64,000 nucleotides of DNA. It comes from Xanthocytophaga agilis. Its GTDB lineage: Bacteria > Bacteroidota > Bacteroidia > Cytophagales > 172606-1. The notes beneath the pieces were generated by a model that was not told the DNA's origin, searched no databases, and was given only the letters and a program-made list of their open reading frames with translations. Position numbers and translations under genes: made by a program. The stretch spans positions 744,001 to 808,000 of the forward strand of contig NZ_JASJOU010000002.1 in NCBI RefSeq assembly GCF_030068605.1, in the 5' to 3' direction. Shown piece after piece: positions 1 through 64,000 of the stretch. Numbering within the stretch: the first letter of the stretch is position 1; the number at the start of each line of letters is the position of its first letter.

Positions 1-48
1 TGGTCATAAATTAGTGAGCTGCAAAAATAATAGGTTTTTAAAATAAAA

Positions 49-68
49 AACCCTCTAGGTAGAGGGTT
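49..68 (-). terminator. Intrinsic terminator of mgtE
   Basis: CCCTCT (51-56) pairs with AGAGGG (61-66) across a four-base loop, with flanking A/T pairs. On the minus strand the hairpin is followed by a T-rich tract (complement of 41-50). It lies about 35 bases past the mgtE stop. Confidence 0.8.
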
Positions 69-101
69 ATAAAGATTTCATCTCTTGTATTGAAATACTC
101 T

Positions 102-1460
102 CTACAAACTATATAACAACTTTGCAGTAAAGAAATATACAGTTAACCCCAGCAAGTCATTTGCTGTTGTAATAAAAGGCCCAGAAGCAACAGCAGGATT
201 CACACCAAATCTATCCAGTACCAACGGAGTTACTGTTCCCATAAATGAGGCCAGCAGTACAACCGCTAAAATAGAAATTGAAACTACAATAGATAATTTC
301 AGATCACGGGTAGCACCATAAATGACCAGAAATAAAACCATAGACAACAAAGCGCCATTCAGCATCCCAATACTAAACACCTTCAACAAACGTCGAATCA
401 CACTCTGCTCAACTACAGATGGACTTGCCAGACTTTGCAAAATGACAGAAGAAGACTGTACACCTACATTTCCACCTGTGCCTGCAATTAGTGTCATAAA
501 ATAAGCCAATGCCCCTACTGCCCCCAACACGGGTTTACCTATCATGTCTGTTAGCCAGGCGGCCAGCAATCCTCCTGCCATTCCTATAATCTGCCAGGGC
601 AAGCGAGCCTTTACAGAAGCCCATACTGTATCATCTTCCTCAATACCACCTGACAAACCCGTCATTGCCTGCCGATCCTGTTCTGCCTGTTCGGTAATTA
701 CGTCGACAATATCATCGATGGTAATCCGACCTAATAACCGACCATTCACATTCACTACCGGTACAGATTCCAGATCATAACGTTGCATAATATCAGCGAC
801 TTCTTCAGCAGATTGGTGAGAATCAACGGATACAACATCATCCTCATAGATATCTGCCACCTTTGTCGATACACGTGACAATACAATTTTTTTCAGTGAT
901 ACCCTTCCTCTTAATACATTGTTATCGTCTACTACATAAACAGAGTTCACTTTCTCTACTTTCTCTGCTTGCCTTCTGATTTCATCTACCGTCTGTGTTA
1001 CCGTCCATTTGATATTGGCCTTTACAAGCTCCTTTGCCATTAATCCACCAGCTGTGTCCTCCTCATAATGTAATAGGTCAATAATATATCTTGCTTTTTC
1101 CCGATCTTCCAGCAAAGCCAGTACCTCTTCTTTGGTACGGGTTGGCTGCTCATTCAGAATATCGGCTGCATCATCTGAATCCAGATAAGAGATGAACTGT
1201 GCAATGGTTTCTGTTGAAAACGCTTTAAGAAAATCTTCCCGCCAGTTTGGAGCCAGATTATTAATTACCTGAGCAGCGGTTTCTTCATCCAGAATGGCTA
1301 TGATATATTGTGCATATTCATCTGTAGGAAACTCATACAGAAGAGCTGCCATATCTGCCGGATATAACTCGTCCATTGCCTGACGCAAAAAATCATCATC
1401 ATGTGTTTCTATTGCATCTATCAATAGGTCCAGATAATCTTGCGTCAGTTCAAATGCCAT
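102..1460 (-). CDS. mgtE: Magnesium transporter MgtE
   Basis: This 452-residue protein has the full MgtE layout. An N-terminal helical superfamily domain (about 1-130) contains acidic repeats such as DSDDAADIL. A CBS-domain pair follows (about 135-255, with SVYVVDD and LESVPVVN). The last part (about 285-452) is a five-helix membrane domain with the conserved GTGGNVGVQ pore segment. MgtE is a homodimeric inner-membrane Mg2+ channel, and in the family the CBS and N domains gate it according to cytosolic Mg2+. The length is normal. It lies downstream of rsmA on the same strand, a frequent pairing in Bacteroidota, but the 267-base gap contains a promoter-like element, so it may also be transcribed alone. 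The start at 1460 is the ATG opening MAFELTQDY. Confidence 0.96.
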   Translation of the reverse strand: MAFELTQDYLDLLIDAIETHDDDFLRQAMDELYPADMAALLYEFPTDEYAQYIIAILDEETAAQVINNLAPNWREDFLKAFSTETIAQFISYLDSDDAADILNEQPTRTKEEVLALLEDREKARYIIDLLHYEEDTAGGLMAKELVKANIKWTVTQTVDEIRRQAEKVEKVNSVYVVDDNNVLRGRVSLKKIVLSRVSTKVADIYEDDVVSVDSHQSAEEVADIMQRYDLESVPVVNVNGRLLGRITIDDIVDVITEQAEQDRQAMTGLSGGIEEDDTVWASVKARLPWQIIGMAGGLLAAWLTDMIGKPVLGAVGALAYFMTLIAGTGGNVGVQSSSVILQSLASPSVVEQSVIRRLLKVFSIGMLNGALLSMVLFLVIYGATRDLKLSIVVSISILAVVLLASFMGTVTPLVLDRFGVNPAVASGPFITTANDLLGLTVYFFTAKLLYSL

Positions 1461-1583
1461 GCAAAGAGAAAGAGATAAGGGTGATAAATGAATAAACCAA
1501 CAGATTACCCAATGTATTCTGATTCTGTTTTACCATAGTGGTCCTCATGAATCATGCCACATTCAGCAACTATTTTTCGGCTG

Positions 1584-1591
1584 CAAAATTA
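1584..1591 (-). promoter_or_regulatory. Putative -7 element for mgtE
   Basis: On the minus strand the bases read TAATTTTG, matching the Bacteroidota sigma-A -7 consensus TAnnTTTG. The following GCAGCC context is common in this group. A TTG at 1606-1608 lies only 14 bases upstream, shorter than the usual 17-23, so the -33 element is uncertain. It lies 123 bases before the mgtE start, inside the 267-base rsmA-mgtE gap, in which nothing else was seen. Confidence 0.5.
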
Positions 1592-1727
1592 CAGGAAGAT
1601 CCATACAAATGATAGTAACACAGAATTTTTTCCAGGTAAAAAAACTATTTTTTGTCTAATTTTTAAGTCTATAAAATTAAGTTTGTGTTAAAAAAATGCA
1701 AATAACTCGTATTGATCTGAAGATGGT

Positions 1728-2504
1728 TTACTGCATAGCACTAAACTGCTGTGTCAGATAAACAAAATCTGCTACAGAAAGTTGTTCGGCACGTTTGTCT
1801 AATAAAGGATTTTCCAGTAATTCAGGTGATAGCCCCAGTGGTTTCAGCGAGTTTCGAAGTGTTTTGCGCCGATTATTAAAACCTTGTTTCACCACTTTAA
1901 AAAACAGTGCCTCATCGCATTCCAGAGCAGCTACTTCGTTTCGTCTGAGACGAATTACACCTGATTGTACTTTGGGTGGGGGATCAAATACATGAGGAGG
2001 AACGGTAAAGAGATACTCAATAGTATAATACGCCTGCAAAAACACACTAAGTATTCCATAATCCTTGTTTCCCGGAGGAGAAGCAATGCGTTGTGCTACC
2101 TCTTTTTGCAGCATACAGACTATTTCAGGTACAGAATCTTTGTATTCCAATACCTTAAAAAATATCTGTGAGGAGATATTATAGGGAAAGTTACCAATTA
2201 GGGCAAAAGGCTTATTAAAAAGGCTATCCAATCGAAGTTGCAAAAAATCGCCTTCAATAAGTTTTGAAGAAAGAGCAGGATACTTTTTACGCAAAAAAGT
2301 TGCTGATTCTCTATCAATCTCACAAAGGTGAAAATCAATGTCCTTCCTTTCTATCAGAAAATCAGTCAAGACGCCTGTTCCAGGTCCTAGCTCCAATACT
2401 ACCTCATAGTTTTTATGTCCGGTCAGGGCATCTACGATGTTTTTTGCAATGTTGGTATCCAGCAGAAAGTGCTGTCCAAGATGTTTTTTAGGTTTAACGT
2501 TCAA
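1728..2504 (-). CDS. rsmA: 16S rRNA (adenine-N6,N6)-dimethyltransferase RsmA (KsgA)
   Basis: This 258-residue protein dimethylates two adjacent adenines near the 3' end of 16S rRNA during 30S assembly, using S-adenosylmethionine. Signature motifs are visible: KPKKHLGQHFL at the N-terminus, the SAM-binding glycine loop LELGPGTGVL (about 38-47), the acidic residues of LCEIDRE, and the catalytic GNFPYNISS motif near residue 105. The C-terminal helical domain has PKVQSGVIRL and the family phrase QGFNNRRKTLRNSL. Length is typical. It is divergent from pdxA. In enterobacteria the two genes are co-transcribed, so the neighbourhood is kept but the orientation differs. Confidence 0.97.
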   Translation of the reverse strand: MNVKPKKHLGQHFLLDTNIAKNIVDALTGHKNYEVVLELGPGTGVLTDFLIERKDIDFHLCEIDRESATFLRKKYPALSSKLIEGDFLQLRLDSLFNKPFALIGNFPYNISSQIFFKVLEYKDSVPEIVCMLQKEVAQRIASPPGNKDYGILSVFLQAYYTIEYLFTVPPHVFDPPPKVQSGVIRLRRNEVAALECDEALFFKVVKQGFNNRRKTLRNSLKPLGLSPELLENPLLDKRAEQLSVADFVYLTQQFSAMQ

Positions 2505-2544
2505 AATACAATAGGGGATTTTGTTCTGTTCTATAAAATCATCC

Positions 2545-2552
2545 CAAAAATA
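2545..2552 (-). promoter_or_regulatory. Putative -7 element for rsmA
   Basis: The minus strand reads TATTTTTG, fitting TAnnTTTG, 40 bases before the rsmA start. No clear TTG was found at the expected -33 distance. Confidence 0.4.
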
Positions 2553-2617
2553 CTATACTTTTTTGTCAGAGAAACCTCCTTTCTATAAAATACGTTTCTA
2601 AAAACCAAAAAGGCACG

Positions 2618-2625
2618 TATTTTTG
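2618..2625 (+). promoter_or_regulatory. Putative -7 element for pdxA
   Basis: TATTTTTG fits TAnnTTTG. With initiation about five bases downstream, the leader before the chosen pdxA ATG at 2697 would be roughly 65 bases. No good TTG is visible at -33. Confidence 0.45.
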
Positions 2626-2696
2626 AGGTGTTAAGTTGTACGGTCAAACACGGGCGCTTAAAAGAGGTTATTATTTACACATTTCTTATTGTATTC

Positions 2697-3740
2697 ATGT
2701 CTGAACATAAACCTGTTATTGGAATCACACTGGGCGATTTTAATGGAGTTGGACCCGAAGTTACATTAAAGGCACTGGCAGGAGGGCAAATCAGCCGTGT
2801 ATGTACTCCCGTATTGTATGGGTCTGTCAAAGTTTTGTCACGCTACCGGAAATTACTTAATCTGGAAGAAATTCAGCTTCACTCCATTCGCACTATGGAT
2901 CAGTTGATTCACAAGCGGGTTAATGTATTCAACTGTTGGGAAGAACATTTGGAAATTGAGCCAGGCAAGGCTACTCCTGAAGCAGGTAACGCGGCTTATC
3001 TGGCATTGAAAACAGCAGTTGCAGATTTAAAGAACAATATGCTGGATGCCATTGTAACAGCACCTATTAATAAGCATACGATTCAAAATGATGCTTTTAA
3101 ATTTCCTGGACACACAGAATATTTTGCTCATGAATTTGGAAGTACAGATAGCCTGATGTTTCTGGTTAGCCCGGAACTGCGTGTAGCTGTAGCAACAGGA
3201 CACATACCTCTGGAAAAAGTAAAACCTGCTATTACCAAAGATCTTATTACAAAAAAAATAAAATTACTTGAACATTCCCTACGCCAGGATTTTGGTATTG
3301 CCAAGCCTAAAATTGCAGTATTGGGTTTGAACCCGCATGCAGGAGAAGATGGCTTACTGGGAATGGAAGAAAAGGAAATCATTGCACCTGTGATTAGTGA
3401 ATTAAAACACAAAGGAACTTTGGTCTATGGTCCTCTGCCTGCTGATGGATTTTTTGGTACAGGCAATTACCGCAAGTATGATGGCATTTTAGCCATGTAT
3501 CATGATCAGGGTCTGATTCCATTTAAAACAATTGCATTTGAAAATGGAGTAAACTTCACGGCCGGGCTCTCTATGGTACGCACATCTCCGGATCATGGGA
3601 CAGCTTATAATATTGCGGGAAAGAATATAGCAGACGAAACGTCTATGCGCGAAGCTATTTATTTAGCATGTGACATAGTAAAAAACCGTAGAGAACATAC
3701 CCTAACACCCATACAACCTGCACCGCAAAGTCAGCCATAA
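2697..3740 (+). CDS. pdxA: 4-hydroxythreonine-4-phosphate dehydrogenase PdxA
   Basis: This 347-residue enzyme of the DXP-dependent pyridoxal phosphate pathway oxidises 4-phosphohydroxy-L-threonine with NAD. The N-terminus KPVIGITLGDFNGVGPEV is the PdxA opening. The three metal-binding histidines fall in PGHTEYF, ATGHIPLEK and MYHDQGLIP, and the C-terminal TSPDHGTAYNIAG is conserved. The reading frame is open back to a GTG at 2628, but those 23 extra residues do not resemble the family and start at the promoter element. The ATG at 2697 directly before SEHKPVIG is therefore preferred. A strong terminator follows, so it looks monocistronic. Confidence 0.95.
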   Translation: MSEHKPVIGITLGDFNGVGPEVTLKALAGGQISRVCTPVLYGSVKVLSRYRKLLNLEEIQLHSIRTMDQLIHKRVNVFNCWEEHLEIEPGKATPEAGNAAYLALKTAVADLKNNMLDAIVTAPINKHTIQNDAFKFPGHTEYFAHEFGSTDSLMFLVSPELRVAVATGHIPLEKVKPAITKDLITKKIKLLEHSLRQDFGIAKPKIAVLGLNPHAGEDGLLGMEEKEIIAPVISELKHKGTLVYGPLPADGFFGTGNYRKYDGILAMYHDQGLIPFKTIAFENGVNFTAGLSMVRTSPDHGTAYNIAGKNIADETSMREAIYLACDIVKNRREHTLTPIQPAPQSQP

Positions 3741-3744
3741 TTGT

Positions 3745-3778
3745 AACAGGGATCTTTTTCTAAAGATCCCTGTTTTTT
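3745..3778 (+). terminator. Intrinsic terminator of pdxA
   Basis: A 13-base perfect stem (3745-3757 with 3762-3774) has a four-base loop and runs into a T tract (to 3778). It lies immediately after the pdxA stop. Confidence 0.92.
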
Positions 3779-3840
3779 AGTATCTGGCTAAAACCGAAAT
3801 GGCTAGCTCACCTATCCTCTAACATTTTTTTCCTTATACC

Positions 3841-4737
3841 ATGCATTATCAACAGCTTGGAAAATCGGATCTTCGAGTAAGCACACTTAGCTTTGGCTGT
3901 ATGTCACTCAGTCCTGGTCAATCGGATGCAGATCAGATTCTGCATTATGCTCATGAACAAGGGATCAACTTCTTTGATACTGCGGATTTGTATGATAAGG
4001 GAGAAAATGAACGCCTGGTTGGTAAATCGTTAAAAGATAGAAGATCACAGGTATACATTGCAACAAAGGTAGGCAATCAATGGAGACCTGATGGCAGTAC
4101 CTGGGACTGGAATCCAAGTAAAAACTATATTCTGGAAGCAGTAGAAGAAAGTTTAAAACGTCTGCAAACAGACTATATAGATCTGTATCAGTTGCATGGT
4201 GGTATGATAGAAGATCCAATTGATGATACTATTGAAGCATTCGAACAACTGAAACAACAAGGCAAAATACGCCACTACGGCATCTCTTCTATACGTCCCA
4301 ATGTAATTCGGGAATATGTAAAGCGGTCTTCTATCACTAGTGTCATGATGCAGTATAGTCTTCTTGACCGACGACCAGAAGAGGCCTGCCTGGATTTACT
4401 GCACCAACATTCAATTGGTGTATTGGTCAGAGGTAGCCTGGCTAAAGGGTTACTAATTAACAAACCTGCTACTTCTTATTTAAGTTATCAGGCAGATGAA
4501 GTAAAAAAAGCAGCGGAAGCAATTCATTCACTAAGTCAGAACAACCGAACAGCCACAGCAGTAGCCTTCCAATTTGCGAAACATCATCCGGCTGTTACTA
4601 CCGCCGTAACAGGAATTCGGACGATGGACCAGTTAAAAGCCTGTTTACAAGCTCAGAGTGGAGCAAGTCTGACAGAGTCAGAATATAACCAGCTAGCACA
4701 ATCAGTCAGACCGATTTTTTATGAAGAACATCGCTAA
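3841..4737 (+). CDS. Aldo/keto reductase
   Basis: This 298-residue protein is a TIM-barrel NADPH-dependent oxidoreductase of the aldo/keto reductase superfamily. The catalytic tetrad is visible: Asp in FFDTADLYD, the following Tyr, Lys in YIATKVG, and His in LYQLHGG. The C-terminal cofactor-binding part contains TAVTGIRTMDQL. The N-terminus LGKSDLRVSTLSFGCMSL is typical of the group that includes YajO/YhdN-type enzymes. The physiological substrate cannot be told from sequence. The gene stands alone after the pdxA terminator and converges on the DUF2452 gene with a 10-base gap and no visible terminator between. Confidence 0.93.
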   Translation: MHYQQLGKSDLRVSTLSFGCMSLSPGQSDADQILHYAHEQGINFFDTADLYDKGENERLVGKSLKDRRSQVYIATKVGNQWRPDGSTWDWNPSKNYILEAVEESLKRLQTDYIDLYQLHGGMIEDPIDDTIEAFEQLKQQGKIRHYGISSIRPNVIREYVKRSSITSVMMQYSLLDRRPEEACLDLLHQHSIGVLVRGSLAKGLLINKPATSYLSYQADEVKKAAEAIHSLSQNNRTATAVAFQFAKHHPAVTTAVTGIRTMDQLKACLQAQSGASLTESEYNQLAQSVRPIFYEEHR

Positions 4738-4747
4738 TTAAATTAAA

Positions 4748-5215
4748 TCAGCTTGCTTCTTCCGGATTATACTCTACATCCCATGTATGATCAGCCAGCA
4801 TAGTCACTCTAGCAATATATTTCTGAAAAGGCTTGCTTCTTCCCCACTCTCCAGGTGCTATTAAAGATAGTACATCTGTGTTATCTTTTCGCTGATAGAG
4901 ATAATATGTTTGTCCTATCAGAGGCTCAAATCCTACAGCTGCTGTATAAATTCGTTCGGATATATCTACTCGCTGTTTGATACGGTTTGCCTGTTCTGCC
5001 AACAGCTGCATCTGCTGATAAATTTGTGCCAACTGCAACTCAGTCTGTTGACGCATAGCAGTCACTGCACGACCTTTGATTTTACCTGTATCTTCAGGTT
5101 TTATTACTGCACTACCTACTGTATGTGCGAATGGCAGCAAACCAGGGTTTTCAGCCATTTTATCTTTATCAATGTGAATAGAATTTATATCGACAGGTTT
5201 TTCTGATGATTCCAT
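4748..5215 (-). CDS. DUF2452-type conserved hypothetical protein
   Basis: This is a 155-residue soluble protein with no signal peptide or membrane segment. NPGLLPFAHTVGSAVIKPED and GKIKGRAVTAM followed by a Gln-rich coiled helix match the DUF2452 family as I remember it, known from Bacteroidota and some eukaryotes. Function is unknown. The C-terminal half has a compact beta-rich look (IGQTYYLYQR, VTMLADHTWDVEYN). It is convergent with the aldo/keto reductase gene. Assignment to the family is from recall, not a search. Confidence 0.75.
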   Translation of the reverse strand: MESSEKPVDINSIHIDKDKMAENPGLLPFAHTVGSAVIKPEDTGKIKGRAVTAMRQQTELQLAQIYQQMQLLAEQANRIKQRVDISERIYTAAVGFEPLIGQTYYLYQRKDNTDVLSLIAPGEWGRSKPFQKYIARVTMLADHTWDVEYNPEEAS

Positions 5216-5312
5216 AAGTAAGCTAATATCTACGCTGCAAATTTGATATTTTTTGAGATCTCTTTATCCATCCAAAACAGAAATAGTTATGCCTATGACA
5301 TTATTTTCTCAT

Positions 5313-6635
5313 TCAGGTATGTATCAACACGATAATTAAATCCATTACATTGGTCTGGGTAGGTCCTGTAATGAGATGCCCTCCAACCTGTCGAAAGAAA
5401 TGATATGAATTATTATTCTTTAGATAAACATTTCCATCAATTCCCAATTCGATGGCCTGAAATAAAGTAGTTGAATCCACTACTGCTCCTGTTGCATCTG
5501 TGGGTCCATCTGTCCCATCTGTCCCTGCCGATAACAATGTAATTCCAGCCTGATGCTCTAGTTCAATTGCAGCAGCTAGTGCCAGTTCCTGATTACGGCC
5601 ACCTAAACCATTGCCAAGAATAGTCACTGTTGTTTCACCTCCCGCTAGTATACAATAGGGTTTGGGTTTACTCTTATCTTTATAAGCTTCTTTCGCATAA
5701 CTAACTATTGTCTTTGCAACCTCTTTAGCCTCTCCTTTCAACTGCTCTGAATAGATTTCAACAGTATAACCCAACTCTTCTGCTTTCTCTCTGGCAAAAG
5801 CAAGAGCCAGATGATTACTACCAATAATATAGTTTGAAACCCTTTCAAAAATCCTGTCGCCAGCTTTGGGAGTTTCCTGATATGTTCCAGCCTTCCCTTC
5901 TGTCAGATATATTAACACAGAATCCGGAACTTTGTTTAGCAGCTTGTATTTTTCCAATACTTCCCAGGCATCGGCAAATGTTGTCGGATCAGGAACAGTG
6001 GGGCCGGAAGCAATGGTATCCAGCGGATCACCCAGTACATCTGAAAGAATCAGTGTAATCATCTTTGCAGGATAGGCTATTCGGGTTAACTGCCCGCCTT
6101 TCACAGTAGATAAGTGCTTTCGCACAGTGTTAATCTCTACAATATCTGCTCCAGACTGCAGTAATAGTTCATTGCATTGCTGTATGTCTGATAATGTACA
6201 ACCCAAAGGAATATCAGCGAGCAAAGCAGACCCACCGCCTGACAACAATATGATAACCAAATCATTTTCTGTTGCACTTTCTAGAATGGATTTTATGGTT
6301 TCAGTTCCTTTCAAACCATTTGCATCTGGAACCGGATGCCCGGCTTCAGTTGTAACTATATATTGTAAGGGAGTAGCATGTCCATATTTAGTAGTTATGG
6401 CCCCTCTGGAGATTTTTGCAGCTATTATTTCTTCCATAGCAGCAGCCATTGGAGCACTTGCCTTTCCTGCTCCTATTACATATATATTGTTGAAATCCTG
6501 TAGTTCAACAATATCATCTAAGCAATGTAATCTATGTCTATCAATCCTGATAGCTCTCTTTATTAATTGAGCAGGTTCAACAGCCTTTAATGCATACTTA
6601 AAAATTGTCTCGGCAACTTGTCTCTGATCTTGCAT
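5313..6635 (-). CDS. Glycerate 2-kinase (GckA/TtuD family, DUF4147-MOFRL)
   Basis: The 440-residue protein belongs to the glycerate 2-kinase family, often mislabelled hydroxypyruvate reductase. It phosphorylates D-glycerate with ATP to 2-phosphoglycerate. The N-terminal DUF4147 domain shows VIGAGKASAPMAAAME and the ATP-binding LLSGGGSALL. The C-terminal MOFRL domain shows ILAGGETTV, GGRNQELALA and SAGTDGTDGPTDATGA. The frame extends two codons upstream to a TTG at 6641, but the ATG at 6635 (MQDQRQVAE) is the likely start. A -7 element ends only three bases before that ATG, suggesting a nearly leaderless mRNA. The upstream lipoprotein gene ends in its own terminator. Confidence 0.92.
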   Translation of the reverse strand: MQDQRQVAETIFKYALKAVEPAQLIKRAIRIDRHRLHCLDDIVELQDFNNIYVIGAGKASAPMAAAMEEIIAAKISRGAITTKYGHATPLQYIVTTEAGHPVPDANGLKGTETIKSILESATENDLVIILLSGGGSALLADIPLGCTLSDIQQCNELLLQSGADIVEINTVRKHLSTVKGGQLTRIAYPAKMITLILSDVLGDPLDTIASGPTVPDPTTFADAWEVLEKYKLLNKVPDSVLIYLTEGKAGTYQETPKAGDRIFERVSNYIIGSNHLALAFAREKAEELGYTVEIYSEQLKGEAKEVAKTIVSYAKEAYKDKSKPKPYCILAGGETTVTILGNGLGGRNQELALAAAIELEHQAGITLLSAGTDGTDGPTDATGAVVDSTTLFQAIELGIDGNVYLKNNNSYHFFRQVGGHLITGPTQTNVMDLIIVLIHT

Positions 6636-6638
6636 AGG

Positions 6639-6646
6639 CAAAAATA
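6639..6646 (-). promoter_or_regulatory. Putative -7 element abutting the glycerate kinase start
   Basis: The minus strand reads TATTTTTG, three bases before the ATG at 6635. It overlaps the T-run of the preceding terminator (6641-6650), so the match could be incidental. No TTG lies at the right -33 distance. Confidence 0.35.
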
Positions 6647-6672
6647 AAAAGCCGGATCATTTTATATCCGGC
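6641..6672 (-). terminator. Terminator of the lipoprotein gene
   Basis: ATCCGGC (6666-6672) pairs with GCCGGAT (6651-6657). On the minus strand the stem is followed by a T-rich run (complement of 6641-6650). It lies 25 bases past the stop of the gene at 6698. Confidence 0.85.
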
Positions 6673-6697
6673 TCAAAAAATTTCTTAAATAACAGAG

Positions 6698-7294
6698 TTA
6701 GATTACTTCCGCCAGGATTAATACAACCCAAACGATAGCACCTACTAATGCAATTGCGCCTAATGTATATATAGCAGGTGCGATGGCAAGTGCACCTATT
6801 ATTATTAGTCCCAATCCCACAGCACCTATAATAAAAGGAAGCTTATACTCTTCCGGTACACCACCCATCTTCTTACCTTTTAGCTGTTTTTCAGGCGATT
6901 TGGCTTGCATCTTTTCAACTTTTTTCAAGACAGCCTTCACCATTGCTTTTTTAGCAAAGCCCATTTTCTGATGCTTTAGCTGTTCACGCAAACTCTGTAC
7001 ATCTACTGGCTTAGTTGCAATTGATACATCAGCTAATAGTTCTTCCTGCTTTTCAGTCTTTGATTGTGCAGCCTTCGTATATATTTCAGAAGCACTAAAA
7101 GTTGTTTCTTCCTGTGAAGTTTGAGCACCTGCAACAACTATCTGCTCAGATCCCATTACCTGAGGTTCTTGTTTGATGATAGTAGTTGGATTAGCAGAGG
7201 TTTTCTGACTGATGTGGGAACTGGTGCAAGCGGTTGTAGCCAATACTAAAGCAATTACAGCTGGAACTACATGTAAAGAAAAAGATTGCTTCAT
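6698..7294 (-). CDS. Putative lipoprotein with C-terminal double membrane helix
   Basis: I do not recognise this 198-residue protein. It starts with a lipoprotein signal (about 1-23) ending in LATTAC, with the lipidated Cys near residue 23. A Ser/Thr/Gln-rich linker follows (about 25-75), then a Lys-rich amphipathic stretch (about 85-145, with repeated KK and KKVEKMQ). The C-terminus has two hydrophobic helices (about 153-198). That combination suggests a protein lipid-anchored at one end with a hairpin inserted in a membrane at the other. It carries its own terminator. The next gene upstream (7453-8019) also encodes an envelope protein but is separated by a terminator. Confidence 0.75.
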   Translation of the reverse strand: MKQSFSLHVVPAVIALVLATTACTSSHISQKTSANPTTIIKQEPQVMGSEQIVVAGAQTSQEETTFSASEIYTKAAQSKTEKQEELLADVSIATKPVDVQSLREQLKHQKMGFAKKAMVKAVLKKVEKMQAKSPEKQLKGKKMGGVPEEYKLPFIIGAVGLGLIIIGALAIAPAIYTLGAIALVGAIVWVVLILAEVI

Positions 7295-7406
7295 GGTTTG
7301 TTTGAAAATTAGGATGTAGATAATCTAAAGCAAAGTAGCAAAGATTGAACAAATAGATCAACGATCATTTCCTAAAAATCAATACAGAGGAGGCTATAAA
7401 AAAATA

Positions 7407-7430
7407 AAAGCCGGAAAATTTCCGGCTTTT
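7407..7430. terminator. Symmetric terminator after the beta-barrel gene
   Basis: A 12-base stem (7407-7418 with 7419-7430) built around GCCGGAAA / TTTCCGGC, with A and T tracts at both ends, could work in either direction. It lies just past the stop of the minus-strand gene at 7453. Confidence 0.85.
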
Positions 7431-7452
7431 CACTATCAATAAAACAAAATAA

Positions 7453-8019
7453 TTACAATTTAAATGATACCCCTAGTGTAAGAGCACCAAATGCACCTCT
7501 ACCAACTTCTCCAAATACACCAATTGCAGGATTGAACATATACCGACAACCTAGAATACCACCCAAAACTACCTGACCACTTGAATATCCTGAGTAATAA
7601 GCAGAGTTATCACCACTCCAGGAGTACGTTTCATAGCCTAAAGACAGTCCACCATAAATATCCAGTTTTTCGGAATTCATACTTCCATTAAAAGCATCAT
7701 TTAATACTTCTGTAGCATGGAATACACCTCTACCTCCAAAACCAAAACTTGACCAACGATATTTATAACCAGTATAGTTATAAGAGCGGGAAACAAATCC
7801 TAGATAGCCACCCACCGCTATATTATCAGTAACGTTATATTCAATATTTGCAGAAAGTCCCGGAATACCAGTATAAGTACCCGCATACCCGGAATAATAA
7901 CCTCCAAAAGAGATGCCTGGATTAATTAACAAATCACCTTTTGCGTATTGTGCCTGAGCGGAAAAACTACAAATCAACACCACCAAAAAGGTAGACAAAT
8001 AAACAAATGTTTTTTTCAT
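7453..8019 (-). CDS. Small outer-membrane beta-barrel protein
   Basis: This is a 188-residue protein with a signal peptide (about 1-23, ending FSAQAQ). The rest alternates hydrophobic and polar residues rich in Gly, Tyr and Ser, as in an eight-stranded barrel: NIAVGGYLGFVS, LDIYGGLSLGYET, GQVVLGGILGCRY. It ends in aromatic/hydrophobic LTLGVSFKL, a typical final barrel strand. It resembles the generic outer-membrane barrel family of Bacteroidota. No enzymatic function is implied. It is divergent from the methyltransferase gene and followed by its own terminator. Confidence 0.82.
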   Translation of the reverse strand: MKKTFVYLSTFLVVLICSFSAQAQYAKGDLLINPGISFGGYYSGYAGTYTGIPGLSANIEYNVTDNIAVGGYLGFVSRSYNYTGYKYRWSSFGFGGRGVFHATEVLNDAFNGSMNSEKLDIYGGLSLGYETYSWSGDNSAYYSGYSSGQVVLGGILGCRYMFNPAIGVFGEVGRGAFGALTLGVSFKL

Positions 8020-8101
8020 AAGTTTGAGTAAATGGGATAATTAAACATGTTCCACTAAATTAGTCGGAACCTTCACAAAAGGTAAACATCTGAAAAAATA
8101 C

Positions 8102-8109
8102 TATCTTTG
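8102..8109 (+). promoter_or_regulatory. Putative -7 element for the methyltransferase gene
   Basis: TATCTTTG matches TAnnTTTG, 38 bases before the GTG start at 8148. No clear TTG is seen at -33. Confidence 0.5.
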
Positions 8110-8147
8110 CCAAATAGTTTTATTTCGTTCCGCAAAAAAGCACTTCA

Positions 8148-8915
8148 GTGAAATACATTATCAGTTTCGTAATTCGTCACATTCCCCGTAAATATCTACA
8201 GTTGGTTAGCCATTTTGCTATGAAAATTGTAGCTATATTTTATATTGGCAATAAAGTAGAATGTCCTGTGTGTGAGAGTCATTTTCGAAAATTTTTACCA
8301 TATGGACGGACCAATCCACGGGAGAATGCCTTATGTCCCAGTTGTTTGGCTCTGGAAAGGCATAGACTTATGTGGTTGTATCTGCAACGACAAACAAATT
8401 TCTTTAAGACACCCCAAAAATTATTGCATGTAGCACCAGAACATTGCTTCATTAATCGGTTTGAATCAATGAAAAATCTAGATTACATTACTGCCGATAT
8501 TGAGTCTCCTTTAGCAAAAGTCAAAATGGATATACACCAGATTCCTTTTGATGCCAATACATTTGATGTAGCTTTTTGCAATCATGTGATGGAACATGTT
8601 GATAACGATATTCAGGCCATGAGTGAATTGCATCGGGTATTAAAACCGGGCGGATGGGCTATTATTCAGAGTCCTATGGATACTACACGTGCTACTACGC
8701 TGGAAGATCCAGCAATCAATACACCTGCAGATCGTGAAAAATATTACTGGCAGGATGATCATCAGCGCCTATATGGCCTTGACTATGCACAGCGGCTGAC
8801 AAAAGCAGGCTTTGTTGTAAAAGAAGATCGTTTCGTAATGGATTTGCCTAAAGATCAGGTAGGCCGGTATGCATTACCAAAGGACGAAATCATTTACCTC
8901 TGTCAGAAGCAATAA
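8148..8915 (+). CDS. Class I SAM-dependent methyltransferase with N-terminal Cys4 motif
   Basis: The 255-residue protein has a Methyltransf_11-like core: LLHVAPEH where motif I would be, IPFDANTFDVAFCNHVMEHV (motif II), and LHRVLKPGGWAIIQSP (motif III). Before the core, CPVC (about 43-46) and CPSC (about 63-66) look like a zinc ribbon, possibly for substrate recognition. The start is a GTG at 8148 giving MKYIISFVIRHIP. The next Met, 24 residues later, would also keep both Cys pairs, so the start is not fully settled. A strong bidirectional terminator separates it from convergent guaA. The methyl acceptor is unknown; glycan or lipid modification is possible but only a guess. Confidence 0.85.
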   Translation: MKYIISFVIRHIPRKYLQLVSHFAMKIVAIFYIGNKVECPVCESHFRKFLPYGRTNPRENALCPSCLALERHRLMWLYLQRQTNFFKTPQKLLHVAPEHCFINRFESMKNLDYITADIESPLAKVKMDIHQIPFDANTFDVAFCNHVMEHVDNDIQAMSELHRVLKPGGWAIIQSPMDTTRATTLEDPAINTPADREKYYWQDDHQRLYGLDYAQRLTKAGFVVKEDRFVMDLPKDQVGRYALPKDEIIYLCQKQ

Positions 8916-8930
8916 GTAAATTCATATATC

Positions 8931-8971
8931 ATAATAAAAAATGCGCGGTCCCTACGCGCATTTTTTATTAT
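8931..8971. terminator. Bidirectional terminator between methyltransferase and guaA
   Basis: A perfect 17-base stem (8931-8947 with 8955-8971) has core ATGCGCG / CGCGCAT and A-rich and T-rich arms that supply a T tract on either strand. It lies between two convergent genes. Confidence 0.93.
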
Positions 8972-8983
8972 ATTATGTAAATC

Positions 8984-10507
8984 CTATTCCCATTCAATAG
9001 TAGCAGGTGGCTTGGAAGATATATCATATACAACCCGGTTCACACCTTTTACTTTATTAATGATTTCATTGGAAACATCTGCCAGAAACTCATAAGGTAA
9101 ATGCGCCCAGTCTGCAGTCATACCATCCACACTCGTTACGGCACGTAATGCTACTGCATTTTCATAGGTACGTTCATCCCCCATCACACCCACAGATTGC
9201 ACAGGCAACAAGATAGCGCCAGCCTGCCATACAGAATCGTACAGATTATGTTTTTTCAGGCCATTGATAAATATAGAATCCACATCCTGTAATACCTGTA
9301 CTTTTTCGGCAGTAATATCTCCCAGAATACGGATACCTAACCCAGGACCAGGGAATGGATGACGGTTCAAAATATTAGTTGGAATATTTATTTGACGCCC
9401 TACTTCACGCACTTCATCTTTAAATAAGGCATTCAATGGCTCTACAATCTTCAGCTTCATCTTTTCCGGTAAGCCTCCTACATTATGGTGCGACTTAATG
9501 GTTACAGATGGCCCTTTTACCGATACAGACTCAATAACATCTGGATAGATGGTCCCCTGTCCCAACCATTTTACATCCTGAATTTTATGTGCTTCTGCAT
9601 CAAATATCTCTATAAATGTACGTCCAATTGCTTTGCGTTTTGCTTCTGGATCTGTCAAACCGCTTAGTGCTGCATAAAATTCTTTTTTAGCATCTACACC
9701 AATCACATTCAGGCCCAGATCCTGATAGGAATGTAATACTTCTTCAAACTCATTTTTTCTCAATAATCCATTATCCACAAAAATACAATATAGATTCTGA
9801 CCAATTGCCTTGTGAATCAATGTTGCTGCTACACTGGAATCTACCCCACCAGAAAGTCCCATCACAACTTTATCATTTCCCAACTTCTCTTTCAAACTTT
9901 GTACTGTACTCTCGGCAAAAGCAGCAGAAGTCCAGTCTTGCTTACAACCACAAATATCTACAACAAAGTTTTTCAGAATAGTTTTTCCTTCCAGTGAGTG
10001 AGTTACTTCCGGGTGAAACTGAATCCCATAAGTTTGTTGTCCATCAACCTGAAACGCAGCTACTGTAACGGTTTCAGTATTGGCAATTAGTTTAAAATGG
10101 GAAGGTACTTGTGTAATTGTATCACCATGACTCATCCATACCTGAGAATGCTCAGAAACTCCATTAAAGAGAGGAGATACCGTATGACTTGCCAAATGGG
10201 CACGTCCATATTCACGTGTACGGGAAGGTTCTACACTACCACCCTGCTGCCAGGCCATCAGTTGTGCACCATAGCACACTCCTAATACAGGAATCTGTCC
10301 CAGTAAAGATGTCAGATCAGGATTAGGGGCTTCACTATCGCGGACAGAACAGGGGCTCCCCGATAAGATAACACCTTTAATATCAGGAGTAAGAGCAGGT
10401 ATGTGATGAAACGGGTGGATTTCGCAGTAAACGTTGAGTTCGCGCACCCGGCGGGCTATCAATTGGGTATATTGCGAGCCGAAGTCAAGAATAAGAATTT
10501 GTTCCAT
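8984..10507 (-). CDS. guaA: GMP synthase (glutamine-hydrolysing) GuaA
   Basis: The 507-residue enzyme converts XMP to GMP with glutamine and ATP. The N-terminal class I amidotransferase domain has its nucleophile Cys in LGVCYGAQL and its catalytic His/Glu in FHPEVTHS. The ATP pyrophosphatase P-loop is [10 protein letters not shown], and the C-terminal dimerisation part contains [15 protein letters not shown]. The protein ends in KPPATIEWE, typical for GuaA. The frame stays open for 30 codons upstream, but [15 protein letters not shown] is the canonical start. A well-formed promoter ends three bases before that ATG, so the mRNA is probably leaderless or nearly so, which supports this start. 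Confidence 0.97.
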
Positions 10508-10510
10508 GCG

Positions 10511-10541
10511 CAAAGTTATATCATGGGAAAATAGTTTCAAA
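10511..10541 (-). promoter_or_regulatory. Promoter of guaA
   Basis: On the minus strand TTTG (10541-10538) and TAACTTTG (10518-10511) are 19 bases apart, an essentially ideal Bacteroidota TTTG-N19-TAnnTTTG promoter. The -7 element ends three bases before the guaA ATG, placing the expected transcription start at or beside the start codon. Confidence 0.75.
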
Positions 10542-10641
10542 AAAAATTTAAAAACCGCTGACTTTGAAAAAAGAAAATATGGCACAAACTTTGTCAACCC
10601 ATTGGTCTATAGTAATATTACACTACATCATTCTAAACTCT

Positions 10642-11286
10642 ATGAAAAAACTTTTCGTATTTGCATTCACACTTGTTGTGCTATCCTTCACTCAGAACCT
10701 ATTTGCTCAACGTCGCGGATATTCCAGCAGTGCAAGTTCTGATAACCCTCAAAATCTCATAAAAATAAATCCGCTTAGCTTGTTCACCACAACTGGTTCT
10801 GTTTTTTATGAACATGTACTGTCAGAAAACACCAGTATGGTCCTCAACCTGCAATATACTCTTCCCCGAAAAGCAAGCATTTTTGGAACAGATATATTAG
10901 GCGAAAACGGTAAACTAAATCGATTTGCCGTAGCTCCTGAGTTTCGTTATTATCCTAGCGGAACCGCTCCAACCGGATTCTATGTTGGCCCATTTGCACG
11001 ATATGTAAACTTCTCAGCTAAAGGTGATATTACGAAAGAGATCAATGGAGAACAACGTACTATTCATGGAAAACTCACACAACAAACTTTTAGTCTGGGT
11101 TGTGTGATTGGTGGACAGTGGCTTTTTAGTGATCATATATCACTTGATGCCTATATTGGACCTTACTTCAGTTTAGGACATTTATCTGTGACTCAAGACC
11201 TGACAGAAGATGATTATAATGTTCCTGCTTCTATCAATTTTCCGGTCTGGTTCCGGACAGGATTGACTGTCGGTTACGCATTCTAA
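10642..11286 (+). CDS. Outer-membrane beta-barrel protein (DUF3575-like)
   Basis: The 214-residue protein has a signal peptide (MKKLFVFAFTLVVL to about residue 22, ending NLFAQ), then a barrel-type sequence: LIKINPLSLFTTTGSVFYEH, RFAVAPEFRYYP, GFYVGPFARYVNF, and a closing FRTGLTVGYAF. The pattern of an initial strand with INPL and a GFYVGPF strand resembles DUF3575-type barrels of Bacteroidota. The start at 10642 is chosen for the signal peptide; the frame is open upstream to 10564 but those residues do not fit. It is divergent from guaA and followed by a terminator. Function is unknown. Confidence 0.82.
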   Translation: MKKLFVFAFTLVVLSFTQNLFAQRRGYSSSASSDNPQNLIKINPLSLFTTTGSVFYEHVLSENTSMVLNLQYTLPRKASIFGTDILGENGKLNRFAVAPEFRYYPSGTAPTGFYVGPFARYVNFSAKGDITKEINGEQRTIHGKLTQQTFSLGCVIGGQWLFSDHISLDAYIGPYFSLGHLSVTQDLTEDDYNVPASINFPVWFRTGLTVGYAF

Positions 11287-11309
11287 GTATAACATTTTAT
11301 AATTTAGAT

Positions 11310-11350
11310 AAAGGCTATTCGGATAACAATGAACCGGATAGCCTTTTTAT
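11310..11350 (+). terminator. Terminator after the barrel protein gene
   Basis: AAGGCTAT (11311-11318) pairs with ATAGCCTT (11338-11345), extended by CGG/CCG with a small bulge, and is followed by a T tract (to about 11350). Confidence 0.8.
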
Positions 11351-11428
11351 TTTATCTGCCAAAAAGTAATACTCTATTTTTTAGTTAAAATTGCAGATCT
11401 AATTTAAATTCATACATCACTTACTCCT

Positions 11429-12859
11429 ATGCAAAAAACACTTCTGCTGTTTGTGAGTTTCTGTTTGTCCTTCCTTGTACATGGACAACAAACCCGAATC
11501 AATTTCACAGAATACGAACTACCTAACGGATTAAAAGTTATCCTTCATCAGGACAATACCACACCCATCATTGCGGTAACAGTTATGTATCATGTGGGTA
11601 GCAAGAATGAAGATACCAAACGTACTGGCTTTGCCCATTTCTTTGAGCATTTGCTATTTGAAGGCTCTCAAAACATTGGACGAGGTGAATATGCCAAGAT
11701 TGTAGAAGGAGCAGGTGGAGAACTCAACGCTAATACAACATTTGACAGAACTTTTTACTATGAAGTATTGCCTTCCAATCAACTAGATTTGGGTCTGTAC
11801 CTGGAATCAGAACGAATGCTCCATGCACGCATTGATCAGGAAGGAGTAAATACACAGCGAAATGTGATCAAGGAAGAGATGAAGCAAACACGGGATAACC
11901 GACCTTATGGAAGAGTACTATCAGAAACAATGAATCGTGCCTTTAAGGTACATCCCTATAAGACAGATGTCATAGGTACAGCAGAACACCTGGACGCAGC
12001 TAGTCTGGATGAATTTATTGCTTTTTATAAACAGTTTTATGTACCTAACAACGCAATTTTGTCCATTGCAGGAGATATTGACATTGAAAAAACCAAACAG
12101 TCTATTGCTAAGTATTTTTCAGAAATCCCTAAAGGTACACAACCCATATTTCGTCCGGAAGCTAATGAGCCACCTCAGGTAGCAGAGATTCGTGACAACT
12201 TTTACGATAATGTGACACTACCGGCTGTTATTCAGGCTTACCGCATTCCAGCTCAGGGAACAGAAGATTATTATGCCCTTAACTTACTCACTTCTCTATT
12301 ATCAGGTGGTGAAAGTTCGCGTTTTACCAAAGAAATTAAAGACAAACAGCAAAAAGCGTTGTATGTAGGCTCATTTCCATTAGCACTGGAACATCCAGGG
12401 ATCTTTATTGCATTTGGTATTGCTAATATGGGAGTTAAACCAGAAGATCTGGAAACCTCAATGAATACAGAGATCACAAAAGTACAAAATGAGCCTATTA
12501 GTGATCTGGAATTTCAAAAACTTAAAAATCAGATAGAGTCTGAATTTGTAAACCGGAATGGATCTGTAACAGGTATTGCTGAAAATCTGGCGAACTATGA
12601 GATGTATTTTGGTGATGCCAATCTTATTAACTCAGAAATAGACCGATATAACAAAGTCACAAAAGAGGATATCCAGCGTGTAGCCAAAAAATATCTGACA
12701 AAAGAAAATCGGGTTTCTTTGTATTATCTACCTAACGCATCCAAGCCAGCTCCTCAGGTAGCTCCAGAACCAAAAACAGAATCGCCTGTCCCTTCTCAGG
12801 CACAAACACCGGAAAAATCAGCCAAAGAAACCAAGAAGAAAAAGAAAAAAGGAAACTAA
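11429..12859 (+). CDS. M16 family zinc peptidase (catalytic partner)
   Basis: The 476-residue pitrilysin-type protein has a signal peptide (about 1-20, ending HGQQ). The inverted zinc motif HxxEH is in AHFFEHLLFEGS (about residues 70-74), with the third zinc ligand Glu expected about 75 residues later near NVIKEEMKQ. It is periplasmic by its signal. M16B proteases degrade peptides as two half-clamshells from separate chains. The following gene supplies the expected non-zinc partner. The C-terminus is an unusual Lys-rich tail (KKKKKK near the end) encoded by an A-run, possibly disordered. It is separated by 62 bases from the partner gene and very likely co-transcribed with it. Confidence 0.93.
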   Translation: MQKTLLLFVSFCLSFLVHGQQTRINFTEYELPNGLKVILHQDNTTPIIAVTVMYHVGSKNEDTKRTGFAHFFEHLLFEGSQNIGRGEYAKIVEGAGGELNANTTFDRTFYYEVLPSNQLDLGLYLESERMLHARIDQEGVNTQRNVIKEEMKQTRDNRPYGRVLSETMNRAFKVHPYKTDVIGTAEHLDAASLDEFIAFYKQFYVPNNAILSIAGDIDIEKTKQSIAKYFSEIPKGTQPIFRPEANEPPQVAEIRDNFYDNVTLPAVIQAYRIPAQGTEDYYALNLLTSLLSGGESSRFTKEIKDKQQKALYVGSFPLALEHPGIFIAFGIANMGVKPEDLETSMNTEITKVQNEPISDLEFQKLKNQIESEFVNRNGSVTGIAENLANYEMYFGDANLINSEIDRYNKVTKEDIQRVAKKYLTKENRVSLYYLPNASKPAPQVAPEPKTESPVPSQAQTPEKSAKETKKKKKKGN

Positions 12860-12921
12860 AGGGTGCATTCGTTCTCTTACACAACCTACCAATCATTATT
12901 GTTTACACTCTACCTTCAGAT

Positions 12922-14997
12922 ATGAAAAAGTTATTCATTCTTTTCTATATATGCCTAAGCAGTCTAACTACGTTTGCCCAGTTGGATCGCAGTAAACGGC
13001 CTGCACCGGGCCCTGCGCCAGTAATTCGTTTGGGTAAATATGAGTCGTTTCAGTTAGCTAATGGTTTAAAAATATTTGTGGTAACCAACAAGAAACTACC
13101 ACGTATAGCAGTCAATCTGATCCTTGATTATATCCCACCTCTCGAAAAGGAAGTAACAGGATTGGGGGATATAACAGGGCAGATGTTACGTACAGGCACT
13201 CAATCCCGTACAAAAGACCAGATTGATGAACAGATCGATTTTCTAGGAGCCACCTTATATACTTCTTCATCAGGAGCTTACGGCAGCAGCCTGAAAAAGC
13301 ATCAGGACAAACTGATGGAGATTATGGCAGACCTGTTGCTTCATCCATCCTTTAAACAAGAAGAGTTGGATAAAATCAAAACAGAAAAGAAAAATGAGTT
13401 GTCACTTTCCAAAGACGAGCCAGAGTCTATTCTTCAACAGGTGCAAAGTGTAGTCTTATATGGAAAAGAACATCCTTATGGAGAAATCACCACAGAAAAA
13501 AGTATTGATGCTATCACACTTGACAAAATCAATACTTACTACGCCACCTATTTCAAACCTAATCTTGGATATATGGCATTTGTCGGAGATATTACATTAG
13601 CAGAAGCTAAAGCCTTAACTGAAAAATACTTTTCAACCTGGAAACAAGGCACTGTACCTACTCCAACTTATATACAACCCAAAGTACCTGCTAAAACAAA
13701 AGTAATAGTAGTTAATAAGCCTGAGGCTGTACAAACCGTTCTTAGTATTGCCTATCCGATTGATTTTAAGCCAGGCCCACCCGATGCAATCAGAGCTTCT
13801 ATCACTAACGATATTTTAGGTTATGGTGGATTTTCAGGACGGCTCTTTCAGAACTTGCGTGAAAAACATGGGTATACCTATGGCGCTTATTCTTCCTTAC
13901 AGAATGATAGGTTAGTGGGTTCCTTTAGTGCAGGTGGGAACATAAAAACCAACGTCATTGATAGTGCAATCACAGAGATATTGAGTGAGATGCACAAAAT
14001 AAGAGATGTTGTAGTAACAGATGCAGAACTGAAACAAACTAAGAATATCCGAAATGGTATTTTTGTGCAGTCATTGGAGGATCCACAAACTATTGCCCGG
14101 TTTGCTTTGAATACAGCTCGTTACAAATTACCAGCGGACTATTATTCAAATTATCTAAAAAATATCGAAGCTGTAAAAATCCCAGACATACAGACAATGG
14201 CTAAGAAATATATTCTGCCAGATAATGCCTATATTATTGTAGTGGGTAATACAAGCGAGTTCGAAGCAAAGCTACAGCAGTTTGGAGAGATTATACATTA
14301 TGATGCAGAAGGCAATAAGATAGAAGCATCATCCTCCAGTTCCAGTATTCCGGCAGACCTAACTGCAGATAAAGTCATTGGAAATTATATAAATGCTATA
14401 GGAGGTAAAGAAAAGTTGATCAAAATACGTGATGTTAGCACTAGTATGAGTGCCAAAGTCCAGGGAATGGAAGTGACAGGGATACGTCAACAAAAAACAC
14501 CCAACAAACTTAAGATGAGCATGAAAATAGCAAGTATGGGAATGGAAGTACTAAAAATTGTTTCCAATGGAAATAAAGCTACCTTCTCTGCTATGGGCAA
14601 TACACAGGAGTTAACAGGAAAAGAACTGGAATCTACCAAAGCCATGAACACTCTTTTCCCAGAGTTATATTATGATCAGATTGGAGTTACAAGAACACTG
14701 AAAGGAATAGAAAAAGTTAATGGATCAGATACCTACGTTATCGAACTTACCTTACCAGGAGGAAGTAAAACAACGGAATACTTTGAGATAAACACAGGTT
14801 TAAAGGTCAGACAAATTCTTGTTGGCGAATCCAATGGTCAGACAGTTACACAGACAACAAACTTTGGTGATTACAGAGAAGTTTCTGGTGTGAAGTTTCC
14901 TTATTTATTAAGTACATCCTTTGGCCCACAGGTTGTAGATCTGAAAGTAACATCTATTGAACTAAACAAAGGCTTGGGTGACGAAGTATTTGAATAA
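12922..14997 (+). CDS. M16 family non-zinc partner with C-terminal lipid-carrier-like domain
   Basis: This 691-residue protein has a signal peptide (about 1-19, ending TFAQ). Its first M16 domain lacks HxxEH: the equivalent segment reads TGLGDITGQML. It keeps the Arg/Tyr pair of the partner subunit in SGRLFQNLREKHGYTYGAY. This is the expected inactive half of an M16B heterodimer with the preceding gene. After two M16 domains (to about residue 465) comes a Ser-rich linker and about 210 residues (roughly 480-691) of beta-rich sequence resembling LolA/outer-membrane lipoprotein-sorting folds (SMSAKVQGMEVTG, TTNFGDYREVSGVKFPY). The fusion is also found elsewhere in Bacteroidota. It ends at a clear terminator. 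Confidence 0.9.
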   Translation: MKKLFILFYICLSSLTTFAQLDRSKRPAPGPAPVIRLGKYESFQLANGLKIFVVTNKKLPRIAVNLILDYIPPLEKEVTGLGDITGQMLRTGTQSRTKDQIDEQIDFLGATLYTSSSGAYGSSLKKHQDKLMEIMADLLLHPSFKQEELDKIKTEKKNELSLSKDEPESILQQVQSVVLYGKEHPYGEITTEKSIDAITLDKINTYYATYFKPNLGYMAFVGDITLAEAKALTEKYFSTWKQGTVPTPTYIQPKVPAKTKVIVVNKPEAVQTVLSIAYPIDFKPGPPDAIRASITNDILGYGGFSGRLFQNLREKHGYTYGAYSSLQNDRLVGSFSAGGNIKTNVIDSAITEILSEMHKIRDVVVTDAELKQTKNIRNGIFVQSLEDPQTIARFALNTARYKLPADYYSNYLKNIEAVKIPDIQTMAKKYILPDNAYIIVVGNTSEFEAKLQQFGEIIHYDAEGNKIEASSSSSSIPADLTADKVIGNYINAIGGKEKLIKIRDVSTSMSAKVQGMEVTGIRQQKTPNKLKMSMKIASMGMEVLKIVSNGNKATFSAMGNTQELTGKELESTKAMNTLFPELYYDQIGVTRTLKGIEKVNGSDTYVIELTLPGGSKTTEYFEINTGLKVRQILVGESNGQTVTQTTNFGDYREVSGVKFPYLLSTSFGPQVVDLKVTSIELNKGLGDEVFE

Positions 14998-15024
14998 AGA
15001 GAGTATAGTAAATTCATCAAAACA

Positions 15025-15058
15025 AAAGCCCATTTGAATTATATCAAATGGGCTTTTT
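15025..15058 (+). terminator. Terminator of the M16 operon
   Basis: AAGCCCATTTGA (15026-15037) pairs with TCAAATGGGCTT (15044-15055), loop of six, followed by TTTT. It lies 28 bases after the stop at 14997. Confidence 0.9.
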
Positions 15059-15219
15059 ATATAAATCGTATTTATTATTTTTTGCCACCACCGAATACTA
15101 CCCTAGCTCTCAAAGAGAAGTAGTTACAGTTGAAGTCAGAAAAACTATTCAGTAATTAGGTTAATATGTAATCTGATTTTCAATATATTCTTTATTGAAG
15201 ATTGATAATCTGTCATTTT

Positions 15220-15227
15220 TACATTTG
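15220..15227 (+). promoter_or_regulatory. Putative promoter of the cyclophilin gene
   Basis: TACATTTG matches TAnnTTTG. A TTG at 15195-15197 lies 22 bases upstream, within the observed range. The expected leader to the ATG at 15253 is about 20 bases. The rest of the 255-base gap after the M16 terminator shows nothing else recognisable. Confidence 0.5.
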
Positions 15228-15252
15228 TTTTGCTCTTAACTACTAATGATAT

Positions 15253-15981
15253 ATGAATTGTCCTTTGAAACTTTCATTCTGTATTCAATTATTGGTGATA
15301 TCCTTTTTTGGAGTTCTGCTATCTTGTGAAACCAAGCAAGTACAGGAAACAGAAACAGACCCTGCCAAAATTCGTATTACAAAACACAATGTTAAGCAGG
15401 TATTAAAGCAATATGGTGAAGAACATAAGGATTCCATCATTAGTATTGAAACTCCCTATGGCATTATTAAAGCAGCGTTATATACTAAAACACCACTTCA
15501 CAGAGCAAGCTTCATACGTCTGATTAACAAAGGCTATTTTGACTCAGCGGACTTTTATCGTATAGTTCCAGCTATGGTTATTCAGGGAGGACATCTGGAT
15601 AAGAGACGTATGGGACTTGAGAACTATGAAATACCTCACGAAATAGACCCTCGGTGGTTTCACAAACGTGGAGCATTAGCAATGGCACATCGTGATGAAT
15701 CAGAAGGATCTTCTCCATATGATTTTTACATTGTGCAAGGATCTGTATTTCGGGAAGATAGTGTACGCAGCATCAATAAAGATACTGGTTATCCATTGCT
15801 ATTGAAACAATTGAAGACTTATACAACTATTGGTGGTGTCCCCCATCTTGATTATCACTATACTGTTTTTGGAGAAGTAATAGAAGGCTTAAATCTGGTA
15901 GACAGTATAGCAGCAGAACCATTGGAAGAAAATACTGAACATCCCAAAAACAGAATTCCTATTAAAATAACCATACCCTAG
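15253..15981 (+). CDS. Lipoprotein cyclophilin-type peptidyl-prolyl isomerase
   Basis: This 242-residue protein starts with a lipoprotein signal whose lipobox is GVLLSC, with the lipidated Cys near residue 25. The cyclophilin core follows: SIETPYGIIKAALY, NKGYFDSADFYRIVP, AMVIQGGHLD, and a second half with YTVFGEVIEGLNLVDSIAA. Proline cis-trans isomerases of this type assist folding of exported proteins; the lipid anchor places it on an envelope membrane facing the periplasm. The active-site Arg and Gln of the family fall in FYRIV and VIQGG. It is a single gene with its own promoter-like element and no obvious terminator. Confidence 0.92.
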   Translation: MNCPLKLSFCIQLLVISFFGVLLSCETKQVQETETDPAKIRITKHNVKQVLKQYGEEHKDSIISIETPYGIIKAALYTKTPLHRASFIRLINKGYFDSADFYRIVPAMVIQGGHLDKRRMGLENYEIPHEIDPRWFHKRGALAMAHRDESEGSSPYDFYIVQGSVFREDSVRSINKDTGYPLLLKQLKTYTTIGGVPHLDYHYTVFGEVIEGLNLVDSIAAEPLEENTEHPKNRIPIKITIP

Positions 15982-16597
15982 CTTTATGTTATAGATAAAG
16001 TATTTACTTTGATTATCAATTCCATAAAACATAGCCATCCATAAGGTCTTTATGTAAGTAATATAGGTTAAACTCTATAAGCACTGCGAGTTCTCGCATT
16101 TGGCGCACTACTTGCTCCATTTCTTAGACATTATGCTCTTATACTATTCAGTCTTCTTTAAGTGCAAATTTCAGGGTTACATAGATAGTTTTTTGTTCTC
16201 ACTTCTTTGATATTTTTTAGATGTTTTTTGAATACACTTTCTTTATTTCTGCTTTATTCATGCATAGTAATGAAATAAAAATTACTTAATTCCAAGTTTC
16301 AAAAATCATTCTTCCTTACTCAAAAATCATCGACAGTTTTCCTGCATTCATCACCTAAAACCCTTTCAATAGTCGATTAGACCTTGTATTTCTTCAAATT
16401 ATAGAGTTACACTCTACATGTGCTTCGTATATATAGATAAAAATGTTACGTCGATAGCGTATTAAAACCAAATGTAAATTAAAGTATCAAAAAGAGTTTT
16501 CTTTGTATTTCTTACATCCGTTATGTTTTCAGCTATCTTGTACCACTCACATTAGATTATATCTCTTTTTTTGCGTATTCAGTAATTGTATAGCATT
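15982..16597. other. 616-base A+T-rich intergenic region
   Basis: No convincing ORF, RNA gene or consensus promoter was found here. The one notable structure is a perfect inverted repeat, TGCGAGTTCTCGCA at 16085-16098, not followed by a T tract. The region presumably carries the 5' control region of the large surface-protein gene at 16598. Confidence 0.5.
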
Positions 16598-19198
16598 ATG
16601 CCTTATTCTCCAACTAGTATCCTCAAAATCAATACAGTATTAATTATACTATTATTAGCAAGCAGTTGGGTTGCCAAGGGACAAAGCTGTACGAGTGGTT
16701 GTACAATCACAATTAATGGAAGTAATTCTGCTACCTCAAATGGGGATATAATTCTAAATTCAGGAACTTTATGTATTACTGCTTCCACTTCTCGTAATAT
16801 ATATATTACAGGTAATAATACAACCATTTGTATAGCTTCTGGGGTTACGATCAGTTCTAATACTATCTATTTTGGCAATAACATAAATAACCCAATCATA
16901 AATAACTATGGCACACTTGCCAATAGTTCTACATTAAATTTTGGTAGTGGAGTAAGGTTATTAGTATTTTTTAATTACAATACAGGTACAATCAATGCTA
17001 CTCTAGCTAATCCAACCACAGGCACTTTTCCAGCAAATTCCGGAATCAGCAACACAGGTGTTTGGAACAGCCCAATAAACTTAACTATTCCAAGTGGAGG
17101 TATCGCTGTCACGAATAATAATACGTGGACAGGAGCTTTCAATACACCAATTGTCACAGGGAGTACGATTACAAATAATAATATGTGGAGTGGTGGACTT
17201 ATTGGTGGAGTAACAGGAGGAACAATTACGAATAATGGTACTTGGTCAGGATCGATAGGCGATATTAGTGGGGGAACAATTACCAACAATAGCGGAAAAA
17301 CCTGGAATGGTACCATCAGTGGCAATAATTCAGGAGGAGCTATTACAAACAATGGTACTTGGAATGGAGCTATTTCTGGTCAGATATCAGGTACAGCCTC
17401 TATTACCAATAATGGTACATGGAGTAATTGGAACACAATTAGTGGAGCTATATCAGGAGGTAGTATTACGAATAATGGTACTTGGAATGTCCCAATGACT
17501 GGTGCTATCAGTGGAGGAACTATTACAAACAATAGCGGAAAGACCTGGACTGGTAGTATTAGTGGAGATATATCAGGAGGAAATATTACAAATAATGGTA
17601 CTTGGGCCAATACTATTACGGGTGGTATTAGTGGAGGTACTATTACGAATAGCAGTGGAGCGACATGGAGTGGTAATCTTGATACTAATCCTATTACAGG
17701 TGGAGCTATAATCAATAATGGTACATGGACAGGGACAATGAGTAAACCACGTTCAGGAGGTGCTCTCACTAACAATAATATCTGGAATGGCATTACTAAT
17801 GGAGATATATCGGGCAACGCCTCTATTACAAATAATGGAACATGGAACGGAGCTTACAATACATCAATAAATGGTTCGGGTGTAGTAGTTAACAATAACG
17901 GGACATGGTCTTCTACTGCCAGAATTGATAACTTCAGTGGAGGAACCTTTAATAATAATAATGGAGCGACATTTCAACCCAATCAAAACTTTATACTATC
18001 AGGTTCAGCTATCTTCAATAATAATAGTGGTAGTACATTCAGGCCTTCATCTCTCCAAATAGATGGAACCAGTACAATCAATAATTACAGTTCAATCACC
18101 AATACTCCTGTTACAGTAAATAGTGGAACATTTAATAATACAAGTTCAGGTACCTTCACAGGAACTCTCAACAGCAATGGCGGTACTTACAATAATGCAG
18201 GCACTACCACTGTAACAAATAATATTGATATATCAGGGGCTATTAACTCTACAGCTGGAGGTACACTTACGTTTAATGGCAATGTCACTGCAAATGGCCC
18301 CTTAACAGCAACAGGAAGTAAAGTAACTATTAACGGAAACTTCACAAATAATAATACCATAAGTCTTACAAATGCAGAGCTTAATGTAACAGGTAACTAC
18401 ACTAATCAAGGAACATTAAATCTCTCTGGCTCATTAGTAAAAGTAAGTGGTAATTTTAGCAATTCCGCCACTGTCAGAAATACAAATCCTGTCACCTGTT
18501 CTAAAGTAGCACCATCAGGCAATGCGACAAACACAGGTACATTTGGGACTAGTAACAGTGCAACTGTTGACATCTGCCGTGGGGGAGCGAGTTCCTTTAA
18601 CTCTAATAGTGGTACCGTTAATGCTACTGTATGTACATGTTCTGTCAATCCATTGCCTGTAACTTTCATTAGTTTTTCAGGGACAGTAGTCAATGGTACT
18701 GTAGTATTAACATGGTCAACAGTTTCAGAAGAAAATAATAAGTCCTTTGTCATTGAACGTTCATCAGATGGCAAAACATTTGAAGCGATTGCAGAAGTAG
18801 CAGGAAACGGTACTACTAACCAGATATCAGCATACGAATTAGTAGACTCGAATCCTTTAAATGGCCAGAATTATTATAGAATCAAACAGGTCGATTATGA
18901 TAATACTGAGTCTTACTATAGTAAAGTGGTATCAGTATCAATTCAATCAGTTGTCCAACAACTTGTACTGGCTCCGAATCCTGTCAATTCAGATAAGGTT
19001 ACTTTACTCCTATCGGACAATTCAGATAAACTTACTGTTACAATTATTGATATGAAGGGAGCAATTCTTTCAGTGCAAAAATATACTGATCCCCAATCTG
19101 AAAACGAAGTAGATATTCAGAAGCTGGTCAAAGGGGTATATCTAGTACAGGTTCAGACAGGAACCACAGTCAAAACGCTAAGACTTGTTAAACTCTAA
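16598..19198 (+). CDS. Repetitive T9SS-secreted surface protein
   Basis: This 866-residue protein has a signal peptide (to about residue 32, ending WVAKGQ). A long Asn/Thr/Gly/Ser-rich body follows in which variants of ITNNGTWSG and SGGTITNN recur (about 165-445), then more irregular Asn-rich beta repeats to about residue 670. A domain with FVIERSSDGKTFEAIAEV and NYYRIKQVDYD (about 700-780) resembles the segment often preceding sorting domains. The C-terminus (about 790-866, with LAPNPVN, VTIIDMKGAIL and KGVYLVQVQTG) is a type A T9SS sorting domain. The protein should be secreted by the type IX system and attached to the surface. The repeats suggest a beta-solenoid stalk or adhesin; no enzyme domain is seen. 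The start at 16598 was chosen over a TTG four codons upstream. Confidence 0.88.
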   Translation: MPYSPTSILKINTVLIILLLASSWVAKGQSCTSGCTITINGSNSATSNGDIILNSGTLCITASTSRNIYITGNNTTICIASGVTISSNTIYFGNNINNPIINNYGTLANSSTLNFGSGVRLLVFFNYNTGTINATLANPTTGTFPANSGISNTGVWNSPINLTIPSGGIAVTNNNTWTGAFNTPIVTGSTITNNNMWSGGLIGGVTGGTITNNGTWSGSIGDISGGTITNNSGKTWNGTISGNNSGGAITNNGTWNGAISGQISGTASITNNGTWSNWNTISGAISGGSITNNGTWNVPMTGAISGGTITNNSGKTWTGSISGDISGGNITNNGTWANTITGGISGGTITNSSGATWSGNLDTNPITGGAIINNGTWTGTMSKPRSGGALTNNNIWNGITNGDISGNASITNNGTWNGAYNTSINGSGVVVNNNGTWSSTARIDNFSGGTFNNNNGATFQPNQNFILSGSAIFNNNSGSTFRPSSLQIDGTSTINNYSSITNTPVTVNSGTFNNTSSGTFTGTLNSNGGTYNNAGTTTVTNNIDISGAINSTAGGTLTFNGNVTANGPLTATGSKVTINGNFTNNNTISLTNAELNVTGNYTNQGTLNLSGSLVKVSGNFSNSATVRNTNPVTCSKVAPSGNATNTGTFGTSNSATVDICRGGASSFNSNSGTVNATVCTCSVNPLPVTFISFSGTVVNGTVVLTWSTVSEENNKSFVIERSSDGKTFEAIAEVAGNGTTNQISAYELVDSNPLNGQNYYRIKQVDYDNTESYYSKVVSVSIQSVVQQLVLAPNPVNSDKVTLLLSDNSDKLTVTIIDMKGAILSVQKYTDPQSENEVDIQKLVKGVYLVQVQTGTTVKTLRLVKL
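17100..17930 (+). repeat. Degenerate tandem coding repeats in the surface protein gene
   Basis: At least ten imperfect units, each containing a version of ATTACNAATAATGGTACTTGG (encoding ITNNGTW) alternating with SGG or ISGG units, occur at spacings of roughly 50-110 bases. Both DNA and protein copies have diverged, so this is an old expansion. Opposite-strand ORFs here are by-products of the repeat. Confidence 0.8.
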
Positions 19199-19217
19199 CA
19201 CATAAATATATCAGATA

Positions 19218-19250
19218 AACGCCTGAGGTAAAATCTCAGGCGTTTTCTTT
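19218..19250 (+). terminator. Terminator of the T9SS surface protein gene
   Basis: AACGCCTGAG (19219-19228) pairs with CTCAGGCGTT (19235-19244) and is followed by a T-rich run. It lies 20 bases after the stop. Confidence 0.88.
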
Positions 19251-19261
19251 TATAAAAGTAC

Positions 19262-19269
19262 TATCTTTG
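19262..19269 (+). promoter_or_regulatory. Putative -7 element for the exonuclease gene
   Basis: TATCTTTG fits TAnnTTTG, 24 bases before the ATG at 19294. A TTG start codon inside the element would extend the frame by nine residues but is rejected because it overlaps the promoter. Confidence 0.5.
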
Positions 19270-19293
19270 AATATAACATTAAATGCAGAAGCG

Positions 19294-19812
19294 ATGACCT
19301 ATATTATGGTAGACATAGAGAGTGATGGCCCTATTCCGGGTGATTACTCTATGATTTCATTTGGAGCAGTAGTTGTTGATGAATTACTGAATAAAACTTT
19401 TTATGGACAATTACGTCCTATTTCAGATAAGTTTATTCCAGAAGCTCTTACTGTATCCGGACATACCCGTCAGGAAACGCTGACGTTTCCGGAAGCCAAA
19501 CAAGTGATGACAGATTTTTCTCATTGGATTAAAGAAAACACAACAGACCGCGCCATCTTTATCAGTGATAACAATGGATTTGACTGGATGTTTATCTGCT
19601 GGTATTTCCATCATTTTCTAGGCAACAACCCTTTTGGTTTTAGTTCTCAGAATTTGGGAAGTTTATACAAAGGCCTTGAGAAAGACACATTCAAGAACTT
19701 TAAGCATCTCCGTAAAACTACTCACACTCATCATCCGGTAGATGATGCAAAAGGAAACGCAGAAGCATTGCTAACTATGAAGAAAAATATGGGACTCAAA
19801 ATCAAATTTTAA
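19294..19812 (+). CDS. DEDD-family 3'-5' exonuclease (RNase AS-like)
   Basis: The 172-residue protein is a small single-domain exonuclease. The acidic metal ligands are visible: D and E in YIMVDIESDGP (residues 7 and 9), D in NNGFDWMF, and the final H/D in HHPVDDAKGNAEAL. The motif pattern and length resemble the 3'-to-5' exoribonuclease group that includes mycobacterial RNase AS, rather than a DNA polymerase proofreading subunit. The likely role is trimming of RNA or nucleic acid 3' ends using two metal ions; the substrate is not fixed by sequence. It stands alone between the T9SS gene terminator and the sigma factor gene. Confidence 0.85.
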   Translation: MTYIMVDIESDGPIPGDYSMISFGAVVVDELLNKTFYGQLRPISDKFIPEALTVSGHTRQETLTFPEAKQVMTDFSHWIKENTTDRAIFISDNNGFDWMFICWYFHHFLGNNPFGFSSQNLGSLYKGLEKDTFKNFKHLRKTTHTHHPVDDAKGNAEALLTMKKNMGLKIKF

Positions 19813-19898
19813 ATCCCATACCTTATTCAGTGCCTTATATTCATTTTCATTTAACAATAAGTTAACTTATTGGCCCCATCAGATAGATTTGTAAGTTT

Positions 19899-19906
19899 TA
19901 TCTTTG
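19899..19906 (+). promoter_or_regulatory. Putative -7 element for the ECF sigma gene
   Basis: TATCTTTG fits TAnnTTTG. Start codons in frame follow at 19916 and 19925, so the leader would be only about 4-14 bases. No TTG lies at a normal -33 distance (nearest is 26 bases upstream). Confidence 0.45.
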
Positions 19907-19924
19907 CTCCTCTTGATGAGGTGT

Positions 19925-20470
19925 ATGAGCAATGTTGAAAACGAAACAATAATCTGGTCTCAACTACGAAAAGCAGATCCGGAAGCATTCCAGATCCTGT
20001 ATGACAAATACTGGACTCCGCTTTTCTTATATGCCTACCGTACCCTCAACAACAAACAAGAAGCTCAGGATATTCTTCAGCTTTTCTTTAGCGACCTCTG
20101 GGAAAAATCAACCACTCTGCCTTTTGTAACAGACTTAAGATACTACCTATTTAGAGGGCTGAAAAATCGTATTCTGAATTCCATTCGGGATAAACAGATT
20201 GAAGAAAAACAGATTGCAGCATTTTATGAAGTTCTGGATGAAACAGATACTATTCCAGACGATCCCATTAATGATATCACATTTAAAGACAAAATCCTTC
20301 CCTTACTGGAAATACTCCCTCCCCGTATGCAGCAAGTACTGCAAATGCACTATCTGCAAGGACTATCTGTAACTGATATCGCAGACGAACTAGGTTCTGC
20401 TCCTCAAACTATCCGAAATCAATTGAATATCGCATTAAAACGTCTTCGAGAAAAACTGGTTGTCAGATAA
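19925..20470 (+). CDS. ECF RNA polymerase sigma factor (FecI-like)
   Basis: This 181-residue sigma-70 family protein has only regions 2 and 4. Region 2 is visible as DPEAFQILYDKYW and EAQDILQLFFSDLWEK, region 4 as LPPRMQQVLQMHYLQGLSVTDIADELG followed by a helix-turn-helix in TIRNQLNIALKRLREKL. It is of the Bacteroidota FecI-like type that works with a FecR anti-sigma factor and a signalling SusC. The next two genes are exactly those. The start may be 19916 (MRCMSNVE) or 19925 (MSNVENET); the latter is chosen on family appearance. It probably switches on the susCD-phospholipase operon downstream. Confidence 0.92.
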   Translation: MSNVENETIIWSQLRKADPEAFQILYDKYWTPLFLYAYRTLNNKQEAQDILQLFFSDLWEKSTTLPFVTDLRYYLFRGLKNRILNSIRDKQIEEKQIAAFYEVLDETDTIPDDPINDITFKDKILPLLEILPPRMQQVLQMHYLQGLSVTDIADELGSAPQTIRNQLNIALKRLREKLVVR

Positions 20471-20615
20471 AGCTCCTATACTTGTTATTGTCTCCACATT
20501 ACACAACGTATACATTATGTCTGTATTTCCTGTTTTATCAAATTGTTAATTCACGTTTTTGTAATGGTTACAACTCAGGAATGCTGTGTCTTTGAAGTAA
20601 AATAAGTTTTCATTC

Positions 20616-21572
20616 GTGGACGATAAAGTATTTAAAGAGTTAGTAAAAAAATTTCAGGCAGGTGAATGTACAGAGAAAGAGATTGAACTTCTGCATCACT
20701 GGTTGGATATACTGGAAGCAGATTCACGTCTGACAGATCCAGATACAGAAGAATTGGAGTTGCTTAAGGAGCAATCACTAGCAAACATTCTGCCACATAC
20801 CAGACAGGAGATACCAACCCACAAATTGTGGCCTGTTGTTGGAAAGATAGCAGCTGCATTCATTCTTGTTTCTTCCGTTGCACTATACCTTTTTCAACAA
20901 TATGGCTCTGCAAAAACGGTAATAGTAGCAACAGGCAATCAGCAGATAAAAAAGATCCAGTTGCCAGATGGTTCACAGATCTGGTTATATGCAGGAACAA
21001 CACTAGAATATAATGAACCCTTTGTACAAAAAGAGCGAGTAGTCAGATTAAAAGGACAAGCATTTTTTGATGTTAAACGGGATACACTTCATCCATTTGT
21101 AGTGAATACATTTGGTATTATTACCACCGTATTAGGAACTTCTTTTAACATCACTGCTTATCCTCAAAATACATCTGTACAGGTAGCAGTTGTGAGTGGA
21201 AAAGTAAAAGTGGGTAATACCCACAAAGCATTCGCGTTGCTCACACCCTCAGACCGTATCATCGTACAAAAAAGTAATCATACCAGCCAATTGGATCATA
21301 TTGATCCGTTAGCGATTAAGCGATGGACATCCGGGGAAATATTCTTACGGAATGCCTCTCTGAAAGAAGTACTTCAAACATTGGAACAATATTATGGCGT
21401 AAACTTTAAAACCCACTTTAATACCAATGAAGGCAACTTTACATTAAAACTAAATCAGAAACTATCTCTTGATCAAGCATTAGATATTATCCAACTAGTC
21501 AGTTATCAACCAAAAATCCGGTTTGAGATAAAAGAAAAAACCATTCACGTATACCGGACCAAAACCAAATAG
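20616..21572 (+). CDS. FecR-type anti-sigma factor
   Basis: The 318-residue protein has a cytoplasmic N-terminal segment (about 1-70) that would bind the sigma factor, one membrane helix (about 72-90, VVGKIAAAFILVSSVALYL), a periplasmic FecR domain (about 100-200: KKIQLPDGSQIWLYAGTTLEY, VVRLKGQAFFDVKRD, FNITAYP), and a C-terminal DUF4974 domain (about 245-315, LKEVLQTLEQYYGVNF). In such systems the STN domain of the partner SusC contacts the periplasmic part and releases the sigma factor when substrate is present. The start is a GTG at 20616, matching MDDKVFKELVKKF. The gene lies 145 bases after the sigma gene and 126 bases before susC. Confidence 0.93.
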   Translation: MDDKVFKELVKKFQAGECTEKEIELLHHWLDILEADSRLTDPDTEELELLKEQSLANILPHTRQEIPTHKLWPVVGKIAAAFILVSSVALYLFQQYGSAKTVIVATGNQQIKKIQLPDGSQIWLYAGTTLEYNEPFVQKERVVRLKGQAFFDVKRDTLHPFVVNTFGIITTVLGTSFNITAYPQNTSVQVAVVSGKVKVGNTHKAFALLTPSDRIIVQKSNHTSQLDHIDPLAIKRWTSGEIFLRNASLKEVLQTLEQYYGVNFKTHFNTNEGNFTLKLNQKLSLDQALDIIQLVSYQPKIRFEIKEKTIHVYRTKTK

Positions 21573-21698
21573 CTTAACAAACATACTATTTAAGAAAAAA
21601 GGCACTAATAGGCGTCCTGGGAATCTTTTTGCCTTCAAAAACCAATATCAAACACACATAACTCATTTAAAATCAATTACTTACCTTTTCAAACTATC

Positions 21699-24600
21699 AT
21701 GAAACACCCTTTCCGAATCCGACAATGCCTGGCTTGTCTATCTTTTATTCTCACTATCTGCTACATACAGATCTCTTCAGCAACAACACCCAAAATGGTG
21801 ATGTTACAGAAGAAGATCAAAAAGATGGTCATACCAGACGGTACTCTTGCCCATGCACTGGATATTATTGAAGATAAGGCAGCAGTTAACCTGGCATATG
21901 ATGAAAATGCTATTCTTTCTTATCAGGTACAAAAGGCAACTTTCAACGAAACTACAGTAGGAGATGTGCTAACGAATATGCTTCAGAAATTTCCTCAACT
22001 ACGATTTGAAGAAAAGTATAACACCATTGTTATTTTTCCAAATACCAGTTACGCAGAAACCAGTACAAAAGATATCACCGTAACAGGAACAGTAAAAGAC
22101 GATCAGAATCAACCATTAGCAGGAGTAACAGTTATTGTTAAAGGAACTAACATCGGTTCTATCACAGATGCAGATGGAAAGTATACTATTTCAGTACCCT
22201 CTCAGGATGCAACTCTTGTCTTTAGTTTTATTGGTTATGTATCGGAAGAGGTAGCTGTTGGTACTCGTACCTCTGTAGACGTAACTCTAGTGAATGATGT
22301 AAAATCATTGATGGAAGTAGTTGTAGTTGGATATGGTACACAGAAAAAAGCTGAGGTTACAGGTGCAGTATCTTCCATCTCAACAAAAGAAATAAGCAGC
22401 CGCAATTACAACTCCGCAGCAGAAGTATTACAAGGAACTGTTCCTGGTGTAACCATTATGAATAATGGTGGTGACCCAACCTCTCAACCTTCTATCAACA
22501 TCCGTGGTATTGGGTCTATTAATGGTGAAAGTCCACTTATCATTGTTGATGGGTCAATATTTATGGGTCCTTTCAATTCTATCAATCCTAATGATATAGA
22601 ATCATTGAGTGTGTTAAAAGATGCATCCGCCGCTATCTATGGGGCTCGTGCTTCTGGAGGTGTAATACTGATTACAACAAAAAAAGGACTCTCTAACAAA
22701 TACAATGTAAGTATAAACTATCAGCAGGGATTTCAACAGGTTGGAAAAACACTAAGTGCATTGAATTCAGCTGAACGTGCAGACATTGTAAATCAGATTC
22801 GTAGCAATGAAGGTCTGGCAGCAGATCCCGCCTTTACTACCTTTCCAGATGCCCGCATTACTAAAACCAACTGGATGAATGAAATTTTCCAAACAGGAAA
22901 GATTTACAATGTAAATGCATCTATCAGTGGAGGAAACGAAAAAAGTACATTTTTTCTGTCAGGTGGTTATAGAAAAAATGAAGGTATACTCTTAAATACT
23001 TTCTCCGATCGTTTCACAGCTCGTTTAAATTCCTCCCATCAGCTTCATAAAAAGGTAAAAATAGGTGAGAACCTTTCCTACTCTCTTACAAACGGACAAG
23101 GAGCCAATACATTCAGTTCTTACACAGGGCCAATAATAGGTGCTATTTTCTATCCTACTAATGCAACGGTATACAGAGAAGATGGTTCTGGACTATTTGG
23201 TGGTGTACCTGAACAATATCCGGCATCTTATGGTGATGTTATAAATCCTGTAGCCTACCTTAAGCGTCTTGACAGCAAGAATCCAATATCCAATCTCCTA
23301 ATCAACCCTTATCTGGAATGGGATATTATATCAGGTTTAAAGTTTCGTAGTAACTGGGCATACACTCGTATCAATGATGATTCCAAACAATTCAATAGTA
23401 AAGTTCTGGAAACTGGTAAAATCTTTGATTTTAACGAATTAATTCAGAATCATAGACTTTTTCAAAGTCTACTGAATGAGCAAACTATACAGTGGGATCA
23501 TACATTCGGTGAAAAGCATAAACTAAATGCATTGCTGGGACATACATATGAACATTGGAAAAACGAATCCTATTCAGTAACTGGAACAGGATTTGACAAT
23601 GAAGCACCTTCACAACGTTATCTAACCAATGCCAAAACTATCTCTGCTTATAGCTCAGATATATATGAAGTAAATCAGGAATCCTATTTAGGTCGACTTA
23701 ATTACTCCTTTGCTGATAAATATCTGTTAACAGGAATCTTACGTCGTGATGGTACATCCAAACTGGCAGGTAATAAGCGTTGGAAATGGTATCCATCTGT
23801 TTCAGCAGGCTGGGTTATCTCACAGGAGCCCTTTATGCAAAACATCTCTTTGATCAGCAATCTAAAATTACGGGCAAGTTGGGGGATGATTGGTAATCTG
23901 GGACAATTAGGACCTTATGCGTTCAGCTTGCCTCTGGATAAAACACAGACTATGATGGGTCAAAGTCCCAGCTTACAGTTAGGCTTTGCAGAAAATGAAT
24001 TGTCCAACTCCAATTTGGTATGGGAAAGTTCTGAGCAGAAGAATATTGGTTTAGACGTTGGTCTATTAAATGGTCAGTTTACAGCTACTGTAGATCTTTT
24101 TGTTAAGAATAATAAGAACATGCTTCTTCGTCGTACACTTCCAGGAACAGCAGGTGCACCTAAAGGCCAGATTATCAATGCTGGTAATATGGAAAACCGA
24201 GGAGTGGAGTTTGGACTTACCTATCATAAATCCAAAGGAGACTTTCAATTTGATATTACTGCAAATGCAGCGCGTGTAAAAAATACCTTGAAGGCCTTGT
24301 ACGATGATGTTAAATCCCAACCAATGGGTTCAACAGTACGACAGTTGCCGCTGTCAAACATTGCACGAATCGGAGATCCATTTAATGCATTCTATGGTTA
24401 TCGGACAGAAGGATTATTTAAGTCAGATGATGAAGCAGCTAATTATGTAAACAATAAAGGTGAAAGATTACTACCTAAAGCCCAAGGTGGAGATTTGAAA
24501 TTTGTTGATACAAATAATGATGGTCTTATTAACGATAATGATCGTGTAATTCTGGGTAGCATCTTCCCAAAATGGACATACAGTTTGAATGGTAACTTCA

Positions 24601-25049
24601 GATATAAGAATTTTGACTTAAATCTTTTCTTCCAGGGTGTTAGTGGTAACAAGGTACTGAATGCAGTAAAATATACGGGACTAAATGCTACTTTCTTTAG
24701 CTATAACTTTCTGTCTGATATAAAAAATGCATGGACTCCTGAAAATACAAATACCAATATTCCCCGGTTAAGTGTGGTTGATCCTAACAATAACTTTGGA
24801 AGAGTATCTGATTTTTATGTTGAAGATGCCTCATACGTGCGTCTAAAAAGTTTGACACTGGGTTATACAATTCCTTCTACATGGCTGAAAGGCGTACGCC
24901 CTCGCATTTATTTCACAGGACAAAATCTGTTTACAATCACAAACTATTCAGGAATGGATCCGGAAGTGGGGATGAATAATAACGGTATAGACCTTGGGTT
25001 ATATCCTGTATCGCGTGTGTATATGTTTGGCATTGATGTAAACTTCTAA
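21699..25049 (+). CDS. SusC-family TonB-dependent receptor with STN signalling domain
   Basis: This is a 1116-residue outer-membrane transporter. The order is signal peptide (about 1-28), STN/secretin-TonB N-terminal domain (about 40-115, with FNETTVGDVLTNML), carboxypeptidase-D-regulatory-like domain (about 125-205, VTGTVKDDQNQPLAGVTV), the SusC phrase EVVVVGYGTQKK (TonB box region), plug (with IRGIGSINGESPLIIVDG and LKDASAAIYGARASGG), then the barrel ending VYMFGIDVNF. The STN domain marks it as a signalling receptor working with the FecR and sigma genes just upstream. The downstream SusD forms the lid. The cargo is inferred from the following phospholipase and phosphatase genes to be a phosphorylated lipid head group or glycan, but nothing in SusC itself shows that. 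Confidence 0.94.
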   Translation: MKHPFRIRQCLACLSFILTICYIQISSATTPKMVMLQKKIKKMVIPDGTLAHALDIIEDKAAVNLAYDENAILSYQVQKATFNETTVGDVLTNMLQKFPQLRFEEKYNTIVIFPNTSYAETSTKDITVTGTVKDDQNQPLAGVTVIVKGTNIGSITDADGKYTISVPSQDATLVFSFIGYVSEEVAVGTRTSVDVTLVNDVKSLMEVVVVGYGTQKKAEVTGAVSSISTKEISSRNYNSAAEVLQGTVPGVTIMNNGGDPTSQPSINIRGIGSINGESPLIIVDGSIFMGPFNSINPNDIESLSVLKDASAAIYGARASGGVILITTKKGLSNKYNVSINYQQGFQQVGKTLSALNSAERADIVNQIRSNEGLAADPAFTTFPDARITKTNWMNEIFQTGKIYNVNASISGGNEKSTFFLSGGYRKNEGILLNTFSDRFTARLNSSHQLHKKVKIGENLSYSLTNGQGANTFSSYTGPIIGAIFYPTNATVYREDGSGLFGGVPEQYPASYGDVINPVAYLKRLDSKNPISNLLINPYLEWDIISGLKFRSNWAYTRINDDSKQFNSKVLETGKIFDFNELIQNHRLFQSLLNEQTIQWDHTFGEKHKLNALLGHTYEHWKNESYSVTGTGFDNEAPSQRYLTNAKTISAYSSDIYEVNQESYLGRLNYSFADKYLLTGILRRDGTSKLAGNKRWKWYPSVSAGWVISQEPFMQNISLISNLKLRASWGMIGNLGQLGPYAFSLPLDKTQTMMGQSPSLQLGFAENELSNSNLVWESSEQKNIGLDVGLLNGQFTATVDLFVKNNKNMLLRRTLPGTAGAPKGQIINAGNMENRGVEFGLTYHKSKGDFQFDITANAARVKNTLKALYDDVKSQPMGSTVRQLPLSNIARIGDPFNAFYGYRTEGLFKSDDEAANYVNNKGERLLPKAQGGDLKFVDTNNDGLINDNDRVILGSIFPKWTYSLNGNFRYKNFDLNLFFQGVSGNKVLNAVKYTGLNATFFSYNFLSDIKNAWTPENTNTNIPRLSVVDPNNNFGRVSDFYVEDASYVRLKSLTLGYTIPSTWLKGVRPRIYFTGQNLFTITNYSGMDPEVGMNNNGIDLGLYPVSRVYMFGIDVNF

Positions 25050-25099
25050 TCTGACAGTACTTACTTAATAAAGCACTTGTATTTCCATTGATATATCCT

Positions 25100-26623
25100 A
25101 TGAATAATATAGTAAAAAATATAACCTTACTGACATCTTTACTAATAGCTACTTCTTGTAGCAACATGTTGGATGTTAACCCCCAGGGAGCACCAACTTC
25201 AGGCTCTTTCTGGAAAACCGAAGCAGATGCCATTGCAGGTGTTAATGCTGTATATGATCTGTATTCAGATGATGATATGTATGGTCGTGGTTTTTTCTGG
25301 CTGAACAACGCCAGTGATGATATCGGCACAAAACCTCGTGCCAATGCCGAAAAAATTAAAAACTTTTTAGTTGATGGTAGCGAATCCGATACTAAATCTA
25401 TCTGGGCAAAGCACTATCAGGTAATGAAACGTAGCAATGATGTAATCCGCAATGTGCCCAATATTACAATGACAAATGAGGCTTTAAAGAATCGCATACT
25501 TGGAGAAGCATATTTTAACCATGCCGTTATGCATCTTGAACTGGCCTACAGATATGGCGATGATCGGGCAGGTATTCCAATTCAGGATAGAGAGAACCCT
25601 GAAAATATCTATGTGACACGTACTAAAAATGTTGGAGAGAACTATGCATATATAGTAGCCGATCTGGCTAAAGCAGCAGAATTACTTCCTTATTTTTCAG
25701 AGTATGTCCCAGCCGATTATGGCAGAGCACATAAAACAGCTGCATGGGCTTATATGGCACGTACCTACCTATATGCTAAAGATTGGGCTAATGCAGAGAA
25801 ATATGCGGACATGGTTATCAATAGTGGTAAACATGGCTTACTCACTGAATTTGAAGATGTATTTAAGATTGCTAATAACTGGTCAAAGGAATACATCTGG
25901 TCTGTATCTTCCAGTGCAAGCAATACATCCAAAGGATGCATTTTTCCAGGAGTGTTATTAGAAGATAAAGGCTGGGGACTCTACAATGGCTGGGGGAATT
26001 TCTATCCTACCAAAGAGTTATTTGACACCTATCAGGAAGGTGATGAACGTCTGCCTGCTACTATTCTGAAAACAGGAGATAAATTTATGTTCTTTGGTGA
26101 AGAACGCACATATAATGTAGGCAGCTTTACTGTAGGTTCCAGTAACCGTACTGGTTACCAATTCAAAAAGTATATGGAGCCTTTTGGATATGCTAATCCA
26201 GTTGGAACCTATGTCAATCCCAATGGAGATAAACCTTCTACAACATTAAATGTACCTCTGCTAAGATATGCGGATGTCATTCTGATGAAAGCAGAGGCAC
26301 GTCTTATGCAAAATAAAGATGCTGATACAGAGATTAACATGATTCGCGAACGTGCTGGTCTTACTCCCCTAAGCGGAGCAACAATGACAGATCTGAAACG
26401 TGAAAGACGTTGCGAATTTGCAGGAGAATGGACAGATCGCCACTGGGATCTTGTACGTTGGGGAGATGCAGAAGCTACCTATGCGAAACCTCTTCACCAT
26501 GCAGATGGACATGTGATTTATGAAGGCCGCACATTTAAACCTACTGTACACCATGTATGGCCAATTCCTCCGGATGAGATTGCAGTAAGCAAAGGTGCGC
26601 TTTGGCAGAATGAAGGTTATTAA
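25100..26623 (+). CDS. SusD/RagB-family surface lipoprotein
   Basis: The 507-residue protein has a lipoprotein signal ending IATSC (lipidated Cys near residue 17) and the SusD phrases LDVNPQGAPTSGSFWKTE, ADAIAGVNAVYDLY, GEAYFNHAVMHLELAYRYG and the C-terminal RERAGLTPLSG, KRERRCEFAGEWTDRHWDLVRWG. It is the ligand-binding lid over the SusC barrel. The start at 25100 is preferred over a TTG four codons upstream because it opens a standard lipoprotein signal. It follows susC after 50 bases and is followed by a hairpin before the phospholipase gene. Confidence 0.94.
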   Translation: MNNIVKNITLLTSLLIATSCSNMLDVNPQGAPTSGSFWKTEADAIAGVNAVYDLYSDDDMYGRGFFWLNNASDDIGTKPRANAEKIKNFLVDGSESDTKSIWAKHYQVMKRSNDVIRNVPNITMTNEALKNRILGEAYFNHAVMHLELAYRYGDDRAGIPIQDRENPENIYVTRTKNVGENYAYIVADLAKAAELLPYFSEYVPADYGRAHKTAAWAYMARTYLYAKDWANAEKYADMVINSGKHGLLTEFEDVFKIANNWSKEYIWSVSSSASNTSKGCIFPGVLLEDKGWGLYNGWGNFYPTKELFDTYQEGDERLPATILKTGDKFMFFGEERTYNVGSFTVGSSNRTGYQFKKYMEPFGYANPVGTYVNPNGDKPSTTLNVPLLRYADVILMKAEARLMQNKDADTEINMIRERAGLTPLSGATMTDLKRERRCEFAGEWTDRHWDLVRWGDAEATYAKPLHHADGHVIYEGRTFKPTVHHVWPIPPDEIAVSKGALWQNEGY

Positions 26624-26633
26624 ATCCTCTTTT

Positions 26634-26664
26634 AGAATAGGTAAAGAGCTACTTTACCTATTCT
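26634..26664 (+). terminator. Hairpin after susD (possible partial terminator)
   Basis: GAATAGGTAAAG (26635-26646) pairs with CTTTACCTATTC (26652-26663), loop of five. The downstream sequence is only moderately T-rich, so read-through into the phospholipase gene is plausible. Confidence 0.65.
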
Positions 26665-26722
26665 GATTCTTGTTTATATACTTTTCTTTTATCCACTTTT
26701 ATTCATCTTTTCACTTATTCGC

Positions 26723-27670
26723 ATGAAAAAGCACCTTTTTTCTCTGTCAGTAAGCATTTTTACAGTTGCATTTTTATTGGTTGGCTGTCAATCTGAAAGT
26801 CCGGTTCAACCAAAGCCATCTCATTCTGGCAAATCGGCTAAGGTTGCCTATTCACTTAACAACTGGATGAGCTTAGTAAGCAGCAGTCTTACACTTTCAC
26901 AGCTTTCTATTCCAGGTACACACGACTCTGGTGCACTTTATGAACCTGTTTCAGGAACAGCCAAGTGTCAGAATCTTACAATAAGCAACCAGCTTACAGC
27001 AGGTATACGTTTCCTGGATGTCCGTTGCAGACACATTGATAACGCATTTGCTATCCACCATGGCTCGATCTATCAAAACATGAACTTTGATGATGTTCTC
27101 AATGCCTGCTGGAGCTTCTTAGCGAGTAACCCTACCGAGACTATAATTATGAGTATTAAAGAAGAGTATAACTCTTCGAATGTTAGCCGCACTTTTGAAC
27201 AAACATTTGATTCCTATATACAAAAAAATCCAAGTCAGTGGTACCTAGGATCATCTGTTCCAGCCTTAGGAACTGTTCGTGGAAAGAATGTTCTTCTCAG
27301 ACGTTTCAGTGCTACTAGTACTCCAAAAGGGATTGATGCTACCAATTGGGCAGACAATACAACCTTTACATCAGGTATACTGAATGTACAAGATTATTAT
27401 AATGTGAGCAGTGCTGACCAAAAATGGACTTCTATTACCAATCAGTTTAATGCAGCTTTAGCAGGAAGCAGCAATACCTTGTATCTGAATTATACTAGTG
27501 GTTACAAGGCTCTTATTTTTGGAATTCCTAGTATTACAACTGTATCCAACTCTGTTAACCCAAAAATCACCACTTATTTTACGACTAACACAAGTGGCAG
27601 ATACGGAATTATCCCAATGGACTTTGCAGATTCTGGCCGCAGTTCCTTAATCATTGCAACCAATTTTTAA
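26723..27670 (+). CDS. Phosphatidylinositol-specific phospholipase C, lipoprotein
   Basis: This 315-residue protein has a lipoprotein signal with lipobox LLVGC (Cys22) and a PI-PLC X domain. Catalytic residues line up with the bacterial enzymes: His67-Asp68 in SIPGTHDSG, Asp99 and Arg101 in FLDVR, and the second catalytic His at 112/113 in AIHHGS. Bacterial PI-PLC cleaves phosphatidylinositol, and often GPI anchors, to diacylglycerol and a cyclic inositol phosphate without calcium. Here it would be anchored at the envelope, probably exposed on the surface. It comes 99 bases after SusD and before a PhoX-type phosphatase, suggesting that products are imported and dephosphorylated. The C-terminal half (about 165-315) is less conserved but ends in GRYGIIPMDFAD, also family-like. 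Confidence 0.92.
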   Translation: MKKHLFSLSVSIFTVAFLLVGCQSESPVQPKPSHSGKSAKVAYSLNNWMSLVSSSLTLSQLSIPGTHDSGALYEPVSGTAKCQNLTISNQLTAGIRFLDVRCRHIDNAFAIHHGSIYQNMNFDDVLNACWSFLASNPTETIIMSIKEEYNSSNVSRTFEQTFDSYIQKNPSQWYLGSSVPALGTVRGKNVLLRRFSATSTPKGIDATNWADNTTFTSGILNVQDYYNVSSADQKWTSITNQFNAALAGSSNTLYLNYTSGYKALIFGIPSITTVSNSVNPKITTYFTTNTSGRYGIIPMDFADSGRSSLIIATNF

Positions 27671-27693
27671 TCCTATTACAAATACATTTATAC

Positions 27694-27727
27694 AAAATGC
27701 CTCTTGTCATGTCGACAGAGGCATTTT
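27694..27727 (+). terminator. Terminator after the phospholipase gene
   Basis: AAAATGCCTCT (27694-27704) pairs with AGAGGCATTTT (27717-27727), loop of twelve, with a short T run at its end. The PhoX gene follows at 27789. Confidence 0.75.
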
Positions 27728-27788
27728 ATATCCTGGATTAGTCAGTCTTTGTCATTTTAATTCTTTTATCCACAACCAAACAAATTTC

Positions 27789-29393
27789 ATGAGTACTTCA
27801 TCCAGAAGAGAGTTTCTTCAGTTTTTGGGCCGTGCAGCTATTACTACCTATGGATTATCTATTCTACCAACAGATAATCTTCTTGCAGCCTCTTTACAAT
27901 CGAATGCCTTACCGTTTACTCCTATCGAACCTTCAGATGCAGATAAGCTTATACTGGCAGAAGGATTCCAATACCATGTGGTTGCCAAATGGGGAGATAA
28001 ACTCAACAAGACAGAAAAGTATGGTACTCACAATGACTTTGTAACCTTTATCTCATCTATTAAACAAGCTAAAAATGAAGGAATCTTATGGGTCAATCAT
28101 GAGTATACAAATCCATTGTTTATTAACGGCAAACCCTATACAAAGGGAGAAACCAGAACAAAAGCAGAAGTGCTGGCAGAGATGGAGAGTGTAGGTGGTA
28201 GTATTGTCAAGATCCGAAAAAATCCAAAAGACTCTCAATGGAAAATAGTGCAGGGGGATCCTGTAAACAAACGCATTACAGCCTTAACTGAAATTCCTTT
28301 TGCCTGGCATGAGCCTATTGCAGGGTCAAAAACAGCCATTGGGACACTAGCCAATTGTGCAGGCGGTCAGACTCCATGGGGTAGTGCATTATCTTGTGAA
28401 GAAAACTACGATACATTCTGGGGAGAACTGGATCTTTCAAAACCCGATAAGCCCAAAATACGAATGGGTGACTATGGATGGGATACCGTGTTTCATTATA
28501 CACCTGAACATTATGGATGGGTAGTAGAAATCAATCCACTCACCGGACAAGCCAAAAAACTGGTAGCTCTTGGCAGATTTGCTCATGAAGCAGCAACTGT
28601 ATGGCAACTACCTGATAAACGTTGTGTAGTATACACAGGAGATGATAAAGAAGATGAGCACCTTTACAAATTCATCGCCTCTGAATCTAACTCGCTCGAG
28701 AAAGGAAAACTCTACGTGGCCAATACAGAACGTGGGCAGTGGATTTCACTGGATATTCAGGACCAGCCTATTTTACAGCAGCATTTTGCCAGTCAGACAG
28801 AAGTACTGATACGCTGCAGAGAAGCCGCCAAACTTGTTGGAGCAACTCCCCTAAACAGACCTGAAGATATTGAGATAGACCCTATCACTAAGGATATTTT
28901 TGTTTGCCTTACCAATAACGCTCGCAAAGGAGATGTCTATGGCTCTATTATGCGAATTACCGAGAAAGATGGAAAAGACGGACTCCGTTTTGAGTCGAAA
29001 GTATTTATGGCTGGCGGACCTGATACTGGATTTGCCTGTCCGGATAATATGGTTTTTGACAACAAAGGCAATCTCTGGTTTACATCTGATATGTATAACA
29101 TGAACAAAGGAGATTACATACCTTTTAAAAATAATGGATTCTTCTTTGTCCCTATGTCTGGAGAAAATGCAGGAAAAGTATATCAGGTAGCCTCTGCCCC
29201 TATGGATGCAGAATTCACAGGGCCTTGTTTCTCCCCTGATTATGAAACGTTATTCTTATGTGTCCAACACCCAGGCGAAAACTCAAAAAGTCTGAAAGAG
29301 TTGACAAGTCATTTTCCGGATGGAGGAGATAGCATTCCAAAATCCTGTCTGGTTGCTATTACAGGTCAGGCACTCCAGACTATTATACAATAA
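27789..29393 (+). CDS. PhoX-type phosphatase (DUF839)
   Basis: This 534-residue protein starts MSTSSRREFLQFLGRAA, a Tat-type signal (SRREFLQ), so it is probably exported folded with metals bound. PhoX enzymes are calcium- and iron-dependent alkaline phosphatases acting on phosphomonoesters. Family motifs are visible: SCEENYDTFWGE with Cys203-Glu204-Glu205, GRFAHEAATV, YTGDDKEDEHLYKF, NRPEDIEIDP, ACPDNMVFDNKGNLW, GPCFSPDYETLFLCVQHPGE. The frame is open 45 codons upstream into the phospholipase terminator, but the Tat signal fixes the start at 27789. Its place after the PI-PLC suggests it removes phosphate from the released inositol phosphates or similar esters. A terminator follows. Confidence 0.92.
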   Translation: MSTSSRREFLQFLGRAAITTYGLSILPTDNLLAASLQSNALPFTPIEPSDADKLILAEGFQYHVVAKWGDKLNKTEKYGTHNDFVTFISSIKQAKNEGILWVNHEYTNPLFINGKPYTKGETRTKAEVLAEMESVGGSIVKIRKNPKDSQWKIVQGDPVNKRITALTEIPFAWHEPIAGSKTAIGTLANCAGGQTPWGSALSCEENYDTFWGELDLSKPDKPKIRMGDYGWDTVFHYTPEHYGWVVEINPLTGQAKKLVALGRFAHEAATVWQLPDKRCVVYTGDDKEDEHLYKFIASESNSLEKGKLYVANTERGQWISLDIQDQPILQQHFASQTEVLIRCREAAKLVGATPLNRPEDIEIDPITKDIFVCLTNNARKGDVYGSIMRITEKDGKDGLRFESKVFMAGGPDTGFACPDNMVFDNKGNLWFTSDMYNMNKGDYIPFKNNGFFFVPMSGENAGKVYQVASAPMDAEFTGPCFSPDYETLFLCVQHPGENSKSLKELTSHFPDGGDSIPKSCLVAITGQALQTIIQ

Positions 29394-29409
29394 CTTTCCT
29401 TTACCCAAT

Positions 29410-29446
29410 AAAAAGAGCCAGGCAATTCCGTCCTGCTCTTTTTATT
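29410..29446. terminator. Bidirectional terminator between phoX-like and M15 peptidase genes
   Basis: AAAAAGAGC(C)AGG (29410-29422) pairs with CCTGCTCTTTTT (29432-29443) with one bulged base. A and T tracts at both ends allow use on both strands of the convergent pair. Confidence 0.82.
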
Positions 29447-29457
29447 TTAAAACAAAC

Positions 29458-30339
29458 TTATAGACTCGCTTCATCAATAAGCATCTCCGGACGATATTCA
29501 AAGTGCATAGTGTCATAATAGTACCATTTTCCACCCCAGATAAAGCCGTATTTTTCAAATAATTCGATAATCTCAATAGGATAACGATTTTTGTATTTAT
29601 GAGGTCGGCCCATCTGTTTATCCCATAGCCAATAATCCGCATACCGAATATTAATATCTACAGCAATACCAAAGCTGTGAGCACTTTTACGATCTGTCCC
29701 CCGAATACTCCGCCAGTTAAAGGCTCCTCCCGGATTCCGTACATATTTTAACCATTCCGGATGATTATCCAGTTCATCTGAAATAGCCTGTATCTTTTTA
29801 TGGATATCATTGACAGTTGTCACATACATCTTCAGCTTCTGAGTCTTTGGTAACCAACGTACCAGAGCCAGCTTTCCATGCACCTCTGCATGTGTTGAAC
29901 CATACATTTTTTCAAAGAAAGGAGTGTAACGGATTTTTGTCGTATCTGTTACATTTTCGGTAGGATCAGGGAAATCTCGGCCTTTAACATACTTCTTGCT
30001 CATCTGATCTTCGAGGTCAGGAGTCAAAAGTAGTGCCTCATAATCTTTATTTTGTATTCCATCATCATATGGCATAACAGTACTATCTTTCCAGATCAGT
30101 GAATTGGATGTAGCCCCAATCAAATAGTCCGGATATGCTTTCAACAACTTTCGTATTCCCACAGGAATCGTATCTACATCTGTTATTATGCCTGTTTCCT
30201 TCGAAAACAACGGTTCAGGACCCAATATGAATAAGTAAATAATTCCCTGCACAGATACAATCAACACTAATAGTAATACAATCAACCGCCAATGCATTGA
30301 TTTTCTGGTAGATGAATTAAGCAACGAGGCATCTGACAT
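29458..30339 (-). CDS. Membrane-anchored M15 family peptidase
   Basis: The 293-residue protein has an N-terminal membrane helix (about 18-40, WRLIVLLLVLIVSVQGIIYLF) and a C-terminal M15-type zinc peptidase domain. The zinc ligands and catalytic residues are in SAHSFGIAVDIN (His and Asp) and WYYYDTMHFEYRPE (second Asp and His). M15C enzymes cut D-Ala- or D-Glu-containing cross-bridges of peptidoglycan, so a periplasmic cell-wall role anchored to the inner membrane is likely. The middle part (about 70-180) is less recognisable. A -7-like element ends seven bases before the start. Confidence 0.88.
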   Translation of the reverse strand: MSDASLLNSSTRKSMHWRLIVLLLVLIVSVQGIIYLFILGPEPLFSKETGIITDVDTIPVGIRKLLKAYPDYLIGATSNSLIWKDSTVMPYDDGIQNKDYEALLLTPDLEDQMSKKYVKGRDFPDPTENVTDTTKIRYTPFFEKMYGSTHAEVHGKLALVRWLPKTQKLKMYVTTVNDIHKKIQAISDELDNHPEWLKYVRNPGGAFNWRSIRGTDRKSAHSFGIAVDINIRYADYWLWDKQMGRPHKYKNRYPIEIIELFEKYGFIWGGKWYYYDTMHFEYRPEMLIDEASL

Positions 30340-30346
30340 ACAACAA

Positions 30347-30354
30347 CAAAAATA
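30347..30354 (-). promoter_or_regulatory. Putative -7 element of the M15 peptidase gene
   Basis: The minus strand reads TATTTTTG, seven bases before the ATG at 30339, implying an extremely short leader. The nearest TTG is 28 bases upstream, too far for a normal -33. Confidence 0.4.
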
Positions 30355-30475
30355 TACTTCTGAGTAACAGATTATTATAATTCAAGGTTTTGAAAAAACC
30401 ATTAAAAACAAATATTGATATTCCGTAAAATATTACATAAAATATTGAAAGAGGTATTTCCTTATTTAGAGACAA

Positions 30476-30689
30476 TTGTTTATTTTTCCGCCATTCATTT
30501 TTGCAGACAAAATGAGTGCCAGATAAATAGATCTTGTTTCCATCTATTTTACAGAGGAGAGTATTTTCAGGTTTCATTCTGGAGAAAAGAAATACCCCGG
30601 CAAATGAAACCCAGAAACACGAAAATCTGTTGAAGGCATTATGATGCATAAATTTTATTCTTTATTAACTTTAAAAACAGGAGGTACAC
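30476..30689 (+). promoter_or_regulatory. infC promoter and structured leader
   Basis: TTG (30476-30478) and CATTTTTG (30496-30503), 17 bases apart, approximate the Bacteroidota promoter with one mismatch in the -7 box. The predicted leader is about 180 bases. It can form a hairpin of GGTTTCATT (30570-30578) with AATGAAACC (30603-30611). It ends with AGGAGGT (30679-30685). infC leaders in other bacteria carry IF3 or L20 autoregulation, and the structure here may serve that, but no specific L20 site was recognised. Confidence 0.45.
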
Positions 30690-30692
30690 ATC
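30679..30692 (+). promoter_or_regulatory. Strong Shine-Dalgarno and AUC start of infC
   Basis: AGGAGGT at 30679-30685 followed by ACAC and ATC at 30690-30692. Genes around it (rpmI, rplT and most others here) show no Shine-Dalgarno, so this site stands out. Confidence 0.65.
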
Positions 30693-31241
30693 AATAGACC
30701 GCAGAGACCCATGGCTCCTCGGGGGAGAGTCGAGGAACCTTACAAAATCAATAACTATATCAAAGCCCCTAAAGTACGGGTAGTGGGCGAAAATGTCGAG
30801 CAAGGCATTTATTCTATTCAGGAGGCCTTAGCAATGGCAAAGGCAGCTAGTCTGGATCTGGTTGAGATTTCTCCCAATGCCGAGCCACCCGTATGTCGTA
30901 TAGTAGACTACTCAAAATTCAAGTATGAGCAAAAGAAGAAGCAGAAAGAACTGAAGTCAAAAGCTCAGAAAGTAGTAGTCAAAGAAATTCGTTTTGGCCC
31001 GAATACAGATGATCATGACTTTGATTTTAAATTAAAGCATGCCCAAACTTTTTTGAAAGAAGGTGCTAAAGTAAAAGCTTATGTACAGTTTGTGGGCCGT
31101 GCTATTGTATTCAAAGAACGTGGTCAGGATGTATTGGAGCGTTTTATTACAGCCTTAGATGATCTAGGCAAACCTGAAGCTCCTTTAAAATTAGAAGGAA
31201 AGCGTATGATTGTTGTGCTGGCACCCAAACCTAAAAAATAG
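30690..31241 (+). CDS. infC: Translation initiation factor IF-3, probable AUC start
   Basis: IF-3 binds the 30S subunit, keeps it free of 50S and rejects non-canonical start codons. The N domain ([21 protein letters not shown]), the linker and the C domain ([29 protein letters not shown] split over two segments) are all present; length is 183 residues. A perfect Shine-Dalgarno AGGAGGT lies 5 bases before an in-frame ATC at 30690, but 26 bases before the first ATG at 30711. The ATC start adds (M)NRPQRP and fits the known use of AUU in E. coli infC, which lets IF-3 repress its own synthesis. The conservative start is 30711. It precedes rpmI and rplT, with a long terminator hairpin between. Confidence 0.9.
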
Positions 31242-31297
31242 GATTGGTATAGTGACAACATCAAGTTTGTTGCAATCATAAGACATATAATTCTCTG

Positions 31298-31370
31298 AAC
31301 AGGATTTACTTCTTATAGTCAGTATTTTATACACTAATTGACTGTAAGAGCTAAATCCTGTTTTTCTTTT
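31298..31370 (+). terminator. Long hairpin terminator or attenuator between infC and rpmI
   Basis: A 24-base arm (31298-31321) pairs with 31339-31362 with only about three mismatches (ends AACAGGATTTA / TAAATCCTGTT), followed by TTTTTCTTTTT. It should end infC transcripts or attenuate read-through into rpmI-rplT. Confidence 0.85.
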
Positions 31371-31424
31371 TGGTAGCTCATCAAAAAAAACAAAATTAAT
31401 AAGCTTTTATATTTAGAAATCTAT

Positions 31425-31432
31425 TAATTTTG
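31425..31432 (+). promoter_or_regulatory. Putative -7 element for rpmI-rplT
   Basis: TAATTTTG followed by CAGG fits the consensus. It lies past the infC terminator and 48 bases before the rpmI ATG, so the two ribosomal genes can be expressed separately from infC. Confidence 0.6.
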
Positions 31433-31480
31433 CAGGCTAATTTGAGTTGTCACTTTATTAAAACTTAACTCTTTACTAAA

Positions 31481-31675
31481 ATGCCGAAGATTAAACCCAT
31501 TTCCGGAGCTAAAAAAAGATTTAAGGTTACAGGTACTGGCAAAATCAAGCGTAAACACGCTTTCAAAAATCACATCCTGACTAAAAAGGAAACTAAACGC
31601 AAGCGTAATCTACGTCATGCTGCTTTAGTGAGTGATGCCGATCTACCTAGAATCAAAGCTCTTTTAGTTATCTAA
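31481..31675 (+). CDS. rpmI: 50S ribosomal protein L35
   Basis: This 64-residue highly basic protein has the L35 sequence signature [23 protein letters not shown] and [17 protein letters not shown] in two stretches. L35 is a late-assembling component of the large subunit. It sits between infC and rplT in the order conserved across bacteria. No Shine-Dalgarno precedes the ATG. Confidence 0.97.
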
Positions 31676-31784
31676 TTTGGTATTTCTGTTTAAAGGAATA
31701 CCGGTTTCATGTTTCACCCGATGTCAGGCTATAAGTATCTCTTAACTGGGATCGCCTACCATCAAAAAACGAATTTATTTTACT

Positions 31785-32132
31785 ATGCCAAGATCAGTCA
31801 ACGTTGTTGCGGCTCGCGCCCGTCGCAAGAAGATGATGAAGCTCGCTAAGGGCTATTGGGGACGCGGAAAAAATGTATGGACAGTTGCTAAGAACAAGAT
31901 CGAAAAAGGTCTTACTTATGCATATCGTGACCGCAAACAAAAGAAAAGAGAATATCGTGCACTTTGGATTCAGCGTATTAATGCTGCTACCCGTGAGCAT
32001 GGTCTTTCTTACTCTGTATTTATGGGTAAACTGGCTCAGTCAGGAATTGAACTGAACCGTAAAGTTCTTGCAGATCTGGCAATGAATCACCCTGAAGCAT
32101 TCAAAGCTATTGTTGATACAGTAGCTAAATAA
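31785..32132 (+). CDS. rplT: 50S ribosomal protein L20
   Basis: This 115-residue basic protein has the L20 motifs [49 protein letters not shown] and [11 protein letters not shown]20 binds 23S rRNA early in assembly and in several bacteria represses its own operon. It is 109 bases after rpmI; that gap holds a GGTATT/AATACC inverted repeat (near 31679-31700) without a T tract. A terminator follows the gene. Confidence 0.97.
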
Positions 32133-32154
32133 ATATAGTATACAGTGACAACTC

Positions 32155-32188
32155 AAAAGCCCTGCACAACAGGGCTTTTTTATTTTAT
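32155..32188 (+). terminator. Terminator of the ribosomal protein genes
   Basis: AAAAGCCCTG (32155-32164) pairs with CAGGGCTTTT (32170-32179), loop of five, followed by a T-rich tract. Confidence 0.93.
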
Positions 32189-32270
32189 TAGGACTTAACT
32201 TCAGATAAAATAGAGCTATTATACAGGTCCTATCCTATTTTACCCAGTTACTTATATCAGACAGACTTAA

Positions 32271-32636
32271 TCAGAGTTCCAAATCTTTAAGACTGTTCAT
32301 CAGATCCCGATAGATGCTATCAAGCGTTAGATGTTTATCATAGTTAAGACGTTGCAAATCTGTTAATGCAGTAGATAACACCTGTTTTAGGAGAGGATAG
32401 TTATTTAATGATGCACGATCATAAAAAAATTCAGGGATCTCGATGTTATCTTTTCCTTCCATAGCCTGTGTAATAAGGCTCTGGATATATCGGATTAAAC
32501 CTTCTTTGCTGACAAAGTAACTTTCGTTTCCTTCTTCATAGGTTTTATTCAAACGGAGTTTAGCAATAACAACAGCTAGAGTAGCTCTCAGGTTTCGCAC
32601 TTGTTTTTCCTGACGGTCAAAATCAGCAGCATTCAT
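32271..32636 (-). CDS. Conserved-looking hypothetical protein
   Basis: I do not recognise this 121-residue protein. It is soluble, mainly alpha-helical by appearance, with no signal peptide, membrane helix or cysteine motif. It starts MNAADFDRQEKQVRNLRATLAV, an amphipathic helix, and contains SYFVSKEGLIRYIQSLI and NYPLLKQVLSTALTDL. Codon use looks like that of its neighbours. It lies 161 bases downstream of the RlaP-like nucleotidyltransferase gene on the same strand, so the two could be linked, but nothing in the sequence proves it. Confidence 0.65.
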   Translation of the reverse strand: MNAADFDRQEKQVRNLRATLAVVIAKLRLNKTYEEGNESYFVSKEGLIRYIQSLITQAMEGKDNIEIPEFFYDRASLNNYPLLKQVLSTALTDLQRLNYDKHLTLDSIYRDLMNSLKDLEL

Positions 32637-32797
32637 ACCTCTTAGTCAATCAAAATAGAAAAAGTAAATATTAAATAGGAAAGGCTAATTATTTAGCCTA
32701 CAACTCTTTCATTTCCAATAATATACACGACTGAAAATTAGAAAAAAACCTGGTAGAAACATACCATATACTAAAAAAAATAATTTTTTTAGTGCAA

Positions 32798-33859
32798 TTA
32801 CAATTGATATAGTTGTTTACGCAACAAAATAAGTAATTCATTCACCTGACTCATGTCTGGTTGCTCTGGCAAATCTGATGTCATAAATAACATCTCAATA
32901 GACTGTATTTTTTCTTCAGCCAAAGCTACCAGTTCTTCATAACTATACTCACCTCTTCGTATTTGCAACAAATATTCTCTGTTCGGTCTACGCACAATAA
33001 TCTTTTTATGAACCGCAATATCCTCCGCCATCTCTAATAAACGGATTGTGTGCATCATATTTTTGGCATCGTAATTCTTCCCATGCTGTAAGGTATTCTG
33101 ATAGCGTTCATCATTGCGTTTTTCTACCCATTCCCAGTATTCACGATAATCTCTACAATAAGAGGAGTACCCTTCTTTGTTAAAATACAAATAGGCTTCA
33201 GGCTTCATTTCCTTTGGCACACTACTTAAGGATACCTCATTTGAAATATCTTTTCGGATAATACCTTTAAAACCAAGTTCCTGTGTAGAATCATAATATA
33301 ATGCATACATATTACGCAGATGATTCAAATTCACCAGACCACAATGTTCCTGCAAAAAGCCTTTTGCTTCAAGCCATTTTTTTACCGGAAGAGTAATACC
33401 TTCATATGTCACATAACAAAAGTCGGTTACATCTTTACGTTCTTCTTCTACAGGATTCAGAATCTTCTTATTCAAACCTCTGGCTTTCTGAACCTGAGTC
33501 ATCGCATATCCGGCAAATGTCTGTTTACATAATTTACTTAGAAATAGAGAAGGATCTATCTGTTCAAATAAAGGGTGTTTGTATAAAACACAATCTTCCG
33601 GAGAATTAAGCATCTCCATTACATTTGGGTTATTACGCAGCAACAACTCAACAAACCGCTTCAGCTCATAATAGACGATATCATTGGTTTCATTACTGAC
33701 CTGTTCAACATAATGTAATCCGTAGAAATCGTCTTGAGATAACACAAACACCCCTTTGATATCTGTATCTGAAGTAGGTAGGTTAGTGCCATAAGCACGA
33801 CTGCCTGATATTGTTTCAAATAAAATTAGTTTGCGCTCCTTCAGCTCCTCAATAGTCAT
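32798..33859 (-). CDS. RlaP-type nucleotidyltransferase (pol-beta superfamily)
   Basis: The 353-residue protein starts with a minimal nucleotidyltransferase core: ETISGSRAYGTNLPTSDTD, with the GS motif and DTD metal ligands, then IKGVFVLSQDDFYGL. This GSRAYGT/SDTDIKG pattern is that of the RlaP family, named for association with RNA repair and RNA ligase systems. The helical rest (about 100-353, with HTIRLLEMAEDI) is also typical of it. Here no RNA ligase, RtcB or kinase-phosphatase lies nearby, so its target is unclear. It is flanked by purM (same strand, 86 bases upstream) and the 121-residue hypothetical gene. Confidence 0.82.
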   Translation of the reverse strand: MTIEELKERKLILFETISGSRAYGTNLPTSDTDIKGVFVLSQDDFYGLHYVEQVSNETNDIVYYELKRFVELLLRNNPNVMEMLNSPEDCVLYKHPLFEQIDPSLFLSKLCKQTFAGYAMTQVQKARGLNKKILNPVEEERKDVTDFCYVTYEGITLPVKKWLEAKGFLQEHCGLVNLNHLRNMYALYYDSTQELGFKGIIRKDISNEVSLSSVPKEMKPEAYLYFNKEGYSSYCRDYREYWEWVEKRNDERYQNTLQHGKNYDAKNMMHTIRLLEMAEDIAVHKKIIVRRPNREYLLQIRRGEYSYEELVALAEEKIQSIEMLFMTSDLPEQPDMSQVNELLILLRKQLYQL

Positions 33860-33945
33860 AACAATATGAAAAAATAACAGTAAAAAGCAGATGAGTGTAT
33901 TCTCTAAAAAGACTGACCTCCATTGAAAGTTGATACGATCTCTTA

Positions 33946-35145
33946 TCAGCTGTAATAGAAATTACCATAAGGACCCGAAATGGTAAGTTTATTGTGTGGT
34001 GCAGCCTCTACCCTACCAATAATTTGTGCATTAATATTAAAACTATGTGAAATATCGATTACCTCCTGTGCATAGGTTTCTGGCAGATATAATTCCATGC
34101 GGTGTCCCATATTAAATACTTTATACATCTCCTGCCAGGATGTTCCACTTTCCCGTTGAATAAGCTGGAACAATGGAGGTGTATCAAACAAATTGTCTTT
34201 GATAATATGCAGGCCTTCTACAAAATGCAATATTTTGGTTTGTGCCCCACCACTACAATGCACCATACCGTGTATCTGTTGGCGCATTTGTTTCAATATA
34301 GCATAGATAACAGGTGCATACGTACGTGTTGGCGATAATACCAGACGTCCAGCATCAATGTTCGTTTCTACCATCTTCCCTGTTGTCTCATGATAGCTTA
34401 CAGCTATTGGATCTGTTAACATTTGGCTGCCTGAATATATAATATCTGCATTAAGACTGATATCATAACTCTCAGGATACTTATTGGCAACATACTTGGA
34501 GAATACGTCATGACGTGCAGAGGTTAGTCCATTACTACCCATCCCTCCATTATATTCCGTCTCATAAGTAGCTTTGCCTGAAGAAGCAAGTCCCACTATT
34601 ACATCTCCTGCAACAATCCGGTCATTGCTGATTACATCAGATCTGCGCATACGAGCTGTAACGGTACTATCTACAATAATTGTTCGTACAAGATCACCTA
34701 CATCGGCTGTTTCTCCTCCAGTGCTGTAAATTCCCATTCCCTGATCACGCAACATCTGAAGTATCTCTTCTGTACCATTAATAATAGCAGCAATGACTTC
34801 TCCGGGAATCAGATTTTTGTTCCGGCCAATAGTAGATGATAATAAAATATTATCTGTAACTCCTACACACAGTAAATCATCCGTATTCATAACTACAGCA
34901 TCCTGTGCGATACCTTTCCATACAGATAAATCACCTGTCTCTCTCCAGTAAAGATAAGCTAGTGAAGATTTGGTTCCTGCACCGTCTGCATGCATAATGT
35001 TACACCAGTCGGAATCACCAGCCAGCATATCGGGAATAATTTTACAAAAAGCCTTCGGAAAAAGTCCTTTATCAATGTTTTTGATGGCGGCATGAACATC
35101 TTCTTTGGATGCCGATACACCGCGCTGCATATAACGATCTTGCAT
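33946..35145 (-). CDS. purM: Phosphoribosylformylglycinamidine cyclo-ligase (AIR synthetase)
   Basis: This 399-residue PurM-fold enzyme should close the imidazole ring of AIR from FGAM using ATP in purine synthesis. Visible motifs are YMQRGVSASKEDVHAAI, the nucleotide-binding HADGAGTKSSLAYLYW, the acidic VMNTDDLLCVG, IYSTGGETADVGDLV and VGLASSGKATYE, with a C-terminal FNMGHRMELYL. It is longer and more divergent than the roughly 345-residue E. coli enzyme, as is usual in Bacteroidota. The start at 35145 (MQDRYMQRG) is chosen because a -7 element ends four bases upstream; the frame extends nine codons further into that element. Confidence 0.9.
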   Translation of the reverse strand: MQDRYMQRGVSASKEDVHAAIKNIDKGLFPKAFCKIIPDMLAGDSDWCNIMHADGAGTKSSLAYLYWRETGDLSVWKGIAQDAVVMNTDDLLCVGVTDNILLSSTIGRNKNLIPGEVIAAIINGTEEILQMLRDQGMGIYSTGGETADVGDLVRTIIVDSTVTARMRRSDVISNDRIVAGDVIVGLASSGKATYETEYNGGMGSNGLTSARHDVFSKYVANKYPESYDISLNADIIYSGSQMLTDPIAVSYHETTGKMVETNIDAGRLVLSPTRTYAPVIYAILKQMRQQIHGMVHCSGGAQTKILHFVEGLHIIKDNLFDTPPLFQLIQRESGTSWQEMYKVFNMGHRMELYLPETYAQEVIDISHSFNINAQIIGRVEAAPHNKLTISGPYGNFYYS

Positions 35146-35149
35146 ACTG

Positions 35150-35157
35150 CAAAAGTA
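35150..35157 (-). promoter_or_regulatory. Putative -7 element abutting purM
   Basis: The minus strand reads TACTTTTG, four bases before the chosen ATG (35145), implying a leaderless or nearly leaderless mRNA. The TTG at 35172-35170 is only 12 bases upstream, so the -33 element is not convincing. Confidence 0.4.
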
Positions 35158-35806
35158 ACAGGTCTTTTGCAATACTGGATATAGAGAGTATGAATTTCTT
35201 GCAGACAGTTCGCAAATCTATTCATGAATTAAAGATACACAGTAGGTCATTTTCTGTCTATGCAAGAAAAAAAGGATATATACTGAAATGTTCAGAATGG
35301 TGCGGAAATCTTACATTATATAGTAGAGAAAAACCGAAGTTTCAAAAAGTTAGTAGACTAATAATCCGATAGTTATGTATAAAGCCTAATGTAAATCCCC
35401 ATTAGAATCGCTGTTTGAGGCATTTATCAGGAATGTATGGTTTAAAAAGAAAAAATATTAGTTAATGTATATTTTTAACTTGAAAAGTTATATATATTTG
35501 CAATCGGTTCACTCAATAATATGGTGAAGTAAACGTTATGTAACTTTAGAGTTATTAATAGTGTAATAAGATTAAATTTTTAAGAACTAGTACTTTAGCT
35601 ATTATAAAAGTTCTTAAATTTAAATCGCATCTTACATTCATTTAATTATTTTTTTCTAACTTCTTCATCCATCTATGCACCCATGAACGTTCGTTCTGCC
35701 ATATGTACCATAATTGCACAGAAAGCTATCCTTTCCGCACGACTGAGATTGGTTTCTGGTGGAGCGTATGTCGTTTGCAGGTGTTTCAAACTAACTATTT
35801 AATGCT
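35158..35806. other. Long A+T-rich divergent intergenic region with leader-like features
   Basis: No gene is seen here. A plus-strand TATATTTG at 35493-35500 fits the -7 consensus and would give the small protein gene at 35807 a leader of about 300 bases. That leader can form a hairpin, TTAAGAACT (35580-35588) with AGTTCTTAA (35609-35617), shortly before a T-rich run near 35645-35655. A small RNA or leader control is possible but unproven. Confidence 0.4.
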
Positions 35807-36001
35807 ATGTTGGAATACGCAAAAACGATTCTGGACAAGGTCAGTTTTGACCGGCGCTTATTCGAAAAAGAACTTCGGAAAGCAGTATCTAACCTATTAA
35901 GAGAAGAAGTACAAACACTTAAGGCCTGGTGCTATGAGAAATATGGCCAGGTATATGCGGCAGTCTTAGACCAATGTTTTAGTCGATTACAAATTGCTTG
36001 A
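35807..36001 (+). CDS. Small conserved hypothetical protein
   Basis: This is a 64-residue protein, MLEYAKTILDKVSFD at the N-terminus, then ELRKAVSNLLREEVQTLKAWCYEKYG. It is predicted to be two or three helices, charged and soluble, with no signal. I recall similar short proteins in other Cytophagales but no function. The case for a real gene rests on an ATG with a coherent amphipathic reading frame, an immediately following strong terminator, and a plausible promoter far upstream. No partner gene is evident; the ferredoxin reductase gene beyond is convergent. Confidence 0.75.
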   Translation: MLEYAKTILDKVSFDRRLFEKELRKAVSNLLREEVQTLKAWCYEKYGQVYAAVLDQCFSRLQIA

Positions 36002-36021
36002 TTTTCCTGTCTTTTTATAAT

Positions 36022-36047
36022 CCGCCCTGAGTTTCGGGGCGGTTTTA
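36022..36047 (+). terminator. Terminator after the small protein gene
   Basis: CCGCCC (36022-36027) pairs with GGGCGG (36037-36042) and is followed by TTTT. It also lies at the 3' end of the convergent reductase gene. Confidence 0.85.
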
Positions 36048-36066
36048 TTTCAGGCCTTCTCTGAAT

Positions 36067-37155
36067 TTATTCAAATGATAGCTCGACCTCGTCTGTTTCC
36101 GGATAACCGGTACAAGTTAGCACCCAACCCTCTTCCATATCGTGATCAGTAAGCACTTCATTAATAGACATATGTACTTTTCCTTTCAGGCAACGAGCTA
36201 CACAGGTGGAGCACCGTCCTCCCCTACAACTGTAAGGTAACTGGATGCCGTGTTTCAGAGCAGCATGCAAAATATTTTCTTCCAGAGGTACTAAAAGTTC
36301 AAAATTCTTTGAGCGGTACTTTATCTTTACAGATGCAGGTGCACCGGAAACAGTAACCTCATTATCTTCTCTGGTTGTTAAGGGAGTTATAACAAAATGT
36401 TCCTGTCGGATCTGATGGACACCATAGCCCATAAACCGTAGTGTAATATGTGCCATTCGCATAATAGGAACAGGTCCACAAAGATAAAACAACGCTTTGT
36501 ACGGATCACCTGTTACGTTTTCCTGAATCAGCTTTTCTAGCAACGCATTGTTAAGTCTTCTCCCTTTGATATATTGTATAGCAGTTGAATCTGTACTCAA
36601 GATTTTGCCGTCTTCAGGTAATGCCCAAATATGAATGCACCTGAATTGTTTTGCAGTAAATAAAGCCATCTGTTCCAATTCATCTCTGAAAATAGTAGAT
36701 GTTGCATTGTGATTGGCATAGATCAAAGTAATACGACTATGGGGTTCGCGTATTTGTATAGTCTTTATCAAAGAGTACAATGGTGTTATGCCACTGCCAG
36801 CACCTATCAGAATAATATCCCGGGAATGATTTTCTTCTGGTTTTATAGTAAAACGTCCTGCTGGGTACAAAGACTGTATAATATCTCCTACTTTCCAGGT
36901 ATCCAGTATATGCCGGGAGATCTCCCCATTTACAACACGCTTAATAGTCACAGCCAACGGTTCATCTACATCAGGCGATGAACTTAGGGAATAGGATCGA
37001 CGCACTTCATGACCATTGTGTTGAATCAGAAAAGTCAAAAACTGTCCAGCCTGATATACAACAGGTGTTTGATCCAGAGTTTCAAAGATAAAAGTTTTGG
37101 TATCAGCAGTTTCTAATCTGATAGCCTTAATTTGCAAGGAAAGGAAATCATTCAT
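36067..37155 (-). CDS. Ferredoxin-NAD(P)H oxidoreductase (PaaE/Hmp-like) with C-terminal 2Fe-2S domain
   Basis: The 362-residue flavoprotein has an FAD-binding domain (about 5-105, with VRRSYSLSSSP), an NAD(P)-binding domain (about 110-235, with LIGAGSGITPLYSLI and FYLCGPVPIMR), and a plant-type ferredoxin domain at the end (about 270-360). The four cluster cysteines are in YSCRGGRCSTCVARC and VLTCTGYP. Such proteins pass electrons from NAD(P)H to an oxygenase, desaturase or other acceptor; PaaE of phenylacetyl-CoA epoxidase is the best-known relative. No paa oxygenase genes lie in the window, so the partner is unknown. Confidence 0.92.
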   Translation of the reverse strand: MNDFLSLQIKAIRLETADTKTFIFETLDQTPVVYQAGQFLTFLIQHNGHEVRRSYSLSSSPDVDEPLAVTIKRVVNGEISRHILDTWKVGDIIQSLYPAGRFTIKPEENHSRDIILIGAGSGITPLYSLIKTIQIREPHSRITLIYANHNATSTIFRDELEQMALFTAKQFRCIHIWALPEDGKILSTDSTAIQYIKGRRLNNALLEKLIQENVTGDPYKALFYLCGPVPIMRMAHITLRFMGYGVHQIRQEHFVITPLTTREDNEVTVSGAPASVKIKYRSKNFELLVPLEENILHAALKHGIQLPYSCRGGRCSTCVARCLKGKVHMSINEVLTDHDMEEGWVLTCTGYPETDEVELSFE

Positions 37156-37212
37156 GCAGGAAGATACAGCGTAAAATAGAAACAGGTTCCATTATAGCAG
37201 TAAAAAATAAAG

Positions 37213-37764
37213 CTATACCATAAAGTTTTCAGGATAGCCAGGCACATTATCTAACTCAATATACTCATCCAGTGTATTGGGATCATGGGTCTGATAATAC
37301 CGATTCAACATGCCAATAAAACTAAACATATCAGGAGCAATTACGTTTCTGTCATTATCAGCATGCCAGAACTCTATCAACTGTCCTTTTCTGCCGGTAA
37401 AGGTCCCACCTAGATCATAACAGATATAATCTCCGCCTCCATTGTGAAAAACAGGTATCCACTCTTTATTCCACCAGTTCTCAATGTCAAACTCTGTCCC
37501 AATCTGTGATGTCATTTCAGTCGCAATCTCCAATGCATCCTGCAAAGACAGAAATACTGAATTATTAACAAACGATTCATAACAATCATTTGCTTGTCCA
37601 TTCTTCCAGAGATAAAGTGCTTTTAGATCTTCCGGTAAGACTATACCATATTGTTCCTCTATTTCATGAATTTCTTTTGTGGTAAGTGGAAAATTTAATT
37701 TCCTGTAAAATTCAGTACGTGAATTCTTTAGTTGCTGATCCAATATACTTACTAGTGAAACCAT
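37213..37764 (-). CDS. SMI1/KNR4 family protein
   Basis: This 183-residue soluble protein has the SMI1/KNR4 (SUKH) fold signature: FPLTTKEIHEIEEQYGIVLPED, LKALYLWKNGQ, the conserved Trp-rich WWNKEWIPVFHNGGGDYICYDL and QLIEFWHADNDR. In bacteria such proteins often act as immunity proteins against polymorphic toxins, but many are isolated genes with unknown roles. No toxin gene is next to it here. The start at 37764 (MVSLVSILDQQ) is favoured over 37800, since the extra N-terminal residues form an unlikely hydrophobic extension. Confidence 0.88.
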   Translation of the reverse strand: MVSLVSILDQQLKNSRTEFYRKLNFPLTTKEIHEIEEQYGIVLPEDLKALYLWKNGQANDCYESFVNNSVFLSLQDALEIATEMTSQIGTEFDIENWWNKEWIPVFHNGGGDYICYDLGGTFTGRKGQLIEFWHADNDRNVIAPDMFSFIGMLNRYYQTHDPNTLDEYIELDNVPGYPENFMV

Positions 37765-37837
37765 AGAAAATATAGTTATAAAGATGAAAAAGTGATACAC
37801 AGGGGAGTATTCAACAATAAGTAATCTACATAAATAA

Positions 37838-37865
37838 TCAAAAAAGGCGCAACATGAGTTGCGCC
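37838..37865 (-). terminator. Terminator of acs
   Basis: GGCGCAAC (37846-37853) pairs with GTTGCGCC (37858-37865), loop ATGA. On the minus strand it is followed by a T run (complement of 37840-37845). It lies 29 bases past the acs stop. Confidence 0.92.
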
Positions 37866-37894
37866 TCTCGATAGAAGTATCAGGTAAGAAAATC

Positions 37895-39811
37895 TTATAC
37901 TTTTACAGGAACCAATGCTCCTTCTATAATTTCTTTCACAACTCCCGGATCAAGCAGTGTAGAAGTATCTCCCAGGCTGGTAGCATCTCCTTCAGCAATC
38001 TTACGAAGAATACGACGCATAATCTTACCAGAACGTGTTTTAGGAAGACCTGTTACCAGTTGAATTTTATCAGGTTTGGCAATTGGCCCAATTACTTTGG
38101 TAGCGGCAGCCAGTAAACTTGCTTTGATCTTTTCAGGATCGTGGTTTTTACTTGCAGCATCCAGCACCACATAGGCATAGATACCTTGCCCTTTCACTTC
38201 ATGTGGGAACCCTACAACAGCTGACTCAATTACCAACGGGTGAGAGTTAATGGCATTTTCTACTTCAGCTGTTCCCAAACGGTGTCCGGATACGTTGATT
38301 ACATCATCTACACGTCCCAGGATACGGTAATATCCGTCTGCATCGCGTTTTACACCGTCTCCTGTAAAATATAAGCCTTTAAAGGATGAAAAATACGTAT
38401 TCACGCACCGTTCATGATCTCCATACGTAGTACGGATCATTGACGGCCAAGGAAACTTAATACATAGATTCCCTTCTACATTGTTTCCTTTCAATTCATT
38501 TCCTTCATTATCTACAATTATCACCTGCACACCCGGAAGCGGTAATGTGGCATAGGCAGGCTTGGTAGGTGTGACCCCTGCTATTGGCGATATCATGATA
38601 CCTCCAGTTTCTGTCTGCCACCAGGTATCTACAATTGGACAGTTTCCTTTCCCAACATGGGTATGATACCAGTGCCATGCTTCTTCATTGATAGGCTCAC
38701 CCACAGATCCCAGTACTTTCAGAGAACTGAGGTTATGGCGTTCGATAGGCTCTGTTCCATATCCCATCAATGACCGAATCGCGGTAGGTGCAGTATAGAA
38801 ATGGGTAACTTTATGCTTTTCAATGATTTGCCAGAAACGGTCTACACCCGGGTGATTAGGAACGCCCTCAAACATAACAGCAGTTGCTCCATTTAACAAA
38901 GGCCCATACACAATATAAGAGTGTCCGGTAATCCAGCCTACATCAGCCGTACAGAAATAAATATCATTGATATTGTATTGAAATACGTTAGCAAAACTAT
39001 ACGCTGTATACACCATGTACCCGCCTGTAGTATGTACAACACCCTTAGGCTTTCCGGTAGAACCAGATGTATAGAGTATAAACAGCATATCTTCTGAGTC
39101 CATTTCCTGTGCCTTATTCTCTATCGACACACCACGGATTGCATCATGCCACCAGATATCACGTCCAGGCTTCATGGTGACTTCTATGCTGGTCCGCTTC
39201 AACACGATCACCTTTTCCACCAATGGACAAGATTCCAGTGCTTCATCTACTACTGCTTTTACTGGAATAGATTTTGCGCCTCTGAAGTTTCCATCTGAAG
39301 TCAATACTACCTTTACCTCTGCGTCATTGATCCGATCAGCTAGTGAACTGGCAGAAAAGCCTGCAAACACTACAGAGTGAATAGCTCCAACACGAGCACA
39401 TGCCAGCATAGCAATAGCGGCTTCCGGAACCATTGGAAGATAGATACATACCCGATCTCCTTTTTTAACACCATTTTGCAATAACACATTGGCAAACTGA
39501 CAAACCTTCTCATGTAATTGTTTGTATGTCAACGTTACGGTTGGCTCATCCGGATTATTGGGTTCCCAGATAATAGCAGGTTTATCCCCCAGGATAAACA
39601 GATTCTTCTCAAATATATTTTCAGTAATATTCAGTTTTCCATTGACAAACCATTGCACATTATGTCCGTCCCGATCCCATTCCAGCACTTTGTCCCATTT
39701 CTTGTGCCAGTAAAAATTCTCTGCAATATTCTCCCAGAACGCTTCAGGATTGGCTACACTTTTCTGATATTCATACAGATAGCCACTAAGAGTGTTAATT
39801 TTAGGTAACAT
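37895..39811 (-). CDS. acs: Acetyl-CoA synthetase (AMP-forming)
   Basis: The 638-residue enzyme activates acetate with ATP and CoA to acetyl-CoA through acetyl-AMP. Motifs seen are the phosphate-binding FILYTSGSTGKPKGVVHT, WWQTETGG, the hinge-region YYRILGRVDDVINVSGHRLG, and the C-terminal PKTRSGKIMRRILR, whose Lys is the acetylation-regulated catalytic residue. Size is standard. It follows an MFS carrier gene and a small membrane protein gene on the same strand (134-base gap), suggesting a carboxylate uptake and activation unit. A strong terminator follows. Confidence 0.96.
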   Translation of the reverse strand: MLPKINTLSGYLYEYQKSVANPEAFWENIAENFYWHKKWDKVLEWDRDGHNVQWFVNGKLNITENIFEKNLFILGDKPAIIWEPNNPDEPTVTLTYKQLHEKVCQFANVLLQNGVKKGDRVCIYLPMVPEAAIAMLACARVGAIHSVVFAGFSASSLADRINDAEVKVVLTSDGNFRGAKSIPVKAVVDEALESCPLVEKVIVLKRTSIEVTMKPGRDIWWHDAIRGVSIENKAQEMDSEDMLFILYTSGSTGKPKGVVHTTGGYMVYTAYSFANVFQYNINDIYFCTADVGWITGHSYIVYGPLLNGATAVMFEGVPNHPGVDRFWQIIEKHKVTHFYTAPTAIRSLMGYGTEPIERHNLSSLKVLGSVGEPINEEAWHWYHTHVGKGNCPIVDTWWQTETGGIMISPIAGVTPTKPAYATLPLPGVQVIIVDNEGNELKGNNVEGNLCIKFPWPSMIRTTYGDHERCVNTYFSSFKGLYFTGDGVKRDADGYYRILGRVDDVINVSGHRLGTAEVENAINSHPLVIESAVVGFPHEVKGQGIYAYVVLDAASKNHDPEKIKASLLAAATKVIGPIAKPDKIQLVTGLPKTRSGKIMRRILRKIAEGDATSLGDTSTLLDPGVVKEIIEGALVPVKV

Positions 39812-39945
39812 GATTAAAAATAATAGGTAAGCAATACATTTAGTTAAATGCCTGTCTCATCTCTGATTCAGGTACTGATACACAAGAAATCTTCAAATCA
39901 ATCTAATGTATTTTATTTGATATTTCCGAGAACTTTACATAACCG

Positions 39946-40161
39946 TTACAATTCTTCATACTCACCCTTGATGGCGTACCAGCCAAACAACGAGAGTCCC
40001 AAAAGAATTGGGATAAAGATAAATACCATAATACTCCAGAAAACAATGTCTTCCTGTTTTCCTTCTGCTATTTTCTGTGCAGCATGAAAGGGCAGGTAGC
40101 CAATGCCTGCAATACCTCCTGCCAGCCAGAGAAAGCCCAATAACTTTTTAAGTATATTCAT
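39946..40161 (-). CDS. Small two-helix membrane protein (DUF6814-like)
   Basis: This is a 71-residue protein with two hydrophobic helices, about 8-25 (FLWLAGGIAGIGYLPF) and 42-62 (WSIMVFIFIPILLGLSLFGWY), joined by a polar turn AQKIAEGKQED, ending KGEYEEL. I recall similar small proteins beside MFS transporters in Bacteroidota, described as DUF6814; this is memory, not a search. It lies 27 bases after the MFS gene and before acs, so it is probably an accessory subunit or stabiliser of the transporter. Confidence 0.78.
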   Translation of the reverse strand: MNILKKLLGFLWLAGGIAGIGYLPFHAAQKIAEGKQEDIVFWSIMVFIFIPILLGLSLFGWYAIKGEYEEL

Positions 40162-40188
40162 AATCAGAGTTTTATAGATCTATAGTAG

Positions 40189-41709
40189 TTAATGTTCCAT
40201 GTCCTGAAATTTTCCGGATACATATAATGTCCCAATCACCACACATACTGCAGCAACACCAATTGGATACCAAAGTCCGGCAAATGCGTCTCCGGCAGGA
40301 TTAGTTTGTGTTTTTGAACTTTCATATAAAAACGTAGCAATGAATGGAGTTAATCCACCAAAGATGCCGTTCCCAATGTGATAAGGCAGTGACATGGATG
40401 TATATCGGATGCGTGTAGGAAACAACTCAACCAGAAAGGCCGCAATAGGCCCATATACCATGGTTACAAAAATCACTTGCACAGCCACTAAAAAGACCAT
40501 CATCCAGAAACCACCTGTTGCCAGCACTTTCTCTTGCTTGATTTCAGGTTTATCAGCTGTGGTAGGATTAAGCTTTTCTTTCTTTGTCTCCTTTAACAGT
40601 GTGCCATCTGTATAGGTATGAATAATAGTTGTAGTAGCAATGTCCGCACTCACATCATTTTGAGTCTCTATGGCTTTCTGTGATGGTATTTCCTGTTTTG
40701 TTTTTATATCTGCCAACTCATACATTTTGTGATAAATAGGTTGATAAGCAAGAATAGCAAGGAACATACCTACCATCATAATTGCCTTACGCCCGATTTT
40801 ATCAGACCAAGCCCCAAACAGAATAAAAAATGGAGTTCCTATAATCAACGCAATAGCTGTAATGTACCGAGTCTGATCAAAACTAATTGCACAATTTTTT
40901 TCAATGAAAGACATGGCATAAAACTGGCCTGTGTACCAGATAACACCTTGTCCGGCAGTAGCGCCAAACAAGGCCAGTAACACCATTTTTAGATTCCCTT
41001 TTTTGGTAAAGCTTTCCTTTAGTGGATTGGAGGAAGTTTTTCCTTCTGCTTTGGCTTTTGCAAACAAAGGAGATTCTTCCATTTTCATTCGGATATAAAT
41101 AGAAATAACCACCAGAAAAATGGAAAGAATAAAAGGAATACGCCATCCCCAACTGGCAAAATCAGCAGCCCCCATAGAGTTTTTCACACCCAGAATCACA
41201 CCTAACGAAACAAAGAGTCCCAGTGTAGCTGTCGTCTGGATAAAGCTGGTAAAATAGCCACGTCTATGAGCAGGAGAATGCTCTGCCACATAGGTAGCAG
41301 CTCCTCCATATTCACCTCCCAAAGCTAAGCCCTGAATCAATCTAAGCAATAGAACTAATAAAGGAGCAAACACACCTATGCTGGCATAGCCTGGTATTAA
41401 TCCTATAGCAAAGGTTGAACCACCCATAAGGACCAGTGTAAGCAGAAAAGTATACTTTCGTCCTACAATGTCACCCAGCCGTCCGAAAACCAATGCACCA
41501 AAAGGTCTCACAACAAAACCTGCTGCAAAAGTTGCCAGTGTAGAAAGAAATGCTGCTGTTGGATTGTCTTTTGGAAAGAATTGCTCAGAAAGAATAGTAG
41601 CAAGACTTCCGAAAATATAGAAGTCATACCACTCAATGAGTGTTCCTACAGATGAGGCTGTAATGACACTCCAGATCTTTGATCTTTCAGTAGCTGCTTT
41701 GGTTTGCAT
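40189..41709 (-). CDS. MFS transporter, metabolite:H+ symporter type
   Basis: The 506-residue transporter has twelve predicted helices. The family signatures are GTLIEWYDFYIFGSLA near the N-terminus, RPFGALVFGRLGDIVGRKYTF (loop 2-3 motif), RLIQGLALGGEYGGAATYVAEHSP and the second-half FGAWSDKIGRKA. This pattern belongs to the ProP/KgtP/ShiA group, which takes up organic acids or compatible solutes with protons. A polar insert of about 70 residues (about 325-395, rich in Lys, Thr and Gln) lies in a loop of the second half, longer than in the E. coli members. Operon context with acs suggests a short-chain carboxylate cargo, but this is inference. Confidence 0.92.
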   Translation of the reverse strand: MQTKAATERSKIWSVITASSVGTLIEWYDFYIFGSLATILSEQFFPKDNPTAAFLSTLATFAAGFVVRPFGALVFGRLGDIVGRKYTFLLTLVLMGGSTFAIGLIPGYASIGVFAPLLVLLLRLIQGLALGGEYGGAATYVAEHSPAHRRGYFTSFIQTTATLGLFVSLGVILGVKNSMGAADFASWGWRIPFILSIFLVVISIYIRMKMEESPLFAKAKAEGKTSSNPLKESFTKKGNLKMVLLALFGATAGQGVIWYTGQFYAMSFIEKNCAISFDQTRYITAIALIIGTPFFILFGAWSDKIGRKAIMMVGMFLAILAYQPIYHKMYELADIKTKQEIPSQKAIETQNDVSADIATTTIIHTYTDGTLLKETKKEKLNPTTADKPEIKQEKVLATGGFWMMVFLVAVQVIFVTMVYGPIAAFLVELFPTRIRYTSMSLPYHIGNGIFGGLTPFIATFLYESSKTQTNPAGDAFAGLWYPIGVAAVCVVIGTLYVSGKFQDMEH

Positions 41710-41826
41710 TCAGTAACAGGTGTTAAGTGGATAAAAATATCTTTACACCGAAAAGATACTATTTTAGTCCGAAATTAATGGAATAAAATCTTTAAAAGAT
41801 TCTATTTTATAATATGTAAACCATTC

Positions 41827-41834
41827 TACCTTTG
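41827..41834 (+). promoter_or_regulatory. Putative -7 element of the VTT-domain gene
   Basis: TACCTTTG fits TAnnTTTG, 21 bases before the ATG at 41856. No -33 TTG was identified. Confidence 0.45.
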
Positions 41835-41855
41835 CTTTGTCTGTAAAATCAATTT

Positions 41856-42530
41856 ATGCCTCTTTTATCCAAACAAAGCATTCTGGCCCTTAGTTATTCT
41901 GTTACACTGGGTTTATTACCACTGATTGGCAGCTCTTTAACAACTTATCTGGTGATAAAGAATCTGACTAGTATCAGCCAGTTTGATTATATAAAATGGG
42001 CTTTATTTTTCTTCGTTACAGCTTTTACAATGGCCTTTGCGTTGACTCCAACCACTCTTATTGCGCTTCTGAGTGGTTATTTACTTGGCTGGCCGGCTCT
42101 TCTTCCTCTCTGTTTCAGCTACCTGTTAGCTTCCTGGATGGGTTATCAGACAATAGGCTTTCTTGATAATGGATCGCTGCTTCAATTTCTTGCCAAACGG
42201 CCAGGTGTCAACGCTTTTATATCCAAACTCCAGCAAGGTTCTCTTCAAGTGATTATCTTTTCCCGCCTGTCACCTATTCTGCCTTTTGCTGTAATGAATG
42301 CAGTCTTTTCTCTGGTAAAGATTCCTATTCGTCCTTTCTTATGGGGTAGTCTCTGGGGAATGCTTCCCCGTACTATCCTTTCTATCTGGGCAGGTACTCA
42401 GGCTTATCAACTCAGTATCTTACTTGAACATCCCAATCAAGGTCTTACCTGGCGTATAGGTTTGGCAGGTTTAACACTTATCTCCGTTTTGGGATTGGGT
42501 TATGTTATTCGTCAGATAACCAGAAAGTGA
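41856..42530 (+). CDS. VTT-domain (TVP38/TMEM64, DedA-like) membrane protein
   Basis: This 224-residue integral membrane protein has about six hydrophobic stretches. The VTT/SNARE-associated domain is visible in FALTPTTLIALLSGYLLGW (about 68-86), the polar phrase VIIFSRLSPILPFAVMNAVF and a following GSLWGMLPRTILSIWAG. Relatives are implicated in membrane lipid scrambling or undecaprenyl-phosphate recycling. The specific role here is not determined. It is a single gene, divergent from the MFS operon; the 184 bases to the GH9 gene contain only A+T-rich sequence. Confidence 0.85.
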   Translation: MPLLSKQSILALSYSVTLGLLPLIGSSLTTYLVIKNLTSISQFDYIKWALFFFVTAFTMAFALTPTTLIALLSGYLLGWPALLPLCFSYLLASWMGYQTIGFLDNGSLLQFLAKRPGVNAFISKLQQGSLQVIIFSRLSPILPFAVMNAVFSLVKIPIRPFLWGSLWGMLPRTILSIWAGTQAYQLSILLEHPNQGLTWRIGLAGLTLISVLGLGYVIRQITRK

Positions 42531-42714
42531 ACCTAATCTACATCTTGTTTCGTCTTATAGTCTTATAAATCCTTCCAATAATCTAATCACAAGTTTAGCA
42601 AAATTGGATTAGACTTCACGGCATTTCACAATTTTTTTTTTATTTCCTCCAACTTTCGATTTTTTTTTATTATTTAGTTTGCTGACTTTATAACCCCATT
42701 CAACCTTTCACAGT

Positions 42715-44550
42715 ATGCAAATTCCGAACATCAGCAAGGCTTTGCTTTGCACCTTAGTACTTTTTATCCCAAGTCTGCTTTATTCTCAAACCAGTAAAGT
42801 ATTAACCAATCATGTAGGATACGAAGAAAACAAACCTAAAAGAGCCGTATTACTCGCTGATACCCAGCTGTCTCCAGAAAGCTTTCAATTAATAAACCAG
42901 ACAAATGGCAGTGTAGTGTATTCTGGTAAGCCAGTATTCAGCGGACCTGTTGACAAATGGAAAAACTGGATTTTCTGGACAATAGACTTTAGTGACTATT
43001 CAACCAATGGGACCTATCTGTTACAGGTATCTTTGCCTGGTAAGTCAGTCATTTCCTATCCATTCAAGATTGGTAAGAATATCCTTGAGCAAGCCACTAT
43101 ATCAGATGTGATCTACTATTTTAAAGGACAACGAGCCTCAGGCCTGTTGGATAAGGCTGATCATCATCTGGCACTGTCAGGTGCCACTGAACGAACCATT
43201 GATGCACATGGTGGCTGGTATGATGCCAGTGGTGATTATGGTAAGCATCTATCTCATCTGTCATTCTCTTCCTATTTCAATCCTCAGCAGATTTCACTCA
43301 CTGTATGGAGTCTACTCAAAACATATGAACTGCTGGTTCAGCGCACAGGAACAGATTTCCGTCAATACACTAGGAGATTACTGGATGAAGCTATGTATGG
43401 CGCTGACTATCTTACCCGTATGCATCCACAGAAAGGATCTTTCTACAGATCTGTATCTGCTCCCGGTCCAGGTAAATTGCCTCAGGATAGAGTGATTCGT
43501 GCAGAAGAGAGTAACTATCGCATCAAACAAAATAAAGACCAATCATTTACTACCAGTGTAGCCGGAAGAGACTGGCGCACCTACCAAACCAGCTATCGGT
43601 CAGGGAGTGGACTTTCCATTGCAGCGTTAGCTATTGCAGCCCGATACGATACATCAGGCGACTACACAAATAAAGATTACCTGAAAGCAGCCGAAGAAGC
43701 ATTTGCATTTCTGGAAACAGATAATGTGCTTATGACTAATGATGGCAAAGAAAATATAGTGGATGACTATACAGCCTTATGTGCAGCTACAGAACTTTAC
43801 AAGACTACTAAAAAGGATGTTTATAAAAAAGCGGCAGAAAAGAGAGCCCAACAATTAATCAACAGACTCAGTCGCTGGAAAAATTACCAGGATTACTGGC
43901 GTGCCGATGCCAAAGATCGTCCGTTCTTTCATCCTTCTGATGCAGGGTTACCTATTGCTAGTCTGATATACTATTCTCAGATAGCAACTCCAGCCGTGCA
44001 AACTACGATCAAACAAGCAATCAAACGTTCTCTCACATTCGAACTGGCCATTACCCGAGAAGTTACGAATCCGTTTGGTTACAGTCGTCAATTAGTACAG
44101 GATACGGCGGGCAACAGGCGTAGTACTTTTTTCTTTCCACATGGTAGTGAAGCCTCCCCGTGGTGGCAAGGCGAAAACGCCCGATTGGGATCTATAGCAG
44201 CCGCAGCCCGCTTAGCGATTCCACTTTTTACAGAAGACAAGCCATTTCAAAATACGTTGCAACAGTTTGCAGTAGATCAGTTGAACTGGATACTAGGTCT
44301 GAATCCCTATGATGCCTGTATGCTTCAAGGAACAGGTCACAATAATCCTGCTTACGGATTTTTCGGTACGTTTGAGTATACCAATGCCCCTGGTGGCATC
44401 GTAAATGGAATTACCTCTGGCCTGGAAGATGAACATGATATTGAGTTTAACCTTTCTTATGCGAAAACAGGTAAGGACTATGACTGGCGTTGGGCAGAAC
44501 AATGGTTACCTCATGCGGCCTGGTATCTGCTGGCAGTATCTATCCCTTAA
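42715..44550 (+). CDS. GH9 family endoglucanase
   Basis: The 611-residue secreted enzyme has a signal peptide (about 1-24, ending LLYSQ), an N-terminal CelD_N Ig-like domain (about 28-120: KVLTNHVGYEENKPKRAVL, GTYLLQVSLPG) and a GH9 (alpha/alpha)6 domain (about 130-611). Catalytic base Asp170/Asp174 are in GGWYDASGDYGKH; the proton donor is probably Glu573 in LEDEHDIEFN. GH9 enzymes cut beta-1,4-glucan chains with inversion. It is not fused to a carbohydrate-binding or T9SS domain, so it is likely periplasmic. It precedes a ThuA-like gene by 26 bases and is near the xylan locus. Confidence 0.93.
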   Translation: MQIPNISKALLCTLVLFIPSLLYSQTSKVLTNHVGYEENKPKRAVLLADTQLSPESFQLINQTNGSVVYSGKPVFSGPVDKWKNWIFWTIDFSDYSTNGTYLLQVSLPGKSVISYPFKIGKNILEQATISDVIYYFKGQRASGLLDKADHHLALSGATERTIDAHGGWYDASGDYGKHLSHLSFSSYFNPQQISLTVWSLLKTYELLVQRTGTDFRQYTRRLLDEAMYGADYLTRMHPQKGSFYRSVSAPGPGKLPQDRVIRAEESNYRIKQNKDQSFTTSVAGRDWRTYQTSYRSGSGLSIAALAIAARYDTSGDYTNKDYLKAAEEAFAFLETDNVLMTNDGKENIVDDYTALCAATELYKTTKKDVYKKAAEKRAQQLINRLSRWKNYQDYWRADAKDRPFFHPSDAGLPIASLIYYSQIATPAVQTTIKQAIKRSLTFELAITREVTNPFGYSRQLVQDTAGNRRSTFFFPHGSEASPWWQGENARLGSIAAAARLAIPLFTEDKPFQNTLQQFAVDQLNWILGLNPYDACMLQGTGHNNPAYGFFGTFEYTNAPGGIVNGITSGLEDEHDIEFNLSYAKTGKDYDWRWAEQWLPHAAWYLLAVSIP

Positions 44551-44576
44551 CATTTTTTATTCTATCTTAAACTAGT

Positions 44577-45344
44577 ATGAGGTTCTATTGTTCTCTATTG
44601 ACTATCTGCCTTCTCTGTCACATAACAGCCTGGAGCCAGAAAGAAACAAAACTTCGGGTTGTTGTTCTGGCAGAATTGCATGAACAGCATCGGCCCTATG
44701 TTGATGCAGCTAAAGTCTGGCTGCATCAACTGTCTACGGATAGCAATCTGGCTATTGACTATATTGAAAATCCGGATAGTGTGACAGACCAATTTCTGTC
44801 CAGATACCAATTGTTTATTCAATTGAATTTCCCTCCCTATGGGTGGAGCGACCGAGCCAAAGCTGCTTTTGAGAAATATATCACTACCGGAAGAGGCGGA
44901 TGGGTAGGAGTACACCATGCTACATTGCTGGGAGATTTTAATGGGTATACGATGTGGCCATGGTTTTCTCAGTTTATGGGAGACATCCGTTTTACAGGAT
45001 ATATCGCTGATTTTGCATCTGCAGATGTTAAAGTGGAAGACCTCAGGCACCCTTGTATGAAAAATGTTCCCACAACTTTTCACATTGCCAAAGATGAGTG
45101 GTATACCTACACTGTAAGTCCACGAAAAAATGTACGGGTACTGGCAAGTGTAAATGAAAATAGTTACAATCCCAATTCAACCATCAAAATGGGTGATCAT
45201 CCGGTTGTATGGACAAATGAACATGTGAAGGCCAGAAATATCTATATATTTATGGGACATGATCCTGCTTTGTTTACCAATCAGGTGTATACAACTTTGT
45301 TACGGAATGCAATATTCTGGGCAGCATCCAAAGTGCAGAAATAA
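44577..45344 (+). CDS. ThuA-like domain protein
   Basis: The 255-residue exported protein (signal peptide about 1-20, ending TAWSQ) has a class I glutamine amidotransferase-like ThuA domain: KLRVVVLAELHEQHRPYV, a GGWVGVHHATLLGDFNGY segment, and HPVVWTNEHVKARNIYIFMGHD near the end. ThuA-like proteins in Bacteroidota are common near sugar hydrolases; biochemical function is mostly unknown, with trehalose utilisation the name-giving role. The usual amidotransferase nucleophile Cys is absent at the elbow here. It follows the GH9 gene by 26 bases and is probably co-transcribed with it. Confidence 0.85.
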   Translation: MRFYCSLLTICLLCHITAWSQKETKLRVVVLAELHEQHRPYVDAAKVWLHQLSTDSNLAIDYIENPDSVTDQFLSRYQLFIQLNFPPYGWSDRAKAAFEKYITTGRGGWVGVHHATLLGDFNGYTMWPWFSQFMGDIRFTGYIADFASADVKVEDLRHPCMKNVPTTFHIAKDEWYTYTVSPRKNVRVLASVNENSYNPNSTIKMGDHPVVWTNEHVKARNIYIFMGHDPALFTNQVYTTLLRNAIFWAASKVQK

Positions 45345-45463
45345 AGAAACTGCTGATCTTTGGATGCTAATTCCATAAAGGGTTGGTTATAGATTTAATA
45401 TAAACTTAACCAATCACCTTCATGTCTTTTCTGTAATTTGCCCGCCACAAACTACAAGACACC

Positions 45464-46786
45464 ATGAAAAAATACTACATTCTTTCTTTATTTACATTTT
45501 TCTGCCTCCAGGCTTTTGCCCAAAGTTCCCTGTTACAGTCAGGCCCTATGGTAGGATATTCAGACTTTCTGGAAGTAGCCTTGTGGGTACAAACTACACA
45601 GACGGCAGAAGTCAAAATTGTTTACTTTGAAAAAGGGAAACCCGGTTCCCGGTTTGAGACAGATAAAGTACGCACAACATCTCAAAAAGCCTTTTCTACA
45701 CATTTAATTGCCAACAAAGTTCAACCAGGCAAACGATATGAATATGAGTTATACATCAATAACAAAAAGGTAGATCGTCCGTATCCGCTAGAGTTTCAAT
45801 CACAATTTCTCTGGCAATGGCGGACAGATGCACCGGATTTTAAATTCGCAACAGGAAGCTGTGTGTATATTAATGAACCGGAAGTAGATCGTCCGGGAAA
45901 ACCCTATGGTGGCGAATATGAAATCTTTACATCCATAGCCAAACAAAAGCCAGATTTCATGTTATGGCTGGGTGATAATGTGTATCTGCGGGAAGTAGAC
46001 TGGAACTCTCGTACAGGTGTTTATCATCGCTATACACATACACGTAGTACACCCGAGATTCAGTCTCTGCTGGGATCAACTCATAACTATGCGATCTGGG
46101 ATGATCATGATTTTGGACCTGATAACTCAGACCGTGGCTTTGCCAATAAAGAAATCACACTGGAGGCGTTTAAGGACTTCTGGGCTAATCCCAATTATGT
46201 ACTGGGAAACAAAGGTGGTATCACAGGGACATTTCAGTGGAATGATGTGCAGTTTTTTCTGCTTGACAACCGATATTTCCGTACTCCAGACCGCAATCGA
46301 CTAGGAGACAGAACCATGTTAGGTCAGGAGCAATTTCAATGGTTGATAGATGCCTTAATTTATAGTAAAGCTGCTTTTAAAGTTATTGTAATAGGTGGAC
46401 AAGTATTAAATACAGCAGAACTGGAAGAAAACTATACAGATTACGGATCGGAAAGAGAGAAACTACTGAATGCGATCAGTGAAGCAAAAATTCCGGGAGT
46501 GGTATTTCTGGATGGAGACCGCCATCATACGGTATTGTCTAAACTGGATAGGCCAGGTCGTTATCCATTGTATGATATTACAGTATCACCTCTTACTTCC
46601 AGTAGTCACGAGCCAAAAAATGAACCCAATACAGTAGCTGTTCCTAATACGTTAGTAGCAGAACGTAACTTTGCTATCATTGAGTTTAAAGGCCCCAAAA
46701 CTGATCGTAAAATGATTATCCATATTCATGATGTAAAAGGGAATGAGAAATGGAAACAGGAGATCAATGCCAATGATCTCAAATAA
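45464..46786 (+). CDS. PhoD-like alkaline phosphatase family protein
   Basis: The 440-residue exported protein has a signal peptide (about 1-19, ending AFAQ), an N-terminal beta domain (about 22-120) and a metallophosphatase domain. Metal-ligand motifs are visible: FATGSCVY, FMLWLGDNVYLREVDW, YAIWDDHDFGPDNSDRG, QFFLLDNRYFRTPD and VFLDGDRHHTVL. PhoD enzymes cleave phosphomono- and diesters. It is the third gene of a plus-strand run after GH9 and ThuA but has a 119-base gap before it, so a common promoter is uncertain. A perfect bidirectional terminator follows. Confidence 0.9.
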   Translation: MKKYYILSLFTFFCLQAFAQSSLLQSGPMVGYSDFLEVALWVQTTQTAEVKIVYFEKGKPGSRFETDKVRTTSQKAFSTHLIANKVQPGKRYEYELYINNKKVDRPYPLEFQSQFLWQWRTDAPDFKFATGSCVYINEPEVDRPGKPYGGEYEIFTSIAKQKPDFMLWLGDNVYLREVDWNSRTGVYHRYTHTRSTPEIQSLLGSTHNYAIWDDHDFGPDNSDRGFANKEITLEAFKDFWANPNYVLGNKGGITGTFQWNDVQFFLLDNRYFRTPDRNRLGDRTMLGQEQFQWLIDALIYSKAAFKVIVIGGQVLNTAELEENYTDYGSEREKLLNAISEAKIPGVVFLDGDRHHTVLSKLDRPGRYPLYDITVSPLTSSSHEPKNEPNTVAVPNTLVAERNFAIIEFKGPKTDRKMIIHIHDVKGNEKWKQEINANDLK

Positions 46787-46816
46787 ATAAGTAGTTACTG
46801 ATACATATAAACATTT

Positions 46817-46863
46817 CAAAACAAAAGCGGTATCCAAGATAAATGGATACCGCTTTTGTTTTG
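46817..46863. terminator. Bidirectional terminator between phoD-like and GH67 genes
   Basis: A perfect 20-base stem (46817-46836 with 46844-46863) around GCGGTATCCA / TGGATACCGC, loop of seven, with A-rich and T-rich arms on both strands, between convergent genes. Confidence 0.95.
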
Positions 46864-46871
46864 AGTTCAGA

Positions 46872-49037
46872 TTAGATTCCAGGAACAAATAGGTGTTTGA
46901 TCTTTACATAATGTTCAAGTGGATAAGGAGGTTTCTCCAGATCTGAGGGAATAGGTCGTTTCGAAAAGCTTTGAAAATACAACACACAGGCATCTCTCCA
47001 CCAACGGGCTTCTTTCTCCTGTACCTTAAGCAAGTCTTTTACATGTACAAAGCGTTCGGCATCAATCATCGGTTGTATGGTATTCCAGGTTTGCTGCATT
47101 TGCTGTACCGATTTAGCGCCACCGTAATACCGATAACAGAGTTCATCCCAAAGTATTCGTCCGGATTGTGTTTTGTAATCCCAAGGCACGTGATGGAACC
47201 AGAGCAGAAACTTTTCCGGACAGGTTTGAGTGGAGTTAAACATATCCCGAACCGGAGGAAAATACTGACTTACAGCATCACTTCCTTTTGTAGTACGATC
47301 AAAACCTACTCCAATAGAATCAGCTTTATGATAATATACAGAGTTCCAGTCAGGACGGCTAGCCTGATTTACCCAGGGACCAGGACCATAATGATGATTG
47401 TACCCCATAATATGATGCAAACCGAGAGGAGTCATATAATTCACCAACGTTTCCCGAGAGGCAAGCATCATTTCCTTTACAGGTTTGAGAAAGCGGTTAT
47501 CATTGCTAAATGTCATTCGTAACCATTCGTCTGCAATCTGGTCTTCACTCAATGTATGGTCCCAGGCTAACCGTCCAAAGGCATACCAGTTGGCTTGTCC
47601 GAAGGGATGTCCACACCAGTTGCGTTCATCACCTATATTGGCCACTCCGGCAATACCTGTTAACTCATGCTTATCCAATGATCGATCAATCACCTTTGCC
47701 ACTTCAGACCCTTTGCCCTTTGCATAGGTATCTGCATACAAAGTCTCTTTAAATAACGAGGCCAGAAACACCATATGCGTAGCAAACCCCAAGTATTCCT
47801 GAGTGATCTGAAACTCCATCATCATAGGAGTTTTGGGCATGGCCCCAAACAATGGATGAAAAGGTTCACGGGGTTGAAAGTCAACCGCACCATTTTTTAC
47901 CTGTACCAATACATTTTTCCGGAAAGTGCCATCCAATGGTTTAAATTCTGTATAAGCCTGCTTGGCTCTGTCATCAGGAATTTTGTTATCATATACAAAA
48001 GCTCTCCACATCACAATTCCGCCTTTTGGACCAACAGCATCAGCCAGCATATTGGCACCATCCGCATGTGTACGTCCATAATTCTGTGGTCCGGGCTGGC
48101 CTTCTGAATTCGCTTTTACCAGAAAACCTCCAAAGTCAGGAACATAAGTATAGATTTCTTCTGTCTTCTGTTTCCACCATGCAATTACCTGTGGATCTAA
48201 TGGATCAGCTGTTTTCAAACCACCCATTTCAACCGGTGCACTGAAACGGGCTGTCAGATAAACCCGAATGCCATATGGCCGAAAGATGTTCGCTAAAGCA
48301 GCTACTTTTTCCAGGTATTGGGGTGTCAGAATTAAAGCATTGGCGTTTACATTCGTCAATACAGTTCCATTGATTCCAACAGATGCATTGGCTCTGGCAT
48401 AATCCTTATAGCGCGGAGATGTATAATCAGGCAGTTTATGCCAGTCCCATAAAGAAGCTCCTGCATAGCCTCTCTCAACTGTCCGGTTCAGATTATCCCA
48501 GTGATTCAGAATCCGGTGATTGATTTTTGGAGTATTGACACTATTCACTGCACTTATGTCTTGATGGGTTTGTATCAGTCGCAGAAAATGAAAAACACCA
48601 TACAAGACTCCGACATCTGTGTTGGCAGCAATGACTATATTCTGTGTTGTGCCTACCTTTGTACGTTGGATGATAAATCCTTCATTACCTATTGTTGCCA
48701 ACTGATTTTTCAGGTTTAGAGAAGCAATCAGTTTTGAAGTAGAGGGAGTACCAACAATTAATGTTCCCTCCTTTGTTGCCTGATTCACAAATGAAACATC
48801 TGTTCCCAGTAATCCTTTTAATCCAAGGGTCAGTTCTTCTCTGGCAACCTGTATGGTTTCAGACTGCCCATCCAGTACAATCTGACTTACAGCATTTCGA
48901 TAAGCAGCTACTTTTGCAGGATCAGCCAGCTTGTCATATCGTAGCCATAATCGATAACCATCTTCTGCATACCCCGAAGAAGAAAAGGATATAAGAACAA
49001 ACAGTAGTAATAGTGTATTTATAGAGAATAATTTCAT
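46872..49037 (-). CDS. Alpha-glucuronidase GH67
   Basis: This 721-residue enzyme releases glucuronic or 4-O-methylglucuronic acid from the non-reducing end of aldouronic xylo-oligosaccharides. Signal peptide about 1-24 (FSSSGYA). Catalytic candidates by spacing with known GH67 enzymes are the acid Glu312 in VKANSEGQPGP and the bases Asp386 in GAVDFQPREP and Glu408 in MEFQITQEYLG. The C-terminal helical domain has WCGHPFGQANWYAFGRLAW. The frame is open to 49094 but the signal peptide fixes the start at 49037. It is last of the leftward operon lacI-SDR-uxuA-GH67 and would act in the periplasm on products of GH10. Confidence 0.96.
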   Translation of the reverse strand: MKLFSINTLLLLFVLISFSSSGYAEDGYRLWLRYDKLADPAKVAAYRNAVSQIVLDGQSETIQVAREELTLGLKGLLGTDVSFVNQATKEGTLIVGTPSTSKLIASLNLKNQLATIGNEGFIIQRTKVGTTQNIVIAANTDVGVLYGVFHFLRLIQTHQDISAVNSVNTPKINHRILNHWDNLNRTVERGYAGASLWDWHKLPDYTSPRYKDYARANASVGINGTVLTNVNANALILTPQYLEKVAALANIFRPYGIRVYLTARFSAPVEMGGLKTADPLDPQVIAWWKQKTEEIYTYVPDFGGFLVKANSEGQPGPQNYGRTHADGANMLADAVGPKGGIVMWRAFVYDNKIPDDRAKQAYTEFKPLDGTFRKNVLVQVKNGAVDFQPREPFHPLFGAMPKTPMMMEFQITQEYLGFATHMVFLASLFKETLYADTYAKGKGSEVAKVIDRSLDKHELTGIAGVANIGDERNWCGHPFGQANWYAFGRLAWDHTLSEDQIADEWLRMTFSNDNRFLKPVKEMMLASRETLVNYMTPLGLHHIMGYNHHYGPGPWVNQASRPDWNSVYYHKADSIGVGFDRTTKGSDAVSQYFPPVRDMFNSTQTCPEKFLLWFHHVPWDYKTQSGRILWDELCYRYYGGAKSVQQMQQTWNTIQPMIDAERFVHVKDLLKVQEKEARWWRDACVLYFQSFSKRPIPSDLEKPPYPLEHYVKIKHLFVPGI

Positions 49038-49087
49038 ATCTGGCAATGTTGAAAAAGCAGTTTCAGAAATAATAAAACGACGCAGGC

Positions 49088-50254
49088 TTACCAACCTTCA
49101 GCACGACAAATGCCTAGTTCCAAACCACGTAATTCGGCTAGTCCACGCATACGGCCAATACAGGAATATCCCGGATTGGTTACTTTGGCCATATCATCCA
49201 TCATCTGGTGACCATGATCCGGACGGAAAGGAATAGGTTCAGCCACTTGTTGTTGAATAGTCAAGATCTCTTTCATTACAGCATACATATCTACATCTCC
49301 ACCTAAATGATCATCTTCATAAAAATTCCCATATTCATCTTTGGTTACATTGCGTAAATGAACAAAGTGAATTCTCGTCCCAACTTTTTTGGCCATTTCT
49401 GGCAGGTTATTCTCAGGATTCGCGCCCAGTGATCCTGTACAGAAACAGATTCCATTGCTTTTATCAGGAACAGCAGACAGAATGTATTCCAGATCATCGG
49501 CTCTACTTACAATACGAGGTAATCCCAGAATATCAAAAGGAGGATCGTCAGGGTGAATGGCCAGCTTAATACCTACCTCTTCAGCCACAGGAGCTACTTC
49601 CTGTAAAAAGTACTTCAGATTTTCCCGCAACGCTGCATGATCTATATCCTTATACCAATCCAGCTTAGCCCGCATCTGATCCAGGGTTTGTTTCTTTTCA
49701 CCCGGAATTCCAAACATCACAATACCAGCCAGTTGCTCAAGCTGCATAGAAGTATATTGTTTAAAACGTTTTTCAGCCTCCTGTACAACAGCTTCAGGAT
49801 ATGAATCAGAAGCATTTTTACGCTTTAATAAATGAATATCAAAGACAGCCAAGTCAAACCAGTTGAAATACAATGCCTTTGATTTGTCAGGCATTGTGTA
49901 GTCCAGATCTGTACGGGTCCAGTCATTGACAGGCATAAAATTGTAGGTCACAATTTTTAACCCACATTCACCCAGATTCCGCAGACTCTGTTTATAAAGA
50001 TCAATGTATTGCTGATAATTACCTGTCCGGGTTTTAATGGATTCGTGTATAGTTACACTTTCTACCACATCCCAGCTCAATCCCCCTGCCTGTATTTCTT
50101 CCTGACGTTTTTTGATTTCATCCACTGTCCACACTTCTCCATGCGGAATATGGTGCAATGCAGTTACGATTCCCTGTGCTCCGGTCTGGCATACATCCTG
50201 TAAACTCACAGGATCATTTGGCCCAAACCAGCGCCATGTTTGTCTCATTCGCAT
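49088..50254 (-). CDS. uxuA: Mannonate dehydratase UxuA
   Basis: This 388-residue TIM-barrel enzyme dehydrates D-mannonate to 2-keto-3-deoxy-D-gluconate, using a divalent metal. Motifs seen are RMRQTWRWFGPNDPVSL, ALHHIPHGEVW at the N-terminus, KIVTYNFMPVNDWTRTDL, GIKLAIHPDDPPFDILGLPRIV, and HFVHLRNV, LGGDVDMYAVM and PFRPDHGHQMMDD near the end, all characteristic of bacterial UxuA. It is cytoplasmic. It is 51 bases after the SDR gene and 50 bases before the GH67 gene, in one operon, so it handles the glucuronate that GH67 and GH115 release, after isomerisation and reduction. The isomerase UxaC is not in the window. Confidence 0.96.
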   Translation of the reverse strand: MRMRQTWRWFGPNDPVSLQDVCQTGAQGIVTALHHIPHGEVWTVDEIKKRQEEIQAGGLSWDVVESVTIHESIKTRTGNYQQYIDLYKQSLRNLGECGLKIVTYNFMPVNDWTRTDLDYTMPDKSKALYFNWFDLAVFDIHLLKRKNASDSYPEAVVQEAEKRFKQYTSMQLEQLAGIVMFGIPGEKKQTLDQMRAKLDWYKDIDHAALRENLKYFLQEVAPVAEEVGIKLAIHPDDPPFDILGLPRIVSRADDLEYILSAVPDKSNGICFCTGSLGANPENNLPEMAKKVGTRIHFVHLRNVTKDEYGNFYEDDHLGGDVDMYAVMKEILTIQQQVAEPIPFRPDHGHQMMDDMAKVTNPGYSCIGRMRGLAELRGLELGICRAEGW

Positions 50255-50305
50255 ATTTTAACAGTTATATACTAGTGTGAATAGATTGGAAAAGATAGTG
50301 AGGTA

Positions 50306-51106
50306 TTACACCCCTGAGAATACATGGAAGCCACCATCCACACAAATAACCTCACCCGTTACAAATCCGGTTCCGTCTCCAAGCAACCATAATAATGTTC
50401 CGACTAACTCGTCTGGCTCTCCAAATCGTTTATAAGGCGTGCTCCGAATTACTGCTTCTCCCCGACTAGTATACGAACCATCTTCGTTAGTCAGTAACCG
50501 ACGATTCTGGTGTGTAATAAAGAAACCTGGTGCAATTGCATTCATACGAATCTTGTCACCGTACCGGTTGGCCAACTCAACAGCCATCCAGCGGGTAAAA
50601 TTGTCGATAGCCGCTTTAGCCATAGAATAACCCAATACACGGGTAATAGCTGTTTGTGCAGCCATTGAGGAGATATTTACAATGCTGCCTTTTTCATTTC
50701 CGGCAGCAATGGCTTTTCCAAAAATGGTAGTAGGTAAGATGGTACCGAACAGGTTCAGATCAAATGCCTTTCGTAGGGCGGGTATATCTATTGTAAAAAT
50801 ATCCGCATCTGGTCCAATGACGGCTTCGGGAATATTACCGCCAGCGGCATTCACCAACCCATTGACCTTACCATAGGTATTTAAAACCTGATCACAGGCT
50901 TTCTGCAGATCGCTCTCATTAAGCACGTCTGCCTGAATAAATAAGGCTTCACCTCCTGCTTCCTTTACCTGACGTACTCGTTCATCCCCCTCAGCCTGAT
51001 TTCGGCCTAGTATAACTGCTGTTCCACCTGCTTCACAGACTCCCTTTACAAAGGAACCTCCCAAAATCCCTGTTCCTCCTGTAATAACAATCACTTTTTG
51101 ATTCAT
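50306..51106 (-). CDS. SDR family oxidoreductase, probable fructuronate reductase (mannonate oxidoreductase)
   Basis: This 266-residue short-chain dehydrogenase has a Rossmann cofactor site VITGGTGILGGSFV, NAAGGNIPEA, and the catalytic Ser-Tyr-Lys set in NISSMAAQ, VLGYSMAKAA. The C-terminal FVTGEVICVDGGFHVFSGV is typical of mannonate oxidoreductases of the SDR type, an alternative to the classical UxuB family. The reaction is fructuronate to D-mannonate, feeding UxuA encoded next. The frame extends three codons to 51115 (MFS); MNQKVIVITGG at 51106 is preferred. Assignment rests on sequence feel plus operon position, hence the specific substrate is moderately certain. Confidence 0.85.
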   Translation of the reverse strand: MNQKVIVITGGTGILGGSFVKGVCEAGGTAVILGRNQAEGDERVRQVKEAGGEALFIQADVLNESDLQKACDQVLNTYGKVNGLVNAAGGNIPEAVIGPDADIFTIDIPALRKAFDLNLFGTILPTTIFGKAIAAGNEKGSIVNISSMAAQTAITRVLGYSMAKAAIDNFTRWMAVELANRYGDKIRMNAIAPGFFITHQNRRLLTNEDGSYTSRGEAVIRSTPYKRFGEPDELVGTLLWLLGDGTGFVTGEVICVDGGFHVFSGV

Positions 51107-51159
51107 CGAAAACATACAATCTGATATTTTATAGTATATGAATGAGATAGAAGCATTAC

Positions 51160-52188
51160 TTACTTTGATGAAAGCCGTAGAGAAGATTCCCGAACAATAA
51201 GTTCGGATCGTAAAATGATAGTATTGGTAGCATGACTGGCAGAGACACCATTCAAATGACTAATCAGGCTTTTGACAGCTATTTCTCCCATTTCGTATCC
51301 CGGATAGTGTATAGTAGTCAGGTTAGGCTCTACAACCTGTGACAATGGATCATTATTGAATCCTGCTACAGCTACATCTTGAGGAACAGAATAACCTGCC
51401 CGCTTTAAAGCACTCATGCAACTGACTGCACAAAAATCATTGGCAACAAAAAGTCCATCAGGTGGCAGAAGCATCTCCTGAATTTGTTGCACAACCCATT
51501 GACCAGTATCCATACCTAAGTCAGTCACTTTTACTAAAGAATCATCATAGGCTATTCCAGCCTCCGTCAATGCCAACTGATAACCTTTGAGGCGGTCGGC
51601 GTATACATTTCGTTTCAGACTTCCTGTAACATGCATAATCCGCTGACTACCTTGACTAATCAGATGATTGGTTACCTCATAACCTGCCCTTACATTGTCT
51701 ATAATGATACTGGTAGACTGATTATGTGACATAACCCTATCAAAAAACAACAAGGGTATATTTCGCTTTAGAAAGGGTTCAAAATGTTCCAGATCTTCGG
51801 TATCAAATGCCAGAGATACCAGTAAACCATCAACTCTACTGTCAAACATGGTTCTGGCATTGGTAATCTCTTTTTTAAAGGATTCCATTGACTGGCTAAT
51901 AATCAGATTGTAGGATGCTTCATTGGCTTCTTTTTCCATTCCTGCCAATACGGTTGACATAAAATAGCTGTTTAACCGGGGCACAATCACACCCAATGTA
52001 TTTGTACGCTTTTTTCGAAGAGAACTCGCAAATGGGTTAATGCGGTATCCCATTTCTCTGGCGGTACTTGCTATAAGGCTTTTAGTAGCATTGTTAATAG
52101 CCGGATGGTCATTCAAGGCTCTACTCACTGTGGCGGGTGAGATATTTAACTGTTTGGCAATATCATATATTGTTATTTCTTTTTCCAT
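51160..52188 (-). CDS. LacI-family transcriptional regulator of the glucuronoxylan locus
   Basis: This 342-residue repressor-type regulator has a helix-turn-helix (about 6-27, TIYDIAKQLNISPATVSRAL), a hinge helix (NPFASSLRKKR), and a periplasmic-binding-like effector domain (TNTLGVIVPRLNSYFMSTVLAGME, VNDFCAVSCMSALKRAG-like NDFCAVSCM, VAVAGFNNDPLS). It leads a leftward operon with the SDR, uxuA and GH67 genes and is divergent from susC. Two CG-centred palindromes in the intergenic region fit its expected operators, so it probably controls both operons and itself. The effector is likely a glucuronate pathway intermediate or xylo-oligosaccharide derivative, which is inference. Confidence 0.94.
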   Translation of the reverse strand: MEKEITIYDIAKQLNISPATVSRALNDHPAINNATKSLIASTAREMGYRINPFASSLRKKRTNTLGVIVPRLNSYFMSTVLAGMEKEANEASYNLIISQSMESFKKEITNARTMFDSRVDGLLVSLAFDTEDLEHFEPFLKRNIPLLFFDRVMSHNQSTSIIIDNVRAGYEVTNHLISQGSQRIMHVTGSLKRNVYADRLKGYQLALTEAGIAYDDSLVKVTDLGMDTGQWVVQQIQEMLLPPDGLFVANDFCAVSCMSALKRAGYSVPQDVAVAGFNNDPLSQVVEPNLTTIHYPGYEMGEIAVKSLISHLNGVSASHATNTIILRSELIVRESSLRLSSK

Positions 52189-52237
52189 AAGTCACTCATC
52201 TTGATTGCATTAGGAAGCTAATATACTATTGCTATAG

Positions 52238-52245
52238 CAAAAATA
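52238..52245 (-). promoter_or_regulatory. Putative -7 element of the lacI operon
   Basis: The minus strand reads TATTTTTG, fitting TAnnTTTG, 49 bases before the lacI start. The first operator (52279-52292) lies just upstream, so the regulator could block this promoter. Confidence 0.5.
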
Positions 52246-52278
52246 GTGTGAGCGAAGATAGAGAATGGGTTATTTAAA

Positions 52279-52292
52279 TGCAACCGATTGCA
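52279..52292. promoter_or_regulatory. Probable LacI-type operator 1
   Basis: TGCAACCGATTGCA is a CG-centred palindrome with one mismatched base pair, of the form bound by many LacI-family regulators. It lies 91 bases upstream of the lacI start, in the divergent promoter region. Confidence 0.75.
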
Positions 52293-52442
52293 AAACAACA
52301 ATAAAAATCAATTATTATACGTCTTTATGACAATTTATTTTTTCCATAAAAAATACTATTACAAATAAATTTTCTATAATAAATAGAAATATACCACTAT
52401 AAAATATACAATTAAGTAATATTTAAGTGAAAAAAGATTTTA

Positions 52443-52456
52443 TGCAATCGATTGCA
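52443..52456. promoter_or_regulatory. Probable LacI-type operator 2
   Basis: TGCAATCGATTGCA is a perfect 14-base CG-centred palindrome, 164 bases from operator 1 centre to centre and 68 bases before the susC ATG at 52525. Its sequence identity to operator 1 at 13 of 14 positions argues strongly for a shared regulator. Confidence 0.8.
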
Positions 52457-52524
52457 GTTATCGAAATTATTGAGAAATTTAAATTCGATTTTATGTAGTG
52501 ACACCCATCTATCCTCATTTATTT

Positions 52525-55500
52525 ATGAAACAATCAATTTTACCCGAAATCCGTATCTTACCTATAGGCTTCGGATGGAAGTATGTACTCATTGCAGCCT
52601 GTACGCTTCTTATTAGTATAACACAGGCTAATGCACAAGCAAAATCCATAACTGGAAAAGTCACTGATGACAAAGGTGGCGAACTACCAGGGGTTAGTGT
52701 GCTCATCAAGGGTACAAACAATGGTACTGTTACCAATTCAGAAGGCCGTTACACACTTTCAGTATCAAATCCCGATGCAGTACTAGTCTTTAGCTTTATC
52801 GGATATATTTCCGAAGAAACCTCATTAAATGGGAGATCAACTATTGATGTTCAGTTGCTACCAGATATTACTTCTCTTACAGAGGTAGTTGTAGTAGGGT
52901 ATGGTACCCAGAAAAAATCAGATGTAACAGGTGCCATTGTCTCGGTAAACGAGAAAACATTACGTGAAGTACCTGCAGCTAACCTGAGCCAGGCATTGCA
53001 GGGAAGAGCTGCTGGTTTGCAAATCCAGCCAACCGGAACGCGACCAGGCAGCGTTGGACAAATCCGTGTACGTGGAGAACGCTCTCTAGGTGGCTCAAAT
53101 GATCCTCTGCTGGTAGTAGATGGTATCCCGTATGACGGTAGCATTAATGACCTGAACCCATCAGATATTAAATCGCTGGAAATCCTGAAGGATGCTTCAG
53201 CAACTGCCATTTACGGTTCTCGGGGCGCTAATGGGGTCATTATCATTACCACTCAACGTGGACAAGCCGGGAAACCTGTAGTATCCTATAATGGATATCA
53301 GGGTGTAACCACTGTCGCCCGTAAATACCATCTATTCAATGCAGAAGAATTTCAGAAAATGCGGGATGTATCTGGGTATGGTGTAGCAGCAGGAGCTCCG
53401 TACTTGCCTGTTGAGTTAGAATCCATCAGTATGGGTCGCTCTACTGACTGGCAGGATTTATTGTACAAGAACGGCAAGGTCATGAACCATGAACTATCCG
53501 TAGGTGGTGGTACTGAAAATACTCAATATTCTTTTGGAGGAGGTTATTACAAAGAAACAGCTGTCTTACCAGGCCAGTCTTTTCAGCGTTATTCTCTTCG
53601 GATGACGATTGATCAAAAGATAGGAAAACGAGTAAAAATTGGATTTAATACCATGAACACTTTTGGTATTACAGACGGTGAAAGTGTGGGTGCCATGTAT
53701 TCTATCCTTTCTACCAGTCCATTGGTTCCTGCATATGATGCAAATGGAGCAATTATCAATCAGCCATCATATCCAAGAGAAGATCAGTATAGCCCACTCT
53801 TGCTTAACAACAAAGATAGTTGGGCAGAGAGACGCAAAAGAATCCGTACGTTTAACAGCTTATATGGAGAAGTAGAGATCCTGGAAGGCTTGAAATACCG
53901 TCTCAATATAGGTTTGGATTACAGACAGGATCAGTATGGTTCTTATGCTGGCAAATTTACTCCAATGAATAATGGAACCACCTCGACAGCAACAGTAGAT
54001 AATGGATCAGCCTATAACTATACGATAGAAAACCTGTTAACGTATGATAAAACCATTGCAGAAAAACACCGCTTTGGAGTAACCGGACTCTATAGTATCC
54101 AGCAATCAGAATCAAACAATACACGTATCAGTGCTACGGATCTTGTTGCTGACTACATTCAGTACTATAATCTGGGGTTGTCTAATTCAACAGCTATTGT
54201 TTCTTCAGACAACCAGGGATATTCCAAAAGGGTAATTTTATCCTACATGGGTCGTATCAATTACAGTTATGATGATCGCTACTTACTAACAGTTACCGGA
54301 CGTCTGGATGGCTCCTCTGTGTTGGCAGCAGGTAACAAATGGCATGCCTATCCGGCAGTGAGTGCAGGGTGGAATATCACTAACGAGTCTTTCATGAAAG
54401 ATATTCGTTTTCTCTCTACGTTAAAACTGAGAGCAGGTTTGGGACAAACATCCAATCAGGCAATTAATCCATTCCAAACGTTGGGAAGTTTGTCTCAGAA
54501 TAAATACAATTTTGGTAGTACAAATGCTTACGGATATTATACGTCTACATTACCTAACCCTGACTTAGGCTGGGAATATACCAAAACTGTTAATATTGGC
54601 TTGGATTATGGTTTCCTGAATGGCCGTATCACGGGATCATTTGAAGTATACCGCCAAAGAACGGAAGACATTCTGTTGAATACCAGCTTGCCTCCTACCA
54701 GTGGCGTACCAGGGGCTTATCTGAAAAACGTAGGTAAGACAGAAAATAAAGGGATAGAGTTCAGTGTATCCACTCAAAATATAATCAAAGAAAACGGCTT
54801 TAACTGGTCTACCGATCTGAATATATTCTTTAATAGAAACAAAATCCTGGCATTAAACTCTGGCGTAACCAAAGACTTGGGTAACCTGTGGTTTGTAGGT
54901 CAGCCTATCAATGTGATCTTTGATTATGAGAAAATAGGAATCTGGCAAACCAATGAAGCAGATGCAGCAACGAAGTTCAGTCAAAAACCAGGTCAGATCA
55001 AAGTAAAGGATCAGAACAATGATGGCAAGATCACACCGGAAGATGACAAAGTTATCCTAGGCAACTTCCAGCCTAAGTTTCAGGGTGGCTTTACTAACCG
55101 TTTCAGTTACAAAGGATTTGATCTTTCCGTAGTTACGTTTGCCAGCATTGGAGGTAAATTAATCAGTGCTATCCATCAGCCTCAGAGTTATCTGAACATG
55201 CTTCAGGGACGTCGCAATGGTATTAAGGTAGATTACTGGACAGAGCAAAACCCTACCAATGCCTATCCAAAACCAGATGCTGCGATTGGAGATAACCCAT
55301 TGTATGGTTCTACACTTGGTTATTTTGATGCAACTTTTGTAAAAATCCGCAGCATAAATTTAGGATACAACCTGCCACAAAACTGGCTAAAGAAAATATC
55401 AGCCAGCTCTATACGCATTTATGCGACTGTTAATAACGTAGCTACTTTATTCTCTCCTTATATCAAGGCAGGTGGTGTTGATCCGGAAGCAACGGGAACA

Positions 55501-55611
55501 GGAGCTCAAGGAGTTGTAGCCAATTCCAATATTCCAAGCCGTCAGTTGACTGTAGGAGCGAATACGCCTCCGTCCCGTTGGTTTATGATTGGCTTAAATA
55601 TCAAATACTAA
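52525..55611 (+). CDS. SusC-family TonB-dependent transporter of the glucuronoxylan locus
   Basis: The 1028-residue outer-membrane transporter has a signal peptide (about 1-38, ending QANAQA), a carboxypeptidase-D-regulatory-like domain (about 40-115, ITGKVTDDKGGELPGVSVLI), the EVVVVGYGTQKKSDVTGA phrase, a plug (IRVRGERSLGGSNDPLLVVDG, LKDASATAIYGSRGANG) and a barrel that ends FMIGLNIKY. Unlike the SusC at 21699 it has no STN domain, so it does not signal to a FecR system; control is left to the LacI regulator. It should import xylo-oligosaccharides, probably with glucuronyl substituents. The start at 52525 is chosen over a GTG nine codons upstream. Confidence 0.95.
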   Translation: MKQSILPEIRILPIGFGWKYVLIAACTLLISITQANAQAKSITGKVTDDKGGELPGVSVLIKGTNNGTVTNSEGRYTLSVSNPDAVLVFSFIGYISEETSLNGRSTIDVQLLPDITSLTEVVVVGYGTQKKSDVTGAIVSVNEKTLREVPAANLSQALQGRAAGLQIQPTGTRPGSVGQIRVRGERSLGGSNDPLLVVDGIPYDGSINDLNPSDIKSLEILKDASATAIYGSRGANGVIIITTQRGQAGKPVVSYNGYQGVTTVARKYHLFNAEEFQKMRDVSGYGVAAGAPYLPVELESISMGRSTDWQDLLYKNGKVMNHELSVGGGTENTQYSFGGGYYKETAVLPGQSFQRYSLRMTIDQKIGKRVKIGFNTMNTFGITDGESVGAMYSILSTSPLVPAYDANGAIINQPSYPREDQYSPLLLNNKDSWAERRKRIRTFNSLYGEVEILEGLKYRLNIGLDYRQDQYGSYAGKFTPMNNGTTSTATVDNGSAYNYTIENLLTYDKTIAEKHRFGVTGLYSIQQSESNNTRISATDLVADYIQYYNLGLSNSTAIVSSDNQGYSKRVILSYMGRINYSYDDRYLLTVTGRLDGSSVLAAGNKWHAYPAVSAGWNITNESFMKDIRFLSTLKLRAGLGQTSNQAINPFQTLGSLSQNKYNFGSTNAYGYYTSTLPNPDLGWEYTKTVNIGLDYGFLNGRITGSFEVYRQRTEDILLNTSLPPTSGVPGAYLKNVGKTENKGIEFSVSTQNIIKENGFNWSTDLNIFFNRNKILALNSGVTKDLGNLWFVGQPINVIFDYEKIGIWQTNEADAATKFSQKPGQIKVKDQNNDGKITPEDDKVILGNFQPKFQGGFTNRFSYKGFDLSVVTFASIGGKLISAIHQPQSYLNMLQGRRNGIKVDYWTEQNPTNAYPKPDAAIGDNPLYGSTLGYFDATFVKIRSINLGYNLPQNWLKKISASSIRIYATVNNVATLFSPYIKAGGVDPEATGTGAQGVVANSNIPSRQLTVGANTPPSRWFMIGLNIKY

Positions 55612-55634
55612 AAAAGATAAGATTTATATATTCT

Positions 55635-57341
55635 ATGAAATCATTTCTAACATTATCGGCATTCTATGTTGCAACAGTCCTGATTCTTTCTGGATGCAAT
55701 GGAAAACTTGACGAAGAACCTAAATCTATTCTGGTGCCCTCCTATTTCAAGACAGCCCAAGGGATAGATGCAGGAGTAACCGCAGCGTATTCAGGTCTCC
55801 GGTATCAATATGGTCCGGAAGGTTCTATGATCATTACGGTATCCGGTACAGATGAGTTTTCAGTGGGTGATGGAGCCAATACAGATGGGGTAAGTATCAA
55901 CGCATATAATGCGGGTTTAAGTGCAGACAATGGTCAGTTTCTGACTCCCTGGAACAATAACTTTACCTATATCAATACCTGTAATGGTGTGATTGACTTC
56001 GGTCCGGAAGCGAATCTGGATGCAGCCACCAGAACCAGACTGATTGCAGAAGCTCAATATCTGCGTGCACACTACTATTTTCTGCTGGTACAAACGTATG
56101 GTGCGGTTCCATTAGATCTGGGCTCCGGAGTACTGAAGTTCAATACCAATCCAATCAGTCAGTCTGAACGGAGTCCTGTTGGTGATGTATATGCAGCTAT
56201 TATCACTGATCTGACGGCTGCGGCTACAAATTTGCCGGATAAACCCTTTCAAACGGGTAGAGCATCCAAAGCTGCAGCCAAACATCTGTTGGCAAAAGTA
56301 TACCTGACAAGAGCAGGATCTGTAGCCAAACAATCTGATGATTATCAGAGAGCATTTGAAACAGCTAAAGAACTTATAGACAACAAATCTGTATATGGTC
56401 TTAATCTGCTGCAGGATTTTGGAGATGTAAACAAACAAGGTCAGGAACACAGTTCTGAATCAATCTTTACAGTAGAACACACCAGTGACCTGGTTTTCAA
56501 TGAGAGTGATGTCAATGCTCCTGCCAGTGGTCTGAAAGAAAATCGCAGTTTGTATCTTTTCACACCATACTACGAAATACAAACTGTTGGTGGTAAATCG
56601 CCTGTAATCAGAGACATGAATTACCAACGTCCCTGGAGACGATTTGCCCCTACCAGTTGGTTGCTAAATACTGCCTTTGCAGATAAAACCAATGATTCCC
56701 GTTATGATAACACGTTCCGTACTGTATGGTTTGCCAATACCTCTGATGCATCCAGATTACCAGCAGGCATGAGTATGGGAGATACAGCATTTTACATGCC
56801 AGGCCGGGCGGTAACAGATGCAGAACGTGCAGCAAAAAAATACCGTATCTATGCGCCTAGCGACTATACAAAGGGAATGTATCCTCACATGAAAAAATTT
56901 GACGATACCAAACGTGCAGCAGTTAACTACTCTTCCACACGTGCATTTATGGTTCATAAATTTTCTGAAACATACCTGATCGCAGCTGAAGCCGCACTTA
57001 TGATGGGAAATAAAGAGGATGCGGTTACATACCTTAACGTGTTGAGACAACGTGCAGCGTACAGACCTGGTAAAGATAACAGTGCAGCCATCACAGCTAT
57101 GACCATCACAGATCCAAACGTAGTCACACTAGACTTTATCCTGGATGAAAGAAGCCGTGAACTGTGTGGTGAACAGCACAGATGGTTTGATCTGGTCAGA
57201 ACTGGTAAACTGATTGAAAGGGTAAAACTTTACAATCCGGAAGGTGCTGCCAATATTCAGGAACGTCATACATTACGACCTATTCCTCAAAGTCAGATTA
57301 ACCTGACTGTAAATGAGTTCCCTCAAAATCCCGGATACTAG
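55635..57341 (+). CDS. SusD-family xylan-binding lipoprotein
   Basis: This 568-residue surface lipoprotein has lipobox LILSGC (lipidated Cys near residue 20) and SusD motifs LDEEPKSILVPSYFKTAQGIDAG, EAQYLRAHYYFLLVQTYG, KAAAKHLLAKVYLTRAG, and the C-terminal LDFILDERSRELCGEQHRW, FDLVRTGKL and HTLRPIPQSQINL. It is the lid and glycan-binding partner of the SusC 23 bases upstream. Xylan specificity is inferred from the GH10 and GH115 genes that follow. The frame overlaps the susC end if read from 55578, but the lipoprotein signal fixes the start at 55635. A terminator-like hairpin follows. Confidence 0.95.
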   Translation: MKSFLTLSAFYVATVLILSGCNGKLDEEPKSILVPSYFKTAQGIDAGVTAAYSGLRYQYGPEGSMIITVSGTDEFSVGDGANTDGVSINAYNAGLSADNGQFLTPWNNNFTYINTCNGVIDFGPEANLDAATRTRLIAEAQYLRAHYYFLLVQTYGAVPLDLGSGVLKFNTNPISQSERSPVGDVYAAIITDLTAAATNLPDKPFQTGRASKAAAKHLLAKVYLTRAGSVAKQSDDYQRAFETAKELIDNKSVYGLNLLQDFGDVNKQGQEHSSESIFTVEHTSDLVFNESDVNAPASGLKENRSLYLFTPYYEIQTVGGKSPVIRDMNYQRPWRRFAPTSWLLNTAFADKTNDSRYDNTFRTVWFANTSDASRLPAGMSMGDTAFYMPGRAVTDAERAAKKYRIYAPSDYTKGMYPHMKKFDDTKRAAVNYSSTRAFMVHKFSETYLIAAEAALMMGNKEDAVTYLNVLRQRAAYRPGKDNSAAITAMTITDPNVVTLDFILDERSRELCGEQHRWFDLVRTGKLIERVKLYNPEGAANIQERHTLRPIPQSQINLTVNEFPQNPGY

Positions 57342-57351
57342 CCATAATAAC

Positions 57352-57385
57352 AAAAACTGAGGTCCACAAAACCTCAGTTTTTGTA
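57352..57385 (+). terminator. Terminator after susD
   Basis: AAAAACTGAGGT (57352-57363) pairs with ACCTCAGTTTTT (57371-57382), loop CCACAAA, with a short T tail. It should reduce transcription into the hydrolase genes, giving more SusCD than enzyme. Confidence 0.85.
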
Positions 57386-57419
57386 TATTAACAGATTATC
57401 AATCTATTATCTGCATTTT

Positions 57420-57800
57420 ATGCGTTGTATCTATACCAATCTCCTATTTTTTTCTATCTTCCTGTATGCTATTGGGCAGAAAAAGTCCCTTCAGGAAATT
57501 CCGCACTTACAACAACAGGGAAACACCACCCAACTGATCGTATCTGGCAAATCCTACCTGATACTTGGCGGAAAATCAGGCAACTCCAGTGCTTCAAACC
57601 TTGACTATATGCAGCCAATATGGCCTAACCTAACAGCCATGCATGTCAATACAATAGTAATCCCAATCTATTGGGAGCTGCTGAAACCACAAGAAGGCAA
57701 ATTTGACTTTACTCTGGTATTTTCTTCTTTTTCCATAGAATCCACAGATACTCCTAATGGAGCCAAGGCCATCAGGGCCGGCATCTTCGTTTTCAGTTAG
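57420..57800 (+). pseudogene. Truncated GH35 beta-galactosidase-like remnant
   Basis: The 126-residue frame starts with a signal peptide (ending YAIGQK) and then an N-terminal GH35 sequence: EIPHLQQQGNTTQLIVSGKSYL, ILGGKSGNSSASNLDYM, and PIYWELLKPQEGKFDFTLV. In complete relatives (about 550 residues) this phrase is followed by the rest of the TIM barrel with the catalytic glutamates. Here the homology stops at FDFTLV and about 25 residues (IESTDTPNGAKAIRAGIFVFS at the end, split) lead to a stop. It looks like a gene that lost most of its middle by internal deletion, possibly retaining its 3' end. It cannot be a working glycosidase. Confidence 0.75.
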
Positions 57801-57857
57801 TGCATATGGTAGAAAACACTTGAAATTATATTGTTATCAATAAAACCCCCAACCTAT

Positions 57858-58958
57858 ATGTATCTCTACAAAACCTATAATATCCTGATAATCTCTGCAT
57901 TATTAGCATGTTCTTTACAGAACCTTTACTCTCAGTCCAGTACTCCAAAAACCTCATCCAAAGGTTTAAAGGATTATTATAAGAATTATTTTCCAATAGG
58001 GGTTGCCGTATCTCCACGTGCTCTGCAAGGTCCGGAATCCGGATTAATTCTTCAGCAATTCAATAGTATTACTCCCGAAAATGCCATGAAGATGGGTCCC
58101 ATTCATCCGGAAGAAAACCGTTATTTCTGGGATGATGCAGATGCTATCGTCAACTTTGCCCAGACCAATAAGCTACGCATACGTGGTCATAATTTATGCT
58201 GGCATGAACAAACACCCAAATGGATTTTTACAGATGCTCAGGGAAAAAATGTAACCAAAGAAGTTCTGCTCAAACGGCTCAAGGACCATATTAATGCTGT
58301 AGTTTCCCGCTACAAAGGAAAAATTTATGCATGGGATGTGGTAAACGAGGCCATTGATGATGACAGTACAAAGTTTTTACGCAACAGCCTATGGTACCAG
58401 ATATGTGGTGAAGATTTCATTGTAAAAGCATTTGAATACGCCCATCAGGCTGATCCAAATGCTTTGCTATTCTACAATGACTATAATACCGAAAGACCAG
58501 AAAAAACCGAACGGGTATATCAGTTACTAAAAAAGCTGAAAGAAGCCAAGGTACCTGTTCATGGGGTTGGTCTGCAGGCACACTGGTCCATCTACGAACC
58601 TTCAGAGAAAGAACTTCGCAATGCAATTGAAAAATTTTCTTCACTGGGATTACAGATCCATTTTACAGAGGTAGATATGTCTGTCTATCGCTGGGAAAAA
58701 AATCGTCGCGAACGAAAAGAAGGAGAATCAGATGCATTCACGCCTGAATTAGAGCAGAAGCAACTAGAACAATACAAGAAGGTATTTTCCATCTTCCGAG
58801 AATATAAAAAAGCCATTACAAGTGTCACATTCTGGAATATTTCAGACAAGAGTACCTGGCTGGACAATTATCCAGTCAGAGGTCGCAAAAATTATCCATT
58901 ACTCTTTGATCAGAATCTGCAACCCAAGAAAGTGTATTGGGAAGTAATCAAATTCTGA
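57858..58958 (+). CDS. GH10 endo-beta-1,4-xylanase
   Basis: The 366-residue enzyme cuts the xylan backbone. The signal (about 1-26) could be read as lipoprotein type (ALLAC) or as type I ending NLYSQ. The GH10 barrel is clear: FNSITPENAMKMGPIHP, LRIRGHNLCWHEQTPKW, the proton donor Glu164 in DVVNEAIDD, YNDYNTERPEK, GVGLQAHWSIYEP, and the nucleophile Glu271 in IHFTEVDMSVY, ending FWNISDKSTWLDNY. It has no binding module. The start at 57858 was chosen over 57831. It lies between the GH35 remnant and the GH115 gene, and its products are substrates for GH67 and the SusCD pair. Confidence 0.96.
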   Translation: MYLYKTYNILIISALLACSLQNLYSQSSTPKTSSKGLKDYYKNYFPIGVAVSPRALQGPESGLILQQFNSITPENAMKMGPIHPEENRYFWDDADAIVNFAQTNKLRIRGHNLCWHEQTPKWIFTDAQGKNVTKEVLLKRLKDHINAVVSRYKGKIYAWDVVNEAIDDDSTKFLRNSLWYQICGEDFIVKAFEYAHQADPNALLFYNDYNTERPEKTERVYQLLKKLKEAKVPVHGVGLQAHWSIYEPSEKELRNAIEKFSSLGLQIHFTEVDMSVYRWEKNRRERKEGESDAFTPELEQKQLEQYKKVFSIFREYKKAITSVTFWNISDKSTWLDNYPVRGRKNYPLLFDQNLQPKKVYWEVIKF

Positions 58959-59016
58959 TTCTCTGGCTATATACGCTTTGTTACCTGATTTACTATTACT
59001 TATTTATTGCTATCCA

Positions 59017-61884
59017 ATGAAAGTCCTTTTGTTATCTACCAGATTCTGGCTGGCATTAACAAGTTTGTTTATAGGAAGTGCATCTGTTGCCTATTCTCAG
59101 AATCCCTATGTGACCACTCAAGCAGGAAAAGACCGTTTCCTGCTTTCTGCATCAGGAAAATCCACTTCTCTGCTGGTGAGTTCTCAAGACTATCCGGGTG
59201 TAATACGGGCAGCAAAAAACCTACAGGCTGATATAAAACTCGTCACACAAACCGAGCCTTCTTTCTTTACGGATAAAGTTACAAACCAAAAAACTATAGT
59301 CATTGCAGGCACACTTGGCAAAAGCCCATTGGTTGATCAGTTAGTACAATCCCATAAACTGGATGTATCTGCACTCACAGGAAAGTGGGAAATGTTTCAG
59401 ACCCAGATTATCGACAATCCATTTCCTAATGTAACGCAGGCTCTGGTTATTGTAGGTAGCGACAAAAGAGGTACCATCTACGGCATCTATGATTTGTCTG
59501 CACAGATTGGTGTTTCTCCATGGTACTGGTGGGCAGATGTGCCTGTTGCTCAAAAAAAAGAATTGTATGTCTTACCGGGAGTGCACTCAGCAGGAGAGCC
59601 CAAAGTAAAATATAGAGGTATTTTTATCAACGACGAAGCACCTGCACTATCAGGTTGGGTAAAAGAAAAATTTGGAGACTTCAATCATGCCTTCTATGAG
59701 AAAGTATTCGAACTTATCCTGCGTCAAAAAGGCAATTACCTCTGGCCTGCTATGTGGGGACATGCCTTTTATGATGATGATCCACTCAATCCTAAGCTGG
59801 CAGATGAGTATGGAGTTGTGATAGGAACTTCTCACCACGAACCATTGATGCGAGCACACGATGAATGGAGAAGATACGGATCAGGCAAATGGAACTATCA
59901 AACCAATGACGCCAAACTAAAAGATTTCTGGAAGAGTAGCATCCAACGCATGGGAACCAATGAAAGCATTGTATCCATAGGAATGCGCGGTGATGGAGAC
60001 GAACCTATGACAGAAGGAACTGCCATTGCATTACTGGAAAAAATTGTAGCCGATCAGCGACAAATTATACAAGATGTAACGGGTAAACAACCTGCTGCAA
60101 CCCCACAGCTTTGGGCCTTATACAAAGAAGTACAGGATTACTATGACAAAGGAATGCGAGTACCTGATGATGTAACCTTGCTGCTTTGTGATGATAACTG
60201 GGGCAATATCCGTAAGTTACCTAAACTAACAGACAAACCACGATCAGGCGGCTATGGTATTTATTACCACTTTGATTATGTTGGTGGACCACGAAATTAC
60301 AAATGGCTCAATACCAATCCTATTGCACGCGTATGGGAACAAATGCATCTGGCCTATCAATACAAAGCGAACCAGATATGGATTGTCAATGTGGGAGATA
60401 TCAAACCAATGGAGTTTCCGATTTCATTCTTCCTGGATTATGCATGGAATCCGGATCAGTTGCCCGCAGAGCAGTTGGAACAGTATACACAAAGATGGGC
60501 AGAGAAGCAGTTCGGTTCTAAATACGCACGAGAAATCGCATCAATACTGGACAGATATACAAGATACAATGGTCGACGCAAACCGGAACTTCTATCTCCT
60601 GCTACCTATAGTCTGACACATTACCATGAAGCAGAAAATGTAGTAACGGCCTATAATTCCCTTGCGGCTGAGGCTGAGAAAATTTACAATTCTCTTCCTA
60701 CCCCATACAAAGATGCCTATTATCAGTTGGTACTGCACCCTGTAAAAGCCTGTGCGAATCTGAATGATTTGTATGTAACTGTTGCTCAAAATCATCTGTA
60801 TGCATCTCAGGGTAGAGCTATAACTAATAAGTTAGCAGATCAGGCCAAAGAGTTGTTTACCAAAGATGCCGAAATCTCGGCCTACTACAACAAAACACTG
60901 GCTGGTGGCAAATGGAGCCACATGATGGACCAAACACATATTGGTTATACGTACTGGCAGCAGCCACCCAGAGATTCTATGCCAGCTGTGAAAACAATAG
61001 AACTACCTGTTAAATCTGAAATAGGTATAGCCATAGATGGATCAGATTCATGGTGGCCTCAGGCAAAGGAAGAAGCTGTTTTACCGACCTATTCCCAAAA
61101 TAGTTCTTTGGTACCTTATATAGATGTATTTAACAGAGGTCAGTCAGCCTTTATGTATAGCGTAAGCTCGCCTGTGTCCTGGTTATCCTTTTCATCTGCT
61201 AAAGGAACAATAACGGATCAACAACGAATAAACCTACAAGTCAATTGGTCCAAAGTACCAGCAGGGCTACAACGAATTCCTATCACCGTCACAGGTCCTG
61301 CTAATAGCAAAGTTGTTGTGCAAGCTGTAATTGATAATACTCCTAAGGTTGGCAAAGGTTTTTCAGATAGTAATGGGTATATTTCTATAGAGGCAGAACA
61401 TTACAGCAAAGCAGTAGGCACTGATATTACCTGGAAAAAAATTCCAACTCTTGGACGTACCTTATCAGGAGTCACTCCATTTCCGGTTACAGCTTCCAGT
61501 CAGTCGCCAGAAGCAAATAGCCCTCATTTGGAGTATACGGTACAAACAAAGTCAGCTGGAGAAGTAAAAATACACGCCTATCTGTCTCCGACCTTAAACT
61601 TTACTGCTGGTCAGGGACTTCGCTATGCCATCTCAATAGATGATGAAACACCACAAATACTAAACATACATATGGGTGAAACCAATCATAAATGGGAACA
61701 ATGGGTAGCTAACAATATTAACATTCAGGTTTCTAGCCATCAACTCACGAAACCTGGCGAACATGTGATCAAATTCTGGATGGTAGACCCAGGCATAGTA
61801 TTGCAAAAGCTGGTTGTCGATACAGGAGGGTTACAATCCAGTTACCTAGGCCCTCCCGAAAGCTCACTACCTCTCAAATTTTAG
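59017..61884 (+). CDS. GH115 xylan alpha-1,2-glucuronidase
   Basis: This 955-residue enzyme removes (4-O-methyl)glucuronic acid side chains from internal xylose units of polymeric xylan, unlike GH67, which needs chain ends. Signal peptide about 1-27 (VAYSQ). The GH115 core is recognisable: RGIFINDEAPALSGWV, KGNYLWPAMWGHAFYDDDP, EYGVVIGTSHHEPLMRAHDEW, IVSIGMRGDGDEPM, LCDDNWGNIRKLP, YYHFDYVGGPRNYKW. The C-terminal part (about 785-955, with ISIEAEHYSKAVG, VDPG) looks like a beta-sandwich domain common in the family. Length is normal. It is last of the rightward operon, 58 bases after the xylanase gene. The start at 59017 matches the signal peptide. Confidence 0.96.
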   Translation: MKVLLLSTRFWLALTSLFIGSASVAYSQNPYVTTQAGKDRFLLSASGKSTSLLVSSQDYPGVIRAAKNLQADIKLVTQTEPSFFTDKVTNQKTIVIAGTLGKSPLVDQLVQSHKLDVSALTGKWEMFQTQIIDNPFPNVTQALVIVGSDKRGTIYGIYDLSAQIGVSPWYWWADVPVAQKKELYVLPGVHSAGEPKVKYRGIFINDEAPALSGWVKEKFGDFNHAFYEKVFELILRQKGNYLWPAMWGHAFYDDDPLNPKLADEYGVVIGTSHHEPLMRAHDEWRRYGSGKWNYQTNDAKLKDFWKSSIQRMGTNESIVSIGMRGDGDEPMTEGTAIALLEKIVADQRQIIQDVTGKQPAATPQLWALYKEVQDYYDKGMRVPDDVTLLLCDDNWGNIRKLPKLTDKPRSGGYGIYYHFDYVGGPRNYKWLNTNPIARVWEQMHLAYQYKANQIWIVNVGDIKPMEFPISFFLDYAWNPDQLPAEQLEQYTQRWAEKQFGSKYAREIASILDRYTRYNGRRKPELLSPATYSLTHYHEAENVVTAYNSLAAEAEKIYNSLPTPYKDAYYQLVLHPVKACANLNDLYVTVAQNHLYASQGRAITNKLADQAKELFTKDAEISAYYNKTLAGGKWSHMMDQTHIGYTYWQQPPRDSMPAVKTIELPVKSEIGIAIDGSDSWWPQAKEEAVLPTYSQNSSLVPYIDVFNRGQSAFMYSVSSPVSWLSFSSAKGTITDQQRINLQVNWSKVPAGLQRIPITVTGPANSKVVVQAVIDNTPKVGKGFSDSNGYISIEAEHYSKAVGTDITWKKIPTLGRTLSGVTPFPVTASSQSPEANSPHLEYTVQTKSAGEVKIHAYLSPTLNFTAGQGLRYAISIDDETPQILNIHMGETNHKWEQWVANNINIQVSSHQLTKPGEHVIKFWMVDPGIVLQKLVVDTGGLQSSYLGPPESSLPLKF

Positions 61885-62230
61885 AGAAAGTAAGAAAAAA
61901 AAGCCACAAAGAGAATAGTGATAACTTCAATCGTGTGTGGCCGTGTAGGTACGTAGGGAATCTTTTCCCGCGAGGTTGGCCTCTGGCCTTGTGGGCAGGA
62001 GGATCGGAGAAAAGTGCCCTTTTTTGCTCACGCACAAATCTGGCTCACCAAATTCTCATTTGGTGCCCTGTTTTTTGGGCAAGCAAAAAATGAAGGAGCT
62101 ACAAGAAGAGTAATGTAAGGGACTATAAACAAATTCAGGTAAGAGATTTGTCAAAAGAAACCAGCACTACACTATTTTAAAAAGTATAGTTGTTGGTTAT
62201 AAGACCCCCTTCCAAAGTTTAACGTATATA
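61885..62230. repeat. Intergenic spacer with a G+C-richer, hairpin-rich element
   Basis: No gene is seen in this 346-base spacer. The segment 61930-62100 is richer in G+C than its surroundings and packed with inverted repeats: GGGAA/TTCCC (61956-61960, 61965-61969), CACCAAAT/ATTTGGTG (62046-62053, 62058-62065), TGCCC/GGGCA (62064-62068, 62077-62081), and TTTTTTGCT/AGCAAAAAA (62020-62028, 62082-62090). It may be a dispersed intergenic repeat or the remains of one; only one copy is in this window, so repetition cannot be shown here. Confidence 0.45.
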
Positions 62231-64000
62231 TTAATTCTTCGTTAGATCTTTATTTGCAGAATCTTTGGGTTCAGGAGCTGCTTTCTTGGAAGAATCTTTA
62301 TCTGTAGAGTCCTTGTCTACCGAATCTTTCTTCTCTTTCACAGTTGGACGAGATCCCTTTTTCTGCAATGACTTTGCCTTCTTCCTAATCTCTTTTACCT
62401 TATTTATATTCACTGTTGTAATGGATGAGAATAAACCTGACTTGAGAGATTGCCACAGGTAAGTTACAAAGCTGTCATCTCTTTCTCGCTGGTAAAAAAT
62501 AGTTCCTACTCTGGCAGGCTTCTCTTCTTTCGAAGTATTATCTGCCTTGATAGCAATATTTCCCAACAGAGTCAGTAATTGATGTGTTTTGTGCTTTTCC
62601 GGGTCAATTACTTCTATTTTCAGATCTCTGTACAATGCCTTGACAGAACCTCTTGCGATACCACGACGAATATGAGAGGAAAAGGTGACCTCATTCACCA
62701 ATCCATCTGTCAACCGGATGTTTTCATTTGGAAAACTAATCAGATTAAAGGCAGTAGCACTCATTCGGTCCAGATGTCCACGATAAGCACAATTAAATTG
62801 TTTGGAGAGCAGATTCATACTAACATTCAGTGTCAGTAATCCCCCTTGCATCAGCATCGTTGTTGCATGAATCTTTACTGGATTCCGGTCTGTCATCCGT
62901 TTGGGATCATTGCTCAGATTGGTAATCCGGATATTCGATTTTTCGAACATTACCTTTCCTGGTTTGGGTGCGTTTAATACTTGTTCAGCGTAGGTGATGG
63001 AAGCACCTGAAATAAACGTTGAATCAATCTGTACCTGAAAATTAATATTACGTATAGCTTCATTAGGCATTAAAGGATGATGATTTGGTTTAGGAGGCAT
63101 TCGTTTATCTCGGTATATATTCACTACCGGATTATTAATCCGAACACTTTGTGCAATTAACTTTTTATCCAGGGCCTGTCTCAACTCTACGCCTTTGCAT
63201 TCTATTTTAGGTACAGTAATGATAAATCGGTCATTCTGCACTTTCTTACGCCGAACAAATTCTTTGTCAGATACTGTAGGTTGCAACTTCATATTCTCAA
63301 TAGCCAGTGAGTGGTCTTCTTTTAAGTCTACCTTCTCTACTTTCAACGCATACAGATTATCAGCACCTACAAACTGGTAATTTTCCAGCGAAGCTTCTAT
63401 TTTATCAAGAAATGGAAAAGATCGTTGTTGCTTTGTGGCGGAATCAAGACGTATATTGTGTAGTGCAATGCGAATGTGTTCAGCTGATTGTGTTGATTTT
63501 CCTTTAGATGCTACCACTGTATGTTTCAGTTTGCCATCCTTTACGATAATCTCGTCAATCTGGATCTCATTTTTCAGTCCATTTAGCAAATCTTCCACTG
63601 ATTTTTTCTGTTCTGTAGAATCTACCTGCTTTATATCATCTGGTTTTGTTTGTGTAATTGTAATATCCGGTGAATTAATATAGATGCCTTTAAGCTCAAT
63701 CTTCTTATCGGCCAGATATGTCCTCCACTTCACGTTATGCAACTGCACAGCGTTTGCCTCTATACCTATACGTGTACTCTTCCTGGAACTATCACCCTTA
63801 GCATAGGCAGCGAGTTTTCCAGGTTGCAGACTTACATTATGAAAAACAATGTTGCTTGTAATAAAGTTAATACTTATCCAGTTGATCTTAAGCTTATACC
63901 GACCTTTGGTTGCTTCAGAGACTTGTGCTTCCAGCTTCTTACGGATAGTAGGTGCTAATCCCACATTAAGCCATATAAAAATTCCCACAATCACAACGGC
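62231..64000 (-). CDS. AsmA-like envelope protein, N-terminus cut by window edge
   Basis: At least 589 residues are present; the frame is open through the right edge at 64000, so the true start is outside. The visible part begins with a membrane helix (VVIVGIFIWLNVGLAPTI) followed by a long beta-rich periplasmic body with AsmA/DUF748-like rhythm: LKINWISINFITSNIVFHNVS, KKIELKGIYINSPDITITQ, IQIDEIIVKDGKLKHT, FNLISFPNENIRLTDGLVNEVTF. It ends in a charged Ser/Asp/Lys tail with repeated DKDS and KDSA (about the last 45 residues). AsmA-like proteins bridge inner and outer membrane and are thought to carry lipids. It converges on the GH115 gene across the hairpin-rich spacer. Confidence 0.8.
   Translation of the reverse strand, partial: AVVIVGIFIWLNVGLAPTIRKKLEAQVSEATKGRYKLKINWISINFITSNIVFHNVSLQPGKLAAYAKGDSSRKSTRIGIEANAVQLHNVKWRTYLADKKIELKGIYINSPDITITQTKPDDIKQVDSTEQKKSVEDLLNGLKNEIQIDEIIVKDGKLKHTVVASKGKSTQSAEHIRIALHNIRLDSATKQQRSFPFLDKIEASLENYQFVGADNLYALKVEKVDLKEDHSLAIENMKLQPTVSDKEFVRRKKVQNDRFIITVPKIECKGVELRQALDKKLIAQSVRINNPVVNIYRDKRMPPKPNHHPLMPNEAIRNINFQVQIDSTFISGASITYAEQVLNAPKPGKVMFEKSNIRITNLSNDPKRMTDRNPVKIHATTMLMQGGLLTLNVSMNLLSKQFNCAYRGHLDRMSATAFNLISFPNENIRLTDGLVNEVTFSSHIRRGIARGSVKALYRDLKIEVIDPEKHKTHQLLTLLGNIAIKADNTSKEEKPARVGTIFYQRERDDSFVTYLWQSLKSGLFSSITTVNINKVKEIRKKAKSLQKKGSRPTVKEKKDSVDKDSTDKDSSKKAAPEPKDSANKDLTKN

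What the first reader, a model, noticed from the sequence alone, without database searches (positions are those of the whole stretch)
19899..29393. SusCD locus dedicated to phosphoinositide or GPI-type substrates, with its own sigma/anti-sigma switch
Seen: consecutive plus-strand genes for ECF sigma, FecR, STN-bearing SusC, SusD, a lipoprotein PI-PLC with all catalytic residues (His67, Asp99, Arg101, His112/113), and a Tat-exported PhoX-type phosphatase. No glycoside hydrolase is present. Known: STN-SusC/FecR/FecI systems are substrate-induced; PI-PLC releases inositol phosphate or GPI glycans; PhoX removes phosphate. Inference: this is a polysaccharide-utilisation-like locus that harvests phosphate and/or inositol glycan from eukaryotic membranes (phosphatidylinositol or GPI anchors). 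I know of no described utilisation locus with this combination.
Basis: partly seen in the sequence, partly recalled or inferred. Interest (0 to 1): 0.75.

Follow-up and report, generated by a model that had tools for sequence, protein, structure and literature searches.

The report
Phosphorus-scavenging SusCD locus with PI-PLC
This bacterial genome carries an outer-membrane nutrient-uptake gene set whose transporter belongs to a group found beside phosphate-releasing enzymes and, in several lineages, beside a phospholipid-cutting enzyme, so it most likely harvests phosphorus from membrane lipids rather than sugar from polysaccharides.

Summary
Six co-directional genes (ECF sigma, FecR, SusC, SusD, lipoprotein PI-PLC, Tat-type PhoX) lie at 19925-29393, without a glycoside hydrolase. 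'Dedicated to phosphoinositide/GPI' is only partly supported. The window's SusD belongs to a supported 44-row clade; 44 of 44 sit within 6.5 kb of a phosphatase, against 0 of 10 other SusDs tested alike. Its sister group, in what is very probably Flavobacterium (73-76% SusD identity), has the FecR-SusC-SusD-[GDPD/PhoA] order of F. johnsoniae PUSII, a published phosphate-starvation-induced 'phosphate utilisation system' (PMC8115612). PI-PLC joins this SusCD clade in six lineages (Xanthocytophaga, another Cytophagales family, Flavobacterium, Hymenobacter, Pedobacter, Chryseobacterium). Around the Chryseobacterium GDPD/PhoA gene it is present in 34 of 45 scorable loci (not a random sample), never without SusCD. 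But PI-PLC is an accessory: 23 of 25 genomes found through SusD lack it beside SusCD. PhoX is a partner only in Xanthocytophaga among loci seen, behind a terminator-like hairpin. Best reading: a PUS-type phosphorus-scavenging locus in which PI-PLC supplies phosphorylated headgroups. A new variant of a known kind; F. johnsoniae PusCD2 sequences, expression and activity were not tested.

The parts
19925..20470 (+). ECF sigma factor (FecI-like); ORF opens at TTG 19904, ATG at 19925
   Evidence: Pfam PF04542/PF08281, TIGR02985 just under cut-off
20616..21572 (+). FecR anti-sigma factor
   Evidence: PF04773 1.3e-16, PF16344 6.7e-12
21699..25049 (+). SusC-type TonB-dependent transporter; N-terminus aligns with a relative's STN/FecR_C region
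   Evidence: TIGR04056 4.9e-265; no Pfam STN match in the window protein; alignment
25100..26623 (+). SusD-type lipoprotein, member of the phosphatase-linked SusD clade
   Evidence: PF07980/PF14322; tree; 73-74% identical to Flavobacterium-type SusD by tblastn
26632..26666 (+). hairpin between susD and the PI-PLC gene (terminator or processing signal), stem conserved in the sister species
26723..27670 (+). lipoprotein PI-PLC; Arg101 suggests the metal-independent type (recalled)
   Evidence: PF00388 1.6e-14; profile vs solved PI-PLCs 5e-51; residues invariant in four sequences
27690..27731 (+). A/T-flanked hairpin between the PI-PLC gene and phoX, terminator-like
   Evidence: sequence; fold of the gap -20.8 kcal/mol, gap nearly identical in the sister species
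27789..29393 (+). PhoX-type phosphatase with Tat signal (RREFL)
   Evidence: PF05787 2.5e-102; matches solved PhoX 3zwu 7.4e-58
29407..29446 (+). hairpin with T tract after phoX, likely end of the region

Best explanation
This is a phosphate-utilisation-system (PUS) locus of the PUSII kind, not a polysaccharide locus. Inferred mechanism: under phosphate limitation and/or when ligand occupies SusC, the ECF sigma/FecR pair switches on SusCD. The lipoprotein PI-PLC, probably on the cell surface, cuts phosphatidylinositol (possibly GPI) from eukaryotic debris and releases inositol cyclic phosphate or a related phosphorylated headgroup. SusD captures it and SusC imports it with TonB energy. Exported phosphatases then free the phosphate: PhoX here; a GDPD/PhoA fusion, PhoA, PhoD or a metallophosphoesterase in relatives. 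Shown: gene content, conserved PI-PLC residues, clade membership of SusD, phosphatase neighbours, recurrent PI-PLC linkage. Inferred: substrate, location, regulation, order of steps.
For: 44 of 44 clade SusD rows have a phosphatase within 6.5 kb, against 0 of 10 other SusDs (clade support 100/99). Of these, 13 of 13 loci fetched on SusD alone (out of 25 genomes found that way) carry PhoA-type genes. Five loci of the sister group (L125, L145-L148) read ECF-FecR-SusC-SusD-GDPD/PhoA; L125's FecR, SusC and SusD have the Pfam domains tabulated for PUSII. PUSII's PusCD2 is reported as induced under Pi depletion only. That the sister group is Flavobacterium rests on G544's SprA matching the solved gliding-motility SprA end to end (that this is F. 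johnsoniae's is recalled). PI-PLC sits with clade SusCD in six lineages: G001/window, G053, 27 of the 80 best PI-PLC loci (X. flavus 1, Pedobacter 2, Hymenobacter 4, Chryseobacterium 20), two Flavobacterium. Beside the Chryseobacterium GDPD/PhoA gene: SusCD+PI-PLC 34, SusCD without PI-PLC 7, neither 4, PI-PLC without SusCD 0, 1 of 46 unscorable at a contig end. G053 has an unrelated metallophosphoesterase next to PI-PLC in place of PhoX. No CAZyme among the six genes, while an ordinary xylan-type SusCD locus lies in the same window.
Against: 53 of the 80 best PI-PLC loci have no clade SusD in the fetched flanks (up to 10 kb), among them all Chitinophaga and most Pedobacter loci of that list. 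Of 25 genomes found through SusD, only 2 have a PI-PLC beside SusCD; 17 of the 19 in g102 do not. None of 10 other genomes with a PhoX relative shows SusCD or PI-PLC near it, on stretches of 5-17.5 kb. Hairpins flank the PI-PLC gene. In Chryseobacterium PI-PLC is on the opposite strand to SusCD. The F. johnsoniae PusCD2 sequences were not compared, and the passages seen list no sigma gene for PUSII. The GDPD_2 match in L125 is under cut-off. F. johnsoniae PhoA1 had no essential role in phosphomonoester use (PMC8812569, passage).
Confidence: 0.65

Rival explanations
1. General phosphodiester PUS; PI-PLC and PhoX are loosely attached Pho-regulon genes. SusCD imports glycerophosphodiesters or other headgroups and does not depend on PI-PLC products.
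For: Near relatives of SusCD (73-76% SusD) occur without PI-PLC but with GDPD/PhoA; hairpins on both sides of PI-PLC; PhoX relatives elsewhere are unlinked.
Against: PI-PLC linked to this clade in six lineages, including the place after GDPD/PhoA in two Flavobacterium, and no PI-PLC without SusCD beside the Chryseobacterium GDPD/PhoA gene.
Confidence: 0.25
2. GPI-anchor or phosphoglycan harvesting: PI-PLC frees GPI glycans that SusCD imports. (Overlaps with the best explanation; not exclusive.)
For: Three cousin loci (SusD 38-42% identical) combine SusCD with GH92 and PhoA; L130 also has GH125 and an endonuclease/exonuclease/phosphatase-family gene, and L130 and L131 a GH63/MGH1-like gene, a set suited to phosphorylated alpha-mannosides such as GPI or phosphomannan (inference). 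Bacterial PI-PLCs can release GPI proteins (recalled).
Against: No mannosidase or hexosaminidase among the window's six genes. In the core clade loci read here the neighbours identified were phosphatases, not these hydrolases (genes without a match were not all scanned).
Confidence: 0.12
3. PI-PLC as a membrane-attack or virulence factor, with the SusCD neighbour coincidental.
For: 53 of the 80 best PI-PLC loci have no clade SusD in the fetched flanks. PI-PLC of a Chryseobacterium strain was listed as a predicted toxin by database annotation (PMC10921761, one passage).
Against: Repeated linkage to one SusCD clade and to phosphatases.
Confidence: 0.06

Closest known systems
Flavobacterium johnsoniae PUSII (Fjoh_3249 PhoA1 pf00245+pf13653, PusD2 Fjoh_3250, PusC2 Fjoh_3251, FecR Fjoh_3252), PMC8115612
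   Same: SusCD with FecR and a phosphatase, no CAZyme; a Flavobacterium-type relative with the same order carries a SusD 73-76% identical to the window's
   Different: Window has PI-PLC and PhoX and no GDPD/PhoA fusion; Pi induction untested; PusD2 sequence not compared
F. johnsoniae PUSI (PusCD1, ECF sigma Fjoh_4171, Fjoh_4172, Fjoh_4173), PMC8115612
   Same: SusCD with ECF sigma and phosphodiesterases, low-Pi induced; Fjoh_4172 is annotated there as a phosphoinositide phospholipase C
   Different: Fjoh_4172 is given Pfam pf00149 (metallophosphoesterase), not PI-PLC-X; no sequence comparison made
Secreted bacterial PI-PLC (solved entries such as 1gym and 4f2t)
   Same: Near full-length similarity and conserved residues
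   Different: Here a lipoprotein beside a nutrient transporter
Solved PhoX alkaline phosphatase (3zwu)
   Same: Near full-length similarity; Tat motif in the window protein
   Different: Beside SusCD/PI-PLC only in Xanthocytophaga among loci seen

Membership tests
Phosphate utilisation system (PUS) | SusCD pair beside phosphomono/diesterases instead of CAZymes | tested here: met
Phosphate utilisation system (PUS) | induced only by Pi depletion | not testable with these tools
   needs expression data for this species
PUSII | SusCD orthologous to PusCD2 | tested here: inconclusive
   sister to Flavobacterium-type loci with PUSII order and domains; Fjoh_3250/3251 sequences not compared
PUSII | PhoA with GDPD_2 (pf13653) domain in the locus | tested here: not met
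   PhoX instead; the only PhoA match in the genome lies on another contig
PUSII | FecR-like regulator in the locus | tested here: met
Polysaccharide utilisation locus (PUL) | linked glycoside hydrolase or lyase | tested here: not met
   none among the six genes or the 3 flanking genes scanned
PI-PLC (PF00388) | domain over curated cut-off and catalytic H/D/R/H | tested here: met
   catalytic role of the residues recalled
PI-PLC (PF00388) | hydrolysis of PI or GPI | not testable with these tools
   needs enzyme assay
PhoX (PF05787) | family match over cut-off and Tat export motif | tested here: met
   RREFL by eye
FecI/FecR/STN cell-surface signalling | ECF sigma and FecR | tested here: met
FecI/FecR/STN cell-surface signalling | STN domain on the transporter | tested here: inconclusive
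   no Pfam match; aligns with a relative's STN region

The most novel reading that the evidence does not exclude
A SusCD transporter clade that recognises phosphorylated inositol or mannosyl-inositol headgroups: core members take PI headgroups for phosphorus, cousins with GH92/PhoA (and GH125) take the glycan of GPI anchors or phosphomannans, and PI-PLC is the recurrent surface enzyme that frees the cargo. This would be a nutrient-uptake system dedicated to PI/GPI, a kind I found no description of in the searches made.
Probability: 0.15. Interest if true: 0.75.

Novelty: new variant of a known kind. Interest (0 to 1): 0.5.

Why it matters
PUS loci are known from Flavobacterium expression data, but which organic phosphorus compound each one takes was left open in the paper read. 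A PI-PLC partner that recurs in six lineages gives one PUS clade a concrete, testable substrate (phosphatidylinositol headgroups). It extends PUS-like loci to Cytophagales, Hymenobacter, Pedobacter and Chryseobacterium, and shows different phosphatase families around one conserved transporter.

Tried and rejected
Coincidental adjacency was tested and rejected for PI-PLC but not for PhoX, whose relatives elsewhere are unlinked. Genome co-occurrence of clade SusD and PI-PLC over 394 class genomes (7 and 13, 4 shared; Fisher p 2.4e-5) is weak support: three of the four PI-PLCs are only 34-40% identical, none of the four is beside SusCD, and the genomes are related. The Chryseobacterium test (p 0.002) also ignores relatedness and is not a random sample: of 111 matching genomes (22 of them at 38-42%), the 30 best were read with 1.5 kb flanks, so adjacency but not the wider slot was seen; 20 lower-ranked ones were picked by hand, of which 5 non-syntenic paralogues were dropped; L128, found through SusD, was added; L202 ends at a contig edge. 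In the 15 lower-ranked syntenic loci only 5 have PI-PLC, against 29 of the 30 best. As the sample starts from GDPD/PhoA, a PI-PLC at the place without that gene would be missed.

A scan for Bacteroidota -33/-7 promoters (consensus recalled) gave no strict match in the gaps. A count of invariant SusD residues (99 in 41 core rows, 10 Arg and 4 Lys) could not be interpreted without a structure. The PI-PLC tree largely follows genera and needs 5 linkage changes (starred branches force 2), so repeated recruitment or loss is likely but single origin is not excluded by much; several rows are long-branched. The SusD tree is midpoint-rooted and its outgroup rows are long. Structure prediction was not run. 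The 10 'other' SusDs all come from PI-PLC neighbourhoods and at least one lies at a locus edge. Searches scored only the best 3 candidates per genome.

Full report
WHERE AND WHAT. The window lies in a 9.77 Mb genome. The genus is most likely Xanthocytophaga: the same-genus genome G001 has a contig of the same length, with PI-PLC at the same coordinates, as X. flavus YF14B1. The genome has one PI-PLC-X match, two PhoX matches, one PhoA gene (two match rows) and 50 SusD_RagB match rows, at least one a fragment of another. Upstream lie a T9SS-sorted repeat protein and an exoribonuclease-like gene, downstream a M15 peptidase on the other strand; none is a CAZyme. A xylan-type locus (SusCD, GH10, GH115) at 52498-61884 in the same window gives the contrast.

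CONSERVATION. In G001 all genes are syntenic and 94-98% identical. In G053, of another family of the order, one strand carries ECF, FecR, SusC (44%), SusD (54%), PI-PLC (51%) and then a calcineurin-like metallophosphoesterase instead of PhoX. Among 59 relatives searched, 4 including the window's own had a PI-PLC relative. Among 395 class genomes, own included, 14 had one and 8 had a SusD at E 1e-80 or better.

THE CLADE. A scan of genome contigs with a PI-PLC alignment kept the best 80 of at least 542 relatives. In 27 of 80 a SusD scoring above 500 bits against the window's lies within 10 kb; other SusDs there score 28-130. Between SusD and PI-PLC lie a GDPD-like/PhoA fusion (Pedobacter, Chryseobacterium) or separate GDPD-like and PhoA genes (Hymenobacter), with an extra metallophosphoesterase (L070) or a PhoD (L059) in single cases. 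The Hymenobacter GDPD-like protein scanned has no Pfam match; the name rests on resemblance by eye. A maximum-likelihood SusD tree puts 44 rows in one branch (100/99), all beside a phosphatase; the 10 other SusDs have none within 6.5 kb. The window's closest relatives outside its genus are SusDs of genus g102 (73-76% identity; 9-row branch 100/100), closer than G053 of its own order. This suggests horizontal transfer of SusCD; FecR is only 29-38% identical and the sigma factor gave no tblastn match there.

LINK TO PUSII. Seventeen of 121 genomes of genus g102 have a 74-76% identical SusD and two more one at 48-49%. That g102 is Flavobacterium rests on SprA of G544 matching the solved SprA along its whole length (species of 6h3i recalled). 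The five 75% loci read (L125, L145-L148) go ECF-FecR-SusC-SusD-GDPD/PhoA. In L125 the FecR (PF04773, PF16344), SusC (PF00593, PF07715, PF13715, PF16344) and SusD (PF07980, PF14322) match the domains that Table 1 of PMC8115612 gives for PUSII; its PhoA has PF00245 over cut-off and GDPD_2 under it. Of that paper I saw passages and sections 16 and 19 whole. It reports two SusCD-like complexes, PusCD1 and PusCD2, as induced under Pi depletion only; the passages list FecR but no sigma gene for PUSII. Three of 19 SusD-positive g102 genomes have a PI-PLC relative: in two it directly follows the GDPD/PhoA gene (G499, G507), in the third it is distant (37%) and on another contig.

WITH AND WITHOUT. Of 20 lower-ranked loci fetched, 15 were syntenic: 5 with SusCD and PI-PLC, 6 with SusCD (one in fragments) and no PI-PLC, 4 with GDPD/PhoA only. 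L128 (G345) adds one with SusCD and no PI-PLC. PI-PLC was never there without SusCD.

LIMITS. PI-PLC is accessory: 2 of 25 genomes found through SusD have it beside SusCD, and many PI-PLCs stand elsewhere, including a 66% identical one in G395, whose clade SusCD is on another contig. PhoX is linked only in Xanthocytophaga: 10 other genomes with PhoX relatives show no SusCD or PI-PLC in the stretches fetched, some of them short. The hairpin before phoX and the near-identical gap in the sister species suggest that phoX has its own transcription start (inference).

COUSINS. Three SusDs at 38-42% identity (L129, L130, L131) lie in loci with GH92 and PhoA. L129's phosphatase is one protein with PhoA, metallophosphoesterase and PA14 domains (GDPD_2 under cut-off); L130 has GH125 and an EEP-family gene, L130 and L131 a GH63/MGH1-like gene. 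This suits phosphorylated alpha-mannosides and keeps a GPI or phosphomannan reading alive for the cousins (inference).

LITERATURE. Searches for PI-PLC with SusC and PUL (none), PhoX/SusD/phospholipase terms (four papers listed), PusCD terms, GPI with SusD (one beta-glucan paper, listing only), Chryseobacterium with PI-PLC, PI-PLC/TonB/phosphate terms (none) and GH92/GH125/phosphatase (none) gave no description of a PI-PLC-X gene in a SusCD locus in what I opened or saw listed. The nearest is the annotation of Fjoh_4172 (PUSI, pf00149) as a phosphoinositide phospholipase C in PMC8115612. PMC10921761 lists a Chryseobacterium PI-PLC as a predicted toxin (one passage). PMC8812569 was seen in passages. 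The library holds open-licence papers only.

VERDICT. It is a new variant of the known phosphate utilisation systems.

Noticed in passing
window 52498-61884: Ordinary SusCD locus with GH10 and GH115 (xylan type); a GH9 enzyme at 42715-44550.
   Followed up: partly
window 16586-19198: 870-aa repeat-rich protein with a T9SS C-terminal sorting domain.
   Followed up: no
L129, L130, L131: Loci with related SusCD, GH92 and PhoA (L130 also GH125 and an EEP-family gene; L129 a PhoA-metallophosphoesterase-PA14 fusion): a possible phospho-mannoside or GPI-glycan utilisation locus.
   Followed up: partly
L172 2996-9712: A PhoX relative lies beside a GH92 gene and a gene with a sub-threshold endonuclease/exonuclease/phosphatase match, without SusCD.
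   Followed up: partly
L209, L210, L227, L228: A second phosphatase-rich SusCD cluster in the Chryseobacterium-type genus (different SusCD, PhoA, GDPD/PhoA; a metallophosphoesterase by Pfam in L209 and by eye in L210 and L227).
   Followed up: partly
L225: SusC and SusD of the clade appear as fragments beside GDPD/PhoA, with no PI-PLC.
   Followed up: no
L031: A distant PI-PLC lies one gene away from an unrelated SusCD pair, on the opposite strand.
   Followed up: no
L085, L093: PI-PLC relatives at 62-63% identity in contigs labelled Akkermansiaceae and Oscillospiraceae MAGs; could be transfer or binning error.
   Followed up: no
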